Assembly (NCBI GenBank): GCA_002937455.1 | Contig: PTJZ01000001.1 | Span: forward strand, 124,001 to 188,000 | Length of the DNA stretch: 64,000 bases | DNA from: Alphaproteobacteria bacterium MarineAlpha11_Bin1 | GTDB taxonomy: Bacteria; Pseudomonadota; Alphaproteobacteria; MPNO01; UBA830 | Direction: 5' to 3' | Shown: positions 1 through 64,000 of the stretch, in pieces | Layout of the letters: each line of letters begins with the position of its first letter | Position numbering within the stretch: the stretch's first letter is position 1 | Notes under the pieces: model-generated | Database searches by the model: none | The model's input: only the letters and a program-made list of their open reading frames with translations | What the model was told of the DNA's origin: nothing | Translations under genes and position numbers: made by a program

Positions 1-312
1 TTAGAACGAACTGGGCTAGAGAGAATAATCCGGGCGGGATACGAGTTACTGGGGATGATAACCTTCTTTACCGCGGGACCTAGCGAAAGCCGAGCGTGGA
101 CAATTCCAGAAATCACTAGAGCTGAGGATGCGGCGAGTGTCATTCACACCGATTTTGCCCGCGGCTTCATTTGCGCTGAAACAATTAGCTATGAAGATTA
201 TATAAACTATCAGGGTGAACAGGGTGCAAAAGAATCTGGCCGTATGCGTCAGGAAGGCCGAGATTATATCGTAAAGGATGGCGACGTCATCCTTTACCGT
301 TTCAACATCTGA
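1..312 (+). CDS. ychF: Redox-regulated ATPase YchF (3' part only)
   Basis: This is the C-terminal part of the Obg-related P-loop ATPase YchF, which binds ribosomes and hydrolyses ATP rather than GTP. The frame is open from the first base and ends at TGA 310-312, so about 103 residues are present and the nucleotide-binding half lies outside the window. What is visible is the TGS-like domain: [26 protein letters not shown] and the ending [16 protein letters not shown] are close to the family's conserved tail. The gene reads into the dienelactone hydrolase gene 108 bases downstream. Only the end can be judged; I see no damage in it. Confidence 0.93.
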
Positions 313-420
313 TAAGGAACGCTAAGTTACCTGCATGACGGTCGGGGGCGAACGCTGGTCGGATTAAAGACGGCAGTACCGATATCGGTTAACATTAAGG
401 ATCCGGAGAAAGGAAGGAAC

Positions 421-1095
421 ATGGGAGAAAACATTTTACTTACCTCGGGAGATAGTCATCAGCTTGATGCCTATAAGGCGGACCCCTCGGGTCCACCGAA
501 AGGTGCGCTTGTCGTCATTCAAGAAATTTTCGGAGTTAACAGCCAAATCCGTAGCACCGTCGATCATTTTGCAGGATTGGGATACACGGCCATTGCGCCA
601 GCCTTGTTCGACCGCGTCGATAAAAAAATTGAGCTTGGGTATAATGAGGATGACTTTGCCTTAGGCCGCGAAACTCGAGGAAAAATAACGGATGATTGGA
701 TTACCTCTGATATTGGCGCCGCGGTGCAGGAAGTAGCATCCGCCGGCAAGGTCAGCGTGATCGGTTTCTGTTTTGGCGGATATGCAACCTTTGTTGCCGC
801 GTGTACGGTTGATGGAATCTCGGCGGCTATGCCATTTTATGGTGGGGGCATTGCAGCACGGTTGGAAGATATGAAACCCAAATGTCCAATCCAGTTCCAT
901 TTCGGCGACAAAGATGCTGCGATCCCTCTCGACGATCTTCAAAAGATCAAGGACTCTCTCCAAGATAGTCCGCTTTACGTGTATGACGATTCAGGTCACG
1001 GATTCACATGTGACGATCGGGATTCGTTTAACCCCGGTGCCACTGAACGCGCTTTCGAACGGGCTGTCGCCTGGATGGATGAACACGCCACCTGA
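421..1095 (+). CDS. Dienelactone hydrolase family protein
   Basis: An alpha/beta hydrolase of 224 residues, the usual length for the dienelactone hydrolase family (carboxymethylenebutenolidase-like), probably cytoplasmic as there is no signal peptide. The nucleophile elbow GFCFGG puts the catalytic cysteine at residue 117; Asp165 (in FGDKDAAIP) and His193 (in SGHGF) complete the Cys-Asp-His triad typical of this family. A strong ribosome binding site, AGGAAGG, lies just upstream of the ATG. True dienelactone hydrolases act in chlorocatechol breakdown, but no other gene of that pathway is nearby, so the real substrate (a lactone or ester) is unknown. The gene ends against a hairpin terminator shared with the convergent aldolase/dehydrogenase gene. 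Confidence 0.9.
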   Translation: MGENILLTSGDSHQLDAYKADPSGPPKGALVVIQEIFGVNSQIRSTVDHFAGLGYTAIAPALFDRVDKKIELGYNEDDFALGRETRGKITDDWITSDIGAAVQEVASAGKVSVIGFCFGGYATFVAACTVDGISAAMPFYGGGIAARLEDMKPKCPIQFHFGDKDAAIPLDDLQKIKDSLQDSPLYVYDDSGHGFTCDDRDSFNPGATERAFERAVAWMDEHAT

Positions 1096-1104
1096 CCCAC
1101 AAAT

Positions 1105-1155
1105 CCGATATAAAAACATCTGCCTCAACTGCCGGGAGGAAGATGTTTTTATCGG
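1105..1155. terminator. Bidirectional hairpin terminator between convergent genes
   Basis: An inverted repeat lies just after the dienelactone hydrolase stop. The left arm at 1105-1121 (CCGATATAAAAACATCT) pairs with 1141-1155 (AGATGTTTTTATCGG) with a two-base bulge, and the A and T runs inside the arms give a T-run on either strand. It overlaps the 3' end of the convergent aldolase/dehydrogenase gene, so it can end transcription from both sides. Confidence 0.6.
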
Positions 1156-3197
1156 AGGGCCGCAGCGATATTTCCGCCATCGACTGTCAAAACCGCACCG
1201 GTAGTCTTTTTCGAAAGCGCCAAATCGACAAATGCTTGGGCAACATCGTTGGCGGTAACCTCCCTCCCAAGGAGGTTGCCAGACATGTACTCCTCCTCGC
1301 TCAGCCCACGGGCCTTTGACCTCTTTTGGATCATCTCGCTAGTCAGAAGGCAAGAGCGGATGCGGTCGGCGTTAACCGCGTTCGCCCTAATGCTATCGAC
1401 GCCATGATCAAGCGCGTATTGGCGGCATAGGAACAGTGTCGAAGCCTTTGGCAGCCCATAGGGACCAAAATCCGGGCCGGGATTTACAGCCTGTTTAGAC
1501 GTGTTAAAGAGCAGGACTCCACCTGTCCTTTGGGCCTTCATGATAGCGACCGCTGCCTGCGCACAGCGCTGATGGCCCCAGAAATTGAGTTCGAAGCTCT
1601 CTCGTAATATTTTTTCGTCCACGTCACCAATCCGGCCCTCCCATGCAGCACCTGCGTTGGAAACGAGAATATCAAGCCCACCAAATTTCTGACATATTTT
1701 GGAGAAAGCCCGTGTAACCGACGCGGCTCGTGTAACATCACATTTTACCGCGATGCCGCCGAGACGATCGGCCAATTCCTGCCCCGCCTCCAAATCGCGA
1801 TCAAGGATTGCTACTTCTGCACCCTGGCCCGCGAAAGCGGCCGCCGTCGCGGCGCCGATCCCAGATCCACCCCCGGTGACGGCAACCACATGACGTGACA
1901 GTGGTTTTTCCGACATCTTGTCAAGTTTAGCCTGCTCCAAGGACCAGTATTCAATCTCAAAGATATCCTTTTCCGGAATGCACTTGTACATTCCAATTCT
2001 CTCCGCATCGGCAATCACCCGTGCCGAAGTCTCTGCCAAATCTGCTGCGACCCCAGCATCACTGACCGACTTTCCAAGTCCGAACAAACCCAATCCGGGC
2101 ATCAATATTACCCGCGGGATCGGATCAAGCATTATTTTCGGGGTTAGCTGCTTTCGGTTGTTCCGCTCAAAGTAGCGCGTGTAATCGACTATGTATTTTC
2201 TAATCGCCGATGAGATGGAAATGGTGAATATGCCTAATTCGTTTTCCTTCGGTGCTGGAATTATTAGCGGCTTCGGTTTTGTACGGATTACATGGTCCGG
2301 AGTAACCGGCCCGGCCGTCGCGTACCGGACGACGTCGCGGCCGTTGACGAAATTCATCACGTGTGGCGAATCTCGAAAATCGAGCACCATCCGACGCCAG
2401 TCAGACCCGTCCTTCTCGGCCAATGCCCCGCGTACTATCGGGGAGATTTCTGCAACTTTAGCTGTTCTGAGAATCTGGCGCCGAGGCGTGAATGATTTTG
2501 CCGGTTTACCGCTCTGTAGGTAGTTCTCCGCAACGCTAACGAGATTGATCATACGCTGATAAGATTCACGCGCATCTTCCCCGAAGGTGAAAATCCCGTG
2601 CTTTAGAAGTATAAGGCCCTCTACATCGGGGTACTTTTCCCAAATACTGGCGCAGGCCTTAGCTAAATCGAATCCCGGCATTATATACGGAACTAGTGCA
2701 ACACGATCGGCAAAGATTTCTCGGCAGAGATTCGTACCATCTGGCTGGTCGGTGACAGATAAAATTGCATCTGAATGCGTGTGATCAACAAACTTATGCG
2801 GCAGGAAAGCATGAAGAAGTGTCTCTACGGAGGGGTTTGGTGAGTTTGAATTAAGTAAAGCGCCGCGCTGAGCATTTACCATTTCCTCATCGGTAAGTTT
2901 TTTCAACCCGCGGAGCTTGCGGATGGATTCGAGCCTAACCGCCGGCAGGCCCGGTGGCTCAATATTCGCCATATCCCAGCCGGACCCCTTCACGCAAAGC
3001 ACTTCCACTTTATCCCCGACAGTATCAGTCATCATCGTCTTGACAGACGTATTACCTCCGCCATGCAATACTAATTTGGCGTCGTTACCCAGCAGTCGTG
3101 AAGTATAGACACGTAATGCAAGATCCTCAGATATACCCTGTCTTTCATAATAGCTGACGGTATCCCGTGCAGCCTCTGCCGACCATTTACTTCTCAT
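1149..3197 (-). CDS. Bifunctional class II aldolase / short-chain dehydrogenase
   Basis: A 682-residue fusion of the RhaD-type aldolase/alcohol dehydrogenase family. The N-terminal half (about 1-400) is a class II zinc aldolase with HGGGNTS, the metal-site HTHSDA and LLKHGIF. The C-terminal part (about 435-682) is a short-chain dehydrogenase with TGGGSGIG for NAD(P) binding and a YxxxK pair in YGLPKAS. Family members usually split a ketose 1-phosphate (for example L-rhamnulose 1-phosphate) into DHAP plus an aldehyde and then oxidise or reduce the aldehyde. Here the gene follows mtnP and mtnA on the same strand after a 96-base gap, and no rhamnose genes are present. I infer that it may cleave methylthioribulose 1-phosphate into DHAP and methylthioacetaldehyde, with the dehydrogenase domain handling the aldehyde. 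Sugar-phosphate use remains the alternative. Confidence 0.88.
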   Translation of the reverse strand: MRSKWSAEAARDTVSYYERQGISEDLALRVYTSRLLGNDAKLVLHGGGNTSVKTMMTDTVGDKVEVLCVKGSGWDMANIEPPGLPAVRLESIRKLRGLKKLTDEEMVNAQRGALLNSNSPNPSVETLLHAFLPHKFVDHTHSDAILSVTDQPDGTNLCREIFADRVALVPYIMPGFDLAKACASIWEKYPDVEGLILLKHGIFTFGEDARESYQRMINLVSVAENYLQSGKPAKSFTPRRQILRTAKVAEISPIVRGALAEKDGSDWRRMVLDFRDSPHVMNFVNGRDVVRYATAGPVTPDHVIRTKPKPLIIPAPKENELGIFTISISSAIRKYIVDYTRYFERNNRKQLTPKIMLDPIPRVILMPGLGLFGLGKSVSDAGVAADLAETSARVIADAERIGMYKCIPEKDIFEIEYWSLEQAKLDKMSEKPLSRHVVAVTGGGSGIGAATAAAFAGQGAEVAILDRDLEAGQELADRLGGIAVKCDVTRAASVTRAFSKICQKFGGLDILVSNAGAAWEGRIGDVDEKILRESFELNFWGHQRCAQAAVAIMKAQRTGGVLLFNTSKQAVNPGPDFGPYGLPKASTLFLCRQYALDHGVDSIRANAVNADRIRSCLLTSEMIQKRSKARGLSEEEYMSGNLLGREVTANDVAQAFVDLALSKKTTGAVLTVDGGNIAAALR

Positions 3198-3240
3198 CGA
3201 AAATATCCCGTATTTTCATTATCAGCGTGCACAGTCTTAT

Positions 3241-3272
3241 CTTGGTCGGTCTCTAGGGAAGGGACCGCCAAG
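3241..3272. repeat. Hairpin in the spacer ahead of the aldolase gene
   Basis: CTTGGTCGGTC (3241-3251) and GGACCGCCAAG (3262-3272) form an imperfect stem with one bulged base. On the plus strand it is followed by CCCCTTTT. On the minus strand, the coding strand here, it lies between the mtnA stop and the aldolase start with no T-run, so it would be a structured leader or RNA-processing element rather than an intrinsic terminator. Confidence 0.35.
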
Positions 3273-3293
3273 CCCCTTTTAAAGTGTTTCTAT

Positions 3294-4391
3294 TTAACCT
3301 GCGAATTCTGGATACAATTCCGCTAACCCCAACTTTGACGCGGTGCTAACGCCGCGTTCGGTGATAAGACCCGTAACAAGACGAGAGGGTGTTACATCGA
3401 ACGCATAGTTTTTTGCGAAACTTCCACCCGGAACGATGCTTACCGTCAAAATCTCTCCAGATAATGATTTACCAGTGACCTCTGTAACCTCCGAGGAATT
3501 ACGTTGTTCGATTGGGATATCGCGGAAGCCATCATCAATCGTCCAGTCAATCGTGGGGCCGGGTAGTCCAACATAAAATGGAACGTCATTATCGTATGCC
3601 GCCAGCGCTTTCAGATAAGTACCGATCTTGTTGCAAACATCGCCTGCTGAAGTTGTTCGATCAGTACCGGTAATAACTAGATCCACAAGTCCGTGCTGCA
3701 TCAAATGTCCACCGGCATTGTCGACGATGACGGTATGCGGTACCCCGTGCTTCCCCAATTCCCAGGCCGTCAGGTTAGAGCCCTGATTACGTGGCCGGGT
3801 CTCATCGACCCATACATGGACAGGAATACCCGCATCGTGAGCCTTGTAAACCGGAGCCAGAGCTGTACCCCAGTCGACCGTAGCTAGCCATCCCGCGTTA
3901 CAATGGGTCAACACGTTAACTTGATCTGGCTTCCCCCGGGCTTCCCAGGCCCGATAGATTAGAGGCATGCCGTGATCGCCGATTGACGAACAGATCGCCA
4001 CATCTTCATCACAGATTTCTTCAGCGCGAATATAGGCTGCCTTCACACGAGCATTGGGGGCGAGTGGTAATAGTAAATTCTTCATCTCATCCACCGCCCA
4101 GCGGAGATTAACCGCTGTGGGTCGTGTCGCCATTAACTGATCCGCTGCGAGAAAAAGGTTTTCGTTTGATGGATCATCGCGCATCGCGAGTGCCATACCG
4201 AAGGCAGCTGTCGCCCCAATCAGCGGCGCACCCCGTATCCACATATCACTTATCGCAGTTGACGCATCCGAAACGTCTCGCAGTTGGATAATTACGAATT
4301 CAAATGGGAGTCGCGTCTGATCGATAATTTCAACAGTCTCACCGTCATCGCCAACCCAGATAGTCCTAAAGGGTTTACCGTCAACATTCAT
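3294..4391 (-). CDS. mtnA: S-methyl-5-thioribose-1-phosphate isomerase
   Basis: Converts methylthioribose 1-phosphate to methylthioribulose 1-phosphate in methionine salvage. It belongs to the eIF2B-like sugar-phosphate isomerases: RGAPLIG near the N terminus, the catalytic cysteine in THCNAG, the acid residue in TGTDR (usually GADR), and NKIGTY. The start is taken at ATG 4391 (365 residues) because its ATGA overlaps the mtnP stop by four bases; the longer open frame above it is Arg/Gly-rich and runs over mtnP. The overlap implies translational coupling with mtnP, which makes its substrate. No mtnB, mtnC or mtnD gene is in view, so the product may go to the aldolase/dehydrogenase encoded next rather than back to methionine. 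Confidence 0.95.
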
Positions 4392-5275
4392 ACGCCCAGC
4401 ACCCGGCCTGCGACCGCATCCAGCTTTGAAACGGCTTCCGGATCGCGAGCCTCGGGTGCGGTTACGATAGCGTGTTCCAGTGCCGTGTGACATCCAGAAT
4501 CGCAGAATCTATCCCGGCCAGATAACTTTGGCACAACCGCCTTAATCAGTGTCCGCGCCTTGTCAGCGTTTTCATGCATGATCTTGATAACGCCTTCTAT
4601 CGCGACGTCGTCATGATCCTCATGCCAACAATCGTAATCGGTGATCATGCCAACCGTTGCGTAACACATCTCCGCTTCTCGGGCGAGTTTTGCCTCTGGC
4701 ATATTAGTCATACCGATAACATCGCATCCCCAGGATCGGTATAAATGGCTTTCGGCACGAGAAGAGAACTGTGGGCCTTCAATGACCAGATAGACGCCCC
4801 CGAGAGCATATTTGATTCCAGTATCTTCGAGCGCATTAGCGAGATTTCGGGAGAGTCGACTGCAGATCGGATCAGCCATAGAAATATGAGCCACACACCC
4901 CTCGTCGAAAAATGTTTTCTTACGGTCAAATGTACGGTCAATGAACTGATCTACTAAGACAAAATGGCCAGGGGAATATTCCTCCCTTAGCGACCCAACG
5001 GCGCTAATCGAGAGGATTTCGGTAACACCTGCACGTTTGAAGGCGTCAATATTAGCACGAAAATTCACCCCACTTGGTGGCACACGGTGGCCGCGCCCAT
5101 GCCTCGGCAGGAAAACGATCTGTTGACCATCAAGTTCACCAAACAAGAATTCGTCCGAAGGCATACCAAAAGGCGAAGGAATCTGCCGCCACTCTTTATT
5201 GATCAGCCCGTCGATCTCGTAAACGCCGCTACCCCCGATGATACCAATAACGGGGATATTACCTAGATCAGTCAT
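4388..5275 (-). CDS. mtnP: S-methyl-5'-thioadenosine phosphorylase
   Basis: Phosphorolyses 5'-methylthioadenosine, a by-product of polyamine and other SAM-dependent chemistry, to adenine and methylthioribose 1-phosphate. The protein (295 residues) has the N-terminal [10 protein letters not shown] phosphate site, FLPRHGRGH, and [14 protein letters not shown] followed by TDYDCWHE; these favour MTA over purine nucleosides. The start at 5275 is chosen because GGGAGAG lies 8 bases upstream, while a longer frame to 5326 has a non-homologous tail. It is the first gene of mtnP-mtnA-(aldolase/dehydrogenase). The remains of a VOC-family gene lie just upstream. Confidence 0.95.
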
Positions 5276-5333
5276 AAATCTCTCCCAAACACCGACCACC
5301 CACTCGCGGGAAGCTAATGGGGTCAATTAACCA

Positions 5334-5507
5334 TTACAAATGATTCGAGACTTCAAGATACAGTAAATTGTTCAGGGCCATGATACTCGGTCTGCAGTTT
5401 TTTCCTTCAAGTTCGCACCAGATTCCCGAATAGCCGCACACGGCATCAAAAATATCCGGAGCTTTCTCTATGTTATTGGTCCCGATGGAGACATGACTGA
5501 AAGTACT
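5334..5507 (-). pseudogene. Remnant of a VOC (glyoxalase-like) family gene
   Basis: The 303-base gap between mtnP and petC contains a minus-strand frame without a start codon that reads FSHVSIGTNNIEKAPDIF followed by DAV. This matches the N-terminal pattern of small VOC-superfamily proteins (F-x-HV-x-IGTND-x-x-RA-x-x-FYDAV), including the first metal-binding His. The similarity ends after roughly 30 codons and the frame stops at 5334, whereas functional members run to about 120-130 residues. An in-frame TAA sits just upstream. I read it as a decayed gene; the rest of the gap shows nothing else. Confidence 0.5.
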
Positions 5508-5578
5508 TTATTCACCCTTAGAAAACGAGTCATCCTCGGTAGATCTGCCTGCCGGGGGTAGCGGACACTCTCAAGGTT

Positions 5579-6349
5579 TTAGTGGGCGTCGGCCCAAACA
5601 CGGCGTTTTACGACATAAAGAAGCCCGGTTAAAATAAGCAGAAAAAGGATCACTTTTATTCCCATGCGCTTACGCTCTTCCAGTTCTGGTTCAGCTGCCC
5701 ATGCGAGAAAAACAGTTACATCTTCCGACATTTGCTCAACGGAAGCCTTGGTGCCATCGGCATATTCCACGCCATCTTCCGCCAACGGGGAGGCCATCGC
5801 TATCATATTGCCCGCGTAATACTCGTTGTAGTTCATGCCCTCTGGTACCTCGATACCGGCTGGTGCTTCCTCCTTGTATCCGGTGAGTAGTGCGTGGATG
5901 TAATCCGCACCGCCGGGCCGGGCTTTTACGATCAGCGACAAATCAGGTGGCAATGCCCCGCCATTAGCAGCGCGCGCAGCGTTATCATTTGGAAACGGCG
6001 ACACGAATCGATCCGACGGAATAGCTGGCCGCATTTCAATCTCTCCATCATCGTTAGGTTCGGCTGGCACTTCCCTCTCAGCAGCGATCGCCTTTATTTC
6101 GCGTTCGGCGAATCCAATATCCAGAAGGTTACGGTATGCTACTAGACGCAATCCATGGCAGGCGGAGCAAACTTCATTATAAACTTTCGCCCCCCGGCGT
6201 AGCGCCCCCCTATCAAACGTCCCGAAGATACCCGAATGCGCCCAAGGGTGCGCGGGAGGTGCCACTCCTCCCCCGGCCGCGTGCACCGCGGACCCTAAAA
6301 TTATTGCTAGGACACCGACAACGACACCGGTGAAAAACCGTTTCATCAA
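5579..6349 (-). CDS. petC: Ubiquinol-cytochrome c reductase, cytochrome c1 subunit
   Basis: Haem-bearing subunit of the cytochrome bc1 complex, passing electrons from the Rieske centre to soluble cytochrome c. The 256-residue precursor has a signal peptide (residues 1 to about 24, ending AVHAA), the haem c motif CSACH at 61-65, a conserved AMASPL region that supplies the axial methionine, and one C-terminal membrane anchor (about 229-247) followed by a basic cytoplasmic tail. It overlaps the end of petB by four bases (ATGA) and is last in petA-petB-petC, the usual order. It stands as a separate gene here, not as the fused b/c1 polyprotein found in some Rhizobiales. Confidence 0.96.
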
Positions 6350-7674
6350 GCTTTCTCCATTGGCTTGGCAGCAGCACTGACAGCAACCCCGCCTCCCCCT
6401 CGCAGAACCGGTTCAGAAATACTTTTAGGTAATTCTTTTGTTGTCTCGAACTTCGCCAAGAGGGGAATGATTACCAAAAAGTGGGCAAAATAATAGACGG
6501 TCGCAACGCGGCTGATAACGACGTAGATTCCCTCAGCTGGGAGTGCGCCCATATAACCTAGCACAAGACAATCGATCGCAAATATCCAGAAAAACCACTT
6601 GTACAATGGCCTAAAGCGTGACGAACGCACTGGTGACCGATCAAGCCAGGGCAAAATAAATAATACCGCGATTGCTCCGAACATCGCGAGTACTCCAGCC
6701 AGCTTGGCTTCAAAGATGATGAAGCCTAGCCACTCGGTGGTCCAGCCGCCGATGAAATTATCCGGCACCGCGCGGAGGATCGCGTAGAAAGGTAGAAAAT
6801 ACCATTCCGGCACAATATGCGCTGGCGTCGACAGAGAATTGGCCGGTATGTAGTTATCCGGGTGGCCCAAGTAATTAGGGGCGAAGAATATGAACAGGGC
6901 AAATATAATTAAGAAAACTCCCAGCCCAAACATATCCTTGACCGTATAATAGGGATGGAACGGGACAACATCCTGTTCCCCCTTGGTATCGATCCCGATC
7001 GGATTATTCGAACCGTGCACGTGCAGCGCCCAGATATGCAATACTACGACGCCAACAATTACAAACGGTAAAAGATAGTGCAGGCTGAAAAACCTATTGA
7101 GAGTAGCATTGTCAACCGAAAACCCACCCCACAGTAGGGTTACGATATAGTCTCCGATACCCCAAGGAATAGCTGAAAATAAGTTAGTAATCACCGTAGC
7201 ACCCCAGAAGCTCATCTGACCCCAAGGAAGCACATATCCCATAAATGCCGTAGCCATCATCAGAAGCAGGATTACGACACCCAGCATCCAAAGGATTTCG
7301 CGCGGGGCCTTGTAGGAGCCAAAATACAGTCCTCGGAAAATATGAATGTACACTATGATGAAGAACATCGACGCACCGTTCATATGTATATAACGGATTA
7401 GCCAGCCGTAGTTCACGTCACGCATAACGCGTTCAACCGAATCGAAAGCCATCGCTGTATGGGGGGTATAGTGCATAGCCAGAGTAATACCCGTGACGAT
7501 CATGATCACTAACACAATCCCCGCCAAAGAGCCGAAATTCCACCAATAATTCAGGTTTCGGGGCGTTGGGTATTCATAGAGCTCATGGCTCACGAACGAA
7601 AAAATCGGAAGACGGTGATCAACCCAGCGAACAGCGCTGTTATCGAGCCAGGCAGGTTTCTGGAATTTGGACAT
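6346..7674 (-). CDS. petB: Cytochrome b subunit of the bc1 complex
   Basis: A 442-residue integral membrane protein holding haems bL and bH and both quinone sites of complex III. Conserved histidines occur in the two haem-ligand helices, for example around [11 protein letters not shown] and [10 protein letters not shown] and later in [20 protein letters not shown]. The Qo-site motif [13 protein letters not shown] is intact, and [15 protein letters not shown] is typical of the family. Length and hydrophobic pattern fit the eight-helix bacterial form. It starts 12 bases after petA and shares four bases with petC, so all three genes form one transcript. Confidence 0.97.
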
Positions 7675-7686
7675 ATTTCTTCTACC

Positions 7687-8244
7687 TCACCCGATCTTGA
7701 CGACGTTATCGCTGATAAAGGTGTATTCAGGTATTGGAAGGTTACGAGGTGCCGGGCCCTTCCGGATGCGACCGGATGTGTCATAGTGTGACCCATGGCA
7801 CGGGCAGAACCACCCATTGAACTCGCCCTTGGTTTCACCCTGTGAAGTGCCCAGCGGAATGCATCCCAAGTGGGTACAGACCCCGACCAAAATCAGCCAC
7901 TCTGGCTTTTGAGCGCGGGCACTGTCTTCTTCCGGGTCGATTAAATCAGTAGACCTTACAGAATTTGCAGCGGCGACCTCGGCTTTTGTACGATGGCGAA
8001 TAAAAACTGGTACCCCCCGCCATTTTACTTTGATAGCTTGACCTATTTCGACTGCGGAGACATCAACCTCGACAGTGGCTAGGGCCAGCGTATCCGCAGC
8101 CGGATTCATTTGCTGGATGAAAGGCCAAGCCACTGCAGCGCCACCAACGGCCGCAAAAGCACCAGTCGCCAGTTGTAGAAAATCACGCCGGGTTTCCCCT
8201 TTGTGGCCGTTTTCGGGCGACCGGGCGCCTCCGGTATCAGCCAT
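7687..8244 (-). CDS. petA: Ubiquinol-cytochrome c reductase iron-sulfur (Rieske) subunit
   Basis: Rieske protein of complex III (185 residues). It begins with a twin-arginine type signal, RRDFLQLA followed by a hydrophobic stretch that remains as the membrane anchor. The 2Fe-2S ligands are in CTHLGC and CPCHGSHYD, and [10 protein letters not shown] closes the cluster-binding domain. It is the first gene of petABC. The 323-base gap upstream to the divergent trmL gene must carry its promoter. No sign of damage or unusual composition. Confidence 0.97.
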
Positions 8245-8567
8245 GCTTCACACCTTATTTCCGTTCATTTGCTGACATTTCACGTCCCGTGAAAATCCGC
8301 CAAAAATACGAACTTAAAATATTTCCCCCAATACGCCACTTTTACCTAGTTTATAGGTAGCACGACGTTAGATTCGATACATGCGGCGCGTCGCCGCACA
8401 CTTCTCTTATCATGGGCCGCCGTTAATAGGCTCTAAAAGCCGGTATAGTCCAATTAGTGGCCGCTGGAAACCCTGCCCCAGTTGGGTTAGCAGTCGGTAT
8501 AGGTAAGGTGAAGTGTCTAAAAATTCTAACGATTGCGCCTCCTACCGATCATCGGTATGGCTTTGAT
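8245..8567. other. Divergent promoter spacer between petA and trmL
   Basis: No convincing gene lies in these 323 bases. The petA promoter (minus) and trmL promoter (plus) must be here. A perfect short palindrome, TGCGGCG-CGT-CGCCGCA at 8382-8398, stands out in an otherwise A/T-richer stretch and could be a regulator site or the base of a small hairpin; nothing shows which. Confidence 0.4.
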
Positions 8568-9029
8568 ATGAGAATAGCAATGTTTCAACCTGACATCCCT
8601 CAGAATGCGGGAGCGGTTTTCCGCCTTGGCGCCTGCCTGAACATCCCAGTGGATATCATCGAACCCTGCGGCTTCCTATTGGACGACCGACGATTAAAGC
8701 GCGTTTTAATGGATTATGGGGCCCACGCGGACATAGACCGCCATGCATCATGGGAGGCATGGAAAACGGCTCGGCTTCCATCCCGTGTATTGCTTCTAAC
8801 CACACAAGGAACAGATACTTACACTGATTTTAAGTATCTGGACACAGATATATTATTACTCGGCCGCGAAAGCGCCGGGGTCCCCGCTAGCGTACACGCT
8901 GAAGCCAATGCTCGTTTGTCTATTCCGATGGCGCGCGGCGCTCGGTCGCTCAATGTTGTTACGGCGGCAGCGATAGTCGTTGGCGAGGCGATGCGACAGA
9001 CCGGCGCCTTTGATGGAGTATTTGCGTAA
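8568..9029 (+). CDS. trmL: tRNA (cytidine(34)-2'-O)-methyltransferase
   Basis: A SPOUT-class RNA methyltransferase of 153 residues that 2'-O-methylates the wobble base (C34/U34) of leucine tRNAs. The start ATG at 8568 is chosen because [15 protein letters not shown] is the family's usual N terminus; the longer frame upstream has no resemblance. The SAM-binding knot appears as [10 protein letters not shown] and [19 protein letters not shown] near the C terminus. hemF follows after 13 bases, so the two genes are probably cotranscribed. Confidence 0.93.
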
Positions 9030-9042
9030 GTTAGGTGGAGAG

Positions 9043-9906
9043 ATGACCGAGAAGACCTTAGACGAAAAAAAGATAGCTGCCAGTACCTGGTTTTCAGAAC
9101 TGCGCGACAGGATATGCCGATCGCTCGAGAATATAGAGGATACGGTTATCGGACCGAATGAGACAATCGGCAGCGGTAAACCGGGACGCTTCGAGCAAAT
9201 GGCATGGGATCGGCCGGGCGGTGGTGGCGGAATAATGTCTGTGATGAAAGGCCGTGTCTTCGAAAAAGTTGGCGTAAACATCTCAACCGTTTACGGCGAG
9301 TTCTCAGAAGAGTTTCGGAAAAACGTTCCTGGTGCGGAGGAAGACCCCCGGTTCTGGGCGTCAGGTATTTCATTGGTTTCGCACATGCACTCACCGCTGG
9401 TGCCAGCCGCACATATGAACACCCGTTTTATTATTACGTCAAAAGCATGGTTCGGCGGCGGGAGCGACCTTACACCCATTTATCCAGACGAAGAAGATAC
9501 CGAGATGTTCCATGGAGCTTTGCGCCGAGCGTGCGAAAAGCACAACAATGAGTACTATCCAAAATTCAAGCAATGGTGCGACGAGTATTTTTTTCTTCCA
9601 CATCGGAACGAACCCCGCGGCGTTGGAGGTATTTTTTTCGATTACGTTGATACCGGCGACTGGGAGAAGGATTTTGCCTTCACTCAAGAGGTTGGCCTTG
9701 CTTTTCTCGGTATTTATCCAGAGATCATTTCTAATCACATGAATAATACGTGGACGCCGGAGCAAAGAGAATACCAGCTGCGCCGGCGTGGTCGGTATGT
9801 AGAGTTCAATCTACTCCATGACAGGGGCACGATCTTCGGCCTAAAAACTGGGGGAAATGTGGAGGCTATTCTCATGTCCATGCCTCCAGAAGTTAAATGG
9901 CCTTAA
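9043..9906 (+). CDS. hemF: Oxygen-dependent coproporphyrinogen III oxidase
   Basis: Decarboxylates coproporphyrinogen III to protoporphyrinogen IX with O2 in haem synthesis; cytoplasmic, 287 residues (family about 280-310). Conserved blocks are WDRPGGGGG, the active-site region [30 protein letters not shown], and the C-terminal [19 protein letters not shown]. The start at ATG 9043 is preceded by GGTGGAG; an in-frame ATG at 9013 would overlap trmL. Having the aerobic enzyme fits a cell that respires oxygen through the bc1 complex encoded next door. Confidence 0.96.
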
Positions 9907-10004
9907 AGGAATTAAAAACAGTAAACAAAACGTAGTGAATGAAAGAGCTTGGAGCGAAGACCGCAGCGATTTTTTTTGAGTCGGCACAATTCTCCGAAAT
10001 CATA

Positions 10005-10300
10005 CTTCAAGCAACCTGCTGGAAGCGATGAGAGTTCTGAGTTTTGACTTCGGTAGGTGCATCACGAAGAAGACGTCTTAAATCTTTATTGGCCGCATTG
10101 CGCCGAAGGTGATCGGCGAAATTATAGTCTAATGAACATTTGAAGTTGGCAAGTAACGAGTTTTTCAGTGAATATTGATAGCGGCGGCGCGCCTCGCGAT
10201 ATCGCCACCCCGCCCTTTGACGCATGCGATTACCACAGGACCCCGCCTCGAGTCAGGAATACCGACTGCGCTAACTTTGCAAATGTCTTCAAACGTTTCC
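10005..10300 (-). pseudogene. Degraded C-terminal remnant of an AMP-forming acyl-CoA ligase
   Basis: The 565-base gap between hemF and the CCA-adding enzyme holds minus-strand remains of an acyl-CoA synthetase. Near 10300-10200 one frame reads VSAVGIPDSRRGPVVIA, matching the xxVVGIPDxxxGExVxA region that follows the A8 hinge. Further on, in another frame, come LLANFKC and LRRNAANKDLRRLLRDA, matching the LAxFKVP and LPRNAxGKVxRRxLRD ends of the family. The two blocks are in different frames, the usual Gly before the catalytic Lys is Asn, and the N-terminal 400 residues are absent. It is a clear fossil; the rest of the gap (9907-10004 and 10301-10471) shows nothing else. Confidence 0.6.
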
Positions 10301-10471
10301 ATAGTCGGCGCTCGGATTCGACACTAGCCGATATACTCATATTAACAATAGAATTGGGGGCACTATAAAATGAAAAGTTAATCAAATTGCTTTGTTCGAA
10401 CGACTAAATATTCCATCGTCGTACGTAGAAAAATATTCACAAAGAATTTGTTGGGGAGGGTAAACTCTGCT

Positions 10472-11731
10472 TCAGAGATTGGGGATAACCTGCCTCAATT
10501 GGTCGAGGCACGCATCTCGGTCAGGCAGAAAGGAATGTTCTACCCACCATTCTTCGATATGCTCAAGAATTTCTCCGACTCTAGGGCCTTCTTGGATACC
10601 CATTTCCATGACGTCTTCACCATTTATGGGAAATTCCGGAAACTGCCAGGATGAAGCGGTATCCCATATTTCCCTCCAGCCCTTCATCGAGCTAACTGAT
10701 CCCAGTGAATTGGCGGCGAGATCGTCTGCCCAGTCGAGAAGAATCTGATCAAGAAATCGGTCGCGGCCGACCGCATAAAGCGTCTTACGCAACTCATGAA
10801 TACTCATCGCTGCACTGGATTCACCCCGCATAGAATTCAACCTTTTAAGCCGGGAGTTATCTCTCCGTGACAACCGTAACCGAACTGCGGTCTCGGACTC
10901 TTGACCATCGCTGGGTCTTATCAATGCCGCCAAACGCCTAATCGGTTCCGGTTCAATTGATAAGATACTCTCCACCTTCGCCAAGGCTTCAATATGCATC
11001 ACGGATCCGCCAACCGGCAGCAAAAGGCCGAGCAACCCAATATCCTCCATCATCCGAAGCACGGCTCCAGGTGCTGGAGCGGTAAGCGTCTGCGACATTT
11101 CGCTCCAGATACGCTCTCCGGACACGGTTTCGACATTCCCAGCCGCTGCCCGGCAAGCCGCCAAAGAATCTTGATCCGGCACAGTTTTACCGTAATTCGC
11201 CTGAAACCGGAAAAACCGCATCACTCTCAAATAGTCCTCGGCGACGCGTTCTTGGGCGCGGCCGATAAAACGAACCCGACCAGCGTTGAGATCTTCTATT
11301 CCGGTGAAATAATCATAGATTGTCCCGTCGGGATCAGCCGAAAGGGCGTTGAAAGTAAAGTCCCGACGCGACGCATCCTCCATCCAATCTTCAGTGAATT
11401 CTACAGTCGCGTGTCGGCCATCGGTTTCAACGTCTCTGCGCAGCGTTGTGATTTCGAATGGGCGTGTTTCCGGAATTGCGGTGACCGTGCCATGTTCGAT
11501 ACCGGTCGGTAGTACCTTGATCTTAGCGCCGGTCAAAACCTTTAAAACGAATTCGGGGTTTGCGTCGGTCGCTAGGTCAATGTCCTTAACTGTGCGGCGA
11601 GCGATCGTATCACGGACGCACCCTCCGACGAACCGTACCTTGTGGCCCGCCATCTTCAATATATCAAAGATTTTTTCCAAGTCGGGGTCCACCATCCAGT
11701 CTGGCGGTGAGATTCTGTCCGCCACGCTCAA
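10472..11731 (-). CDS. cca: CCA tRNA nucleotidyltransferase
   Basis: Adds or repairs the 3' CCA end of tRNAs, or is the closely related poly(A) polymerase; 419 residues of the class II nucleotidyltransferase superfamily. The head domain has GGCVRDTIARRTVKDIDLAT with the metal-binding DxD, and the RRDFTFNALS motif follows. The neck and body then follow (GRVRFIGRAQERVAEDYLR). The gene overlaps DUF6111 by four bases, and that overlaps the Nudix gene in turn, giving a compact run DUF1285-Nudix-DUF6111-cca. This order recurs in alphaproteobacteria to my knowledge. Confidence 0.93.
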   Translation of the reverse strand: MSVADRISPPDWMVDPDLEKIFDILKMAGHKVRFVGGCVRDTIARRTVKDIDLATDANPEFVLKVLTGAKIKVLPTGIEHGTVTAIPETRPFEITTLRRDVETDGRHATVEFTEDWMEDASRRDFTFNALSADPDGTIYDYFTGIEDLNAGRVRFIGRAQERVAEDYLRVMRFFRFQANYGKTVPDQDSLAACRAAAGNVETVSGERIWSEMSQTLTAPAPGAVLRMMEDIGLLGLLLPVGGSVMHIEALAKVESILSIEPEPIRRLAALIRPSDGQESETAVRLRLSRRDNSRLKRLNSMRGESSAAMSIHELRKTLYAVGRDRFLDQILLDWADDLAANSLGSVSSMKGWREIWDTASSWQFPEFPINGEDVMEMGIQEGPRVGEILEHIEEWWVEHSFLPDRDACLDQLRQVIPNL

Positions 11732-12039
11732 CGCGGTGCATTAGGTCTGTCGGGTGCGATACCGCGCTCTAGTCTCTTCCCAGCATCTTCGACGTTTATT
11801 GCGGAATATGGATCATTCGCAATTTGGTCATGGAAAAGAAGAAATGCACCTAACGTGAGCATTGACAGGACTGTCCCGATAAAGAATAGCATTTTCAGTG
11901 GCGCAGATTTTAACTTAGGCGGCTCCTGTTCACCCGTAACAGGATCGATCACCGGCTTCTCCCCGAATACATCCCATGCGTACCAAGCAGCGAATGGCAG
12001 AATCAGTGGTATAAGTGTCAACAGCAATAGCCGGATCAT
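11728..12039 (-). CDS. Small membrane protein, DUF6111 family
   Basis: A 103-residue protein with two hydrophobic segments (about residues 3-22 and 50-68) joined by a soluble loop rich in Pro, Glu and Lys (GEKPVIDPVTGEQEPPKLKS), and a charged C-terminal tail. Membrane segments and position just upstream of cca fit the alphaproteobacterial DUF6111 family. Function is unknown. It overlaps both neighbours by four bases, so it is translated as part of the same transcript. Confidence 0.75.
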   Translation of the reverse strand: MIRLLLLTLIPLILPFAAWYAWDVFGEKPVIDPVTGEQEPPKLKSAPLKMLFFIGTVLSMLTLGAFLLFHDQIANDPYSAINVEDAGKRLERGIAPDRPNAPR

Positions 12040-12671
12040 GTAACCTCCAAGGTGTCTTTCAACGCAATAAGCAGACGCGCCGTTAAACCCCAGATATAGA
12101 AGTTTTCAAAGGGGAGAACGTAGAATTGGTGATCTACACCTCGGATATATCGGGTTTCAGTTTTCTGATTTTCAGGGTCAAGGACAAAACTCAGCGGCAC
12201 CTCGAAGACTGTCTCGACTTCGCCGGGGTTTGGAAACGTCTCAAATGGTGGCCGGATAAGGCCAACAACAGGCGTAACCTTGAAACCGCTACCCGTGGTT
12301 CGCTGACCTAGCCGGCCAACCAGATCGATTTGTTCGGGCTCTAGGCCGATTTCTTCCTTGGTTTCGCGCAGAGCGGTATCTTCGGCGGTTTGATCATCCG
12401 GTTCGCATTTGCCGCCCGGGAACGAAACCTGCCCCGGATGACTTTTGAGGTGGCTGGGACGCTCTGTTAAAAGGATGGTTATTCCGTCATGTCGGTCAAT
12501 AAGCGGAACTAAAATCGCGGCGGGAGTGATATTCTGCGGGAACGATTCTCGTTCCTGGGAAATCCAGCCGTAGCCGTCACCTCGGTTATCCAGTGACGGT
12601 GGATCGATTCCGGGACCTTCGAACGCGCTCATAATGTGATCTCGGCCAATGCGCAAACCATCATTAGGCAT
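12036..12671 (-). CDS. CoA pyrophosphatase-like Nudix hydrolase
   Basis: A Nudix hydrolase of 211 residues. The box FPGGKCEP...TALRETKEEIGL has the spacing of the CoA pyrophosphatase subgroup (NudL/YeaB), which splits CoA or acyl-CoA to 4'-phosphopantetheine derivatives and 3',5'-ADP. The N-terminal LTERPSHLKSHPGQVSFPGG is also characteristic. I place the start at ATG 12671, just inside the end of the DUF1285 gene, with GGGG a few bases upstream; a longer frame to 12734 is non-homologous. The call to CoA as substrate is by family only. Confidence 0.85.
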   Translation of the reverse strand: MPNDGLRIGRDHIMSAFEGPGIDPPSLDNRGDGYGWISQERESFPQNITPAAILVPLIDRHDGITILLTERPSHLKSHPGQVSFPGGKCEPDDQTAEDTALRETKEEIGLEPEQIDLVGRLGQRTTGSGFKVTPVVGLIRPPFETFPNPGEVETVFEVPLSFVLDPENQKTETRYIRGVDHQFYVLPFENFYIWGLTARLLIALKDTLEVT

Positions 12672-13233
12672 CATCGATGTCCCCGAGTTTGAAGAAAACG
12701 CCGCCGCTACGAACGCCAAGCATGGTTTTTCCATTCACCTCTCGTTCTTCACTGATTTCCACCAAATCATAAAAAACGGATCGAACAATTAACGCCTCTA
12801 GACCATCTCTTATCATAATATAAGGCGACGGCTCACCGGTTTCCGGTTCAATTTCGATTCGGATAGGGTGATCCGGTCCAGCCGTAACGGTTTCGCCGAT
12901 ATTCGAGCGAAAATTAAGGACTTGTCCATTTTTTCCATGGCTTACAATCATCTCAACAGCATTGAACGGCGCATCATCCACCTTAATCCGACATAATTCG
13001 GCAGGCGTTACTAACCAGAAATCTCCAGCCTCATCACGATTTAGTACTGATGCGAACAACTTTACCAGCGATTCGCGGCCGATCGGAGAACCGAGATAGT
13101 GCCAAGTACCATCCCGCGCGATCCTTATATCGATATCGCCGCACATCTGCGGCCCATCGGTAGGAACCTGGCCCTCTTTCGCTTCGCCTCGCGTCAAGAC
13201 GCGTCCAAGATTAACTAGAGAAAAGGCCGACAT
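12664..13233 (-). CDS. DUF1285 domain-containing protein
   Basis: A soluble protein of about 189 residues matching the DUF1285 family: CGDIDIRIARDGTWHYLGSPIGRESLVKLF and FWLVTPAE are the recognisable blocks, followed by two small beta domains ending in GVRSGGVFFKLGDIDDA. The biochemical role of the family is not known. Start choice: GGAGGGG lies upstream of the in-frame ATG at 13233, whereas ATGs further out (13254, 13278) lack a better site. It overlaps the Nudix gene and heads the cca transcript. In related genomes a moxR gene is normally found divergent from it; here only a remnant is. Confidence 0.8.
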   Translation of the reverse strand: MSAFSLVNLGRVLTRGEAKEGQVPTDGPQMCGDIDIRIARDGTWHYLGSPIGRESLVKLFASVLNRDEAGDFWLVTPAELCRIKVDDAPFNAVEMIVSHGKNGQVLNFRSNIGETVTAGPDHPIRIEIEPETGEPSPYIMIRDGLEALIVRSVFYDLVEISEEREVNGKTMLGVRSGGVFFKLGDIDDA

Positions 13234-13321
13234 ATAGCCATTAACCCCTCCCATAAGGCGATAGAGCCCGACCTCCAAACAACTGAACGATCAGAGCCCG
13301 TGAAAGCCGTCCGATAGACCT

Positions 13322-13375
13322 TATCATTTCCAAGATAGAAGCATGTTGTATCATTTCCAAGATCGAAGCGTGTGA
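13322..13375. repeat. 27-bp imperfect tandem duplication
   Basis: Two head-to-tail copies beginning TATCATTTCCAAGAT lie at 13322-13348 and 13349-13375 and differ at four positions. They sit in the upstream region of the DUF1285 gene, just before the moxR remnant. The unit length and position could suit a regulator site, but a simple duplication in non-coding DNA is enough to explain it. Confidence 0.5.
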
Positions 13376-13394
13376 TCCGCGTATACCGTCAGTT

Positions 13395-13583
13395 TGCAAA
13401 CATATCAGCGGCATGATTCTAGGTCATTATGACATTATCAGTCAGACGCTTATCACATTATTTTCGGGCGGACACGCTTTGCTTGTTGAGGACAAATGTC
13501 TTTGCAAGGTCTCGCTCATCTATAAGCCTCGGAAAGGCGGCGATTTTTCATTTGGTTGCTCGGTTAAGGGATATCGTAATTGA
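13395..13583 (+). pseudogene. Remnant of a MoxR-family AAA+ ATPase gene
   Basis: A plus-strand frame (ATG 13413, stop 13583) reads ILGHYDIISQTLITLFSGG and then HALLV. This matches the MoxR N-terminal pattern VIVGQ-x-x-VI-x-QxLxxLLxGGHxLLxG that leads into the Walker A loop. The next residues (EDKCLCKVS) no longer hold the GVPGLAKT nucleotide-binding loop, and the frame ends after 56 codons, while MoxR proteins have about 330. In many Rhodospirillales-like genomes moxR and a DUF58 gene lie divergent from DUF1285, exactly this position, which supports the reading as a decayed operon. Confidence 0.5.
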
Positions 13584-13746
13584 TCTCGAAACGAGAAAAT
13601 AAAATCGGGAAAAAACGAAGAAGAAGGATGATCAGGGAAACACCGATCATAGAAACCGCGAAGGACCCAGCGCTAAACCTGAGTGTCTCGTCACCCGGTG
13701 CGTTGGGATCGTAAGGTTTGGGAGCTGCGCCAGAGTTGTATACCAA
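13564..13746 (-). CDS. Possible small single-pass membrane protein (unrecognised)
   Basis: A 60-codon frame starting at TTG 13746 behind GGGGGA. A proline-rich N terminus (AAPKPYDPNAPGDE) is followed by a strong membrane segment (about residues 29-50, SFAVSMIGVSLIILLLRF). I do not recognise it. Another minus-strand frame overlaps it (13647-13865, 72 codons without a clear start, containing LLDEPFFDHGNNVYD) and also looks protein-like, so this stretch may be a frameshifted remnant instead of a live small gene. Confidence 0.3.
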   Translation of the reverse strand: MVYNSGAAPKPYDPNAPGDETLRFSAGSFAVSMIGVSLIILLLRFFPILFSRFEINYDIP

Positions 13747-14269
13747 GTTCCCCCGCCAAGGGCGTCGTTCGCACGAACCCGAGTTTTCTTATTATTCGGC
13801 TCGGTATCGTAAACGTTATTGCCGTGGTCGAAAAAAGGTTCGTCGAGGAGAAAGATACCTCCATGCTAAACCACATAGGCGTAGGCATAGGTAGGTAATA
13901 GGAGATTTATCAAGAATATAAAACGTAACGGATCAGCGGTGGAAATGTGGCACCATCCCATTGGTCGCCGCGGGTCAACGCCCCGTCTTTAAAGCCCTAG
14001 ACCCGTGCAGATGGAAAGAACAAAAGACTGAAGTAGGTAAACATTCTGCATAGCCGGCACAGAAATAGCTCCAATCAGCAGAAGAAAGCCGATTAACCAA
14101 TACTCTGGTTTCACTAGTTTCTTCCTATCAAGGGAGATCTGCTTATCAGATTTACTCATCAAGGCAATTTAGCGCGGTATGAGTTTTGTTCAATAGGCGA
14201 TCATATAATCGGGATCCCGGCACCTCGCCGGTTGAAAAATTATGCAAAAGAAGATACTGTCCGATCAGT
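13584..14269. other. Decayed, gene-poor stretch before the TetR gene
   Basis: Apart from the two short membrane-protein frames listed, I see no intact gene here. Given the moxR fossil at its left edge, the stretch is best read as the eroded remains of one or more genes. The right end must hold the promoter of the TetR-type regulator. Confidence 0.4.
13989..14159 (-). pseudogene. Short membrane-protein frame, possibly a LivM-like permease remnant
   Basis: A 56-codon minus-strand frame (ATG 14159 to TAA 13989) begins with a charged stretch (MSKSDKQISLDRKK), then a membrane segment (WLIGFLLLIGAISVPAM) and a second hydrophobic stretch ending ICTGLGL. The layout resembles the first 50 residues of branched-chain amino acid ABC permease LivM, which would continue GLNLxxGxxG, but the frame stops there. 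It could be a fossil N terminus or a genuine tiny membrane protein; evidence is thin. Confidence 0.25.
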
Positions 14270-14941
14270 ATGTCGATCAATGGTGTTATGAACACGCGAA
14301 TTCAAAAACTGGATGAAACGTCTGATCGGGAACGTCCGACGACCAAGCGCGAACAGCGTGCGGCGAGTATAGAGGCGTTACTTGGCAAGGCGCTGACGTT
14401 GTTTATAACTCAGGGCTATCATGCGACGACAGTAGAGGTAATTGCGCAAGCCGCTGGTTTGACAAAAGGCGCGGTATATTTTTATTTTAAGAGTAAAGCC
14501 AATGTTCTCAAGGCTTTACTAGATCGCACTGAAGAACTTACTGTCGAGCCGACTATTGCAGCGATGAATGCATCCGGTGAGGACCCAAAAGACCGCCTTA
14601 ACGCTTTCGTGCGATCCCAATCCGTTATTGGCGCAGAGAAAACGGAATATATGTTGCTAGCGATCTTGATGAGTGCCGAGTTCAACGGATCAGGAGACGA
14701 GATTGAGCAACGTTTGATCGAACTGATGGCACGAATGGAGGGTGCCCTTCGGGAAACAGTTAAGTCCGGCCAAAAAAGTGGTATATTCCGAAAGGCAATC
14801 GGAGCGGAAGAATTAGCCAGCATTATAATGGCGATTAACAAGGGGTGTTACGTTGAGTGGTATATGCGGGGTAACGACCTCAAGGGTCAGGATTTTGCGC
14901 GGGCTTTCCGAGATTTCGTATTTGATGGGGTCGCGGCCTAG
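14270..14941 (+). CDS. TetR/AcrR family transcriptional regulator
   Basis: A one-component repressor-type protein of about 223 residues. The N-terminal helix-turn-helix is clear: ALTLFITQGYHATTVEVIAQ, then AAGLTKGAVYFYFKSKANVL, followed by an all-helical ligand domain. It lies 76 bases ahead of the PaaA-like gene on the same strand, and TetR-type regulators (PaaR) control phenylacetate genes in other bacteria, so it probably senses a CoA thioester and controls this cluster. The start is uncertain: ATG 14270 and ATG 14288 are both possible and neither has a strong ribosome binding site. Confidence 0.88.
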   Translation: MSINGVMNTRIQKLDETSDRERPTTKREQRAASIEALLGKALTLFITQGYHATTVEVIAQAAGLTKGAVYFYFKSKANVLKALLDRTEELTVEPTIAAMNASGEDPKDRLNAFVRSQSVIGAEKTEYMLLAILMSAEFNGSGDEIEQRLIELMARMEGALRETVKSGQKSGIFRKAIGAEELASIIMAINKGCYVEWYMRGNDLKGQDFARAFRDFVFDGVAA

Positions 14942-15017
14942 CCCAGACGATGTTCACGTTCTAAATTAGTAATAATAATTCACTAAATCATCCGACAAGA
15001 AGAGAGGGTTAAGAGAA

Positions 15018-15971
15018 ATGGCAACTGCGATCAAAGAGGTTCAGGAAGATCCGCGGGAACGCGCGCTTCAGGAAAAGATTGCCACCGGTTACCAACTCGA
15101 AGATGTTGAGGAAATGACGGACCGATACAAAGATGTCTTGGTCAATACTGTTCACATCGCCGCGGATCTTGAGGTGGTTACGCTACCGACATATTCACCG
15201 GCAATCAAAACCTCTCCAACTTTAGAAGACAAGATTGCGATTGCTGCTGCCTGTCAGGACGAGCTAGGGCACGCCCAGATGATGTACCGTATCTTGGAAG
15301 ACTTTGGATATGATACGCATAAGTTCCTATTTGAACGAGACCCTGAAGAATGGCGGACCTTTCAGATGCTGGAATTTCCGCATGAGGACTACATAGAGTC
15401 TGTGGTTTCAATGTGTTATGGTGACCGCGCTGGATACATTACCACTGTCGATCTAGAAGAAAATTGTTCTTACGGGCCACTTGCCCGATCTTTGCGTAAG
15501 GTCAATTACGAGGAAACCTTCCACGTTAGTCACGGCGAGCGCTGGACAAAATTCTTTTGGAATCAGTCGGAGGAAAGTCGCCGGCGCGTTCAGGAAATGA
15601 TTGATTTCTATTTTCCCCTTTGTGCGTCTTGGTTTGGGATGCCGGACAACCGGAAAACTCGGACTGATCAACTTTCCTACCGTATCCGCGGTGCGTCGAA
15701 TGACGAAATGCGCCAGAAGTGGCTATCGCGTGTGGTTCCATTCTCGGAGAGTGTCGGCATCAAAGTTCCAGCGTATTTCGATGAAGAGACCGGTAAATAT
15801 GTTCTAGATTACGAACCTCCAATCTATCTGGACGAAGAAAAGCGTCAGTGGGATTATGAACGCCAAATTACTTGGGAAGAACAGCTCAAGATCTGGAAGA
15901 AAGGCTCTAAGCATAAGGTGCCGTCGATTGCCCGCGTTATTTCCGAAGAATGGGGAAAAGACCTCTGGTAA
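15018..15971 (+). CDS. PaaA-like di-iron oxygenase catalytic subunit
   Basis: Related to PaaA, the catalytic subunit of ring-1,2-phenylacetyl-CoA epoxidase; 317 residues against about 310 for PaaA. The four-helix ferritin-like fold carries two metal-ligand motifs: E and H in DELGHAQ, and EETFHVSHGERW, with an earlier helix DLEVVTLPTYS giving another carboxylate. These support a di-iron centre that activates O2. It is the first structural gene of a cluster with PaaD-, PaaB- and PaaC-like genes and has AGAGGGTTAAG upstream. There is no paaG, paaZ, paaJ, paaK or paaE in the window, so the substrate need not be phenylacetyl-CoA; another acyl-CoA is possible. Confidence 0.85.
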   Translation: MATAIKEVQEDPRERALQEKIATGYQLEDVEEMTDRYKDVLVNTVHIAADLEVVTLPTYSPAIKTSPTLEDKIAIAAACQDELGHAQMMYRILEDFGYDTHKFLFERDPEEWRTFQMLEFPHEDYIESVVSMCYGDRAGYITTVDLEENCSYGPLARSLRKVNYEETFHVSHGERWTKFFWNQSEESRRRVQEMIDFYFPLCASWFGMPDNRKTRTDQLSYRIRGASNDEMRQKWLSRVVPFSESVGIKVPAYFDEETGKYVLDYEPPIYLDEEKRQWDYERQITWEEQLKIWKKGSKHKVPSIARVISEEWGKDLW

Positions 15972-15998
15972 GTTCTGCACAGTAACCGAACCATCGCG

Positions 15999-16331
15999 AT
16001 GAGTGATCTAATGATCCCGCCTTCGAAAAAGGATGTGGTGCAAGCTCTAGAGAGCGTGCATGACCCTCACGTACCTGTCAGTCTGCGTCGCATGGGAATG
16101 TTGCGCGAGATAGATATCACCGATGATGGCGTAGTGTCCGTACAGGTCTGTATTCCCTGTATGGGGTGCCCCGGTGCAGGAATGTTACGCGAAAACGTTC
16201 GAGAGGCGGTGCAGGCACTTCCCGGGGTGACCGAGGTTTTGGTTGAACAAGGTTGGCACCTACCTTGGTCACGCGACATGATCGAGCCGGAGGTTCAAGA
16301 AATGATGCGCGCCAACGGTATTCAAGTTTGA
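15999..16331 (+). CDS. PaaD N-terminal-like (MIP18/DUF59) iron-sulfur assembly protein
   Basis: A 110-residue protein of the DUF59/MIP18 family, corresponding to the N-terminal half of PaaD. Blocks seen are SVHDPHVPVSLRRMGM (family: DPEIPVxVxxLGL) and CIPCMGCPGAGML (family: TxxGCP), the latter with three cysteines. PaaD-type proteins are thought to help assemble or mature the PaaABC(E) oxygenase. Unlike E. coli PaaD it lacks the C-terminal zinc ribbon, which occurs as a separate gene at 17417. It lies 27 bases after the PaaA-like gene and 15 before the PaaB-like one. Confidence 0.82.
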   Translation: MSDLMIPPSKKDVVQALESVHDPHVPVSLRRMGMLREIDITDDGVVSVQVCIPCMGCPGAGMLRENVREAVQALPGVTEVLVEQGWHLPWSRDMIEPEVQEMMRANGIQV

Positions 16332-16346
16332 AATACGGAAATAAAA

Positions 16347-16619
16347 ATGGCAACTAAACTAAAATCTAGGAAAAAAATTGACCAAAAACGAGAACGAGGC
16401 GGGAAAGAGCCAAAATACTACGAGGTATTTGCTCGTAAGGATTCGCACTCGGAACTGGCACATGTGGGATCAGTAGAGGCTCCCAATGATCAACTCGCTC
16501 AGGTACGTGCTTGGTACATTTACGATCAGCACAAATGGAGAGAAATGTGCGTGGTGCCGCTAGAAGCGATCATCACAGTCACCGAAGAGGGAAAGTCGGC
16601 CAAGATCAAGATGGCTTGA
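16347..16619 (+). CDS. PaaB-like oxygenase subunit
   Basis: A 90-residue protein of the PaaB family, a small subunit bridging PaaAC units in the epoxidase. After a lysine-rich start come KYYEVFARKDSHSELAHVGS and LAQVRAWYIYDQH, the family's core (W-E-VFxRxxxGxxHxHxGSxxAxDxExALxxAR). The C terminus (CVVPLEAIITV) is longer than the minimal form. It sits between the DUF59 gene and the PaaC-like gene with short gaps, so it is one transcript. Confidence 0.82.
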   Translation: MATKLKSRKKIDQKRERGGKEPKYYEVFARKDSHSELAHVGSVEAPNDQLAQVRAWYIYDQHKWREMCVVPLEAIITVTEEGKSAKIKMA

Positions 16620-16647
16620 CCGAGGTCAGATCATAGGAAAAATTAAA

Positions 16648-17427
16648 ATGGTATATACACCAGGTAGCCCAGGCTCCAAATTAGATCAAAATTTTGAAAA
16701 CGATCTCCTAGCAATCGCCGACACCAAATTAGTGTTAGGAAATTGGTATGCTGAATGTACCATGAATGGAAGATCACTTCCTGATTTTGCGGCAATCCTA
16801 GGCATGTGCACAGCGAATTACGGCCACACAAGGGCTATTTATCAGTTCCTCGCTGCGCACGGTCACGATTATGAATATATAGAACGAGGCCGCGGACCGA
16901 AGGAAATCTGCTCGTCCAACCTATTGGATGAAGCGCCTTCCGGATGGGAAGATTTTATCGTCTCCACATGGCTAGCAGAACTGGCGACTTGGATGCTTGC
17001 GTCCGGATTCTTGAAGCACGAGGATCGCGCAGTTGCTGGTATTGCAAAGAAAATTGGCCAAGAAACATACTTTCACCTGAAATATGCGCAGGGTTGGTTC
17101 CAAATTATTGGCGAGGGCAAGACACAATCGAAGTTATTCCAAAGAGCTTTCGCCCGTCGCTACCCATTGTCGCTGCAATGGTACGGTCCTGCCCGTGGCA
17201 AAGATCCGCTTCACGCAGCCGGCATTCGCGACGTTCCCCTGAAAAAATTGCGCGACGCGTTTATCAAGGAAGTCGCCAAAGCGGAAGCTTTACTCGGTTC
17301 TGACCTAATACAGGACAAGTCTATCCAATTTGCCAAGGACTGGCGCTCAGATGCGCGCCGCTTTGGCCCAATGCCGGACAGTTTGTTCGAAATTGTACGT
17401 TTTAAGGACGCCGGACTTGCCCACTGA
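16648..17427 (+). CDS. PaaC-like oxygenase structural subunit
   Basis: A 259-residue ferritin-like protein matching PaaC, the non-catalytic partner of PaaA. Family blocks include LVLGNWYAECTMNGRSLPDF, GHTRAIYQFLAAHGHDYEYI and QETYFHLKYAQGWF. PaaC normally lacks a complete metal site; here GHTR and ETYFHLK keep some ligand-type residues, so occupancy cannot be judged by eye. AGGAAAAATT precedes the ATG. The zinc-ribbon gene begins inside its last codons. Confidence 0.82.
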   Translation: MVYTPGSPGSKLDQNFENDLLAIADTKLVLGNWYAECTMNGRSLPDFAAILGMCTANYGHTRAIYQFLAAHGHDYEYIERGRGPKEICSSNLLDEAPSGWEDFIVSTWLAELATWMLASGFLKHEDRAVAGIAKKIGQETYFHLKYAQGWFQIIGEGKTQSKLFQRAFARRYPLSLQWYGPARGKDPLHAAGIRDVPLKKLRDAFIKEVAKAEALLGSDLIQDKSIQFAKDWRSDARRFGPMPDSLFEIVRFKDAGLAH

Positions 17428-17686
17428 TGGGCCTTCCCATGGTGGCTTCACCCGGGTTGTTAGAGACCCGGGCGGATATGCTGCCCGACAGCGCGATTTA
17501 CATACAGGCGACCCTGACTTTGACGGAGTAACCTGTCCGGAATGCGGTTCCAGTGATCTTGAAGTCATATCATTATTCGGTGGTGCTACATCCGAGGTTA
17601 TGTTCGGCTGCCGGAGCTGCGATACGAGCTTTAACTGGATCAAATGGCGGGGAAAATTGCCACCCGCACCTTCCGTCGATAATTAA
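17417..17686 (+). CDS. Stand-alone zinc ribbon matching the PaaD C terminus
   Basis: About 89 residues with one obvious domain: CPECGSSDLEVISLFGG ... GCRSCDTSFNWIKW. Two CxxC knuckles and the spacing equal the C-terminal zinc ribbon of PaaD (CPxCGSxxTExxSxFGSTxCKxxYxCxxCxxPFxxFK). The most likely start is TTG 17417, with AAGGA eight bases upstream and an 11-base overlap of the PaaC-like gene; TTG 17330 and ATG 17351 are other in-frame choices. Together with the DUF59 gene it would make a complete PaaD from two chains. Confidence 0.72.
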   Translation: MPTDGPSHGGFTRVVRDPGGYAARQRDLHTGDPDFDGVTCPECGSSDLEVISLFGGATSEVMFGCRSCDTSFNWIKWRGKLPPAPSVDN

Positions 17687-17702
17687 TACCGAGTAATACC
17701 CT

Positions 17703-18464
17703 ATGTCTAAAAACCCTCGCCCGTCGCTGATGTCGGCGGAAGACTCCTTACGCCAGCGAAAAAGAGAAATGACCGATCCCGGCATGCCTCGTCCAGATAT
17801 GCACGCTGAAGATGCGCTGGTTTCAAGGCGTTCTATCCGCGCATTCCAGAACAAACCTGTGCCGAGAGATCTGATGCGGCGTATTTTGGAAGCTGCCCGC
17901 TGGGCCCCGTCCGGTTCAAATATCCAGCCGTGGAAGGTACACGTCCTCAACGGAAACGCGCGGCGTAAATATACGGATGCAATGATCGCAGCTGAAAAAA
18001 GCGGCGAACCGCGCGATATGCAATATCACTATTATCCGAGAGAGTTCCGCGAGGAATTTCTATTCCGTCGGCGCGCCTGTGGATTCGGACTTTATGGGGC
18101 ATTGGAGATTGCCCGAGAAGACCGCGAATCTCGCCGCGACGCCTTTGTAAGTAACTACAGATTCTTTGGAGCTGCCACCGGGCTAATCTTCTGGATTCCA
18201 TCAGAGTTGGAGCATGGCTCATGGCTAGACTATGGAACCTTCATACAGTCTATCTCTGTGGCAGCACGTGGCTGGGGACTATCGACTATCGCTCAGGGAG
18301 CGCTTGGAGAATTTCCCCACATCGCTCACGAAATGTTCGAGGTGGGAGACGACTTCACCCTGATAGGTGGCATGAGCATTGGTTGGCCAGCTAAGGGCTC
18401 TTCGGTCAACTTGTTCCAGCCTGACCGCATTGATGTCGACGACTTCACTACCTGGCTGGATTAA
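17703..18464 (+). CDS. Nitroreductase family flavoprotein
   Basis: An FMN-dependent oxidoreductase of 253 residues. Family motifs: SRRSIRAFQNKPVPRDLMRR at the N terminus, AARWAPSGSNIQPWKVHVLN for FMN binding, and GLSTIAQGAL near the C terminus. About 40 residues precede the core. It lies 16 bases after the zinc-ribbon gene and 12 before the crotonase gene, inside the oxygenase cluster. As no PaaE-like ferredoxin reductase is present, it could feed electrons to the di-iron enzyme or reduce a ring product; this is inference from position only. Confidence 0.88.
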   Translation: MSKNPRPSLMSAEDSLRQRKREMTDPGMPRPDMHAEDALVSRRSIRAFQNKPVPRDLMRRILEAARWAPSGSNIQPWKVHVLNGNARRKYTDAMIAAEKSGEPRDMQYHYYPREFREEFLFRRRACGFGLYGALEIAREDRESRRDAFVSNYRFFGAATGLIFWIPSELEHGSWLDYGTFIQSISVAARGWGLSTIAQGALGEFPHIAHEMFEVGDDFTLIGGMSIGWPAKGSSVNLFQPDRIDVDDFTTWLD

Positions 18465-18476
18465 GAGGGACGATTA

Positions 18477-19271
18477 ATGGACTACAGCAAATACAAAACA
18501 CTTTTATTCGAGAAACATGAGCGCGTTTTGACCGTCACCCTGAACCGGCCCGAGAAGCTTAATGCTATCAATGGACCAATGCATGTTGAGCTATCCCAAG
18601 TCTTTGAAGATATAAATCGTGACCGATCCGTGGACGTCGTTATCCTGACAGGAGCTGGGCGCGCTTTCTGCGCTGGTGGAGATGCCGAGTGGCTGCAAGA
18701 ACTAATCGACGAACCGTGGGGGTGGGAAACACTGTCTGAAGAAGGCAAGCGTTCCATGATATCAATCTTAGATTGCCGACAACCAGTCATTGCCAAGCTT
18801 AACGGCGCGGCTGCGGGGTTAGGCGCGACTCTAGCACTATACTGCGATGTCATTATGGCGGCAGACACCGCGCGGATCGGCGATCCCCACGTTAAGGTCG
18901 GTCTGACCGCCGGTGACGGTGGCTCAGGGATTTGGCCCTATTTAATCGGTTTCGCCCGTGCCCGAGAGTTTCTTTATACCGGCGAGATGCTGACGGCGGA
19001 GCGCGCTGCTAATATGGGATTAATTAATCGCTGCGTACCCGCTGAGGAACTGGATAAAGTCGTTAACGATTTTTCTCACGAGCTCGCCAATGGCGCGATA
19101 CGCGCAATCCAATGGACCAAACAGGCCATCAATGCTCCGCTCAAACAGATTGTGTCCGCCAATTTGGATTATTCGCTATCACTGGAATCGAAGTCCAACA
19201 TTACCGAGGATCACCAAGAAGGTATCAATGCACTGCGCGAAAAACGCAAGCCTGTCTTCAAAGGAAAATAA
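18477..19271 (+). CDS. Crotonase family protein (enoyl-CoA hydratase/isomerase-like)
   Basis: A 264-residue CoA-binding protein of the crotonase superfamily. The oxyanion loops are seen as GAGRAFCAGGD and NGAAAGLGATLAL. Both classical hydratase glutamates are replaced: the GGGCE position is GAT, and the QPE position is DPH (in ARIGDPHVKVGLTAGDGG). So plain enoyl-CoA hydration is unlikely; isomerase, hydrolase or ring-opening roles are open. It is the last gene of the PaaA-like cluster and ends 15 bases before a perfect terminator hairpin. Confidence 0.88.
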   Translation: MDYSKYKTLLFEKHERVLTVTLNRPEKLNAINGPMHVELSQVFEDINRDRSVDVVILTGAGRAFCAGGDAEWLQELIDEPWGWETLSEEGKRSMISILDCRQPVIAKLNGAAAGLGATLALYCDVIMAADTARIGDPHVKVGLTAGDGGSGIWPYLIGFARAREFLYTGEMLTAERAANMGLINRCVPAEELDKVVNDFSHELANGAIRAIQWTKQAINAPLKQIVSANLDYSLSLESKSNITEDHQEGINALREKRKPVFKGK

Positions 19272-19285
19272 TATGTAAATTACAG

Positions 19286-19327
19286 AATAAGAAAAGGGGC
19301 CGGCGAATGCCGGCCCCTTTTCTTATT
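19286..19327. terminator. Bidirectional intrinsic terminator with perfect 19-bp stem
   Basis: AATAAGAAAAGGGGCCGGC at 19286-19304 is exactly complementary to 19309-19327, with a GAAT loop. The GC core is flanked by T-runs on both strands, so it can stop the oxygenase cluster from the left and the TRAP binding-protein gene from the right. Confidence 0.9.
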
Positions 19328-19338
19328 TCTTAGAAAAG

Positions 19339-20343
19339 CTACTTCCGTGTCTTAGCCGCAGTTGCCTTAATCAGCTTGTACATAGGCGCGATCTTGGGAT
19401 CTTTTAGAAAGATATTTTCCAACGGACGCAGCTTGGCGAGGGCGGTTTTTCTCTCATCCTCGTTCAAACGAATTACCGTACCGCCTTCGTCGCCCCATTT
19501 CTTCTCCCAAGCCTTCGTATCGTCTTCAGACCACTTGTTCGCGGTTGCCGTAACTTCCTTGCCGACTTGGTCGAGAATTTCCCGCTGCTTTTGAGACAAT
19601 TTGGCAAGCCATTTAGCACTAGTCCACATAGCAGTCGGTATATAGGTAAAGTGGGTTGGGGTCAGGTACTTTGCCGCCGTATAAAATTTCGACGGTCCCA
19701 TAACAACAACCGCGGAACTGGCACCATCAATCACACGACGCTGTATTGCAGGCAGAACTTCAGAATAGGGCATCGGCGTACCCGCTGCACCCAGTTCCCG
19801 CATAATCGCTACTTCCATCGGAGAGGCGAGGACTCTGATCTTCTTACCTTTGGCATCGCTAAGTGAGCGAACTGGGTTTCGCATAGCAAAGGCGGATGCG
19901 CCTGCACACACGATATACTTACCCGTCACTCCCTTTGAAGTGGCAAGGTTTAGAAACTTTTCGCGCACGTCGGGGTGATTCAATGTGTTGGTCTGATGCG
20001 CGAAGCTATCAAAAAGACCGGGTGCGTCAGGCGCGGCAAATGCTGGGTTCAGGCCTTTAAAGAAACCGGGAGGTGAGATAAAGGCCTCCTGCGTTCCCAA
20101 AAGTACGCCTTCAATCTGGCGCGGAATTTTACCGAGTTGAGCTGCCGGAAATACCTTTACGTCAATGGATCCGCCTGTCCGTTTATTCACTTCTTTCTGG
20201 ATCCATTTAGCCGATTTATGTTGGCCATCATTGATCGTTACAAAACCAATTTTCATAACAGTTGCCGCGGCAACAAAGGTAGGTGTTAACGCCACTGCGG
20301 CGCCAAGCGCAACGGTGGACATAATTATTCTATTGAACTTCAT
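19339..20343 (-). CDS. TRAP transporter substrate-binding protein (DctP family)
   Basis: A periplasmic solute-binding protein of 334 residues, with signal peptide 1 to about 27 (ending FVAAA). DctP-family features include the central FAMRNPVRSLSDAKGKKIRV, which carries the arginine that binds the ligand carboxylate, and MPYSEVLPAIQRRVIDGASS. It should bring an organic acid to a DctQM membrane pair, but no such genes are in the window, so it is an orphan here. AGGGAGG stands before the start. It lies after the catabolic minus-strand genes, separated from them by a 94-base gap. Confidence 0.93.
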   Translation of the reverse strand: MKFNRIIMSTVALGAAVALTPTFVAAATVMKIGFVTINDGQHKSAKWIQKEVNKRTGGSIDVKVFPAAQLGKIPRQIEGVLLGTQEAFISPPGFFKGLNPAFAAPDAPGLFDSFAHQTNTLNHPDVREKFLNLATSKGVTGKYIVCAGASAFAMRNPVRSLSDAKGKKIRVLASPMEVAIMRELGAAGTPMPYSEVLPAIQRRVIDGASSAVVVMGPSKFYTAAKYLTPTHFTYIPTAMWTSAKWLAKLSQKQREILDQVGKEVTATANKWSEDDTKAWEKKWGDEGGTVIRLNEDERKTALAKLRPLENIFLKDPKIAPMYKLIKATAAKTRK

Positions 20344-20437
20344 TTAATCCTCCCTTGGAAACACACAAACTAAATTTACAATACACAGAAATATAATAAG
20401 CTAGAGAAATCACTGAACGCAAATCGATCCTGGCATT

Positions 20438-20803
20438 TCAGTTTTCTTCGACCAATCCCATAAAGGCGGATTTAGAGATTAAAAGCCGCTCGTGTTGACC
20501 CCGGGCTATCTCTGTAACCCCTGATCGCACGAAAACATTGAAAATAATACGTTTCCTATCTATTCCTGAAATGACCGCATCAGCCTCGAGATATGAGCCC
20601 TGTTCCGCATCACCCCAAAACCAAATATCGTTTCGTATGCCAACGCTGGCATCATCGTTGTCGTAACGGGCAGCGAGTATATTATGGCACGCCATTTCGC
20701 AAGCGAGGTGGAGGGTTTTGACCGAAACGCCTGACTTGTCAAAATGCGCGTTTGACAGAGGCACTAATTGCCTTGCCATCAGACCCGTTCGGTACTCAGG
20801 CAT
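20438..20803 (-). CDS. Hotdog-fold thioesterase-like protein
   Basis: A 121-residue protein that looks like an acyl-CoA thioesterase or dehydratase of the hotdog superfamily, by length and by the pattern HLACEMACHNILAARYD followed by a beta-rich C-terminal half (ADAVISGIDRKRIIFNVFV, EIARGQHERLLI). I cannot assign the subfamily with certainty; it resembles FlK-like proteins. Its ATG overlaps the stop of the preceding hotdog gene (TGATG), so the pair is co-translated and probably forms a heteromer. Confidence 0.65.
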   Translation of the reverse strand: MPEYRTGLMARQLVPLSNAHFDKSGVSVKTLHLACEMACHNILAARYDNDDASVGIRNDIWFWGDAEQGSYLEADAVISGIDRKRIIFNVFVRSGVTEIARGQHERLLISKSAFMGLVEEN

Positions 20804-21135
20804 CAGGCAAAGGACCGGCTGACGTGACCATTCACTATTTCACGCATCGAATCTTTCCCATCAATACGACATACAACGAGGGTCTCAGTCACCGCGATGA
20901 TTTTGGCAGTAATCCGAACAGTGTCCCCGATCGAGGTGGCTGCGACATGACGGATATCGACCCGCATCCGGCGCGTCGAAATCTCACTACACGCTTTGGC
21001 GGCGGCATCATCACATAGTGCCGCGAGGCAGGGTGTCGCCAACACGTTAACACCAGGATTCCCAAGAGTTTCAGCGGATAGCGCTTCAGTGACCTCGGTC
21101 GGAATTTGAACCGACTTTCCTATTTCTAAAAGCAT
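20803..21135 (-). CDS. Hotdog-fold thioesterase-like protein, FlK type
   Basis: A 110-residue protein with the pattern of FlK-type (fluoroacetyl-CoA thioesterase-like) hotdog proteins: VLATPCLAALCDDAAAKAC for the long helix, then VDIRHVAATSIGDTVRITAK (family: hxHxAPTPxG) and a last strand EIVNGHVSRSFA. Members cleave short acyl-CoAs. It follows the MBL-fold gene by 3 bases and overlaps the next hotdog gene. The family's catalytic Thr/Glu/His set is not fully checkable by eye. Confidence 0.7.
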   Translation of the reverse strand: MLLEIGKSVQIPTEVTEALSAETLGNPGVNVLATPCLAALCDDAAAKACSEISTRRMRVDIRHVAATSIGDTVRITAKIIAVTETLVVCRIDGKDSMREIVNGHVSRSFA

Positions 21136-21138
21136 AGT

Positions 21139-22200
21139 TTAGGCTACACGTCGATATCGGATAATATCGTCTTCGTCGCGTCGGCGAGTAAGTGAGCCAT
21201 TATCCACTAGGTAGTTCAGGTGCGCGAGAGTTTCACCTATAGCGAACCCGAATTCAAAAACGCCGATTTTGCGACTAAAAAGCGAGGGGATCACTTCGGC
21301 TGCTGTTTGCGGCTCTGCACAAACCTTGAGGGCAGCGTCTAGCCGCAACTGGTGGTGCGACCTGAGGTCATCCAACCGGTCATGCAAACCCCGGAAGGGA
21401 TAGTCGTGCGAGGGAAGCACCAGCACATCTCGCGGAAGGTGGCGATACTTTTTAAAACTCTCGAAATAATGGCGAAGGGGGTTACCATCTGGCTCGGTAT
21501 ACCAGAGGCTGATATTCGAGCTTATCCGGGGTAAAATCTGATCACCAGAGATAAGCACGTTAAGGTCCTCACACCATAGTGATGCGTGTTCATGGCTATG
21601 ACCTCCACCAGTGATGATCTGCCAAGTGCGGCCGCCGATATTGATCCTCTCGTTATCCTGAATTCGTTTGACTGTTTCTGGCAATCGGTACCATGGGTCC
21701 TGGAACGCGGCACGGACCTCTTTAAAGCCGGCAGTCATCTCATCGGGTGCCCCATTATCTCTATAGAACTCGATCCAGCGATCGAAGTTGTGGGTTACTG
21801 TCTCTGAAACCGCAACATGACCCTGCAGCCATTCGGCATAGGTCATCCAAAGCGTTGCACCGTACTTTTCTTCAAACCACCCCGCTAGGCCCAGATGATC
21901 GGGATGAAAATGCGTCACGATAGTCCGTTTTATAGGTGCAGCAGGAGCAATGTCGTTGATCGCACTGCTCCAGATTCTCTTGATTTCGTCGACGTTATAA
22001 CCCGTGTCAATAACAGTCCATCCATTTCCATCCTCAAGTAGCCAGAGATTGACATGATCTAGAGCAAACGGCAGAGGCATACGCACCCAGTAGATTCCGG
22101 GCGCTACGTTGAGAGTTTCGCCGTATTCCAGTTTTGGAAAGGGATAATCAGGAATATAGGACATGGCGGGTTTTATAGGGGTGCCGTTTATCAGCGGCAA
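21139..22200 (-). CDS. MBL-fold metallo-hydrolase
   Basis: A 353-residue metallo-beta-lactamase-fold protein. The zinc motif THFHPDHLGLAGW (HxHxDH) is intact, further ligands sit in GGGHSHEHASLW and SGDQILPRISSNIS, and a C-terminal winged-helix-like region follows, as in LACTB2-type proteins. Substrates in this group include thioesters and RNA; the catabolic context favours an acyl thioester or lactone. It overlaps the alpha/beta hydrolase gene by ten bases and lies 3 bases from the hotdog pair. Confidence 0.88.
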   Translation of the reverse strand: MPLINGTPIKPAMSYIPDYPFPKLEYGETLNVAPGIYWVRMPLPFALDHVNLWLLEDGNGWTVIDTGYNVDEIKRIWSSAINDIAPAAPIKRTIVTHFHPDHLGLAGWFEEKYGATLWMTYAEWLQGHVAVSETVTHNFDRWIEFYRDNGAPDEMTAGFKEVRAAFQDPWYRLPETVKRIQDNERINIGGRTWQIITGGGHSHEHASLWCEDLNVLISGDQILPRISSNISLWYTEPDGNPLRHYFESFKKYRHLPRDVLVLPSHDYPFRGLHDRLDDLRSHHQLRLDAALKVCAEPQTAAEVIPSLFSRKIGVFEFGFAIGETLAHLNYLVDNGSLTRRRDEDDIIRYRRVA

Positions 22201-23012
22201 TAAGGATCAAGGAAGTCTTTGATGTACCCGACTATTCGGGGCCGATCCTCTAACTGAGGGAAGTGGCCTAACCCTTCGATCATCTCGGTCTCGGCATGTT
22301 TAACTGCCCTTCCAATACTCTTGAGTTGGCTCGGTAAACCATAGGCATCTTCTGACCCTTGTAGAGACATAAGCGGGACTTCGATCGCAGAAATTTCTCT
22401 GGAAATATCCCAAGTGTCATAAAGCGTTTTCTGCCAGACTTCAGTCCAACATTTTAGAAGATGGGCCGCATTCTCCCCGTGAAAACGGGGCATCCACTCG
22501 GGGATATTGCCATCTTGGTACATTTCTTTGTGACGCAGGACCTGATCATAAGTTAGTCTATCCCGCCGTACATGAGCAGCGATTGTAACAATAGCCCTCA
22601 CCCGCCCACGATAACGGGCCCCATGAAGTAATGCAATTGTTCCGCCGTCCGAATGCCCTACGAGACAGCAATCTTCTATCCCGGCAACCGCTAGTACTTC
22701 TTCGAGAGTGTCAGCGGCATGACTCATGAAATTGACGGGAAACTCGGGTTCGGGATCTGATCGGCCATACCCGAAGCGATCAAACACGAAAGTGGGAAGT
22801 CCGAGTTCAGTCCCCGCATGCCCCGGGAATTCCCGCATAGTTCCGACACTTCCAAGACCGTCATGAAGAAATACCAGCGCTGGTTTACCAACCTCAGGCG
22901 GCGTCCGCCAAACGCCAAATATTTGGCGCCCTCTAACCGTCAGCCATGTCGCTCCGGCAACGCCCTCAGGAGGATCTGAAATAGCCGGAAAAGAGGAGAT
23001 CGGGGTGACCAT
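22191..23012 (-). CDS. Alpha/beta hydrolase
   Basis: A 273-residue serine hydrolase. The nucleophile elbow is GHSDGG, the acid is probably the Asp in LQGSEDAYG, and the histidine is in EGLGHFPQLE. LVFLHDGLGSVGTM provides the oxyanion hole (family: HG). No signal peptide, so cytoplasmic. It overlaps the MBL-fold gene and is separated from the ketopantoate-reductase-like gene by 129 bases. Substrate unknown; meta-cleavage-product or ester hydrolases share this layout. Confidence 0.88.
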   Translation of the reverse strand: MVTPISSFPAISDPPEGVAGATWLTVRGRQIFGVWRTPPEVGKPALVFLHDGLGSVGTMREFPGHAGTELGLPTFVFDRFGYGRSDPEPEFPVNFMSHAADTLEEVLAVAGIEDCCLVGHSDGGTIALLHGARYRGRVRAIVTIAAHVRRDRLTYDQVLRHKEMYQDGNIPEWMPRFHGENAAHLLKCWTEVWQKTLYDTWDISREISAIEVPLMSLQGSEDAYGLPSQLKSIGRAVKHAETEMIEGLGHFPQLEDRPRIVGYIKDFLDPYCR

Positions 23013-23141
23013 TAAGACGGGACGTTATCAGCCACACAGTGCTTTGTTAACCCGGAAGGGTTCTGGCAGGGGAAATGAAAAACTGACCTCGCGGGACTTC
23101 TTTTTATTTGCTCTTGGCCCTTTTCGCCGGCGTCGTCTGGA

Positions 23142-24116
23142 TTAGTAACAGCCTGCCACCCGAGCACGCTGGCGAACTAACGCCAGAACTGCATTGATGT
23201 AAGGAGTTTCAACCCCAACCATCTTCCCCATTTCCTGCACCGCAGTCACAAGCGCGTCGATTTCCATCGGTCTACCACGTTCCAAATCTTGGAGCATCGA
23301 AGTCTTGTGCTCTCCTACTTCGACTGCACCGTTTATACGCTTGTCGACATCGATCGCAAATCTAACACCGAGCGCTTCCCCAATTTCCTGCCCCTCGAGC
23401 ATCATGCGCCTTGCAATTTCACGGGTTCCACGATCTGTACCTATCGTTTCTAACGTCGCATGGGTCAAAGCGCTAATTGGGTTGAAGGATAGGTTCCCCC
23501 ATAGCTTAATCCACAGCTCATTGCGGATCTTCGGTCGGATCGGCGCCTTGAAACCAGCCGCTATCAATGCGTCAGACAAGGCAACGACTCTATCAGTTTT
23601 CTCGCCTGAAGGCTCGCCTAGAGAGAAGCGATCTCCCTCCACATGCTTGATAACGCCTGGCTCGGTTACTTCGGCAGCGGGGTAAACCACACATCCAATC
23701 ATGCGTTCGACACCCAGGGTTTTCAAAAGCACATTTCCGGGATCGAGACATTCGATACGCCGTCCGGAGTATTCACCATCAAGGTTGTGGAAATACCACC
23801 AAGGTATGCCGTTCACGCCCCAAACAACCGCTGTATTATCATTGAGCAGCGGTGCGAACCCATCAGCTATGGGTAGCACAGAGTGTGCCTTCAGCGTTAC
23901 AATCACATAATCCTGAGGTCCGGCGTCTGCCGGGTTCTCATAGGCTTGGACATCAGCAACTCGCCTCTTGCCGTCCTTTATCAATGTGAGACCATTCTCC
24001 TGCATCGCAGTAAGGTGAGGTCCTCGGGCGATCAAAGTGACATCTACTCCCTGTATCGCTAGCCCCGCGCCGAGGTAACCCCCGATGGCGCCGGCACCGT
24101 ATATGCAGATTTTCAT
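23142..24116 (-). CDS. 2-dehydropantoate 2-reductase family protein
   Basis: An NADP-dependent reductase of 324 residues in the ApbA/PanE family. The Rossmann start KICIYGAGAIGGYLGAGLA lies at the extreme N terminus, the catalytic Lys is probably in RNELWIKLWGNLSFNPISAL, and a helical C-terminal domain ends in the region around ETPYINAVLALV. The start is taken at ATG 24116; a TTG six bases upstream is possible. Pantothenate synthesis is the textbook role, but with no other pan genes nearby and neighbours that are hydrolases and an acyl-CoA ligase, a related 2-keto acid reductase of a catabolic route is as likely. Confidence 0.85.
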   Translation of the reverse strand: MKICIYGAGAIGGYLGAGLAIQGVDVTLIARGPHLTAMQENGLTLIKDGKRRVADVQAYENPADAGPQDYVIVTLKAHSVLPIADGFAPLLNDNTAVVWGVNGIPWWYFHNLDGEYSGRRIECLDPGNVLLKTLGVERMIGCVVYPAAEVTEPGVIKHVEGDRFSLGEPSGEKTDRVVALSDALIAAGFKAPIRPKIRNELWIKLWGNLSFNPISALTHATLETIGTDRGTREIARRMMLEGQEIGEALGVRFAIDVDKRINGAVEVGEHKTSMLQDLERGRPMEIDALVTAVQEMGKMVGVETPYINAVLALVRQRARVAGCY

Positions 24117-24145
24117 GGCCAAAACCTATGATCAGGGGTCACCAG

Positions 24146-25675
24146 TCATCCAAGTCCCAGCTTTTCAGCGAGACCAATACGTTGAAGTTTTCCAGTCGCC
24201 CCCTTCGGAATCTCCTCGAGGATCAGTACACGGCGCGGAACCTTAAAGTCGGCGAGGCGCTCGGATACGAAATTGCGTACTTCGCCCTCCTCTGTAGATT
24301 CGCCCTCCCGTAAAACGACGGCGGCCGCCACTTCCTCGCCGAGTTTCTCATGGGGCATGGAAAACGTAACGGCCTGCTCCACAGCTGGATGATCCATGAG
24401 GACTTCATCCACTTCACGAGGAGAAATCTTCTCACCACCACGATTGATGATTTCCTTTAGCCTACCGGTAATCGAAATATAACCCTCTTGGTCTATCACC
24501 CCCTGATCCCCGGTCCGAAACCAGCCATCAGTGAAGGCGCTAGCATTCGCATCAGGGTTATTCTCATAACCAGGTGTGACATTGGGGCCACGTATTACTA
24601 TCTCTCCCACCTGTCCAACCTCCAATAAACTGCTGTCGGCTTCATCCATTATTGCCACCTCGGGACCAGCAGCAATGCCAACGGAACCAGGCTTACGTAC
24701 CGCCGGCGGCAGGGGATTGCAGGCCATTTGATGGGCGGCCTCTGTCATACCGTAGGCCTCAACAACAGGCACATCGAAGGTGGCCTCAAGTTCTTTCATC
24801 ACCTGCGGTGGCAGAGAGGACGAAGAAGAACGGACAAGCCGCAAGTTCCTACGGGCACGCTCCACACTGTCAGCGTTGCGGCCAGCTCTGGACAGCAGTG
24901 CCTGATGCATGGTGGGGACCGCCGTGTACCAACTGGGCTCAATTTCATCAAGCCAGCTATAGACTCGGAGAGCATTAAATCCGGGTGCGCAGTAAACACT
25001 CGCCCCGGCGCCCAAAGAAGACAGCACAGCGGCAATCAAGCCATGAATGTGAAATAGTGGCATGATGTTCATGCATCGGTCGCCTGACACCAAGTTAAGT
25101 GATGTACTTATGTGACGGGCCGATGCTGTAACGTTCTGCTGGGTTAATGGCACAATCTTGGGACGCGATGTCGTTCCCGACGTATGCAGTACAAGTGCGA
25201 TGTCTCCCGCCTCCGCCATACCGCTATTCGAGGGAACTCCCACATTTTCGCCCTCTAAATGGAAATTGCCGGCGAGCCCACTTTTATCTGGAACCAGTTT
25301 AAGGATCGGTATACCTCGCTCGGCCGCTGCTATAAGTGCGGGTGAATCTGATCCTTCTTCCACCACAAGCGCCTTAGCCTTTAGATCGGTGAGGTAAAAA
25401 TCGAACTCCTCTTGGCGATAAGCGGGGTTGAGCGGTGCCGTGGTAGCGCCGCAGCCGATAGAAATAAACGCGGCTGCCATTTCGGCACTGTTAGGCAATA
25501 CTATAGCGACCCGATCATTATTCCCGATACCTAGTTTATTCAGACGGACAACCGTTTTATCAGCCAGCGAGCGGAGACCCGCGTAATTTAGGGCTTCGCG
25601 TTCCGGGGCACCAATTGCCGGCGAGGGGCCGTCACCAACATCAAGTAAATCTCTGATCGTAGTGTGTTCTGCCAT
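24146..25675 (-). CDS. AMP-forming acyl-CoA ligase
   Basis: A 509-residue adenylate-forming enzyme joining an acid to CoA with ATP. Core motifs are complete: LHTSGTTSRPKIVPLT (A3), YGMTEAAHQ (A5), GWFRTGDQGVIDQEGYI (A7), the hinge GRLKEIINRGGEKISPREVD (A8) and the catalytic lysine in PKGATGKLQR (A10). Overall flavour is like fungal/plant oxalyl-CoA synthetases and FadD-like enzymes, but substrate cannot be read from sequence. It starts 17 bases after malate synthase G ends, so the two may share a transcript. Confidence 0.9.
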   Translation of the reverse strand: MAEHTTIRDLLDVGDGPSPAIGAPEREALNYAGLRSLADKTVVRLNKLGIGNNDRVAIVLPNSAEMAAAFISIGCGATTAPLNPAYRQEEFDFYLTDLKAKALVVEEGSDSPALIAAAERGIPILKLVPDKSGLAGNFHLEGENVGVPSNSGMAEAGDIALVLHTSGTTSRPKIVPLTQQNVTASARHISTSLNLVSGDRCMNIMPLFHIHGLIAAVLSSLGAGASVYCAPGFNALRVYSWLDEIEPSWYTAVPTMHQALLSRAGRNADSVERARRNLRLVRSSSSSLPPQVMKELEATFDVPVVEAYGMTEAAHQMACNPLPPAVRKPGSVGIAAGPEVAIMDEADSSLLEVGQVGEIVIRGPNVTPGYENNPDANASAFTDGWFRTGDQGVIDQEGYISITGRLKEIINRGGEKISPREVDEVLMDHPAVEQAVTFSMPHEKLGEEVAAAVVLREGESTEEGEVRNFVSERLADFKVPRRVLILEEIPKGATGKLQRIGLAEKLGLG

Positions 25676-25692
25676 TGTCCTTTTTCCGTTCT

Positions 25693-27873
25693 TTAAACAC
25701 CATATCCAACCTTCGCCTCTGCTCGGCGTCGATGGAGCACCGGTTCTGTGTAACCGCTCGGTTGCTCGCGACCTTTAAAGACTAGATCTCTCGCGGCCTG
25801 GAATGCAAAACTTTCGTCGAAGTCAGGCGCCATTTTACGATAGGCTGGATCGGCAGCGTTTTGTTCATCAACTACCATCGCCATCCGCTCCATGGTCTCA
25901 CGGACCTGGCCCTCAGTACAAACACCGTGATGAAGCCAGTTAGCAATATGCTGACTAGAAATACGTAAGGTGGCGCGATCCTCCATTAAACCAACATTAT
26001 TAATATCAGGGACCTTGGAACAGCCAATTCCCTGATCCACCCAGCGAACTACATAACCGAGAATACTCTGAGCGTTATTGTCGAGCTCCGATTGAACGTC
26101 ATTCTTCGACCAATTCGCTCGGTCAGCAATAGGAAGGGTCAGAATATCATCGAGGCTGGCCCGGCGACGCAACTTAAGCTCATCCTGGCGAGCAAAAACG
26201 TTTACCTTATGGTAGTGCATTGCGTGGAGTGTTGCTGCAGTAGGAGATGGCACCCAGGCAGTATTTGCCCCTGCCAAAGGATGAGAAATTTTTTGTTCCA
26301 GCATAGCCGCCATAAGATCCGGCATAGCCCACATGCCCTTTCCGATCTGTGCATTACCCTGAAGACCACATTCAAGGCCGACATCAACATTCCAGTCCTC
26401 GTAGGCGCTAATCCAGGTGGACTCTTTCATCTCACCTTTCCGGATCATTGGTCCTGCTTCCATTGAAGTATGCATCTCGTCGCCAGTACGGTCCAGGAAT
26501 CCCGTGTTGATGAAAACTACGCGTTCCTTTGCCGCACGGATACATTCTCTAAGGTTTACAGTGGTCCGACGTTCCTCATCCATAATTCCCATTTTCAGGG
26601 TATTATGATCCAGGCCGAGTGCATCCTCCACTCTTCCGAAAATCTCCGATGCAAAGGCCACCTCTTCAGGTCCGTGCATCTTGGGTTTTACTATATAGAC
26701 CGATCCTGCACGGGAATTACGATACTGGCTATTGCCCTTTAGGTCATGAACGGCGATCAGTGAAGTGAAAATCGCATCCAGTATGCCTTCAGGCATTTCG
26801 TTGCCGTCTGCGTCGAGGATCGCGTTAATCGTCATAAGATGCCCAACATTTCGGATTAGCATCAGACTACGGCCCGGAACCGTTTTTTGGCCGCTGCCAT
26901 CGGGCATCTCATAAACACGGTCCGGGTTTAGTTCACGAGAAATAGTTTTGCCGCCCTTTTCAAAGGTTTCAGTTAGATTGCCGCGCATCAACCCGAGCCA
27001 GTTCCGGTAGACAATAACCTTGTCTTCCGCATCAACAGCGGTAATTGAGTCTTCGCAGTCCATAATCGTAGTAATGGCAGATTCAATAATTACGTCGGCA
27101 ATCTTCGCATCATCACCCTTGCCAATGGGGTCGTTTCGATCGATACAAATTTCGAAATGAATCCCGTTATTTACGAATGCCAAAGTACTCGGGGCCGAAG
27201 CGTCGCCAACAAAACCTGCAAAGTGTGCATCATTCACTAATCCTACAACAGACCCACTCTTTTGAACGACAAGAAGCCTTCCGTTTTCCACCGAATAACC
27301 GATCGCCTCGGCGTGGCTACCCCCAGATAGAGGTGCAGACTCATCAAGAAACTTGCGAGCAGAAGCTATAACTTTTTCACCCCGAATCGGGTTGTACACC
27401 TCGCCCATCTCGGCGCCATCATCCTCTGGGATCGCGTCTGTTCCGTACATTGCGTCGTATAGACTACCCCAGCGCGCATTAGCAGCGTTGAGAGCGTACC
27501 GGGCGTTCATGACGGGCACTACAAGTTGCGGTCCAGCTATACGAGAAATTTCCGGGTCGACCCGATCGGTCTCAACCTTGAATGGTTTGCCCTCATCCAC
27601 CAGATAACCGATGTCTTTCAGGAATTTCTTGTATGCAGAGGGATCAAAATCCTGACCCTTGCGATCACGGTGCCAGCTATCGATGCTGACCTGAAGTTCT
27701 TCCCGACGCCTTAGAAGCAGTCTGTTTTTGGGTGCGAGGTCTTGAAGGATCTCGCTCACAGATTCCCAAAAAGACGCCTGGTCAATACCGGTTGCGGGGA
27801 GCGCCTCGTCATTTATGAAGTTGTAAAGACAGTTTGCGATCCTGAGGCCGCCCACATTAGTACGATCAGTCAC
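25693..27873 (-). CDS. glcB: Malate synthase G
   Basis: Condenses glyoxylate with acetyl-CoA to malate. The 726-residue length is that of the monomeric G form (about 720), not the shorter A form. Recognisable blocks: [15 protein letters not shown], the catalytic region [12 protein letters not shown], and the C-terminal [17 protein letters not shown]. The start is GTG 27873, with GGGAGA eight bases upstream. It follows phaR by a 197-base gap that must hold its promoter. Together with acetyl-CoA-producing genes around it, this points to growth on two-carbon units or glycolate; no isocitrate lyase is seen. Confidence 0.97.
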
Positions 27874-28070
27874 TGGGTTATCTCCCTTTTGCTTTTAATT
27901 TTCTGCCTTGTGGACAGGCCGAATTTCTTCCGACTTTCTCCATAGGTGATCCAATTATTTTTTACGTGAGTCAAATCTGGAGTTAAATATAGAAATAAAA
28001 ATCCGAAATGCACACGCGGCATTTTATAATTACATTCGGCGGGCGAAATACGACAAGTGTTAGATCGATT

Positions 28071-28691
28071 CTAGCTTTTCTCGTTATTCGTTAGCGTATC
28101 CAGCTGCTTTTGCATCCCCTCAAGTTGAGCCTTCATGGCTTTTAGTGCTTCCTCGGAATCTCGGTTGCGTCCCTCTTGAGATGGTACACCATCGGATACC
28201 TCATTATTATCTGATGGATTTAACGGCATAATCATATTCATTGCCTGCTCGAACATCGCCATGTTTTTTCGACCAACTTCCTCAAAGGAGGAAAACGGAT
28301 ATATCCCACCGACGGTATTATCCATGTAACTCCGCATCTGTCTCTGATTACGCGCGAATGCCTGCATGGTCATATCGAGATACTGGGGAACGAATCCCTG
28401 CAGATTATCACCGTAGAGGCTTATAAGCTGACGAAGAAAGCCCGTTGGCAGCAGGTTGTTCCCCTTTGCTTCCTGTTCAACAATGATCTGTGTTAGAACC
28501 GCTCGGGTGATATCTTCGGCAGTCTTTGCGTCGTAAACTGTGAAATCAATCCCGTCTCGCACCATGTTTGCGAGGTCTTCCAGAGTCACGTAGCTACTGG
28601 TTGCGGTGTTGTAAAGTCGGCGATTAGCGTATTTTTTTATCGTGACTGCGTCAGGGGCATCCCTGTCCATTTTGCTCGCCTTGCGGGCCAT
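28071..28691 (-). CDS. phaR: Polyhydroxyalkanoate synthesis repressor PhaR
   Basis: A DNA-binding regulator of PHA storage that also binds the polymer and represses phasin genes. The N-terminal PHB/PHA accumulation regulator domain is clear: IKKYANRRLYNTATSSYVTL and DLANMVRDGIDFTVYDAKT, followed by the second conserved block LTQIIVEQEAKGNNLLPTGF. The C terminus is a charged coil (ALKAMKAQLEGMQKQLDTL). Length 206 is normal. It is divergent from phaA; a large inverted repeat 60 bases upstream is a likely autoregulatory site. Confidence 0.95.
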   Translation of the reverse strand: MARKASKMDRDAPDAVTIKKYANRRLYNTATSSYVTLEDLANMVRDGIDFTVYDAKTAEDITRAVLTQIIVEQEAKGNNLLPTGFLRQLISLYGDNLQGFVPQYLDMTMQAFARNQRQMRSYMDNTVGGIYPFSSFEEVGRKNMAMFEQAMNMIMPLNPSDNNEVSDGVPSQEGRNRDSEEALKAMKAQLEGMQKQLDTLTNNEKS

Positions 28692-29327
28692 GGCGCTGAC
28701 CTCCTGAAAGTCATTCTTTATTATTGGTTATGGATTCTCGCATTTTTGCTGCATTGCATCAATCACTTGATGCAATGCCGACGATTTCCGTATTCTATCG
28801 AACGTGAACGACCTCCATTATAGTACAGTATATCTGACGCTCCAGATCCCCAGCGAACTTGCCTATCGGCACATAGATCGATAGCAACAACACCTTTCCC
28901 TGTCGGCCACCGACCCCAGAGTCGCATGGGAATTCGCTATAACCAGTAGAGACCCAGCCATATAAAATAAACCTAAAATTGGTGGTTTGCGGGCGAATGA
29001 TGATGTCATGCCGCGAGCCCCTTGCGTAGCCTTAGTCGATTGCATACTAACTGCCGATCGCTTAACTACGGTAGCCGGGTAGATCGGAATGGTCGCAAAC
29101 GACATCGTCTGCAATCGGGTGTAGAAGCTAGTAGAAGATTGGATCGATGATCTATGAATGCGATGCAGCAATTAAGTATCGAATTCATAACAAATACATA
29201 GTCATATAAATAATGCGACGCAGCACTCTTCGTTGAAAGCATGAACAATTAGTTCTATATCATCGAAAATGCGAGTCGAAATGGTTGGGACTTTGTACCG
29301 GCCAGATAACAAGTTAAGGGAAATCCG
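28692..29327. other. Divergent regulatory spacer between phaR and phaA
   Basis: I found no gene in these 636 bases with support beyond an open frame. A minus-strand frame at 28863-29171 (102 codons) contains one hydrophobic stretch (ILGLFYMAGSLLVIAN) but matches nothing I know and is rich in Arg, Ser and Thr. The spacer should carry the promoters of phaR and phaA; its unusual length suggests another decayed gene. Confidence 0.4.
28751..28778. promoter_or_regulatory. Inverted repeat, candidate PhaR operator
   Basis: GCATTGCATCA (28751-28761) and TGATGCAATGC (28768-28778) are perfect 11-base arms around ATCACT. The site is TGC/GCA-rich, as reported for PhaR binding sites in other bacteria, and lies about 60 bases upstream of phaR. 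An autoregulatory operator is the simplest reading. Confidence 0.55.
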
Positions 29328-30503
29328 ATGACCAATGTCGTAATTGCAAGCGCCGCGCGTACGCCGGTAGGATCGTTCAACGGATCCCTTAGCTCTCTGT
29401 CCGCATCCGATCTTGGCAGGGTAGCGATCGAAGCCGCCCTCGAACGAGCTGGTGTCGGGCCCGACGATGTATCTGAAGTCATCATGGGTCAGATCCTGAC
29501 TGCAGCCCAAGGTCAGAATCCGGCCCGTCAAGCATCCATTGGCGCAGGACTACCTGTTGAAGTACCAGCCTATGGCGTCAACCAGCTGTGTGGATCCGGA
29601 CTGAAATCAGTCGCCATGGGCTTACAAGCCATCCAGAATGGTGACTCCGGTATCGTTGTCGCGGGAGGTCAAGAATCGATGAGTATGGCACCACATGCCT
29701 CTAACCTCCGCAGCGGCACAAAGATGGGTAGCACAGAATTTGTTGATACTATGATAAAGGACGGCCTATGGGATTCTTTCAACGGCTATCATATGGGTGT
29801 AACTGCGGAAAACGTTGCAGAAAAATGGCAGATCACTCGTGAACAGCAGGATGAATTCGCAGCATCGTCGCAGAACAAGGCAGAAGCAGCTAAAAAAACT
29901 GGCAAATTTAAAGATGAGATTATCCCGGTTACAGTCAAAACCCGAAAGGGTGAAGTAACGGTCGAGGAAGATGAATATCCCAAGCCTGGTGTTACCGCCG
30001 AAGCCCTTGGGGCTCTGCGTCCCGCTTTTGATAAAGAGGGTACTGTCACGGCCGGGAATGCGTCAGGTATCAATGATGGAGCCGCAGCCCTCGTACTGAT
30101 GTCTGAAGAAGAGGCGCGAAGCCGCAATATCAAGCCGATGGCTCGGATTGTTTCCTGGGCGCAGGTCGGCGTCGAGCCCGCTATCATGGGATCAGGGCCA
30201 ATCCCTGCAAGTCGGTCGGCACTTAAGAAAGCAGGTTGGTCGGCCGCCGACTTAGATCTTATAGAGGCAAACGAGGCATTTGCGGCGCAGGCCTGCGCGG
30301 TAAACAAGGATCTCGGCTGGGATGCGAACAAAGTAAATGTCAACGGCGGCGCAATCGCGATTGGACATCCAATCGGCGCATCCGGCGCCCGCGTCCTGAC
30401 TACTCTTTTGTACGAAATGCAGAAACGTGACTCCAAGAAGGGTCTCGCTACGCTTTGTATCGGTGGTGGCATGGGGATCGCCATGTGCGTAGAGCGCGAC
30501 TAA
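29328..30503 (+). CDS. phaA: Acetyl-CoA C-acetyltransferase (beta-ketothiolase)
   Basis: Joins two acetyl-CoA to acetoacetyl-CoA (or the reverse); 391 residues, standard for biosynthetic thiolases. The nucleophile cysteine is in [19 protein letters not shown], with [28 protein letters not shown] (His) and CIGGGMGIA (second Cys) all present. AAGGGAAA precedes the ATG. Being divergent from phaR suggests a PHB role, but phaB does not follow; the next gene is 500 bases away and unrelated, so a general thiolase (atoB-like) role is also possible. Confidence 0.95.
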
Positions 30504-31000
30504 CATAAAACAACTGGGGCCGTTATTACGGATAATCCGTAGGGCAGCCTCTCACCGCCACTCCATCTCTTCCGGGAAGGCGCAGAGAACTTGGAAAAAC
30601 GGCAGTGGTTTAAATATCGAGATTTTCATTTATTTCCGCAGTCACACACAGAATTGTCTCCACCTAGGTGAAAGAAGATTGCTAATCTGTGGCAACGGAG
30701 TGTGACGCAAGCGTTTCCGTTGCCAGATTCGCTACCAGCCCGTATTTGTCAACTAATAGCGAACAACAAATCTACTTAGCCGTTCCACTGGCTAGGTAAT
30801 TCTTCGTCTGAAGTAATTAGATCCTGCTGGCGGGCTTTTATGGCTGGAGCACAAATTGTGTTGGTATAATGGCAGCCTTAAATCGATATATTGCGAGTTC
30901 CGCATGCCAAGAAACAACCCGGTGACCAAGGGCACATTTTCAGATTTCTTGTGAATATAGATTTGTTATTCTGGGAGAGTTGCGAAAAGGGGCAAATTTC
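30504..31000. other. Spacer with an inverted repeat, no gene seen
   Basis: I see no credible gene in these 497 bases. TGGCAACGGA (30690-30699) and TCCGTTGCCA (30716-30725) form perfect 10-base arms around a 16-base loop, extended by AATC/GATT outside; there is no T-run, so it is not a classical terminator. The right end should hold the promoter of the flavin monooxygenase gene. Confidence 0.4.
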
Positions 31001-32782
31001 ATGGACACCATCGGCGAAAGCCTATCCGTCATCGCCGAAGATTGGCTAAATCGACTTGGTTTAGCACTTTCGAAAAGTGACCCCGGAGAGATTAGTGCAC
31101 TATTCTTAAAAGACAGCCACTGGCGCGACCTGCTTGCTCTTACATGGAATATCACAACAGTCAGCGGTTCTGAATCGATAGTTGACCTTCTCAGGCAATG
31201 CCAGCCAGATGCCGCTGCGACTGGATTCCGCCTAGACGAAACCGATGTACCAGCACGCGTTGTGATAAGAGGTGGCAAGGAAGATGTGATTGAAGCAATT
31301 TATGCTTTCAGTACTACAAACGGAGATGCTCGTGGTGTCTTACGTTTGTTGCCAGATAAGAGTGACGGCGGCAAGCTGAAGGCTTGGACGCTTCTAACTT
31401 CCCTTGACTCCATTGCGGGGCACAGAGAAACAGTCGGCGCCGCTCGCCCCACAGGCGAAGTGTACTCTCGAGATTTCGCCGGACCTAATTGGCAAGATCG
31501 GCGGAATATTGCAGCCGCATATGAAGATCACGATCCAGATGTGTTAATAGTCGGGGGCGGCCAGGCGGGTGTATCGACAGCGGCCAGACTTACTCAACTT
31601 GGCGTTGACACTCTGATCGTGGATACGCACAAGCGCATTGGCGATAACTGGCGCAAACGCTACCATGCGCTAGTTCTGCACAATCAAGTGCACGTCAACC
31701 ACTTCCCCTATCTCGAATTTCCGCCCAATTGGCCAACCTACATCCCAAAGGATAAATTGGCGGGTTGGTTTGAGGCCTACGTCGATCTTATGGAACTGAA
31801 TTACTGGACTAATGCGACCTTTACTGGTGGGAAATACCACAAAACTGACGGACGCTGGAATGCTGAGCTCACATTAGCGGGCGACACTAAACGAAAATTA
31901 CGTCCAAAGCATATCGTGATGGCAACTAGCATCAGCGGCATTCCGAATATACCGAATATCCCCACCCTTGATGCATTCCGAGGGGAGATAATGCATTCGA
32001 GTAGCTATAAAAGTTCGAAGGATCGCGCAGGAACAAACATCCTAATCATCGGCACAGGTACTAGTGGACACGATATTGCCCAAGATCTCCACTCAAACCT
32101 AGTTCATGCAACACTAGTGCAACGCAGCCCGACCCTTATTCTTAACGTGGAACCCGCCGCCCAACTGCCCTACACGTTGTATGAGGAACCTATCTCTCTT
32201 GATACCAAAGATTTGATTGCCTCTTCACTGCCGTTACAACCGCTAAAGGCGGCCCATAAATGGATGGCAGAGGAAGCGGCCCGGCTGGATTCCGACCTGA
32301 TCGGAAGGCTTGAAAACGCGGGTTTCCGGATCGATCACGACGATGTCTACGGTTGGCAATTCAAGTTCATGAACCGCGGCGGCGGATACTATTTCAATGT
32401 TGGATGCTCTGATCTAATCGCGAATGGCGAGATTGGTCTTATACAATATGATGATATTGATAGCTTTGTTGCAGACGGCGTTCGCCTGAAGAATGGGACG
32501 GTTCAGCCTGTGGACACGGTAATCCTCTCCACAGGCTATAAGGGCCCGGAAGCCATGGTCCAACAACTGATGGGTGAAGATGTAGCAGAGCGAGTGGGCC
32601 AGATTTGGGGTTGGGATGAAGACGAACAGGAAATGTCCAACATGTGGATGCGGACGGGTCAACCGGGATTATGGTTCATTGCCGGCAGCTTCGCGCAGTG
32701 CAGGATCTACTCAAAATACATAGGTATGCAGATAAAAGCGTGTCTTGAGGGTTTGATTTCCCCTGTCAAACCCGGTCGATAA
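31001..32782 (+). CDS. FAD/NAD(P)-dependent flavoprotein monooxygenase
   Basis: A 593-residue protein combining a SnoaL/NTF2-like N-terminal domain (about residues 1-140) with a flavin monooxygenase (about 180-590). The FAD site is VLIVGGGQAGVSTAARLTQL, the NAD(P) site is ILIIGTGTSGHDIAQDL, and STGYKGPEAMV is the typical third motif (S/A-TGY) of this FMO/Baeyer-Villiger group. The start ATG 31001 follows AAAAGGGG. Related proteins oxygenate small ketones, amines or sulfides; no specific substrate can be named. It stands alone on the plus strand, facing a GST gene. Confidence 0.88.
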   Translation: MDTIGESLSVIAEDWLNRLGLALSKSDPGEISALFLKDSHWRDLLALTWNITTVSGSESIVDLLRQCQPDAAATGFRLDETDVPARVVIRGGKEDVIEAIYAFSTTNGDARGVLRLLPDKSDGGKLKAWTLLTSLDSIAGHRETVGAARPTGEVYSRDFAGPNWQDRRNIAAAYEDHDPDVLIVGGGQAGVSTAARLTQLGVDTLIVDTHKRIGDNWRKRYHALVLHNQVHVNHFPYLEFPPNWPTYIPKDKLAGWFEAYVDLMELNYWTNATFTGGKYHKTDGRWNAELTLAGDTKRKLRPKHIVMATSISGIPNIPNIPTLDAFRGEIMHSSSYKSSKDRAGTNILIIGTGTSGHDIAQDLHSNLVHATLVQRSPTLILNVEPAAQLPYTLYEEPISLDTKDLIASSLPLQPLKAAHKWMAEEAARLDSDLIGRLENAGFRIDHDDVYGWQFKFMNRGGGYYFNVGCSDLIANGEIGLIQYDDIDSFVADGVRLKNGTVQPVDTVILSTGYKGPEAMVQQLMGEDVAERVGQIWGWDEDEQEMSNMWMRTGQPGLWFIAGSFAQCRIYSKYIGMQIKACLEGLISPVKPGR

Positions 32783-32808
32783 GTGCCGGTTGAACTTCAT
32801 GATAGACT

Positions 32809-33426
32809 TTATTTAAATTCTCGAGCATCGATCAAGGCCGACTCGGTCATGGACGGTCGTTGGTTGAACTCATCAAACCACTCGGCTAGTGATTGACAAT
32901 CTGCACGCCAGTCATCATCGGGAAACGTTTGATCGGCAAATGCTAACGCAACAGCCACTGAAATCGTCCCTACGTCAATGTTGCCGGCAAAACCGCTAAT
33001 ATCTTTTTCTAGCTCAGAAATGCCTTTGAATACTATGTTTTTATTATGAGCCATAATACTAGGGGACTGACGTTCTGGTTTTTTCAGGCTTTCGACAAAA
33101 CACACGACCATAGAACCTATCATCCCGTCAGCTAGTGCCTGTCGGATCAGAATAGTCCATCTGTCTTTTCCATCGCGAGGTAACATTTCCGGCCCAGAGC
33201 ACTCCACATCCAAGAACTCCAAAATGACTGGCGAATCATAGATTGATAGGCCATCATCCGTAATAAGGCAGGGAATCTGTCCAAGCGGGCTAGGTGTAGC
33301 AGCGCGATCTTCTCGGCTTAATGGATTCGACTTTTCCTTTTCGACGGCGTCCTCAATACCTTTTTCTTTCATAAACACGATAACCTTGCGCACGAATGGA
33401 GAGGTCGGCGACCAACGAAGTTTCAT
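32809..33426 (-). CDS. Glutathione S-transferase family protein
   Basis: A 205-residue GST. The N-terminal thioredoxin-like half shows KLRWSPTSPFVRKVIVFMKE, PLGQIPCLITDDGLSIYDSP (the cis-Pro and the gamma-glutamyl-binding D-S), followed by a helical C-terminal half ending QSLAEWFDEFNQRPSM. The start is ATG 33426 with AAAGGAA upstream; a longer frame above runs over gloB out of homology. It lies 52 bases downstream of gloB on the same strand; both use glutathione. Confidence 0.9.
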   Translation of the reverse strand: MKLRWSPTSPFVRKVIVFMKEKGIEDAVEKEKSNPLSREDRAATPSPLGQIPCLITDDGLSIYDSPVILEFLDVECSGPEMLPRDGKDRWTILIRQALADGMIGSMVVCFVESLKKPERQSPSIMAHNKNIVFKGISELEKDISGFAGNIDVGTISVAVALAFADQTFPDDDWRADCQSLAEWFDEFNQRPSMTESALIDAREFK

Positions 33427-33478
33427 TTCTATTATTCCTTTCTCGCCCGAGAGAGCCGGTCCAACAGGGTTTGATACC

Positions 33479-34249
33479 TTAGAAATTATCCTTACGCGCT
33501 CGTATTTCGGCGAAAACGTCGACTGGAGCTTTTCCTTCCATACCGATAATGGCAGCGAGTGCCGGGTCATCGGCGCGAAGAAATGGATTTGTTCGCCGTT
33601 CCACACCCATAAGTGAAGGCACGGTGGAGACCCCAGCCTCCCGTCGGGCCTCAATTTGTCTAGCATATGCCTGCAAATGGACATTGTCTGGATCAACGTG
33701 CAGCGCAAACTTTGCGTTACCGATAGTGTATTCATGTGCGCAATACACCCAAGTTTCGTCGGGAACTTCCTTGAACTTAGAGATTGAGCCATACATTTGC
33801 TCGTAAGTGCCCTCAAAAACACGGCCACAGCCGAGAGCGAAAAGTGTATCCCCGCAGAATAGTGCCTGACTCTCGGCGAACCAGTAGGCGATATGACCTG
33901 ACGTATGCCCAGGCACATCCCACACCTTAGCTTCGGCTTCGTGAAGCGTGAAGGTATCACCATCCTCTATTTCAATATCTATCATCGGGATACGCTCTCG
34001 GTCCGCCTTGGGGCCAACGACGGTACAACCGGTTACTTCCTTTATCTCTGGCACGCCACCGACATGGTCATCATGATGGTGGGTAGCCAGAACATGCGTC
34101 AGGTTCCAACCAAACATATCGAGGGTCTCGAGGACGGGGGTAGCGTCCGAAGGGTCAACCACCGCCGCGTTACCAGTCGAACTCTCGCGCAGCAAATAAA
34201 CATAATTGTCGGAACGGGTCGGAATCTGGTGGATTTCGAGCATAGACAT
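33479..34249 (-). CDS. gloB: Hydroxyacylglutathione hydrolase (glyoxalase II)
   Basis: Hydrolyses S-D-lactoylglutathione in methylglyoxal detoxification. The 256-residue protein has the metal motif THHHDDHVGG, DVPGHTSGHIAYW, the FCGDTLFALGCGRVFEG bridge, and the C-terminal glutathione-binding region with NPFLRADDP. It is divergent from a methyltransferase gene (122 bases between starts), a pairing I know from many alphaproteobacteria. A GST gene follows. Confidence 0.96.
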   Translation of the reverse strand: MSMLEIHQIPTRSDNYVYLLRESSTGNAAVVDPSDATPVLETLDMFGWNLTHVLATHHHDDHVGGVPEIKEVTGCTVVGPKADRERIPMIDIEIEDGDTFTLHEAEAKVWDVPGHTSGHIAYWFAESQALFCGDTLFALGCGRVFEGTYEQMYGSISKFKEVPDETWVYCAHEYTIGNAKFALHVDPDNVHLQAYARQIEARREAGVSTVPSLMGVERRTNPFLRADDPALAAIIGMEGKAPVDVFAEIRARKDNF

Positions 34250-34371
34250 ATTTGCGGCTCTCCCGAGAATGATTGAAAATCATCCTGAAATCTATCAAAC
34301 CGCGGTCCCACGGCCAACCGCAGCGAGTGGTATTTCTTTTCCGAACCGCAAAGGAGGGGCATATTGGCAAT

Positions 34372-35160
34372 ATGTATAACGATGTTATAGATCTGCGAGA
34401 TTTTTATAAGTCTCCGCTAGGGCATACGGCACAACGTATCATTCGACGACACATCCGCGGGGTTTGGCCGAACACCCATGGGATGAGTGTTGCAGGGATA
34501 GGTTATCCGATTCCCTATTTACGTCCGTTCGTAGATGAATCAGAGCGTGTTGTGGCGCTTATGCCTCCGCAACAAGGCTGCATGCGATGGCCAACGGAAG
34601 GCAGTAATATTGTCTCATTGGCATCCGAAGACGAATTGCCCCTGCCCGACGTCTCGATGGATAGAATTCTTGTAATCCATGCTCTTGAATGTTCGGAACA
34701 TCTCCGCAAATTACTTCGCGAAATTTGGCGGATTATGACCGAGGGCGGACGGGTTCTGATCGTCGTGCCCAACCGACGGGGCATATGGGCGCGAGTTGAC
34801 AATACACCGTTTGGTCACGGACACCCATACACTTCTGGTCAAGTATCTCGCCTTCTGCGCGACAATTTGTTTCAACCAGAGGGGTCGTCAGCAGGTTTGT
34901 TCGTACCACCGACCAAATCACGGATGGCTCTTGCTTCAGCAAGCCCTATAGAAAGGTTAGGCTTTAAATGGTTCAAAACAGTTGGCGGTGTCTTGTTCTT
35001 AGAAGCACAGAAACAGATCTACGCCGGGTCAGCAACCACAGTTGATTCGGCCACAAAGGAGCAGAAGGGTAGATACGTAAGAGCCGTAGGCGGGAGAGGT
35101 ACCGAGAGCGGCACGACGCAAACCCGAAATTGCCGATCTAGCTTATTCCCGCGTCAATAG
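34372..35160 (+). CDS. Class I SAM-dependent methyltransferase
   Basis: A 262-residue protein of the Methyltransf_11 type. It begins YNDVIDLRDFYKSPLGHTAQ, a start often seen in the methyltransferase next to gloB. A shortened SAM-binding Rossmann region follows (VAGIGYPIPYLRPF), then DEL-PLPDVSMDRILVIHALE and REIWRIMTEGGRVLIVVPNR. Target unknown. The ATG 34372 has AAGGAGGGG upstream at a somewhat long distance. The C-terminal 60 residues are low-complexity and overlap the 3' end of metW by 18 bases, so the tail may be poorly conserved. Confidence 0.85.
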   Translation: MYNDVIDLRDFYKSPLGHTAQRIIRRHIRGVWPNTHGMSVAGIGYPIPYLRPFVDESERVVALMPPQQGCMRWPTEGSNIVSLASEDELPLPDVSMDRILVIHALECSEHLRKLLREIWRIMTEGGRVLIVVPNRRGIWARVDNTPFGHGHPYTSGQVSRLLRDNLFQPEGSSAGLFVPPTKSRMALASASPIERLGFKWFKTVGGVLFLEAQKQIYAGSATTVDSATKEQKGRYVRAVGGRGTESGTTQTRNCRSSLFPRQ

Positions 35161-35796
35161 AAAGATCGCTTCTTCTCCCCGGATGTTCGCGACTGCACCA
35201 GCAGAGTTTAACTCCCTGGCCGATCCGACTCGAGAGAGCGAAAGAGCCCGTTGAACCTTCAGACCGAGATCGTCGCACAAGGCCGAAAAATCCCGGATTG
35301 TACAAAGATGGATATTTGAGGTGTCGTACCAATACGCCCCTTCATCACCCACGACCGGCATACATCCCTTTAAAAGTATCTGTAGCCGCACACGCCAATG
35401 ACCGAAATTAGAGAATGAAACGATGGCATGATGGCCTATTCGCACTAAATGCGAGACCACGTCACGCGGATTGCGGGTTGCCTGAAGTGTCCTCGTCAGG
35501 ACGACATAATCGAAGGCATCGTCGGGATAGTGTTCTAAGTCAGTATCGGCGTTTCCCTGGATTACCGACAATCCATGAGCAACACAAGCATTCACGCCTG
35601 TCTGACTGAGCTCGATACCGCGACCATCAACCGCCTTGGTTCGCCCAAGATAATCTAACAATGCCCCATTTCCACAGCCGATATCCAGTACCCTGCAACC
35701 CTCGTCGATCATTTCGGCGATGATTTCTAGATCTCGTCGGGGTAGCGACGTTGCGCGAGTTGCTTCGAGGCATACCTTTCTCCCTTGTACATTCAT
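35143..35796 (-). CDS. metW: Methionine biosynthesis protein MetW
   Basis: A methyltransferase-like protein of 217 residues required with MetX for homoserine acylation in many proteobacteria. The SAM-type motif [18 protein letters not shown] and [19 protein letters not shown] identify it; [18 protein letters not shown] is the family's characteristic block. It overlaps metX by four bases and is translated after it. Confidence 0.95.
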
Positions 35797-36971
35797 TCTG
35801 TTATCAGGCCGCGATGTTCGGCGGCCCCCTCTAGAAAGCCCGACACTGTGGCATAAAATTCAGGTTCTTCTAGTAGAAAAGCGTCGTGCCCCTTGTCGGT
35901 ATCAATCTCTACAAAACTGACATTCGCGGCGACCGCGTTGAGAGCTCGCACCACTTCTCGGCTTTCCTCAGTCGGGAAAAGCCAGTCACTGGTGAACGAA
36001 ATGACACAGAACCTGACCGAAGTGTTCTCGAATGCTGCAGCCAATACGCCGTCGTATTCCGCTGCTAGGTCAAAATAATCCATTGCGCGGGTGATATAGA
36101 GATACGAATTTGCGTCAAAGCGTTCGACGAAAGTACTCCCTTGGTGACGAAGATAGCTCTCCACTTGGAAATCTGCGTCGAAACCGAAACTGAGTGCATC
36201 GCGCGCTTGAAGCCGGCGGCCAAATTTACGATGTAGGGCAGTTTCGGATAGATACGTAATATGAGCGGCCATTCTCGCAACTGATAAACCACCCTTGGGG
36301 TTTGCTCCTTCGCGAAGATAGTTGCCCTTACGCCAATCAGGGTCCGCCATAATTGCCTGTCGGCCCACTTCGTGAAACGCAATGTTCTGGGCAGAATGAC
36401 GTGCCGCGCCGGCGATAGGAACCGCTGAAAACACTCGTTCCGGGTATCTCGACGCCCATTCCAGTACCTGCATAGCACCCATTGACCCACCGATGACGCA
36501 GAACAGCTGATCGATTCCAAGATAATCCAGCAAGAGAGCTTGGGCTCCGACCATATCAGCAATCGTTATGACCGGGAAATCGAGTCCCCACGGTTCCCCT
36601 GTATCAGGATTATTATCGCGAGGTCCTGTAGATCCCATACACCCACCTAGGACGTTGATACAGATTATGAAATACCGTTCTGTATCAAGGGGTTTACCCG
36701 GTCCGACCATCAATCCCCACCAACCCGACTTATCAGTCACGGGATTGTTGTCCCGCACATACTGATCGCCTGTGAGAGCATGGCAAACCAGAATAGCATT
36801 AGATTTATCGGAATTTAGTTCACCACAAGTGGTAAAGGCCGCAGTAAACGGACCTATAACATCCCCGGAAACCAGACGCATCGGCTCGTCTATAGCAAGT
36901 TCTACCCGATTCTCGGGTAATTCTGCGTCTGTGTCCCGAGGAACGGGGGGAATATCGCGGGTCGCAGTCAT
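35793..36971 (-). CDS. metX: Homoserine O-acetyltransferase
   Basis: Acylates L-homoserine, the first committed step of methionine synthesis. The 392-residue alpha/beta hydrolase-fold enzyme has the nucleophile in [20 protein letters not shown], the acid in [12 protein letters not shown] and the histidine in [23 protein letters not shown] is the family's N-terminal signature. Acetyl or succinyl use cannot be read safely. A small hairpin overlaps its likely ribosome binding site. Confidence 0.95.
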
Positions 36972-36979
36972 TCTTGCAA

Positions 36980-36993
36980 ACCGTCCTAACGGT
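36980..36993 (-). promoter_or_regulatory. Hairpin over the metX ribosome binding site
   Basis: Directly upstream of the metX start, ACCGT-TAGG-ACGGT (minus strand) can form a five-base-pair hairpin whose loop holds TAGG, part of the only AGGA-like sequence near the ATG. This could limit initiation. I do not see a SAM-II or other known SAM riboswitch pattern in the 106-base leader. Confidence 0.3.
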
Positions 36994-37158
36994 CAAGGAA
37001 ACGGGTCCGAATAGCTATGATTGCGCACCATCTATGTCAATGTTTTCTTTGCATTTGTTGGTCACGACGACTAAACATTGCGCCCTTCGAGGCGAAATTC
37101 TCTCGTGAAAACGAGATACGGAATTCAGCCCCATCTAGTATTTTTAAACGACTGGACC

Positions 37159-38031
37159 ATGTCTGAAGGTAAACCGAAACTTACCGCTCTCCGCGAAGAA
37201 CTCGATAGTATCGATGATACTCTGCATGATCTTCTAATGCAGCGTGCTGCTATCGCAGCCGGGGTACGCGCGGCGAAAGGGGAAGTACCTGTATGGCGAC
37301 CCGCCCGTGAAGCGCAGATCCTACGCCGCTTGATCTCACGGCATTCGGGACCGTTCCCGAAAGCCACAATCATCCAGCTGTGGCGCGAAATCATCTCCGC
37401 AATGGTACACCTGCAGGGTAAATTCTCGATCGCCGTACACTCGCCAGGGGGTGACCGGTTATGTCGAGATTTGGCGAGGGACCATTTTGGCGTGGGAACA
37501 ACGTTATCTGCTCATTCCTCCGCTCGCTCCGTACTGACCGCAGTGCAGGAGGGGATAGCGACGGTCGGCGTTTTACCGATCCCCGAAGATAGCGAGGAAG
37601 AAGCTTGGTGGCCCGCGTTGGCCGGGATATCTAGTCGGAAAAATATGTCGATCTGCGCACGTCTACCCTTCTCCCCGTCAACTATAGGTAATGATGAAGC
37701 CGCGCTCTGCGTAGCATCTATTGAACCAGCGGAAAGCGGTGATGACAGGACCTTTTTTTTCTTTCAAACCCCTCCGGAAATCAGCAGAGCACGCCTTAAT
37801 GATTCAATCTCCGCCGCAGGTATTAAACCAATACGACTGATCGGTCTCGACTCTCCGATTGACGGGATGTCGGCGTTTCTCTCTGAAGTAAAAGGGTTCG
37901 TGTGCCCTGATGATCCCAGGATCGCGCGGCTTGTTGATAAAGAAATAGGTCTCGCGGAGAGTGCCTTCTTCCTTGGTGTCTACGCGACACCTCTCACTAT
38001 TGATGATGTTGCTGACGGGGAAGAGGTCTGA
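37159..38031 (+). CDS. AroQ-type chorismate mutase with a prephenate-dehydratase-like C-terminal region
   Basis: Residues 1-90 form an AroQ chorismate mutase (LTALREELDSIDDTLHDLLM, KGEVPVWRPAREAQILRRL), which turns chorismate into prephenate. The rest (about 95-290) has a layout like prephenate dehydratase and its regulatory tail, but I do not see the catalytic TRF motif, so dehydratase activity is doubtful. Total 290 residues. The start is taken at ATG 37159; an in-frame upstream extension to 37078 is not homologous. Its last base is shared with the hisC start, and hisC and tyrA follow, giving an aromatic amino acid operon. Confidence 0.85.
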   Translation: MSEGKPKLTALREELDSIDDTLHDLLMQRAAIAAGVRAAKGEVPVWRPAREAQILRRLISRHSGPFPKATIIQLWREIISAMVHLQGKFSIAVHSPGGDRLCRDLARDHFGVGTTLSAHSSARSVLTAVQEGIATVGVLPIPEDSEEEAWWPALAGISSRKNMSICARLPFSPSTIGNDEAALCVASIEPAESGDDRTFFFFQTPPEISRARLNDSISAAGIKPIRLIGLDSPIDGMSAFLSEVKGFVCPDDPRIARLVDKEIGLAESAFFLGVYATPLTIDDVADGEEV

Positions 38032-39122
38032 TGTCGCTATCCCCGCGTCCAGGTATCATGGAAATGGCACCTTATGTTCCGGGTGCATCAAAAGTTGATG
38101 GTGTCAAACGGATTATTAAGCTCTCTTCTAACGAAGGTGCGCTGGGCCCCAGCCCAGCTGCCATAGTAGCCTACGAATCGCTCGGACCGGATCTACACCG
38201 ATACCCCGATGGCGGTTCAGCAGATTTACGCACAGCTATTGGTGCCAGAAATGGCCTTGACCCGGACCGAATTGTCTGCGGCGCCGGGTCTGATGAGCTG
38301 TTGGCTTTACTAGCGCGTGCCTATGCGGGTCCCGGCGACGAGGTACTTTTCGGCGAGCACGCATTCGTGATGTACCCGCTTTTTGCCTTATCGGTTGGCG
38401 CAACCCCGGTGAAGGCGCCAGAGGTCGATTTTACCGTTACCCCCGACGCTATACTCAGTAAAGTTACAGAGCGAACACGTATCGTTTATGTCGCCAATCC
38501 AAACAACCCGACTGGCACAATGATCACGTCAGACGAAATGGTGCGGCTTCGTGCGGGCCTGCGCGACGATATCCTGCTTGTGATCGACGCAGCCTACGCC
38601 GAATATGTTACCCGAAACGACTATTCACCTGGGGTAGAGTTAGTAGATGAAGGTGATAACGTAGTCATGACACGAACATTTTCAAAAATATACGCGATGG
38701 GCGGAGCCCGATTAGGGTGGGCCTACTGCCAGAATTCAGTAGTTGAGGTCCTTAACCGTATCCGCCCACCTTTTAACGTCACCAGCGGTGCGCAGGCAGC
38801 AGGAATCGCCGCCATCAACGATGTCGAATTTCTGACCCGGTCGCGCGATCATAACACCACCTGGCTGCCATGGTTATCAGATCAATTACAGGGTATGGGA
38901 CTCGATGTGGTACCAAGTGCAGGAAATTTTCTACTCGTGAGATTCCCTGAAAGTGGCGCCCAGACAGCCGATAAAGCTATGGCGTTCCTCGCATCTCAGG
39001 GAATAATCCCACGCAGCACCCGCAGTGCGGGCATACCCGAAGGAATCCGGATAACCATCGGCCTAGAACAAGAAATGCGTACGACAGCCGATGCTATTTC
39101 GGATTTCCTAGAAATATCATGA
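38031..39122 (+). CDS. hisC: Histidinol-phosphate / aromatic aminotransferase
   Basis: A PLP fold type I aminotransferase of 363 residues. NEGALGPSPAA and the PLP lysine in TRTFSKIYAMGGARLGWAY, with YVANPNNPTGT, are typical of HisC. Its place between a chorismate mutase and a prephenate dehydrogenase suggests that it transaminates prephenate or aromatic keto acids, a known second activity of HisC-like enzymes in alphaproteobacteria. It overlaps both neighbours by one and four bases. Confidence 0.94.
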   Translation: MSLSPRPGIMEMAPYVPGASKVDGVKRIIKLSSNEGALGPSPAAIVAYESLGPDLHRYPDGGSADLRTAIGARNGLDPDRIVCGAGSDELLALLARAYAGPGDEVLFGEHAFVMYPLFALSVGATPVKAPEVDFTVTPDAILSKVTERTRIVYVANPNNPTGTMITSDEMVRLRAGLRDDILLVIDAAYAEYVTRNDYSPGVELVDEGDNVVMTRTFSKIYAMGGARLGWAYCQNSVVEVLNRIRPPFNVTSGAQAAGIAAINDVEFLTRSRDHNTTWLPWLSDQLQGMGLDVVPSAGNFLLVRFPESGAQTADKAMAFLASQGIIPRSTRSAGIPEGIRITIGLEQEMRTTADAISDFLEIS

Positions 39123-40039
39123 GAACTCCCATGTTTAATCGCGTCGCCTTGATTGGTATAGGGTTAATCGGCTCGTCTATCGCCCGAGTGATGCGACGCG
39201 ACAGGCTCGCTGGCTCGATTATTGCTTGCGCGCGCACTGATGAAACCCTAGAAGCGGTAAAGCGCCTCGATATTGCCGACGACACGACCAAAAACATTGC
39301 TGAAGCAGTGCGAGGTGCAGACTTGGTGATGATCTGTACACCGGTCTCGACGTACGAAGAAATCTCGAAGGCTATGGCCCCGGCGCTCATGGCCGGTGCG
39401 ATTGTTACAGATGTGGGCTCGGTCAAAGAATCAGCGATAAAAACTGTAATGCCTCATCTACCAGATGGCGTGCACTTCGTACCCGGGCACCCGATAGCAG
39501 GAACGGAAAATTCGGGCCCCGAGGCCGGGTTTGATACGCTCTTCGAAGGGCGTTGGTTTTTAATAACTCCGCCACGGGGGACAGATCAAACCGCAATCGA
39601 CAAGGTAGCGTCTCTTTGGCAAAGAGCCGGTAGTCAGATCGATTTTCTCGAGCCCGAGCATCATGACCAAGTATTAGCGATTACGTCCCATCTACCACAC
39701 CTAATTGCGTACACCATTGTTGGCACTGCCACCGACCTGGAGGAGGATATAAAATCCGAAGTCGTTAAGTACTCGGCCTCCGGCTTCAGGGACTTTACCC
39801 GGATAGCCGCATCCGACCCAGTTATGTGGCGTGATATATTCATTGCAAACCGGGCCGCGGTACTGGAAATGCTCGGTCGACTGTCCGAAGATCTAGCCGG
39901 ACTACAACGAGCAATCCGAATCGGCGACGGTGAGACCCTCGAAAGACTTTTCCGTCGTACTCAGGAAATTCGTCGTGGCGTCGTAAAAGCGGGTCAACAC
40001 ATTCCCCCAGCTCCTGAAAAATCGGACAGAGATACCTGA
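39119..40039 (+). CDS. tyrC: Prephenate/arogenate dehydrogenase (cyclohexadienyl dehydrogenase)
   Basis: NAD(P)-dependent oxidative decarboxylation of prephenate or arogenate in tyrosine synthesis; 306 residues. The Rossmann motif is ALIGIGLIGSSIARVM, followed by TDVGSVKESA and the active-site histidine block FVPGHPIAGTENSGPEAGF and ITSHLPHLIAYTIV. ATG 39119 overlaps the hisC stop (ATGA); ATG 39131 is a possible later start. It ends the operon and converges on the DUF2125 gene with 7 bases between. Confidence 0.94.
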   Translation: MRTPMFNRVALIGIGLIGSSIARVMRRDRLAGSIIACARTDETLEAVKRLDIADDTTKNIAEAVRGADLVMICTPVSTYEEISKAMAPALMAGAIVTDVGSVKESAIKTVMPHLPDGVHFVPGHPIAGTENSGPEAGFDTLFEGRWFLITPPRGTDQTAIDKVASLWQRAGSQIDFLEPEHHDQVLAITSHLPHLIAYTIVGTATDLEEDIKSEVVKYSASGFRDFTRIAASDPVMWRDIFIANRAAVLEMLGRLSEDLAGLQRAIRIGDGETLERLFRRTQEIRRGVVKAGQHIPPAPEKSDRDT

Positions 40040-40046
40040 TGGAACA

Positions 40047-41072
40047 TTACTTCCAGCGAATCTTTTTTAGACGGAAAAGCGGGACCGGCCCGAGATAAAG
40101 TCTCTGATTCTTTAGGCTGACGGGCAAACGCACAGCTCGCCCCCCGATCGACAGAGCTCGATTCGCAACCTTCGCGGCGAACGCCGTTCGCGCGTCGATC
40201 ACTCCACTCGCCATGAGAGTATCGAGTATCTCCTTAATGCCTCTGATCTCCACCGTGATAGCACCTTGAGGCTGTAATTTATCATCCAATGAGAGGGCTC
40301 CGTCGCCGCGAAGTGACAAAGCCTCCCAGTTCAACGTAAAGCTCTTAAACTCAATTGCGCCTCCGGCATCATTCCATCGAGAAAGTGCCTCCGGCAGCAG
40401 CCCGCTTAGCTCTAACGGACCTATAACTGATGCATCGAATGACAGCCTATCTAGACCAGAGCCGACCGGTGGCTTCCATACCTTCGGCAAAACCACTTTA
40501 CGGGCGTCAACTGCGATCACTTTCCCGGTCATCGGATTGCCTGACCGCGGGTTTATCGAAACCGCATCTTCAGCTCGGAGCGTTAACCTATCGATGCTGG
40601 TTGTGATACCGCCCGGCTGCATCCAGTTCACTCCGGCTAATCGCAAGAGGAGAAGCCGGGCTTTACCTGATCGGATTTTAAGGTCTCCATCGGCGTGGGC
40701 CAGATTTAATACGGCCATCATCCCATTGATTTCTAGCCTATGACTGCCAGGGAAAGATATCCTGATATCAGTCAGAGCCCAGGGCCGCGCTGAAGCCACA
40801 AAATTAGGGATCTCCCACCGCCACTTGTTTCCACGACCTGCAATGATTGGGGCGTGGACGGAGAGATCTAGACGCAGCGGGAAACCCGTAACCGATGGTT
40901 TTCCCAGCTCGACAGCCCAACCGTCGACCCGTCGTTCTTCCGCCCACAGGTGCAATCTAGCGCTGGCCTCTCGGGCGGCGGAGTACCAGTACGTCGTATA
41001 ACCGACGCAGGCTACTGCTAGGGCGCCGGCCGCTATTAGTGCTATTCGCATTGGTCGTCGCATCATAGACAT
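40047..41072 (-). CDS. DUF2125 family membrane-anchored protein
   Basis: A 341-residue protein with an N-terminal membrane segment (about residues 8-28, MRIALIAAGALAVACVGYTT) and a long periplasmic part made of beta-rich repeats resembling the DUF2125 family (ITGFPLRLDLSVHAP-type block at about 60-75). Function unknown; the fold looks like envelope lipid-handling or AsmA-like proteins, which is only a suggestion. It commonly sits next to tyrC in alphaproteobacteria, as here. Confidence 0.8.
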   Translation of the reverse strand: MSMMRRPMRIALIAAGALAVACVGYTTYWYSAAREASARLHLWAEERRVDGWAVELGKPSVTGFPLRLDLSVHAPIIAGRGNKWRWEIPNFVASARPWALTDIRISFPGSHRLEINGMMAVLNLAHADGDLKIRSGKARLLLLRLAGVNWMQPGGITTSIDRLTLRAEDAVSINPRSGNPMTGKVIAVDARKVVLPKVWKPPVGSGLDRLSFDASVIGPLELSGLLPEALSRWNDAGGAIEFKSFTLNWEALSLRGDGALSLDDKLQPQGAITVEIRGIKEILDTLMASGVIDARTAFAAKVANRALSIGGRAVRLPVSLKNQRLYLGPVPLFRLKKIRWK

Positions 41073-41181
41073 GATATAGCGGGATCAAATGACAAAATCG
41101 ATCATATGGATACGACTTTCAAAAAAGGGTTCAGCTCTAATCTTCGGGCACTCCAGCCCGAAGCTGTAACCCACCGACTAG

Positions 41182-42081
41182 ATGCCCACCCCCCCACCTT
41201 TCCCAAAAAGCGCTCTCAACCCCGTGGTATTTACCAGTTTAGCGGCACTATTCATTTTTCTTTGGGCAAGTGGATTCGTTGCCGCTAAGTACGGCCTGCC
41301 GTTCGCCGAGCCCTTCACCCTGATGGCAGCACGGTTCTTTGTCGGATCTGTGATTATGGTACCGGCCTGTTTCTGCCTCAATGCGTCGTGGCCAAAAACA
41401 CTCCGGGGAACACTACATATTCTTGTCGCAGGGTTTGGTGTCCAGACTGTCTATTTGATCGGGGTTTATTATGCTATCTGGTTGGGTATCTCGACAGGGA
41501 TTACGGCGTTAATCGTTGGATTACAACCGTTACTAACGGGCGTGTTGGCTGGGTTCGTCCTTCGAGAAACGGTTACACCGCGAAACTGGTTAGGTCTCCT
41601 CCTTGGGTTCGTGGGATTAGGACTGATTGTTTGGGATCGAGTGCTGGCGCCAACGGATGCAATTGGGGGCCTAATGATGCTTATGTTAGGGCTCGCAGGC
41701 ATTACACTAGGGACATTATATCAAAAAAAGTATTGCGGACCGTTCGATGTTCGCACCGGTGTGGCACTTCAGAACGTAATGTCATGTGTTATGATGGTAG
41801 TACTCGCGGTAATATTTGAATCGATGGTCATTGACTGGACAAGCGAATTCGTCTTTGCCGTTGTCTGGTCTGCAATAGGCCTATCGGTTTTTGCGATCTG
41901 CCTGTACTACTGGCTAATTCAACGTGGTGCTGCAACTAAGATTACCAGCTTAATATATCTCAGTCCGCCGACAACCGCCATCATGGGCTGGGTAGTGTTC
42001 GGTGAAATTCTCTCTTGGCAAGCAATAGCAGGGATGATTGTCGCTACGACCGGCGTCGCGATGGCGGTACGCAATCGATGA
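41182..42081 (+). CDS. DMT superfamily (EamA) transporter, copy 1
   Basis: An inner-membrane protein of 299 residues with ten predicted helices in two EamA repeats. Typical pieces: FLWASGFVAAKYGLPFAEPF in helix 1, GLQPLLTGVLAGFVLRETVT closing the first repeat, and LSPPTTAIMGWVVFGEILSW in the second. It should export a metabolite or drug. It overlaps copy 2 by four bases (ATGA), so the two are translationally coupled and may form a heterodimer. Confidence 0.9.
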   Translation: MPTPPPFPKSALNPVVFTSLAALFIFLWASGFVAAKYGLPFAEPFTLMAARFFVGSVIMVPACFCLNASWPKTLRGTLHILVAGFGVQTVYLIGVYYAIWLGISTGITALIVGLQPLLTGVLAGFVLRETVTPRNWLGLLLGFVGLGLIVWDRVLAPTDAIGGLMMLMLGLAGITLGTLYQKKYCGPFDVRTGVALQNVMSCVMMVVLAVIFESMVIDWTSEFVFAVVWSAIGLSVFAICLYYWLIQRGAATKITSLIYLSPPTTAIMGWVVFGEILSWQAIAGMIVATTGVAMAVRNR

Positions 42082-42962
42082 CGGTTACAAATTCCATGCT
42101 ACTCAAGGCAGCACCATTTCTTTTCATTCTAGGCTGGGCATCCGGTTTTCCGATCACTCGGTTCGGGCTCGAATTCAGCGAGCCTTATACATTACTATGG
42201 ATTAGGTCCGCCATCGTTGTGGTTATCGTAGGGCTATACGCGTTGATCGTCGGCGTCCCTCGTCCCAAAGGGCGGGAAATAGCGCATATAGCCGTGGTCG
42301 GTATCACGCTGCAATGCTTGTATTTAGGCGCTATGTTCAGTGCACTGGATGAGGGCATCAGCCAAGGTGTTGCCGCTCTGGTTGCAGGGATGCAACCACT
42401 TCTAACCGCAGTTGTTGTGGGGGTCACCTTGGGCGAGAAGGTCACTCGGACCCAATGGGTCGGATTTACACTCGGTTTTGCAGGGCTATTTATCGTACTT
42501 TCGGAGCGGCTGGGAATCGGTGCTGCGACTACTGCTGGCTTCATCTTTTCGGGGCTAACTCCGATTTTCATCACCGGTGCGTCTCTTTACCAGAAAAAAT
42601 ATTGTGCCCACTCTGATCTTCGTATCGTTATGATTGTGCAGCAGACGGCAGCCGGTATCTGTAATTTCTGCATTGCTATGGCAGTGGAGAATGGAAGCAT
42701 AGCGTGGGGCGCGGAAGTTGTTTTCGTATGGGTCTGGCTTGTGGTGATACTGACCATCGGCGCCACGAACCTGCTATATTTGATGCTGCGGCACGGGGAA
42801 GCGGCACGCGTAGCCAGTCTATTTTACCTAACGCCCCCGACCACGGTTCTTCTCGGGTGGATTACCTATGGCGAAACCATGGGAATAATATCAATGGGCG
42901 GTTTTCTGGTGGCTGTTGTCGGAGTATTTCTAGTCACACGTTCCGCAAGGGATGCTGGATGA
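42078..42962 (+). CDS. DMT superfamily (EamA) transporter, copy 2
   Basis: A 294-residue paralog of the preceding gene with the same ten-helix EamA plan: FILGWASGFPITRFGLEFSE, AGMQPLLTAVVVGVTLGEKV and LTPPTTVLLGWITYGETMGI align one-to-one with copy 1, and both share the phrase LYQKKYC in the middle loop. The start is ATG 42078 inside the copy 1 stop. Tandem duplication followed by divergence is the clear origin. Confidence 0.9.
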   Translation: MTVTNSMLLKAAPFLFILGWASGFPITRFGLEFSEPYTLLWIRSAIVVVIVGLYALIVGVPRPKGREIAHIAVVGITLQCLYLGAMFSALDEGISQGVAALVAGMQPLLTAVVVGVTLGEKVTRTQWVGFTLGFAGLFIVLSERLGIGAATTAGFIFSGLTPIFITGASLYQKKYCAHSDLRIVMIVQQTAAGICNFCIAMAVENGSIAWGAEVVFVWVWLVVILTIGATNLLYLMLRHGEAARVASLFYLTPPTTVLLGWITYGETMGIISMGGFLVAVVGVFLVTRSARDAG

Positions 42963-43374
42963 CAGCGATTAGCAAGGGATAATTCAAAAACCGAGAAAAT
43001 ACCGCTTTTTCGGATACGACCCACTTAGCTTGACCCTATCCCATCTAGTAGAAACGCAGCAGACTCGTTTTCTCACTATCTACTGTTGTTTACATCAATT
43101 CAAAGGCCTACCGCGACACACAAGTTAGGATAATCTGTCGTCAGCTCTTGATAATATTGGGTCTTACGCCGGCGTCGCATAGCGTTTTAGTATCCGGATA
43201 CGACAACGCCAGCTGCGAAAAACGCGCCCTTGAGATAGAGGACGGCTATGTCATACGATTGCAACCGTATAACCTTTTATTTGGCCCACAATGTTCGATA
43301 AAAAGGTTGGTGTGTTGGCAGAAGCATCCCGACGCATTAAGAAAGCGACAACAAACAAAAATGGAAGATCCACG
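42963..43374. other. Spacer before the FAH genes, no gene seen
   Basis: These 412 bases contain no frame that I recognise. A plus-strand frame at 43148-43378 (76 codons) has no known motif and overlaps the start of the next gene. The right end should hold the promoter of the fumarylacetoacetate-hydrolase pair. Confidence 0.35.
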
Positions 43375-44217
43375 ATGAAAATCATCAGCTATCGGCAGGG
43401 GGGACGAGAGGCATATGGAGTCGTCAAAGACGGCGGTATTGTCGACATGACCGAACGCCTTAGCCACCCCAGTTTGAAACACGCCATCGCCGGATTGTCG
43501 ATCAGCGAGATGGAGAAACTTGCTGCCTCCGCCGCCCCGGACGTTGGGATTGATGATATTGATTATATGTTTCCTGTGACTTCGCCAGAAAAGATTTTCT
43601 GTATCGGCCGTAACTACCGCGCCTATCATGAAGTTTTAGAAGACGGTGGGCCGAAATGGCCAAGCATTTTTCCCCGCTTTGCATCCAGCTTTGCGTCACA
43701 CGGCGAAGCTATTATCCGTCCAACTGTCTCCGAACAACTGGATTATGAAGGTGAGATCGGGGTAATTATCGGCAAGTCTGGACGACACATTCCGGAGACA
43801 AAGGCGCTTGATTATGTAGCTGGGTATACAATTATCAACGAGGGTAGCGTGCGTGACTGGCAGCGCCAAGGTACACAGAATTGCCCCGGTAAGAACTTCC
43901 ACAAATCCGGTTCGATCGGACCCTGGATGATAACGCGAGATGAAATTGAAGATTTGGATGGGTTGCAGATTAAGACTTCCGTTGATGGAAGTCTTCGACA
44001 GGACGGTAGTAGCGATATGATGATTTTCAAGATTCCATTTGTAATCTCATACATCTCGAAGTTCACATGGTTGGAGCCAGGCGACATGATCGCAACGGGT
44101 TCTCCTGGCGGCAGTGCGATTGAGGGCGATCCACCCCAATGGCTCAGGCCTAGTGAGCAGATAAGTGTTAATATTGAGCCAATTGGTACACTTAAAAACC
44201 CGATAGTGGCTGAATAA
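43375..44217 (+). CDS. Fumarylacetoacetate hydrolase family protein, copy 1
   Basis: A 280-residue metal-dependent enzyme of the FAH superfamily. Signature blocks: PEKIFCIGRNYRAYHEVLED, LDYEGEIGVIIGKSGRHIP with the acidic metal ligands, VRDWQRQGTQNCPGKNF, and MIATGSPGG. Family activities include hydrolysis, decarboxylation or hydration of 2-oxo/2,4-dioxo acids from aromatic breakdown; which one is not clear. Start ATG 43375 matches the family N terminus. A paralog follows 24 bases later. Confidence 0.92.
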   Translation: MKIISYRQGGREAYGVVKDGGIVDMTERLSHPSLKHAIAGLSISEMEKLAASAAPDVGIDDIDYMFPVTSPEKIFCIGRNYRAYHEVLEDGGPKWPSIFPRFASSFASHGEAIIRPTVSEQLDYEGEIGVIIGKSGRHIPETKALDYVAGYTIINEGSVRDWQRQGTQNCPGKNFHKSGSIGPWMITRDEIEDLDGLQIKTSVDGSLRQDGSSDMMIFKIPFVISYISKFTWLEPGDMIATGSPGGSAIEGDPPQWLRPSEQISVNIEPIGTLKNPIVAE

Positions 44218-44241
44218 CTATCGGTTCCAGGGATTAGAGAC

Positions 44242-45105
44242 GTGAAATTGGCAAGTTTCTGCGTTGGCGAAAATGAAGGCTTTGGAGTCGTTACCGACGA
44301 CGGAATTATCGAGTTGACGAACCGAATGTCGGGTGGCCATCGAACTCTTCGCGGCGTGCTTGAAGCTGGTGCGCTAAAAGAGGTCGAGCAGATTACCGCC
44401 AGTTCTAAACCCGACTATGCACATTCTGATATCGCATGGCAGCTGCCGGTCACGTATCCGGAAAAAATTTATTGTGTTGGGCAGAACTATGCTGCGCACA
44501 TTACGGAAATGGGCTATGATCTTCCCGAATATCCTAGTGTATTCGTCCGTTTCCCGCGGACCTTCGTACCCCATAAAGCCAGCATGATTATGCCTTCGCA
44601 TTCGGACAACTTCGACTATGAAGGTGAAATGGCCATCGTTATCGGGACCGAAGCGCGGCACGTAACCGAGGCGGACGCCCTAAACTTTGTTGCGGGTTAT
44701 ACCATCTGTAATGACGGAAGCGTGCGCGACTGGCAGAAGCGCGGCCCTCAGGTCGCGCCTGGAAAAAACTGGGAAAATTCTGGAATGCTGGGCCCGTGGA
44801 TTACTACCAGTGAAGAGGCTGGCAACCCCGGCAACCTAGATTTGACCACCCGGATTAATGGCGAGGTGCGACAGCAAGGGAATACCAGCGATCTCGTATT
44901 CTCCGCCGCTTACCTTATCAGCTATATTTCGACCTTCATCACTCTGATGCCCGGCGACATTATTACTACCGGCTCTCCCTCTGGTGTAGCGGTCGGATTC
45001 GATCCACCCAAATGGCTGAAACCCGGAGATCGCATCGACATCGAGATTGAAAACTTAGGTACCTTATCAGGCGATGTGACTAGGACAAATTCGCCATCGG
45101 AATGA
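44242..45105 (+). CDS. Fumarylacetoacetate hydrolase family protein, copy 2
   Basis: A 287-residue paralog of copy 1: PEKIYCVGQNYAAHITEMGY, FDYEGEMAIVIGTEARHVTE, VRDWQKRGPQVAPGKNW and IITTGSPSGVAVGFDPPKWL are its versions of the same blocks. It starts with GTG 44242. The two differ in the loop after the NY motif, which lines the active site, so they may process different substrates or successive isomers in one pathway. Confidence 0.92.
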   Translation: MKLASFCVGENEGFGVVTDDGIIELTNRMSGGHRTLRGVLEAGALKEVEQITASSKPDYAHSDIAWQLPVTYPEKIYCVGQNYAAHITEMGYDLPEYPSVFVRFPRTFVPHKASMIMPSHSDNFDYEGEMAIVIGTEARHVTEADALNFVAGYTICNDGSVRDWQKRGPQVAPGKNWENSGMLGPWITTSEEAGNPGNLDLTTRINGEVRQQGNTSDLVFSAAYLISYISTFITLMPGDIITTGSPSGVAVGFDPPKWLKPGDRIDIEIENLGTLSGDVTRTNSPSE

Positions 45106-45225
45106 ACCAGTAGTGATAGGACCGCTCGGCAAGCGATTTACGTAGAATCCGATGGTCTATTGGTATCAGCGACGTCAAATTCTTGGAAAATGTAGTGGGT
45201 CATTTTAACAATGTTTAAAGAGCGG

Positions 45226-47544
45226 TTACCCGCACTTTGAATAATCGCAAGCCGTGCAAGTGTCGCAGCCTTCCTGGCGAAAAAGAGCGGCCTGACCACA
45301 TTTGGGGCATTGACGCGGGCGCGGAAACGGACTTTCTTCGGGGCTTATCAATTTTCGTTCTGCAACCGATGGCCACCTTTCAGTCGCGGGCGGCTTCGGC
45401 ATAAAGCCGATATCGATCATGTGGCGTTCAATAACGTCGCCTACAGCCGCCAGTAGAGATGGCACGTAGCGTCCCTGCACCCATTGGCCCCCGCGGGGAT
45501 CAAATACAGCTTTCAGCTCATCTACAACAAAGGACACGTCGCCGCCACGCCGGAACACTGCAGATATTAGACGAGTCAACGCCACCGTCGACGCATAGTG
45601 TTCGGTGTCCTTAGAGTTCACAAATACTTCGAAGGGCCTGCGACGCCCATCTTTTAGTACGTCGTTGATAGTTATATAAATCGCATGATCAGTTTCAGGC
45701 CAGTTAAGCTTATAGGTCTGTCCAGGCAACTCCTCAGGCCGCAACAGAGGCTGGGTCATATAAACGACCCCAGACTCAATTTCACTTTCCAGCACCGGCG
45801 GCGCGGGCTGAAGCAGCGGCAGTTCAGGCTGTGCTGGGTCGGGCTGATCACGTAATGTCAGGACGGAACCGGTAATATCATTTGGTCGATAAGTGGTACA
45901 GCCTTTGCAGCCTGTGTCCCATGCCTCCTGATACACGTCTCTGAATTCATCAAAAGATATCTCGGCGGGTACATTGATCGTTTTTGATATTGAAGAGTCG
46001 ATATATTTCTGAGCGGCTGCCTGCATCACCAAGTGGTCGCTGGGTGAAATTGTCTGTGCACTGACGAAGCTATCCGGCAAGGGTGTATCACCTTTTAAAT
46101 AAAGCCACTGACGATAGGCATAGTCAGAAACATCCTCTTCTCTCTGTGTACCGTCCGGCATCAGCACATTTCGGGTATAGGTATAACTAAACACCGGCTC
46201 GATTCCGGACGAAACGTTATCGGCGAACAATGATATTGTTCCCGTCGGAGCAATAGAAGTTAGCAGTGCATTACGAATGCCGTACTTTCGGATACTATCC
46301 TGAATATCTGGGGGTAATCTGGCAACGATTTTGCCTGCAAGGTAAGCTTCCGCGTCGAAGAGAGGGAAGGCACCTTTTTGTATCGCAAGGTTTACAGATG
46401 AGCGGTAAGCATGATCGCGGATTAATCCCATCCATCTCTCGGTTAGCCCAATAGCCTCCACCGAACCATAGCGCACATCGCACATTATTAAGGCGTCGGC
46501 CAGACCGGTAACGCCCAATCCGATCCTCCTCTTTGCTTTTGCTTCTGCCAATTGCGCATCAAGCGGAAAACTGGACACTTCGATAACATTATCCAGCATG
46601 CGTACTGCTATAGGTATAAGTTCGGCCAACGCGTCCTCGTCCAAGTGCGCCGAACTCTTAAATGGATCGATCACAAGGCGCGCGAGATTAATCGATCCCA
46701 AAAGACATGCGCCGTATGGGGGCAGAGGTTGCTCTCCGCAGGGATTTGTCGCAGCAATAGTTTCGCAATAGCCTAGGTTGTTAGCTTGATTAATTCGATC
46801 GATGAAAATTACGCCGGGCTCGGCATACTCGTACGTGGCCTCCATGATCCGATCCCATAGGACACGGGCGGAAACAGTTTTGTAGATCTTACCATCGAAA
46901 GATAAATCCCAGTCTCTATCTTCACGCACCGCACCCATGAAATTGTCCGTTATGAGAACGGACAAATTAAACATCCGTAGGCGATCGGGTTCATGTTTGG
47001 CGGCGATAAACGCCTCAATATCCGGGTGGTCGGCTCGCAAAGCTGCCATCATGGCACCGCGACGATATCCCGCCGACATAATTGTTCGACACATAGAATC
47101 CCAAACGTCCATGAACGATAGGGGGCCCGAAGCATCAGTACCAGCGCCTCGCACGTTTGCACCCGTGGGCCTTAGAGTTGAGAAATCGTATCCAATACCA
47201 CCACCCTTTTGCATCGTCAGCGCTGCTTCGCGTAGGTGATCGAAAATGCCGCTCATATCATCAGGAATGGTCCCCATGACAAAACAATTAAACAAGGTCA
47301 CATCACGGTTGGTTCCGGCGCCGGCAACAATACGCCCCGCAGGTATAAAACGGAAATCGGACATAACCGCTTGGAACTTTTCTGCCCAAGCCTGCCGTTC
47401 TGCTGGACCTTCCGGTTTGGCTAAGGCAATTGCAATCCTTTTCCAAGTGTCTTCAATAGACTTGTCAACTGGATCACCATCAGCAGTCTTAAGGCGATAT
47501 TTCATATCCCATATCTGATGCGAAATGGCTGAAATCATCGTCAT
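45226..47544 (-). CDS. nrdJ: Adenosylcobalamin-dependent (class II) ribonucleotide reductase
   Basis: Makes deoxyribonucleotides with a B12 radical, independent of oxygen. In 772 residues: the substrate-site cysteine in TLFNCFVMGTIPDDMSG, MQKGGGIGYDFSTLRPTG, the radical-site cysteine in NPCGEQPLPPYGACLLGSIN, and LTSIAPTGTISLFADNVSSG. The C terminus has a cysteine-rich tail, CPKCG...CDTCTACDYSKCG, which serves as a redox-active or zinc element. AGG stands before the start ATG 47544. B12 demand is implied, but I see no cobalamin riboswitch in the leader. Confidence 0.96.
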   Translation of the reverse strand: MTMISAISHQIWDMKYRLKTADGDPVDKSIEDTWKRIAIALAKPEGPAERQAWAEKFQAVMSDFRFIPAGRIVAGAGTNRDVTLFNCFVMGTIPDDMSGIFDHLREAALTMQKGGGIGYDFSTLRPTGANVRGAGTDASGPLSFMDVWDSMCRTIMSAGYRRGAMMAALRADHPDIEAFIAAKHEPDRLRMFNLSVLITDNFMGAVREDRDWDLSFDGKIYKTVSARVLWDRIMEATYEYAEPGVIFIDRINQANNLGYCETIAATNPCGEQPLPPYGACLLGSINLARLVIDPFKSSAHLDEDALAELIPIAVRMLDNVIEVSSFPLDAQLAEAKAKRRIGLGVTGLADALIMCDVRYGSVEAIGLTERWMGLIRDHAYRSSVNLAIQKGAFPLFDAEAYLAGKIVARLPPDIQDSIRKYGIRNALLTSIAPTGTISLFADNVSSGIEPVFSYTYTRNVLMPDGTQREEDVSDYAYRQWLYLKGDTPLPDSFVSAQTISPSDHLVMQAAAQKYIDSSISKTINVPAEISFDEFRDVYQEAWDTGCKGCTTYRPNDITGSVLTLRDQPDPAQPELPLLQPAPPVLESEIESGVVYMTQPLLRPEELPGQTYKLNWPETDHAIYITINDVLKDGRRRPFEVFVNSKDTEHYASTVALTRLISAVFRRGGDVSFVVDELKAVFDPRGGQWVQGRYVPSLLAAVGDVIERHMIDIGFMPKPPATERWPSVAERKLISPEESPFPRPRQCPKCGQAALFRQEGCDTCTACDYSKCG

Positions 47545-47672
47545 TTAGGAGCCTCAATCAGGAGGAGAAAGAAAATAATTTAAGAAATTCATACCGTCAA
47601 TGTTCATGTTTTGTTTTTTTCGGAAATTAGTTTCGTGGCAGCCATATGATTAAAATATCTATATGTAAGTTT

Positions 47673-47718
47673 CGGTCCACCATATCCGGATTCAGAAATT
47701 TCCGGATATGGTGGACCG
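47673..47718. repeat. Perfect 18-bp inverted repeat between nrdJ and plsC
   Basis: CGGTCCACCATATCCGGA (47673-47690) and its exact complement (47701-47718) flank a ten-base loop in the 211-base gap after plsC and before nrdJ. No T-run follows on the minus strand, so intrinsic termination is not assured. It could stabilise the plsC 3' end or be a dispersed palindromic repeat. Confidence 0.75.
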
Positions 47719-47755
47719 GCTTCAAGCCAGCAGCAAACAAATTTATCGATTCGAT

Positions 47756-48475
47756 TTAACCTAAACCCGCTTCTTTAAAAAGTTCCCGGTTGCCGGCATG
47801 GATCCGTCTCGATAATAAAGTTCCAAACGCCGCGGAGTTCAACCCTGGAGGAATTGGTTCCTGGAATGCTGCAACGATGCAACCAGATTTTTTACAAAAG
47901 CTGCGACGTCCCCAGAAATAACCCGAATTTAGTGACACTGGCACGACCGGAACGTTGGTCCGCCTGTACAGCGTAGTGACACCCGGTTTTAACTGCACGA
48001 TCTCGTTAGGTGCCGAGCGAGTTCCACCTGGAAATATCACCACCTTACGACCGTGCGATAACCGGTCGACAACATTTTGGATCATATGGCGCGCCTCGAC
48101 AACGCCTCCCGATCGATCTATCGCAATCATTTTCAGCTTACGCGCGTAAGGACCAAACAATGGTACGCGATAAAGTTCCTGCTTCATTACGAATGCGGGA
48201 TCATCAACCACCGCATAGAATGCAATTGTGTCCCACGCAGACTGATGGGCGGACGCTATAATACAAGGACCTTCGGGCAAATTATCTAAGCCACGAAATT
48301 CGAATTCGAGCGACAGTATCGTTCGCTGAAATTTAAAAATACCGGCAGTCCAGAGACGGATGGCAGCTAGCATTCCACTTTTGGGAAGGGCTAAGAGTGG
48401 GATATAGATTAACATCAATGCAAACGTCCAGGTGAACAAGGCGACATTGAAAATAAGCGACCGTAGAAAGGTCAT
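47756..48475 (-). CDS. plsC: 1-acyl-sn-glycerol-3-phosphate acyltransferase family protein
   Basis: Membrane-associated acyltransferase of 239 residues that probably converts lysophosphatidate to phosphatidate. An N-terminal membrane segment (about 8-28) precedes the catalytic block ASAHQSAWDTIAF (HxxxxD variant) and the binding block VIFPGGTRSAPNE. The start ATG 48475 is chosen because the longer frame to 48559 runs over ydcF. It is the last gene of ftsE-ftsX-ydcF-plsC, an arrangement seen across alphaproteobacteria. Confidence 0.92.
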   Translation of the reverse strand: MTFLRSLIFNVALFTWTFALMLIYIPLLALPKSGMLAAIRLWTAGIFKFQRTILSLEFEFRGLDNLPEGPCIIASAHQSAWDTIAFYAVVDDPAFVMKQELYRVPLFGPYARKLKMIAIDRSGGVVEARHMIQNVVDRLSHGRKVVIFPGGTRSAPNEIVQLKPGVTTLYRRTNVPVVPVSLNSGYFWGRRSFCKKSGCIVAAFQEPIPPGLNSAAFGTLLSRRIHAGNRELFKEAGLG

Positions 48476-48488
48476 GCGAATGCGGCCG

Positions 48489-49094
48489 TCATAAAAGTTC
48501 CCACTCAAAAAGTCCCAGTAGGTATTTATGGTATTCGGAGATCGCCAAACGAAGCGCACCGATTTCTCGCCACCAGCTTTCGTCCGGGAACCCGTCAGGG
48601 AAAACTGGGTGAGGTACTATCACAATGTTAGCAGGTAGAATATGGCGGAACTCCAGAAGGCTTCGCGGCATATGGTAACTGGCGGTAACAATCCTCAACG
48701 ATCTGATGTTTTCTCGACGTATCCAGTCATAGGTTTCCATGGCATTACCGCGAGTGTTATCCGCAGCATAACCAAGAGCTATGCAACATTGGAGATTATC
48801 CGGCGCTCGGCGAGCGAGTTTTAGTAACTCTCGAACATCTACACCCCGATAGACGCCGGAAACAAAAAGTTTTTTTGCCAGACCCCGACCCAAAAGAGAA
48901 AGTCCTTCACCAACTCGTCCGGCTCCACCCGTAAGAACTACGATGGCATCCGTTACCTCCCCGTTATTAGTAGCCGGATTCGGGATAAGCTGAGAGAAAC
49001 GATAAAGTCCTAAAGCCCATGCTAGAAAGGCGAATGACACGATTAAACCTAAACGGAAAACCGGTGACCGGCAGGTTCCGCCTCGACGGGTCAC
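48489..49094 (-). CDS. YdcF family (DUF218) protein
   Basis: A 201-residue protein with an N-terminal membrane anchor (about 12-32) and a DUF218 domain: ATDAIVVLTGGAGRVGEGLS, GYAADNTRGNAMETYDWI and SLRIVTASYHMPRSLLEF. The domain is found in envelope-related proteins such as ElyC/SanA; a role in envelope polysaccharide metabolism is guessed. GTG 49094 overlaps the ftsX stop by four bases and starts the recognisable protein; the longer frame above it lies in ftsX. Confidence 0.88.
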   Translation of the reverse strand: MTRRGGTCRSPVFRLGLIVSFAFLAWALGLYRFSQLIPNPATNNGEVTDAIVVLTGGAGRVGEGLSLLGRGLAKKLFVSGVYRGVDVRELLKLARRAPDNLQCCIALGYAADNTRGNAMETYDWIRRENIRSLRIVTASYHMPRSLLEFRHILPANIVIVPHPVFPDGFPDESWWREIGALRLAISEYHKYLLGLFEWELL

Positions 49095-49963
49095 ATCATC
49101 CGTCCTAAAATGCGTCTTACGGTTATACCAGAGGTCGCAATTACGAGCAGGACTGCCACAATAGGCAGAATGCAAAGCACACCCCATCGAATGTCACCAA
49201 GATCGATATACGGCAAAAGACCCCCTGTTAAACGTTCACCATATAATTGGAAGAGCATGATTGCGCCGGCACCGAACGTAAAGCCGAAAGCCGCACCGAT
49301 ACCTGAAAGCCATAGGGCGTGTATCTGAAATTGACGCGCAATATAGGAATCCTGCGCACCGATAAGATGCAGGACTTCTATAACCTCGCCATGAATTGCG
49401 AGGCCTGTCCGAGTCGTAAACACTACCGTCATCACTGCAGATAGTAGCAGGAACACCAAAACGGATAATAATATCCTCTCGGCAATGTCGGTCAGATCTA
49501 TCAGTCGTTGCAGCCACATGGCATGATCATCCACCGTAGTTCCTGTTGCAATACTTGAAAGACGAGCACCTAGTACTTCGATATCGACGGATAGGCCATC
49601 GACAATGGTAACATCGATCACTGATGGCATGGGAAGATCCAGCGTAGGCGTCATTTTCCCCAACCAGGGTTCTATCAACTTCGCGATTTCGCTTTCGGGT
49701 ATCTGCCTTGCGTTGCGAATTTCTGGCATCCCCCGTAGCAACTGTAATATAGCACTGCTGGAGGCCTGCTGTTCAGGGCCGGCAGGCACCTGGATAGTAA
49801 GCGTACCGGACAGGCTGCGTCGCCAGTTGTCACCCGCAGAAGCCAGAAACATTCCCAACGCGAGACAGAGGGTTGCTAGAAAAACCAGCAGGCCGACCGT
49901 CCACGGCAAAAGGCGGCTCGCTGGATCTCTGCCAAATGGAAGATCCATTGACGGAAGCATCAT
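49091..49963 (-). CDS. ftsX: Cell division protein FtsX
   Basis: Membrane half of the FtsEX complex that controls peptidoglycan hydrolases at the septum. 290 residues with four membrane segments: one near the N terminus (about 22-45), then three in the C-terminal half (about 165-190, 215-240, 262-285) typical of the FtsX/MacB domain. The periplasmic loop (SGTLTIQVPAG to TVDDHAMWLQRL) is of normal size. It begins two bases after ftsE ends. Confidence 0.93.
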   Translation of the reverse strand: MMLPSMDLPFGRDPASRLLPWTVGLLVFLATLCLALGMFLASAGDNWRRSLSGTLTIQVPAGPEQQASSSAILQLLRGMPEIRNARQIPESEIAKLIEPWLGKMTPTLDLPMPSVIDVTIVDGLSVDIEVLGARLSSIATGTTVDDHAMWLQRLIDLTDIAERILLSVLVFLLLSAVMTVVFTTRTGLAIHGEVIEVLHLIGAQDSYIARQFQIHALWLSGIGAAFGFTFGAGAIMLFQLYGERLTGGLLPYIDLGDIRWGVLCILPIVAVLLVIATSGITVRRILGRMM

Positions 49964-49965
49964 TT

Positions 49966-50673
49966 CTAAGTCACTTCGTTTGTTAGGTCGAACATATCAT
50001 TTGGTCCGACAAGAACACCGTTTTCAATTCGGATTCTCGGATGCGGAAAACTTCGTAGCAACTCCTCATTATGAGTTGCTACGACAACCGTCGTGCCAAT
50101 TTTATTCAGCTCTTCCAAGAGATACATTAATCGAATTGCAATTTCGCCATCGACATTTCCTGTGGGCTCGTCGGCTAACAGAATCTGAGGCCGAGCAATC
50201 ACAGCTCGAGCAATGGCGACACGCTGCTTTTCTCCACCGGAGAGTGTGGTTGGTTTAGCATCAATCTGTTCATCAAGCCCGACCCAGCGCAATAGTTCCG
50301 CTACATGATCGCGAATCTTCCCCTCCCTCCCGCCAGCGATACGTAGAGGCAGCGCCACATTATCCAAGGCAGTCAAATGATCCAAAAGACGAAAATCTTG
50401 GAATACAACGCCGATCCGTCGTCTTAAAGACGCTAGTTCCGGACGGGATACAGTGGATACGTCTTGACCGAATATGGAAATTGACCCCCGCGATGGCCGG
50501 TGCGCTAGATACATCAGGCGCATTAGAGAAGATTTTCCCGCACCGCTGGGACCCGTCAGAAAATGAAATGATCCAGCAGAAAGAGAAAACGAAATATCGT
50601 GCAAGACCTCCGCGCCGAAACGATACCTCATACCTACGCTCTCAAAACGGACAATGTCGCCAGGGGCTACCAC
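49966..50673 (-). CDS. ftsE: Cell division ATP-binding protein FtsE
   Basis: ABC-type ATPase of the FtsEX divisome complex; 235 residues. Walker A GPSGAGKSS, Q-loop VFQDFRLLDHLTALDNVALP, signature TLSGGEKQRVAIARAVIARP and Walker B ILLADEPTGNVDGE are complete, as is the switch HNEELL. The start is GTG 50673. First gene of the ftsE-ftsX-ydcF-plsC run, divergent from a zinc-ribbon gene. Confidence 0.95.
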   Translation of the reverse strand: MVAPGDIVRFESVGMRYRFGAEVLHDISFSLSAGSFHFLTGPSGAGKSSLMRLMYLAHRPSRGSISIFGQDVSTVSRPELASLRRRIGVVFQDFRLLDHLTALDNVALPLRIAGGREGKIRDHVAELLRWVGLDEQIDAKPTTLSGGEKQRVAIARAVIARPQILLADEPTGNVDGEIAIRLMYLLEELNKIGTTVVVATHNEELLRSFPHPRIRIENGVLVGPNDMFDLTNEVT

Positions 50674-50741
50674 GGAATTTCCTTTCCAATTGTGCTAGGC
50701 CTCAGAATCGCATAGCCATTGGCCCGTCGTCTAGAATCAGA

Positions 50742-50757
50742 ACCACTTAAAAGTGGT
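50742..50757. promoter_or_regulatory. Palindrome in the ftsE / zinc-ribbon divergent spacer
   Basis: ACCACTT-AA-AAGTGGT is a perfect inverted repeat with seven-base arms in the 108-base gap between the divergent ftsE and zinc-ribbon genes. Its place fits a regulator site acting on either gene. No matching regulator is known to me. Confidence 0.4.
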
Positions 50758-50781
50758 GGCACCATGCGCTATTAAGATCGC

Positions 50782-51597
50782 ATGTTTGTCTCCTGTCCCT
50801 CATGTTCGACTCGATACCTCGTCGATCCCACGAAGATTGGACCAAACGGTCGAGCGGTAAAGTGCGCGAAATGCAGTCATTCTTGGGCTGAGCCCGCACC
50901 TCCCCCGAACGGAACAATCGGTGAGGCGCGAACAGCGTTAAAAGAAAATGCGGCGAAACTCCATGTTGTATCCGCCGAAGCGGAGAAAGAGCGTGAAAAA
51001 AGCGATAAAAGAGGGAGTGTTCGTCATGAAAATACTTGGCTCGGTGAACCACCAGACGCGAGAAATGACGGTGGGCGGAACTTTCTTACGGCCTCGTCAC
51101 AGCTACTAGAATCGGGCAGCTTACGCGAACTAAGGCCCGGAAATAGTGCCCCAATTCGCCGCGCGCAGTATCCTTGGGGAACACGCTTCGCGTGGCTGCT
51201 GCTTTTTGCCGTTGTATTGGGTACACTCGGTGGTGGAATTATGTTTCGGGATATGATCGCCACGACTTGGCCAGTGGCAAATAGAATCTTCGAGCGTATC
51301 GGATATACACCGAAATCCGTAAAGCCGCACTTCAGGCTCCAACATGTCAATCCGACGTATTCCAGCGACGGGGTTCTTCAGGTAGCCGGCGAATTAATTA
51401 ATCTGTCATCATCTACACAAGACAAGCCAAATTTAAGGGTGCTTTTCCTAAATAAATTGGGCAAAACCGTCAAGATTTGGACTTTTAAAATGCAACAGGG
51501 CCCTATGTTGCCGAACGAAGTGGCCAGGTTTTCTATCCAAATTCCTAACTACCCAACTGAGTCAGAACGAATAGAAGTTGGGCTAGCCTCTGAATGA
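50782..51597 (+). CDS. MJ0042-type zinc-ribbon, DUF3426-like membrane protein
   Basis: 271 residues: an N-terminal zinc ribbon with two CxxC knuckles (VSCPSCSTRYLVDPTKIGP and VKCAKCSHSW), a charged linker, one membrane segment (about 137-157), and a C-terminal FxxG/DUF3426-like beta domain (VLQVAGELINLSSSTQDKP). The family is widespread in proteobacteria and of unknown function. It is divergent from ftsE and followed by hpt after 19 bases, the normal alphaproteobacterial order. Confidence 0.88.
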   Translation: MFVSCPSCSTRYLVDPTKIGPNGRAVKCAKCSHSWAEPAPPPNGTIGEARTALKENAAKLHVVSAEAEKEREKSDKRGSVRHENTWLGEPPDARNDGGRNFLTASSQLLESGSLRELRPGNSAPIRRAQYPWGTRFAWLLLFAVVLGTLGGGIMFRDMIATTWPVANRIFERIGYTPKSVKPHFRLQHVNPTYSSDGVLQVAGELINLSSSTQDKPNLRVLFLNKLGKTVKIWTFKMQQGPMLPNEVARFSIQIPNYPTESERIEVGLASE

Positions 51598-51616
51598 GGT
51601 AAACGAAAGGCTCCAA

Positions 51617-52156
51617 ATGATGAATGACTTGCCTGAAATTGAAGTCGTATTCGATGCGGATGCACTTGCTGACCGAATTGAGACTCTGGCAATAGAAATA
51701 GCCAATAATCTGCCGAGCGATTTACTCATAGTGGTGGTTCTAAAAGGTAGTTTCGTATTCGCAGCGGATCTACTGCGGGCACTCGACCGCGCCGGCATGC
51801 GTCCTCGTGTGGATTTCATCACGCTTTCCAGCTATGGCGCCCAAATCGAAAGTTCCGGAACTGTGGAACTGACCCGAGATATTTCGGAGGATGTGAAAGG
51901 CCGAAGCGTCATGATCGTTGATGATATACTCGACAGCGGCCGCACACTTGCCTTCGCAACAGACTTGATGATAGCCCGAGGTGCAGATGCAGTTCATACC
52001 TGTGTGTTACTAGATAAGTATGCAAAACGCGAGGTTTCTATCGAAGCCGACTATGTTGGTTTCCCTGTAGAAGATTTGTTCGTTGTGGGATATGGCATTG
52101 ATATGGCTCACTTATTTCGCAGTCTACCTTTTATCGGAGTGGTTCGTCAGGACTAA
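51617..52156 (+). CDS. hpt: Hypoxanthine phosphoribosyltransferase
   Basis: Salvages hypoxanthine (and guanine) to nucleotides with PRPP; 179 residues. The PRPP loop is seen as VMIVDDILDSGRTLAFATD, with VVLKGSFVFAADLLRAL earlier and YVGFPVEDLFVVGYGID near the C terminus binding the purine. It converges on lysA with 30 bases between the stops. Purine salvage here would also use the adenine pool fed by mtnP. Confidence 0.95.
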   Translation: MMNDLPEIEVVFDADALADRIETLAIEIANNLPSDLLIVVVLKGSFVFAADLLRALDRAGMRPRVDFITLSSYGAQIESSGTVELTRDISEDVKGRSVMIVDDILDSGRTLAFATDLMIARGADAVHTCVLLDKYAKREVSIEADYVGFPVEDLFVVGYGIDMAHLFRSLPFIGVVRQD

Positions 52157-52186
52157 TGCCGTAATTCTAAGGAGCCCTTTGCCACC

Positions 52187-53455
52187 TCATTCGGTTGCGA
52201 TCCAATCCGGAACAATATCCATGCCTATTAGCGTATCAAAGTCTGACCGAGGTCGGATTACAGTGTATAGATCCCCCTTTACCATGACCTCCGGGACCAA
52301 TTGTCTGGAATTATATGTCGACGACATCACTGCGCCGTAGGCACCAGCTGAGCGTAAGACAAATAAATCACCGACCCTAGTCTCGGGCATCTGCCGCTGG
52401 ACTGCGAAAACGTCCCCCGTTTCGCAGACAGGTCCCACGATATCAAGCGGAGATACCGGACCACCGTTTTCAGGTTCAACCACAGGCTCGATCTCATGCC
52501 ATGCGTCATAAAGCGTCGGTCGGATCAAGTCGTTCATTGCGGCGTCTACGATTGCGAAACGACGGCCACCACTTTCCTTCATATGAAGGACCTCGGTAAC
52601 GAGTATACCCGCCTCCCCCGTGAGCCGCCGTCCGGGTTCAAAAGTTATTTTTAAGCCCATTTGTCCAAAAACATTACGGACGATGTCAGCATAATCGCTC
52701 AAGTTCGGCAGAATTTCGTCCCGATAAACGATGCCGAGCCCACCGCCGAGATCGAGGCGTTCTATAACATGCCCCTTGGCACGCAGTTCTCTGACGAGGC
52801 CGGCAATCTTTTCAAAGGCACCTCGAAACGGATCAAGACGCGTTAGCTGCGAACCGATATGTACCGCCAGACCTCGAGGATCGATCCCGTCAAGGATCCG
52901 CGCACGATCATATGCCTCGGCAACACGCTCAAACTGGATGCCGAACTTATCACCGGCACGTCCCGTGGATATTTTGTGGTGCGTATCCGCATCGACATCC
53001 GGATTGACACGAAAAACGATCGTGGCCGTCTTTCCCATATCAGACGCAACTTCTGAAAGGAGGTTGAGCTCCGACTCAGACTCTACGTTGAATTGGCCGC
53101 ATCCGTACTCTAGCGCAACCGCCAACTCTGTTGCCGATTTCCCAACACCAGAGAACACGATCTTTTCTCCGGATATGCCGGCTGCTACGGAACGTCGAAG
53201 TTCTCCTTCCGATACAACATCAGCCCCAGCTCCCATACCGGCAAACAGACTAATTACCGCCTGATTGCTATTTGCTTTCACAGCATAGCAAATTTCTGCG
53301 TTTAAACCTTGGAAAGCCGAAGCGAACCGGCGATAGTTATCCTCCAGTATAGACGCTGAATAACAATAGAATGGTGTACCGATAAAACTAGAGATTTCGG
53401 TAATTGGCACGTCCTCAGCAAACAACTTCCCACCACGATAAGAAAAATCCGTCAT
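52187..53455 (-). CDS. lysA: Diaminopimelate decarboxylase
   Basis: Last step of lysine synthesis, PLP fold type III; 422 residues. The PLP lysine is in EICYAVKANSNQAVISLF, the glycine-rich phosphate site in RLDLGGGLGIVY, and the catalytic cysteine in GPVCETGDVF, with AYGAVMSSTYN at the end. The start at ATG 53455 begins MTDFSYRGGKLFAEDVPI, matching the family; the longer frame above lies in lptM. It follows lptM after ten bases in argH-lptM-lysA. Confidence 0.96.
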   Translation of the reverse strand: MTDFSYRGGKLFAEDVPITEISSFIGTPFYCYSASILEDNYRRFASAFQGLNAEICYAVKANSNQAVISLFAGMGAGADVVSEGELRRSVAAGISGEKIVFSGVGKSATELAVALEYGCGQFNVESESELNLLSEVASDMGKTATIVFRVNPDVDADTHHKISTGRAGDKFGIQFERVAEAYDRARILDGIDPRGLAVHIGSQLTRLDPFRGAFEKIAGLVRELRAKGHVIERLDLGGGLGIVYRDEILPNLSDYADIVRNVFGQMGLKITFEPGRRLTGEAGILVTEVLHMKESGGRRFAIVDAAMNDLIRPTLYDAWHEIEPVVEPENGGPVSPLDIVGPVCETGDVFAVQRQMPETRVGDLFVLRSAGAYGAVMSSTYNSRQLVPEVMVKGDLYTVIRPRSDFDTLIGMDIVPDWIATE

Positions 53456-53465
53456 GGAAAAGCCC

Positions 53466-53606
53466 TTAACTCGAGGTCGGGTATTGGGTCGGAAATTTAG
53501 GCGACCCGGGCGGTGAGTCAACGTCACTAGGCTTCTTGCCACAGGCCCCAACTGAAATTCCAAGGACCAAACCCATTAGGACCGTCAATATGTACCGATC
53601 TGCCAT
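53466..53606 (-). CDS. lptM: LptM-type small lipoprotein
   Basis: A 46-residue lipoprotein between argH and lysA. It has a hydrophobic signal and a lipobox-like LGISVGAC, then the family's GKK and a proline-rich tail (PPGSPKFPTQYPTSS) typical of LptM/YifL proteins, which assist maturation of the LptD translocon at the outer membrane. The ATG overlaps the argH stop (TGATG), and the position between argH and lysA is conserved in proteobacteria. It is easily missed because of its size. Confidence 0.85.
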   Translation of the reverse strand: MADRYILTVLMGLVLGISVGACGKKPSDVDSPPGSPKFPTQYPTSS

Positions 53607-55030
53607 CACAAAAACCGAGCTCGCGCGGCAGCGATCTGAGCCCGCACATTTTCGGGTGCGGTTCCGCCATAGCTGGTCCGGCTGCGGACCGAATTATCCA
53701 CACCCAACACATTAAAAATGTCGTCAGTAATCCTGCCATCAACTGACGTAAGATCTTCCAACGAAAGGGATTCCAACCCACAGCTCCTGTTCTCGGCCAA
53801 AGCGACAATCTGGCCAGCAATGTGATGTGCCTCTCGAAACGGGACATCGGCTTCTCGAACTAACCAGTCGGCGAGATCGGTCGCCGTCGTGTATCCGTCA
53901 CCCGCTGCGGCCGCAAGGCGGTCACGATCAAAGGTGACATTCGCCATCATCCCCGCCGCCGCCGCAAGGCACAACATCAACGTCTCCGCCGCGTCGAAGA
54001 CGGGTTCTTTATCTTCTTGCATATCTTTGGAATAGGCTAGTGGAAGCCCCTTCATAACCGTGGTCAAGGTAACGAATGCGCCCATTATCCGCCCAGTCTT
54101 TCCACGAACAAGCTCTGCTGCATCAGGATTGCGTTTCTGCGGCATCATCGATGATCCAGTAGAGAACGAATCCGATAACTGCACGAACCTAAATTGCGCC
54201 GAAGACCATATCACCAATTCTTCGCCCAACCTAGACAAGTGACCGGCACAGATCGCCGCGACCGCCAAGAACTCAAGAACGAAGTCGCGGTCAGAGACTG
54301 TGTCAAGAGAATTGGCAGTCGGCCGGTCGAAGCCCAGCGTCTTCGCCGTCGCCTCACGGTCAATCGGGAAAGACGTCCCTGCGAGCGCACCAGCACCAAG
54401 CGGACTCTCATTCAGTCTCCGCCGAGCATCTTCAAACCGCGACCGATCACGCCCAAACATCTCGACATAAGCAAGGAGATGGTGACCCACAGTCACCGGC
54501 TGGGCAGCTTGCAGGTGAGTGAATCCGGGCATAACCCAATCCGCATGGGCGTCAGCCTGATCAATCAGCATTTCTTGAACCGCCCTCAGGGAATCGTCAG
54601 CCGCATCAATAGCGTCCCTTACCCAAAGCTTAAAATCGGTCGCCACTTGGTCATTTCGCGACCGTGCGGTATGGAGGCGACCAGCAGTCTCGCCAATCAT
54701 TTCGACAAGGCGCGCCTCCACGTTCATGTGGATATCCTCAAGATCAGCGCGGAAATCGAAGTTTCCGGAAACGATCTCTTCTCGAACATTCTCCAGACCT
54801 GTACAAATAGCCTCGACCTCGTCAACAGACAAAATTCCCGACGCGCCCAGCATACGAACGTGTGCTAATGATCCAGAAATGTCCTGATCATAAAGCCCCT
54901 TGTCAAAGCCGATAGAGGCATTAATTTTTCTCATAAGTGCGTCGGGACCGGCAGTAAAACGCCCACCCCACATCTGGCTAGGATTGCCGTCGGTACTCTC
55001 GGTACTCTCAAGGGTAGGTTTTTCGCTCAT
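53606..55030 (-). CDS. argH: Argininosuccinate lyase
   Basis: Cleaves argininosuccinate to arginine and fumarate; fumarase/aspartase superfamily, 474 residues. The signature [26 protein letters not shown] at the N terminus, and [16 protein letters not shown] are intact. The start is ATG 55030 (MSEKPTLE...), just before the MWGGRF block; the longer frame to 55144 lies inside tlpA. Its start codon overlaps that of divergent tlpA. Confidence 0.96.
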
Positions 55031-55637
55031 GGTTTGTTTCGATCTCAGATCCAGAATTTTCAAAAACGTCACGGTCATCGCGAGTCTAACCGCCTGCGTG
55101 TCGATAATGGCGATAATTGGCACGGATTCAAGCTCATACGCCAAAGAGAATTTGGTTTCCGCGCCCCCACTTAAGGGCTGGATGAAGAAATTTAAGCCCT
55201 CAAATCAACGTCCCGCTCCGTTGGAAACAATTTTCACGGATAAAAACGGGACCCAACTGACCCTAGCGAACTTTCGTGGCCGTATTGTACTGGTCAATTT
55301 CTGGGCCACTTGGTGCGGACCGTGCGTACGCGAGATGCCGTCTCTGATGCATCTGCACAACAAACTGAAAGATCGTGATTTCCTCGTGATCGCACTTTCG
55401 GAGGACCGAGAGGGCTGGGAGAAAATCGGACCATTCCGTGATAAGCTCGGGCTTCGAGGGTTGCCCCTCTATCACGACGTAGACTCAAAAATGATGTTTG
55501 CCGCGAAGGCCCGTGGAATTCCCACGACTATCCTTATCGACCGCGATGGAAGGGAATTAGGCCGGCTGATCGGTGTAGCCGAGTGGAACTCACCCGAGGC
55601 AACAGCGCTGATGCAATACTATATAGGGGGAAAATAG
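55029..55637 (+). CDS. TlpA-family thiol:disulfide oxidoreductase
   Basis: A 202-residue thioredoxin-fold protein, exported or membrane-anchored by an N-terminal hydrophobic segment (about 12-35, [18 protein letters not shown]). The redox motif is WCGPC in [19 protein letters not shown], and the cis-Pro loop is [13 protein letters not shown]. Such proteins reduce apocytochrome c or copper-site thiols in the periplasm, useful for the cytochrome c1 encoded in this window. Start ATG 55029 overlaps the argH start codon within CATG; a later start is possible, but would cut into the signal. Confidence 0.88.
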
Positions 55638-55806
55638 GCGTTGTCTTTATAGATGGGACGCTCCTTACCTGCAGGGTTAGAATCCACACCCGAATTAATT
55701 TAAAAATCCAGAACGATGTCTTCTTTTTCGATTACCTATCGAGCCTCATTTTTTAAAAATCAATATGATGAAGGCCGCAGATTCTTTTATCAACTGAGGG
55801 ACTAGC

Positions 55807-56880
55807 TTAAGATTCCCGGTGATCAGCCCCTACAGCGTCCTTAACTGATGAAAACCCATCACCCTTGATCAACTTAGCAAGATCTTGCTTGATACGTGGG
55901 ACAATTACTGGTCCGCAGAACACCAGTGCTGTATAGATTTGAATGAGTGATGCGCCAGCGCGGATCATCCTGTAGGCATCATTCCCACTTGCAACCCCGC
56001 CGCAGCCGATGATCGGTACACGACCGCCCGTCCGCCTGTACATATCGCCTATGATTTCTAGAGCAATGGAAAATAAAGGGGCGCCGCTTAGACCGCCGGC
56101 TTCGTGTGTCCGAGGGTCAGTCATTTCAGATGGACGTTGGACGGTTGTATTTGCAACCGTTATACCGTCGACACCTGACTCTAGGATCACGGTCGCTATG
56201 TCAGTTCGCTCGATATCGTTGAGATCGGGAGCGATTTTCATAATCAACGGCGGACGTTTTTCTTCCTCAGGGATAGCTCGCGCCCGGGCCTTAAGTGATC
56301 GATTAATCATGTCGGCCATTATGGCACGCCCTTGCATTGCCCGTAGACCAGGTGTATTTGGCGACGATATATTGCATACGAGATAATCTGCGTAGCGTGC
56401 TACAGCCTCGATACCGATTTCGTAATCGGCAGCCCCGTCCTCGGTCAATTTGTTTTTTCCGACATTAGCCCCGAAAGGCCCAAGCCCCGGTTCACGCCGC
56501 GAGATTTTTTTTAGAAAAGGTCCAAGCCCTTGACCATTGAATCCGAGCCTATTAATCGCCGCATTATCCATAGACAATCGGAACATTCGCGGCTTAGGAT
56601 TTCCTGGCTGCGGCAATGGCGTCACCGTACCGGCCTCCGCAAATCCGAATCCTGCACGCATCATCGCGTCAGGAACCTTTGCACCCTTGTCGAAGCCAGC
56701 TGATAGACCCACAGGGTTCCTGAATTTTAACCCCCAGACCTCTGTCTCTAACACTGGGTCGTCAGGCACCCTGTCGCTCGGACCCAACCCCATCTCTAGC
56801 GCCCAGATCGTCAGATTGTGTACGGGCTCCGACGGGAACAAACGAAGCAAAGGCAAAATTAATGAATGAATATCGATCAA
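55807..56880 (-). CDS. pyrD: Dihydroorotate dehydrogenase (quinone)
   Basis: Class 2, membrane-associated enzyme of pyrimidine synthesis; 357 residues. Conserved: NPVGLSAGFDKGAKV for FMN binding, the catalytic serine in CNISSPNTPGLR, ANTTVQRPS and IGCGGVASGNDAYRMIRAGA. The short N-terminal helix (residues 1-30) is the quinone-binding part. The 169 bases between its stop and tlpA show nothing. Confidence 0.96.
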   Translation of the reverse strand: MIDIHSLILPLLRLFPSEPVHNLTIWALEMGLGPSDRVPDDPVLETEVWGLKFRNPVGLSAGFDKGAKVPDAMMRAGFGFAEAGTVTPLPQPGNPKPRMFRLSMDNAAINRLGFNGQGLGPFLKKISRREPGLGPFGANVGKNKLTEDGAADYEIGIEAVARYADYLVCNISSPNTPGLRAMQGRAIMADMINRSLKARARAIPEEEKRPPLIMKIAPDLNDIERTDIATVILESGVDGITVANTTVQRPSEMTDPRTHEAGGLSGAPLFSIALEIIGDMYRRTGGRVPIIGCGGVASGNDAYRMIRAGASLIQIYTALVFCGPVIVPRIKQDLAKLIKGDGFSSVKDAVGADHRES

Positions 56881-56983
56881 GTATCTTCTCTCACGTTATG
56901 GAACCTAATATTTAACGCGAATCGCAACGGTCGGAAAATCAACATGCGTTGATAAGACGCAGAAACCGGATTATATCGAAAGC

Positions 56984-57448
56984 ATGACATCGCACTCTGA
57001 TATCAGCGCTACCACACAAGAAATTGTTCAAGAATTCGCGTTTTTCGACGACTGGATGCAACGCTACGAATATATTATCGAGATGGGGAAAGGGTTGGAA
57101 GGGCTCACGGATGATAAGAAAGATGATTCTCACAAAGTGCCGGGCTGCCAGTCGCAAGTATGGTTCCATGCAAAACAAATAGATGGACGAATTCATTTCG
57201 AGGCCGACTCCGATGCAATGATTGTTAGAGGCCTAATTGCCGTCCTGCTGCGGGTCTATTCCGATCGGACGCCGGAGGACATAATCGAAACTCCGCCAGA
57301 ATTTTTCGAAGTTCTAGGGCTGGGCTCTCACCTCAGCGGGAGCCGCGCAAACGGCCTTCACGCAATGGTCACGCGTATCCATGCGTATGCGAGAGCCTTC
57401 CGCGATGAACGTTCTACCGACGGTGTCGATCCTAAGACACTCGCATGA
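56984..57448 (+). CDS. sufE: SufE family cysteine-desulfurase activator
   Basis: A 154-residue SufE protein, which takes persulfide sulfur from SufS for Fe-S cluster assembly. The conserved cysteine is in HKVPGCQSQVWF, followed by FEADSDAMIVRGLIAVLL and the C-terminal LGSHLSGSRANGLHAM. No suf operon is present here; stand-alone sufE copies are common in alphaproteobacteria. It overlaps the aminotransferase gene by four bases. Confidence 0.94.
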   Translation: MTSHSDISATTQEIVQEFAFFDDWMQRYEYIIEMGKGLEGLTDDKKDDSHKVPGCQSQVWFHAKQIDGRIHFEADSDAMIVRGLIAVLLRVYSDRTPEDIIETPPEFFEVLGLGSHLSGSRANGLHAMVTRIHAYARAFRDERSTDGVDPKTLA

Positions 57449-58305
57449 CCGACCGTAGTTCTTTTACATGGAAAGACGGTGAGTGGTTCGAGGGAAACCA
57501 ACCCATGCTAGGACCGATGAGTCATGCTTGGTGGATGGCGTCCTCTGTTTTCGATGGAGCTCGGTGTTTTCAGCGGCTAGCTCCCGACCTAGATCGCCAT
57601 TGTTCGCGGCTAGTCGAGTCAGGGAACGCGTTCAACATGGTATGCCCTGTCCCCACGGAAGAGATAGTTGCGCTCTCATGGGATGGGATAGAAAAATTTC
57701 CCGAAGACGCGGAACTCTATATAAGACCTATGATGTATTTCGAGGATGGGTTTGTCGCGCCTGATACAGGATCTACCAACTTCATCCTAACAGTATTCGA
57801 AGCCCCAATGCCGCCCTGGGGCGGTGTAACGACTATGCTATCCTCTTTTCGCCGACCGACACCGGAAGCAGCGCCAACAAACGCGAAAGCATCTTGTCTT
57901 TATCCCAACGTTGGACGTGCTCTAGCGGAAGCTCGTGGACGAGGATACGGAACCGCTATAGTGCTAGATGCCTTGGGTAACGTGGCGGAATTCGCCACTA
58001 ACAACTTGTTTATCGGTACAGGATCCTTGGTAGAAACGCCGGTACCGAACGGATCATTTCTGTGTGGCTTAACACGAAAACGTATAATTGAATTACTATT
58101 AAGCGACGGATATGAAGTTGAAGAGCGTACAATGACGATGGACGACGTCTATGCAGCAGACGAGGTTTTCCTGACCGGTAACTACTCGAAGATCCAGCCG
58201 GTGGTACAGGTCGAGGATGCTCGCTACCAGATAGGCCCTGTGGCAACTCGGGCACGCGAGTTATATTTCGATTTTGCCAAACAAAAAGGTGGCAAGAAAA
58301 TCTGA
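57445..58305 (+). CDS. Class IV aminotransferase (branched-chain type)
   Basis: A 286-residue PLP fold type IV enzyme. The N-terminal SSVFDGARCF, the PLP lysine in TNAKASCLYPNVGRALAEAR and the phosphate-binding ATNNLFIG are conserved; GNYSKIQPV replaces the more usual GTAxEVxPV. Branched-chain amino acid transamination is the likeliest role, with other 2-oxo acids possible. It overlaps sufE by four bases and the methyltransferase by one. Confidence 0.88.
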   Translation: MTDRSSFTWKDGEWFEGNQPMLGPMSHAWWMASSVFDGARCFQRLAPDLDRHCSRLVESGNAFNMVCPVPTEEIVALSWDGIEKFPEDAELYIRPMMYFEDGFVAPDTGSTNFILTVFEAPMPPWGGVTTMLSSFRRPTPEAAPTNAKASCLYPNVGRALAEARGRGYGTAIVLDALGNVAEFATNNLFIGTGSLVETPVPNGSFLCGLTRKRIIELLLSDGYEVEERTMTMDDVYAADEVFLTGNYSKIQPVVQVEDARYQIGPVATRARELYFDFAKQKGGKKI

Positions 58306-59135
58306 TGGAAGACCTGAATCAGGTCGGCCGAAATCACTGGAAGGAACGCAGTGTAGCTTGGACCGCCACCGCCTCTGAAGGCCTCTCTGCCGATGACACC
58401 CTGAATCAGTTTCTTATAGAAAATCTGTGTATCAAATCCGGCGAAGAAATCCTCGATATAGGTTCTGGTACGGGCGACCCAGCTATCAGTATATGCGTTT
58501 CTCTGAATGGCTTAGGGACCGTTACAGCGTGTGACTTAACACCCGAAATGTTGATAACCGCGCGCGGTAGGGCCGACAAACTAGGCCTATCGAACATCCG
58601 TTTTGCCGCTTCAGACATGGGAGACCTTTCGTTCGCGGACGATGTCTTCGATTGTATCACATGTCGCTTCGGCTTGATGTTTCCCGAAAACAGGACCGTC
58701 GCAGCTAAGGAAGCTCTCCGAGTCCTAAAACCGGGAGGCCGGGTAGGCTACATGGTTTGGGGACCCTATGATGAAAATCCAGCTTTCTTCGTGATCCGCC
58801 GTGCAATGGCAAAAGCGCTCGGCGAAGATGAAGGCCCGCCGCCGCAACGTAATAGCCTCGGAGAACGAGGGCTTTTAACCGCCATACTTGAAGGAGCCGG
58901 TTTCAAACGTGTCGAAGAGCGTAGCATTTGTTATAATCGTCCGGTTGATGACCTTGAAGATTACATCAATCGTGCCCTGATCCGCGGTTATTTAGACAAG
59001 GTCCGAATACTGGATGACCTCACTCGCAAAATTTTAAAAAGAGACCTGAACGAGGCTTTCGAGCTTTTTCGCGATGACGGCAAGGTATATTTACCAAATT
59101 CGATACGGCTGGGGGTCGGGTGGAAACAAAAGTAG
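58305..59135 (+). CDS. Class I SAM-dependent methyltransferase
   Basis: A 276-residue UbiE/Coq5-like methyltransferase: EEILDIGSGTGDPAISICVS for SAM, DLTPEMLITARGRADKLGLS, FDCITCRFGLMFPE, and ALRVLKPGGRVGYMVWG. The C-terminal part is helical and has no family name known to me. Its ATG shares a base with the aminotransferase stop. It converges on lysK with three bases between the stops. Confidence 0.87.
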   Translation: MEDLNQVGRNHWKERSVAWTATASEGLSADDTLNQFLIENLCIKSGEEILDIGSGTGDPAISICVSLNGLGTVTACDLTPEMLITARGRADKLGLSNIRFAASDMGDLSFADDVFDCITCRFGLMFPENRTVAAKEALRVLKPGGRVGYMVWGPYDENPAFFVIRRAMAKALGEDEGPPPQRNSLGERGLLTAILEGAGFKRVEERSICYNRPVDDLEDYINRALIRGYLDKVRILDDLTRKILKRDLNEAFELFRDDGKVYLPNSIRLGVGWKQK

Positions 59136-59138
59136 TGA

Positions 59139-60725
59139 TCACTCAACCACTGAGCTTTCGCCGGCTAGCACGCCGCGTATCAAATCTATGCTCTCGATCT
59201 TTCCGTAGAGTGCGACAAAGGATCCGAAACGAGGCCCGTCGCTTTGTCCAAGCAGCACCTCATAAAGCGTCTTAAACCAGTCTCGCAAGCTCTCGAATTC
59301 GTGACGTTTACCAACCGCGTAAACCTCGGTCTGTATCGTTTCCGCGGAAACATCGGGCGGGAGAGCGTTCAAAGCAATTACAAGATCTTCCAGCGCGGCG
59401 CATTCCATTTTGGTCGGAGTGCGATAGCTCTTTTCCGGTTTTACGAAATCACGGTAGTATGCGATTGCATACAAGACGAGTCTGTCAAGGATTGGTGCGG
59501 TTTCCGGCGTCGCAGTCGAGGCGTAGCGGGTAATGAAACCCCACAAAACACCAGGGTCTTCAGTATTACAAACACTGACGAGGTTCAGTAATAATCCAAA
59601 AGTAACATGACCTTCGGGTTTTGGCGGCAAGCCATTATGGATATGCCAGGTTGGATTTTCGAGCTGCGCCGCTTCTTCCTGCTGGTAGTATTTTCCCAGA
59701 TGTACCAAATAATCATCAACGTGTCGTGGAATTGCATCAAAAAAGAGCCTCTTCGCCTTTTTCGGCGAATTATACATGTAAAGTGATAAGCTTTCTGGGG
59801 TCGCGTATTCGAGCCATTCCTCGACAGAAATTCCATTTCCGCGCGATTTGGAAATTTTTTCGCCGTTTTCGTCCAAAAAAAGTTCATAAGTAAATCCTTC
59901 TGGCGGTTTTCCACCTAAAAGACGGCAAATATTGCCTGACAAACGTACTGAATCGATCAAATCCTTACCCGACATCTCATAATCAACGTTTAAAGCTGTC
60001 CATCGCATCGCCCAATCAGCTTTCCACTGCAGCTTGCAATGGCCACCTGTGACGGGTGTCTCTACTAGCAACCCATCCTCATCCTTGTAAACGATAGTGC
60101 CGGAATCCGGCTTCGTTTCGACAATTTCGGCTAGCAGTACACGTCCCGTTTTTCGGCACACCGGTAAAAATGGGCTGTAGGTTGCTCGCCGTTCTTCACC
60201 AAGCGTTGGCTTAATAACATCGTTGATATCGTCATGATGTTTGAGGATTTGAAGTAAAGTCCCGTCGAACTGGCCTGTCTTATAGCATTCGGTTGCGCTT
60301 TTGAATTCATAATCGAAGTCGAAGGTATTGAGAAAGGCCTTGAGCCGCGCGTTGTTATGAGCTCCGAAGCTTTCATGGGAACCGAAAGGGTCTGGTACTC
60401 CGGTCAACGGCTTACCTAGGTGCTCCGCCATCATTTCTTTCTGGGGAACGTTATCCGGAACCTTGCGAAGCCCGTCCATGTCATCAGAAAATACGAAGAG
60501 CTTAGTAGGTATATCTGAGACAGCCTCGAAGGCTTGTCTCACCATCGTTGTTCGTACAACTTCGGCGAACGTACCAATATGCGGAAGGCCAGATGGGCCG
60601 TAACCTGTTTCAAATAATACGTATCCCTTCTTGGGCGTAGTTTCGCCTACACGTTTCAAGAGGCTGCGGGCTTCCGCAAACGGCCATGCCTTGGCGTCTA
60701 CGCCTAGTTTTTTGAGATCGGGCAC
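59139..60725 (-). CDS. lysS: Lysine--tRNA ligase, class I
   Basis: A class I lysyl-tRNA synthetase (LysRS-1) of about 528 residues, the archaeal-type enzyme found in many alphaproteobacteria in place of the class II form. The signature [16 protein letters not shown] (HIGH) and [12 protein letters not shown] (KMSKS) are intact. Start: GTG 60725 lies eight bases from AAGGA; TTG 60728 is a close alternative. The end converges with a methyltransferase gene. It is often named lysK. Confidence 0.95.
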
Positions 60726-60789
60726 CAACCGGATCCTTCTGCCTGTTTTAGAGCGAGCGGAACGTAAGGGTCGAAGTTGAAAGCGTCAA

Positions 60790-62040
60790 TCAGTTCGATA
60801 CGTATACAGGATATTTGACGAAACCACGGAACCGCGCACGGGGATGATGTGCAGCCGTTCCTGAGGGGTTTATGTTAGCGAACCGCTGAACAAAACGCAG
60901 TAAAGCGATACGAGCTTCCATCCGGCCTAGCGAAATTCCGGCACAAGAATGTATTCCCGAACCGAATGCAAAGTGCCGGTTCTTCTCTCGCATGATATTC
61001 GGGGTATCGGGCTGTGAAAATATCTCTGGATCCCGATTCGCAGCGCCTATACATAGCCAGATATAGTCTCCTTTTTTCATAGAGACGCCGCCGATTTCTG
61101 CATTGTCGACAAGTCTCCGATTGTTCAATTGTACCGGGCTCTCGAATCTGAGAACCTCCTCAATAGCGGAAACGATAAGACTAGGATCTTTTCTTAGACG
61201 TTCCATCTCGGTGGGATAGCGCAATAGGATGTCGATCCCGTTCGTGACAGTGTTGGCTGTTGTTTCATGTCCGGCATTCAGTAGAAAAATGCAGTTATGG
61301 AGTAATTCTAGTTCATTCAGAGACTCCCCGTTAACGTCTGGGCCAATCAGCTTAGAAAGCACCTCACCATTTTCATCAGAAAGTGGTTTTCTTTCGCGTT
61401 CTGCAATCAGCCAGCGAAGATATTCCTTGAATTCGTCGACAGACTGCGCCGCCGCATCCCGTTTATCCACCGTCAGATCGGCTTCTAGCCCGCCGAGGAT
61501 CGACACCGCCCAGGGCGATAATTTGTACCGGTCATTCCTCGGCACGCCCAACATGTCGCCTATTAGTTCGATTGGCAGCTTCATTGCGTAATCCTGAAGG
61601 AGATCAAACGTCCCCATTTCTTGTACGGCATCAAGAGACGCATCAACCACCTCAATGACTCGCGATTCGAGCGCTCTTAAAGCCCGCGGCGTGAACGCCG
61701 GTGCCAAACGCTTGCGGACTCGCGTGTGGCCTGGCGGGTCGTTGAATACGAGGCTAGTTGTGTGGTGTTCATAAAGAGACGTGTCTCCCATCTTCTCCTT
61801 AAAATCCAATTTCTTGTCCGATGAAAAAAGCGTCGGGTTTTGATAAACGGAGTCAAGATCCGGATGCCGGGTCAGAAACCACGCGCCCGAGGGCATTTTA
61901 TGAACTGGCGCATACCGCCGTAGCGCATGGAAAACTGGATACGGATTTTCGTAAAAATCACGGTCAAGTGATACTATATCGAACGCGGCTATCTCTTTTT
62001 CTCCGACTTCCACGATACCGTGGTATAAATCTGCGTTCAT
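60790..62040 (-). CDS. Cytochrome P450
   Basis: A soluble bacterial P450 of 416 residues (CYP-type mono-oxygenase). The I-helix oxygen motif is NAGHETTANTV, the K-helix ExxR is in EEVLRFES, and the haem loop FGSGIHSCAGISLGRMEARI holds the cysteine ligand. The N terminus has no membrane anchor. It overlaps the GMC oxidoreductase gene by four bases (ATGA), so the two are made together; an alcohol formed by the P450 could be oxidised by the partner. No ferredoxin or reductase is in view. Confidence 0.93.
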   Translation of the reverse strand: MNADLYHGIVEVGEKEIAAFDIVSLDRDFYENPYPVFHALRRYAPVHKMPSGAWFLTRHPDLDSVYQNPTLFSSDKKLDFKEKMGDTSLYEHHTTSLVFNDPPGHTRVRKRLAPAFTPRALRALESRVIEVVDASLDAVQEMGTFDLLQDYAMKLPIELIGDMLGVPRNDRYKLSPWAVSILGGLEADLTVDKRDAAAQSVDEFKEYLRWLIAERERKPLSDENGEVLSKLIGPDVNGESLNELELLHNCIFLLNAGHETTANTVTNGIDILLRYPTEMERLRKDPSLIVSAIEEVLRFESPVQLNNRRLVDNAEIGGVSMKKGDYIWLCIGAANRDPEIFSQPDTPNIMREKNRHFAFGSGIHSCAGISLGRMEARIALLRFVQRFANINPSGTAAHHPRARFRGFVKYPVYVSN

Positions 62041-63659
62041 CCAGCATGATCCAGCTTGATCATCTCCGCGGCCTTCTCTGCGATCATTATGGTCGGTGAA
62101 TTTGTATTGCCAGACGTGATCGTGGGCATGATCGATGCATCCGCAATACGGAGACCCGCCAATCCACGGAGGCGTAGCCGCTCATCTACCACGGCCATAC
62201 TGTCTGAGCCCATCTTACAAGTTCCAACTGGGTGAAATATTGTCGTTGCTATATCGCCAGCGGCACGAGAAAGATCCTCATCAGTCTCCACCTGCGGACC
62301 CGGAAGATACTCCTCCGGCTGATACTTTTCCATCGCCGACGCCGCAACAATTTTCCGAGTTAGCTTGAGTGCATTGGCCGCAATCTCCTGATCAGACTTT
62401 GCGCTCAGATAGTTGGGCCTTATCGAGGGCTTAGCCCGGGGATCAGGGCTTGTGATACGAATGTGACCCCTACTATCCGGGCGCAGATTGCATACCGACG
62501 CAGTGATCGCTGGGAATCGATGCAGCGGCTCGCCAAATTTTTCAAGGGACAGCGGCTGAACGTGATATTGCAGATTGGGCATCTCTAGGCGCGGGTCGGA
62601 TTTGGTAAAGACTCCGAGCTGGCTGGGTGCCATGGTCATTGGTCCCCGCTTAAATAGGGCGTATTCTAGTCCCATTATCGCTTTTCCTATTAAGCTACTA
62701 GCACACTCGTTCAAGGTTTTCGCGTTTTGAACCTTGTAGACGGCACGGATCTGAAGATGGTCCTGTAAGTTTTCGCCCACACCCGGGAGGTGGTGCACTA
62801 CGTCCACCCCTCTATCACGTAATACCCTGCCCTGACCAATCCCCGAAAGCTGTAATATCTGAGGCGAACCTACGGCGCCGGACGCCAGCACTACTTCCCG
62901 AGCAGCAGCAGCATGGGCATCCGCATTGTCGAGCCAGAAATCGACACCTGTTACTCTGCCATCGGTAATCGTCAGATTTTTTGCGTGTGCCTTAGTCAGC
63001 ACGGTCAGGTTTTTACGGTGTTTGATCGGATGGAGAAAGGCGTGCGCAGCGCTCCACCGAACACCACGCCTTTGGTTGACATGAAAATATCCTACGCCAT
63101 CGTTAGTACCAAGGTTAAAGTCCTCGGTCTTGGGAATGCCTACTTCCACACAGGCCTCTCGGAATGCGTCCAGAACCTCCCACGACAAACGTTGATGTTC
63201 CACGCGCCATTCGCCGTCCACACCGTGCAGGTCACTCTCTCCTCCCGCGAAATTCTCTGATTTTTGAAATAGCGGTAACACGTCTTCCCAGCCCCAGCCG
63301 GTATTACCCATTTGGCGCCACTGATCGTAGTCGCGCTCGTGGCCACGCATATAAATCATGCCGTTGATCGCCGAACAACCACCTAACGTCTTACCGCGCG
63401 GGTATGCCAGCGCACGGCCATTCAGACCCGGTTCTTGCTCTGTCTGGTAGCACCAGTCAGTGCGTGGGTTGTTAATTGTATAAAGATAACCGACCGGGAT
63501 TTTGATCCAGAAATAGTTATCCCTGCCGCCGGCTTCTAGTAGCAGAACATTCACTTCGGGATCGGCACTCAGCCGATTTGCGATCACGCAGCCCGCTGTA
63601 CCGGCGCCGACAATGACATAATCGAACTTATCGAATTTCTTGATGCCAGATTCCGGCAT
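62037..63659 (-). CDS. GMC-family FAD oxidoreductase (choline/alcohol dehydrogenase type)
   Basis: A 540-residue FAD enzyme of the glucose-methanol-choline group. The FAD site is DYVIVGAGTAGCVIANRLSA, followed by GRALAYPRGKTLGGCSAING (GMC signature 1), VVLASGAVGSPQILQLSGIG (signature 2) and the catalytic HPVGTCKMG with NTNSPTIMIAEKAAEMI at the end. It oxidises an alcohol; substrate unknown. First in the pair with the P450. The 341-base region upstream has no clear gene. Confidence 0.93.
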   Translation of the reverse strand: MPESGIKKFDKFDYVIVGAGTAGCVIANRLSADPEVNVLLLEAGGRDNYFWIKIPVGYLYTINNPRTDWCYQTEQEPGLNGRALAYPRGKTLGGCSAINGMIYMRGHERDYDQWRQMGNTGWGWEDVLPLFQKSENFAGGESDLHGVDGEWRVEHQRLSWEVLDAFREACVEVGIPKTEDFNLGTNDGVGYFHVNQRRGVRWSAAHAFLHPIKHRKNLTVLTKAHAKNLTITDGRVTGVDFWLDNADAHAAAAREVVLASGAVGSPQILQLSGIGQGRVLRDRGVDVVHHLPGVGENLQDHLQIRAVYKVQNAKTLNECASSLIGKAIMGLEYALFKRGPMTMAPSQLGVFTKSDPRLEMPNLQYHVQPLSLEKFGEPLHRFPAITASVCNLRPDSRGHIRITSPDPRAKPSIRPNYLSAKSDQEIAANALKLTRKIVAASAMEKYQPEEYLPGPQVETDEDLSRAAGDIATTIFHPVGTCKMGSDSMAVVDERLRLRGLAGLRIADASIMPTITSGNTNSPTIMIAEKAAEMIKLDHAG

Positions 63660-64000
63660 TGAGCAGGTCTCCCGTTTCTGAAATCATCTTCTCTGGATGC
63701 CTGCCATCGCGCAAGTCACGCCTTAACGTCGTTATCTCTGTCTTCCAAATTAGACTTCGCGAATTCCTCCTTGGACATGCCAGGTCTCTGGTACGACCAG
63801 CCCGGAACAGCTGGCCATCGTTTTGGGATATTTATTGACGGGTCAAGTGATTACGCTGCCGACAGCCCCATTGTGGTCACCGACGGAATCGTTATGCACA
63901 ATAGTTCCGTTGTAACGGCGGGCATAAAGCTCGCTGCCTCTCCCGATTTGAATTCGATCGCCGTATGCCGCTTGTAATTCCTAATCCCGCATCTCCCCTG
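63660..64000. other. Window end: possible frameshifted minus-strand gene
   Basis: On the minus strand two frames follow each other: 63980 to 63843 reads AAYGDRIQIGRGSELYARRY and further, and 63850 to 63716 reads WPAVPGWSYQRPGMSKEEF and further. Both look protein-like, but have no usual start and no family that I recognise. A frameshifted gene or remnant is possible; a plus-strand frame at 63771-63977 has no support. Confidence 0.25.

Follow-up and report, generated by a model that had tools for sequence, protein, structure and literature searches.

A putatively TetR-controlled operon predicted to encode a di-iron PaaABCD-type oxygenase of a branch apart from phenylacetyl-CoA epoxidase

Introduction

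Among the closest described counterparts of the operon reported here is the phenylacetyl-CoA epoxidase of E. coli, PaaABC(D)E (TIGR02156-TIGR02160). Another di-iron, ferritin-like oxygenase acting on a CoA thioester is BoxB, the benzoyl-CoA epoxidase, and the characterised PaaA and BoxB enzymes have arylacetyl- or aryl-CoA substrates. The di-iron ligands of PaaA, E42, E72, H75, D126, E155 and H158, served as reference. According to PMC4498308, Phe108 of PaaA orients the phenylacetyl group. Canonical operons without PaaE exist in Haloferax (L087) and, according to PMC6651687, in T. thermophilus HB8, so that a missing operonic PaaE alone is not diagnostic.

The operon described here lies in a window of 64,000 nucleotides, the whole stretch of DNA that was analysed. 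It resembles the E. coli system in its A, B and C subunits, its PaaD domains, its fold, its six iron ligands, and a clustered crotonase that, like PaaG, has no hydratase glutamates. It differs in belonging to a separate clade, in a split PaaD with the DUF59 half between A and B, in the replacement of Phe108, and in having no PaaE, no lysine bridge and no adjoining PaaK or PaaZ. The haloarchaeal paaABCDE genes of Haloferax (paad_haloarch, paae_haloarch) likewise have PaaD split into DUF59 and zinc-ribbon genes, and no flavin reductase is annotated in the stretch fetched, but their order is A-B-C-D-Zn and their PaaA falls into the canonical clade and retains K68, E49 and F108. Since this PaaA has K68 although its operon is without a flavin reductase, the disappearance of the lysine bridge does not appear to be tightly linked to that of PaaE. 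BoxB is one chain of about 470 residues, clearly longer than the PaaA-like protein, and the fold match is weak (TM 0.54-0.60, by query length). BoxB (TIGR03225) is not among the NCBIfam matches of the PaaA-like protein at 0.01, and close genomes encode BoxB separately from the PaaA-like operon. SSO1313 (PDB 4mud), a ring-oxidation-like protein of Sulfolobus, has a PaaA-like fold (TM 0.86 by target length), but is shorter (235 aa) and 21% identical. A search of a collection of open-access papers returned nothing describing a family with the order A-D-B-C-Zn; the one "PaaA-like" match, PMC2948915, was set aside, because it concerns another protein.

Results

Operon layout

The eight genes (Table 1) lie on the same strand with tight spacing, and each of their proteins matches a Pfam family above Pfam's own cut-off. 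The earlier note had described one run closed by a strong terminator, and this description held: the 19-pair terminator is the strongest of the region by far (the runner-up has 9 pairs), with terminator-like sites as a class not in excess (8 found, 8.5 expected by chance). The tetR start, previously placed at 14270, is most likely the ATG at 14288 instead, since a palindrome covers 14254-14271 and this ATG aligns with that of four relatives. No ATG start for the zinc-ribbon gene lies downstream of the paaC-like stop; its TTG start, conserved in L006-L008, makes the two genes overlap by 11 bases. Over 106 aa, the DUF59 protein shares 28% identity with E. coli PaaD, and both PaaD domains (DUF59 and the PaaD zinc ribbon) are there, on two genes. 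Neither half reaches the PaaD equivalog cut-off of 108.15 (54.5 and 29.0 bits). Read as a split PaaD, the two genes mean that PaaD is present in the operon.

Table 1. Features of the operon and its convergent neighbours (window coordinates)
Feature	Position	Strand	Basis or remark
Promoter-like boxes TTGAAA / GATACT, 15-base spacer, upstream of tetR	14232..14258	+	conservation
Probable operator, palindrome ATACTG-N6-CAGTAT, overlapping the -10-like box	14254..14271	.	conservation
tetR, probably first gene of the operon	14288..14941	+	TetR_N 56.7 bits; start by conservation
PaaA-like catalytic di-iron subunit, 317 aa	15018..15971	+	Pfam PaaA_PaaC 174.5 bits
DUF59 protein, PaaD N-terminal half	15999..16331	+	FeS_assembly_P 70.5 bits
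PaaB-like bridging subunit	16347..16619	+	Pfam PaaB 33.0 bits (cut-off 27)
PaaC-like structural subunit	16648..17427	+	Pfam PaaA_PaaC 74.0 bits; tree
Zinc ribbon, PaaD C-terminal half	17417..17686	+	Zn_ribbon_PaaD 40.7 bits; TTG start
FMN nitroreductase-family protein, 253 aa	17703..18464	+	Pfam Nitroreductase 96.6 bits
Crotonase-fold protein	18477..19271	+	ECH_1 195.7 bits
Bidirectional intrinsic terminator between crotonase gene and convergent dctP	19286..19327	.	19 pairs, 10 G-C, 4-base loop
DctP solute-binding protein	19339-20343	-	Pfam; convergent neighbour
Two FlK-type hotdog genes	20438-20803, 20803-21135	-	Pfam; convergent neighbours
Metallo-beta-lactamase-fold (MBL) hydrolase	21139-22200	-	Pfam; convergent neighbour
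Alpha/beta hydrolase	22191-23012	-	Pfam; convergent neighbour

Phylogeny and active site

The related loci numbered 86, of which 23 were near (the window's clade) and 63 far (the sister clade). In a tree of 119 rows, which sampled 27 of the 63 far loci, the window's PaaA-like protein fell into a 23-row clade (support 100/99), whose sister clade has 27 rows (99/97), and the canonical PaaA clade stood apart (100/99). The PaaC-like protein was also placed in a clade apart from canonical PaaC. The earlier note had proposed such a phylogeny and counted a PaaA-like protein inside the true PaaA clade against its reading; both proteins lie outside the respective clades. Scores pointed the same way, with 121.9 bits for NCBIfam PaaA (TIGR02156, cut-off 280) and 37.7 bits for NCBIfam PaaC (cut-off 133.35). 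Across 11 genomes, the PaaA-like relatives scored 89-123 bits with TIGR02156, and the five canonical copies 504-560.

The AlphaFold2 model of the PaaA-like protein (pLDDT 91.4) matched PaaA (3pw8) with TM 0.81. By alignment columns, all six iron ligands are kept as E52, E82, H85, D136, E166 and H169, in agreement with the E-x-x-H type ligands of the earlier note; both E-x-x-H motifs (E82/H85, E166/H169) are present. The alignment retained 85 of the 86 locus rows (one frame of more than 380 aa was dropped), and the ligands were conserved in 85/85, except in the E155 column (83/85); in the database set, they were kept in all rows aligned there (117-120 of 120). The canonical K68/E49 lysine bridge is missing, its positions being occupied by A78 and Y59 in the window; Lys at position 68 was found in 0/85 family rows versus 8/8 canonical PaaA rows. 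The Phe108 column holds Leu in the window's protein.

The metal site of the PaaC-like protein is degenerate, with K27, N57, H60, E111, T140 and H143 in the ligand columns. In the PaaC-like proteins of the sister clade, both E-x-x-H motifs were present in 57/57 rows, whereas the position of the first Glu is occupied by Lys without exception (PaaC-like rows numbered 79 in one column count and 80 in another). A rather doubtful extension would be that this second PaaA/PaaC branch of bacteria and haloarchaea, concealed by the name phenylacetyl-CoA epoxidase, needs neither a dedicated reductase nor the lysine bridge, and that the sister-clade C subunit may carry a second, altered metal site with a part in electron entry or oxygen activation.

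PaaE and canonical paa genes

A tblastn search with E. coli proteins (limit 1e-4) found no PaaE-like frame in the window, and PaaE was matched in 0/86 related loci (1e-8, more than 35% of the query). The claim that PaaE, PaaG, PaaZ, PaaJ, PaaF and PaaH are all missing from the window thus stands strictly for PaaE, PaaZ and PaaH, since the crotonase is 35% identical to PaaG and 31% to PaaF, and a PaaJ-like thiolase (44%) is encoded at 29328-30503, 10 kb from the operon. Eleven of the 80 hosts found were searched for canonical paa genes. Canonical paaA exceeded the cut-off in five copies, one in each of five hosts and always on the same contig as an over-cut-off PaaE. Because 5 of the 11 hosts thus also hold a canonical paaA-paaE cluster, the PaaA-like system appears to be a separate one, which, together with the tree and the NCBIfam scores below cut-off, supports the idea of a separate oxygenase type. 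No canonical PaaA over the cut-off was found in G001-G004, G007 and G011. The hosts of L006-L009 had no canonical paa genes over cut-off, an absence that weighs little since these four close genomes are incomplete MAGs.

Crotonase

In the columns of the enoyl-CoA hydratase catalytic residues, Glu144 and Glu164, the crotonase has T118 and H138, and six relatives have the identical pair. In the same alignment, E. coli PaaF has both glutamates and PaaG neither, so that an epoxide of the phenylacetate type would also be a fitting substrate for this crotonase. D147 is kept in relatives. Ring opening of the MenB/BadI type was considered and dropped, as Asp147 lies one column off the PaaG aspartate. 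The best PDB matches (3rrv, 6sl9 and 3qk8) name the reaction no further than enoyl-CoA hydratase/isomerase, and we keep the protein only as a putative isomerase or hydrolase.

Gene neighbourhood

The scan for relatives retained the 80 best of 133 and relied on motifs absent from canonical PaaA, and therefore is uninformative on relative abundance. Of the 73 loci that extend 3.5 kb or more downstream (11 far and 1 near were too short), 65 show the order A-D-B-C-Zn (19/21 near, 46/52 far), in bacteria and haloarchaea.

The convergent block 19339..23012 often accompanies the operon in relatives: the MBL gene was matched in the window, L006, L007, L008 and L012, DctP in the window, L006, L007 and L012, and the alpha/beta hydrolase in the window, L007, L008 and L012. 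Acyl/aryl-CoA ligases were matched in 20 of the 23 near loci, within the stretch fetched per locus. One L012 ligase lies above the benzoate-CoA ligase family cut-off (389.6 versus 375.25). No orthologue of the L012 ligases is encoded in the window, where the sole ligase near the operon (24146-25675, 4.9 kb past the operon end) scores as a generic fatty-acid ligase. BoxB was considered as an operon partner, being present in 9/11 hosts, and rejected: 22/27 genomes of the order carry it likewise, so the co-occurrence says nothing special.

Promoter and operator

The TTGAA and GATACT boxes upstream of tetR were identical in 5/5 aligned rows, the window among them, and are promoter-like, although a consensus promoter scan did not list the site among its matches. 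The palindrome arms were identical in the window, L006, L007 and L009 and variant in L008, making this a probable operator. A longer motif built from the aligned rows had one window site at up to 3 mismatches (0.09 expected). In four close genomes it occurred without mismatch solely before tetR of this operon, sites that are exact by construction, as the motif was written from those rows. At up to 3 mismatches, five genomes gave 27 matches versus 10 for a backward-pattern control, or 23 versus 10 without the four exact tetR sites. Twenty of these sites were examined as loci: a single site, with 3 mismatches, is close to the tetR gene of the L012 host, the majority of the rest fall within frames, and no clear pathway gene was seen behind them. 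The looser palindrome (up to 2 mismatches) had 5 window matches versus 1.41 expected, a number reached by 0/100 shuffles; one, at 20427-20444, has dctP on one side and the two hotdog genes on the other. These sites point neither clearly towards a wider regulon nor clearly away from one.

Discussion

We consider it likely, on the evidence of sequence, that this TetR-controlled operon encodes a PaaABCD-type di-iron oxygenase with a CoA thioester as substrate, in a branch apart from phenylacetyl-CoA epoxidase. The enzyme probably adds oxygen to a CoA-linked acid. The conserved palindrome over the promoter suggests that TetR would repress the operon until released by an acyl-CoA of the pathway. 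The substrate would be an acid converted to its CoA thioester by an acyl- or aryl-CoA ligase, likeliest aromatic or at least unsaturated. Comparison with PaaABC shows that the PaaA-like protein has the PaaA fold and all six ligands of the catalytic subunit, that the PaaC-like protein is the paralogue that pairs with it, and that the PaaB-like protein is the bridging subunit; the two PaaD halves may mature the metal site. The product would be an epoxide or a hydroxyl compound, which the crotonase may isomerise or open. The earlier proposal of "another acyl-CoA" as substrate keeps the standing of a proposal, and is backed by Leu in place of Phe108 and by the ligases at the near loci.

An unlikely alternative is that the branch is a diverged PaaABC-type epoxidase of phenylacetyl-CoA or a close homologue, a replacement in hosts without canonical paa genes. 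Fold, ligands and subunits are indeed those of PaaABC, the six genomes without canonical PaaA over the cut-off would fit a replacement, and so would a crotonase that resembles PaaG in the missing glutamates. Phe108 is retained in 61/62 sister-clade rows, and the 63 far loci include matches to aldehyde dehydrogenase (25), crotonase (19), PaaK (4) and PaaY-type proteins (4), with L003 as source of the aldehyde dehydrogenase and PaaY-type queries. However, both systems occur together in 5 of 11 hosts, the Phe108 column holds Leu, Ile, Thr or Val in 23/23 rows of the window's clade and Phe in none of the 120 database rows, and PaaK or PaaE was matched in 0/23 near loci. At these loci PaaZ was never the top-scoring reference, and three had an aldehyde dehydrogenase match. 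A substrate without an aromatic ring to attack, such as an aliphatic or isoprenoid acyl-CoA that would be hydroxylated or desaturated, also strikes us as improbable. The Leu replacing Phe108, beta-oxidation-type neighbours in the form of PaaH-type (6/23) and PaaJ-type (8/23) matches at near loci, window included, and several neighbouring ligases that score as generic fatty-acyl ligases agree with it; against it speak the benzoate-CoA-ligase-family neighbour in L012, whose orthologue adjoins the G012 nitroreductase, UbiX/UbiD-type genes at L011 and L024, as such enzymes often act on aromatic acids, and the arylacetyl- or aryl-CoA substrates of the characterised PaaA and BoxB.

The earlier note saw the nitroreductase (best PDB sequence match 3gr3) as possible electron donor, which now looks unlikely, given its absence at L010, L011 and L013 and the general absence of paaE in the family; a role as the oxygenase's dedicated donor is in our view very improbable. 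At L006-L008, as in the window, the gene does follow the zinc ribbon and precede the crotonase, and 5/5 genomes of the order with a PaaA-like gene contain a relative of 60-79%. Yet the three loci without it (L010 and L013 being short contigs) have PaaA-like proteins 75-78% identical to the window's, and genome-wide at 1e-25 neither the L010 nor the L011 host had a match, while the L013 host had just one of 41%. Moreover, in MAG G012, which has no PaaA-like match at 1e-60, the nitroreductase (64%) adjoins an aryl-CoA ligase (68% to that of L012) and an MBL gene. For the oxygenase of the separate branch, electrons may instead come from a shared ferredoxin and a reductase encoded elsewhere, with no dedicated PaaE, and the FMN nitroreductase may reduce a substrate or later intermediate, or the product, as the earlier note also considered.

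PMC13186573 puts forward PaaA and PaaC as markers by which phenylacetate degradation can be read from genomes, and the method described there also requires a nearby phenylacetate-CoA ligase. Database sources label members of the PaaA-like branch "phenylacetyl-CoA epoxidase subunit PaaA". Phenylacetate potential may therefore be overcounted where names or PaaA/PaaC alone serve as markers. The branch also raises the questions of how electrons reach a PaaA-type di-iron site without PaaE or the lysine bridge, and which CoA-linked acid the PaaA-like oxygenase attacks.

Operon composition

The PaaA-like gene belongs to a run of eight genes on the forward strand, adjoining with small gaps or overlapping, which is closed by a bidirectional terminator (see table). 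Pfam assigned these genes to TetR, PaaA_PaaC, FeS_assembly_P (DUF59), PaaB, PaaA_PaaC, Zn_ribbon_PaaD, Nitroreductase and ECH_1, all above the curated cut-offs. Gene positions, Pfam matches and terminator thus bear out the eight-gene run with a strong terminator that an earlier note had described from the sequence. The NCBIfam equivalogs for PaaA (121.9 vs. a cut-off of 280), PaaB (28.9 vs. 85.45), PaaC (37.7 vs. 133.35) and PaaD (54.5 for the DUF59 half and 29.0 for the zinc half vs. 108.15) were also matched in the operon, all well under cut-off. The top NCBIfam matches of two genes fell under cut-off as well: a SUF-associated protein for the DUF59 gene (71.2 vs. 143.4), and the haloarchaeal Htur_1727 family for the PaaB-like gene (33.3 vs. 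57.2). This haloarchaeal family carries the label rSAM-partnered candidate RiPP, and its members may in fact be PaaB-like proteins encoded in clusters of this kind.

PaaD is present in the operon in split form, its halves being encoded by the DUF59 and zinc-ribbon genes. In the zinc-ribbon frame, no ATG start follows the paaC-like stop; three loci from close metagenome-assembled genomes (MAGs; L006, L007, L008) share with the window a TTG located in the 3' end of the paaC-like gene. The note had also stated that PaaE, PaaG, PaaZ, PaaJ, PaaF and PaaH were all missing here. PaaE, PaaZ and PaaH indeed had no match at 1e-4 within the 64-kb window, but a thiolase resembling PaaJ (44%) is encoded 10 kb from the operon.

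Features of the operon, its surroundings and related loci
Feature	Sequence	Position	Remark
71-aa frame	window	13683-13898	similar by eye to the 164-165-aa gene; no Pfam domain detected
Eight-gene run	window	14288-19271	+ strand
PaaB-like gene	window	16347-16619	
TTG in paaC-like gene	window	17417	
Terminator	window	19286-19327	bidirectional, 19 pairs
Candidate palindrome site	window	20427-20444	upstream of dctP, between dctP and hotdog pair; 2 mismatches
Two adjoining FlK-type hotdog genes	window	20438-21135	fluoroacetyl-CoA thioesterase family; also paired in L006 and L008
P450 and GMC oxidoreductase genes	window	60790-63659	overlap by a few bases
164-165-aa gene upstream of tetR	L006	1689-2186	
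Same	L007	7696-8193	
Same	L008	8329-8826	glyoxalase fold (Pfam)
Same	L009	7453-7947	
UbiD-type and UbiX-type genes	L011 (Amycolatopsis)	15028-17207	downstream of oxygenase genes
Same	L024 (Mycobacterium)	16266-18472	downstream of oxygenase genes
Nitroreductase-ligase-MBL module	L140 (G012:C580)	10425-13942	

Family, gene order and phylogeny

At 1e-10 the PaaA-like protein had 340 database relatives, the best 120 of which span 91% to 47% identity; several of these 120 bear the source name 'phenylacetyl-CoA epoxidase subunit PaaA'. A scan with one genome per species gave 133 relatives, of which the best 80 were taken as loci. To these we added five of this type from the 139 matching records of a plasmid collection (Agrobacterium, a Natrialbaceae archaeon, Thermus, Haloterrigena and Haladaptatus). 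Loci with at least 47% identity to the window protein are referred to as near (22 plus the window), and the remaining 63 (36-43%) as far. Gene order was counted in the 73 of 85 loci with at least 3.5 kb downstream of the A gene. The genes for A, DUF59, B, C and zinc ribbon followed each other in this order on a single strand in 65 of them (near 19/21, far 46/52), and the other eight departed from it only in having no detectable zinc ribbon. The far-clade cluster of Thermus thermophilus (L003) is borne on plasmid pTF27b and also comprises crotonases, an aldehyde dehydrogenase and a PaaY-type protein with hexapeptide repeats.

The tree comprised 23 near, 27 far and 8 canonical A subunits, their C counterparts and 3 further di-iron proteins. 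Near A subunits, the window protein included, formed a single clade (support 100/99), which joined the far A clade (99/97) at 100/97. Canonical PaaA proteins formed a clade of their own (100/99), separate from both, and the window protein lies outside it, as expected from the earlier proposal of a separate oxygenase type. Near C subunits also grouped into a single clade (100/99), distinct from canonical PaaC (93/81); far C subunits did not form one. For the C rows, the tree program flagged long branches and a possibly spurious joining of canonical PaaC; the result for A is independent of those rows. We found no description of this branch in the open-access literature searched.

Metal sites and substrate pocket

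An AlphaFold2 model of the PaaA-like protein (28 sequences) reached a pLDDT of 91.4 and a pTM of 0.89. Foldseek placed PaaA chains first among PDB matches (TM 0.80-0.81, 23-24% identity), followed by PaaC, SSO1313 and BoxB. The di-iron ligands, which the note had reported as kept, are E52, E82, H85, D136, E166 and H169. All six were conserved in the 85 family rows, save the position of E155 in canonical PaaA (83/85), and in 120 database rows wherever aligned (117-120).

As described in PMC4498308, Lys68 of PaaA forms a lysine bridge with Glu49, Glu72 and Asp126, and a role in passing on electrons from PaaE has been suggested for this bridge; Phe108 is described there as orienting the phenylacetyl group. 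Both Lys68 and Glu49 were present in 8/8 canonical rows vs. 0/85 family rows; Lys68 was replaced by Ala (22) or Ser (1) in near rows and by Ile (56), Val (5) or Ser (1) in far rows. However, canonical PaaA of Haloferax retains Lys68 despite an operon without PaaE, which counts against a simple link between bridge and PaaE. Position 108 was Phe in 8/8 canonical and 61/62 far rows, and Leu (18), Ile (2), Thr (2) or Val (1) in the 23 near rows.

In the C subunit, the first Glu ligand position was occupied by Lys in 78 of 79 rows and by Arg in one. Both E-x-x-H motifs were found in 57/57 far rows (e.g., L003, L041, L062, L083), and in 4/23 near rows, including the deep-branching L002 and L024; the window subunit has neither. 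Since far C subunits keep both motifs and near ones rarely do, the metal site of C decayed within the near clade. The far-clade partner itself has an altered, putative metal site, with an invariant Lys in place of the first Glu.

Reductase, nitroreductase and crotonase

The lack of an operonic reductase is the rule across the loci of the branch. No PaaE was detected in a tblastn search of 86 loci (85 plus the window; 1e-8, >35% of query). The same search detected a BenC-type reductase at one locus, L024, where it lies 9.6 kb upstream and had itself served as query, and 2Fe-2S ferredoxins at two haloarchaeal loci, L004 (source of the query) and L005. Flanks of at least 5 kb on both sides were available for 63 of the 85 loci. 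Absence of paaE is insufficient to exclude phenylacetate as substrate, because canonical operons without it exist: besides that of Haloferax, the T. thermophilus HB8 PaaR operon is tabulated without paaE (PMC6651687), and a 2009 survey counted paaE 23 times vs. 25 for paaA (PMC2653477). The crotonase fits a phenylacetate-type epoxide substrate equally well. T118 and H138 occupy the columns of both hydratase glutamates, also in relatives at L006, L008, L010, L011, L012 and L015; of the E. coli proteins, PaaF retains both glutamates, whereas PaaG, like this crotonase, has neither. With both replaced, the protein is unlikely to be a plain hydratase, and we infer a PaaG-like isomerase or a hydrolase. 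Canonical PaaA and PaaE, both above cut-off and on the same contig, occur alongside the PaaA-like gene in 5 of the 11 hosts searched out of 80 (L010, L011, L013, L015, L017); the L011 host, an Amycolatopsis, is an isolate. Neither was above cut-off in the four close MAGs, the L012 host and Mycobacterium SM1 (L024), which for the MAGs is weak evidence.

The nitroreductase had been proposed as electron donor or as reductase of the product. Among the matches listed (best 120 of 1446 at 1e-30), identities ran from 100% to 57%, with at least 320 bits for nearly full-length proteins; below this came one at 52%, and all others, a few fragments excepted, matched over most of their length at no more than 50%. 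Such a drop in identity hints at a discrete subfamily without proving one. The gene is at the locus in 5/23 near loci (window, L006, L007, L008, L012). L009 stops after C, and nitroreductase followed by crotonase begins another contig of that genome. The gene is not at L010, L011 and L013, near relatives with 75-78% identical PaaA-like proteins; the L010 and L013 contigs are short. Of 27 genomes from the order to which the close MAGs belong, five have the PaaA-like gene and seven a nitroreductase match (1e-20), namely those five, G012 (64%) and G022 (33%). In G012 it accompanies an MBL gene (60%) and a ligase 68% identical to the benzoate-CoA-ligase-family protein of L012, with oxygenase genes absent. 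This arrangement argues against the electron-donor role, which is unlikely also given the loci without the gene; that the nitroreductase can adjoin an aryl-CoA ligase without an oxygenase speaks for a catabolic reduction step, with MAG incompleteness as a caveat.

Regulation and neighboring genes

The stretch best conserved among the window and four relatives lies upstream of tetR and contains TTGAA, GATACT and the palindrome ATACTG-N6-CAGTAT, whose arms vary in one relative. Apart from a short purine-rich stretch, no comparable block was found between tetR and the A gene in these five sequences; the operon thus probably begins with tetR, and TetR probably represses its own gene along with the others. 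Copies of the palindrome elsewhere are weaker (five weak matches at up to 2 mismatches in the window vs. 1.41 expected). The 71-aa frame in the window looks like a decayed remnant of the 164-165-aa gene of close relatives, and the P450 and GMC oxidoreductase genes are likely a two-gene oxidation unit.

An MBL hydrolase gene lies by the operon in the window and at L006-L008, and also, in a rearranged setting, at L012. Four of these five loci carry DctP (not L008) and four an alpha/beta hydrolase (the L006 sequence stops short of it); FlK-type hotdog genes occur in the window, L006 and L008, and a hotdog-like gene in L012. Ligase matches were present in the fetched stretch of 20/23 near loci. 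L024 has a UbiD family gene above cut-off, and L011 a UbiD-like gene under cut-off (110.6 vs. 244.85) and UbiX above it. These neighbors suggest that an organic acid, probably an aromatic one, is taken up and activated with CoA. The PaaA-like operon represents a distinct, widely spread branch of PaaA-type oxygenases, built of ordinary parts, and the substrate of this branch likely differs from that of phenylacetyl-CoA epoxidase.
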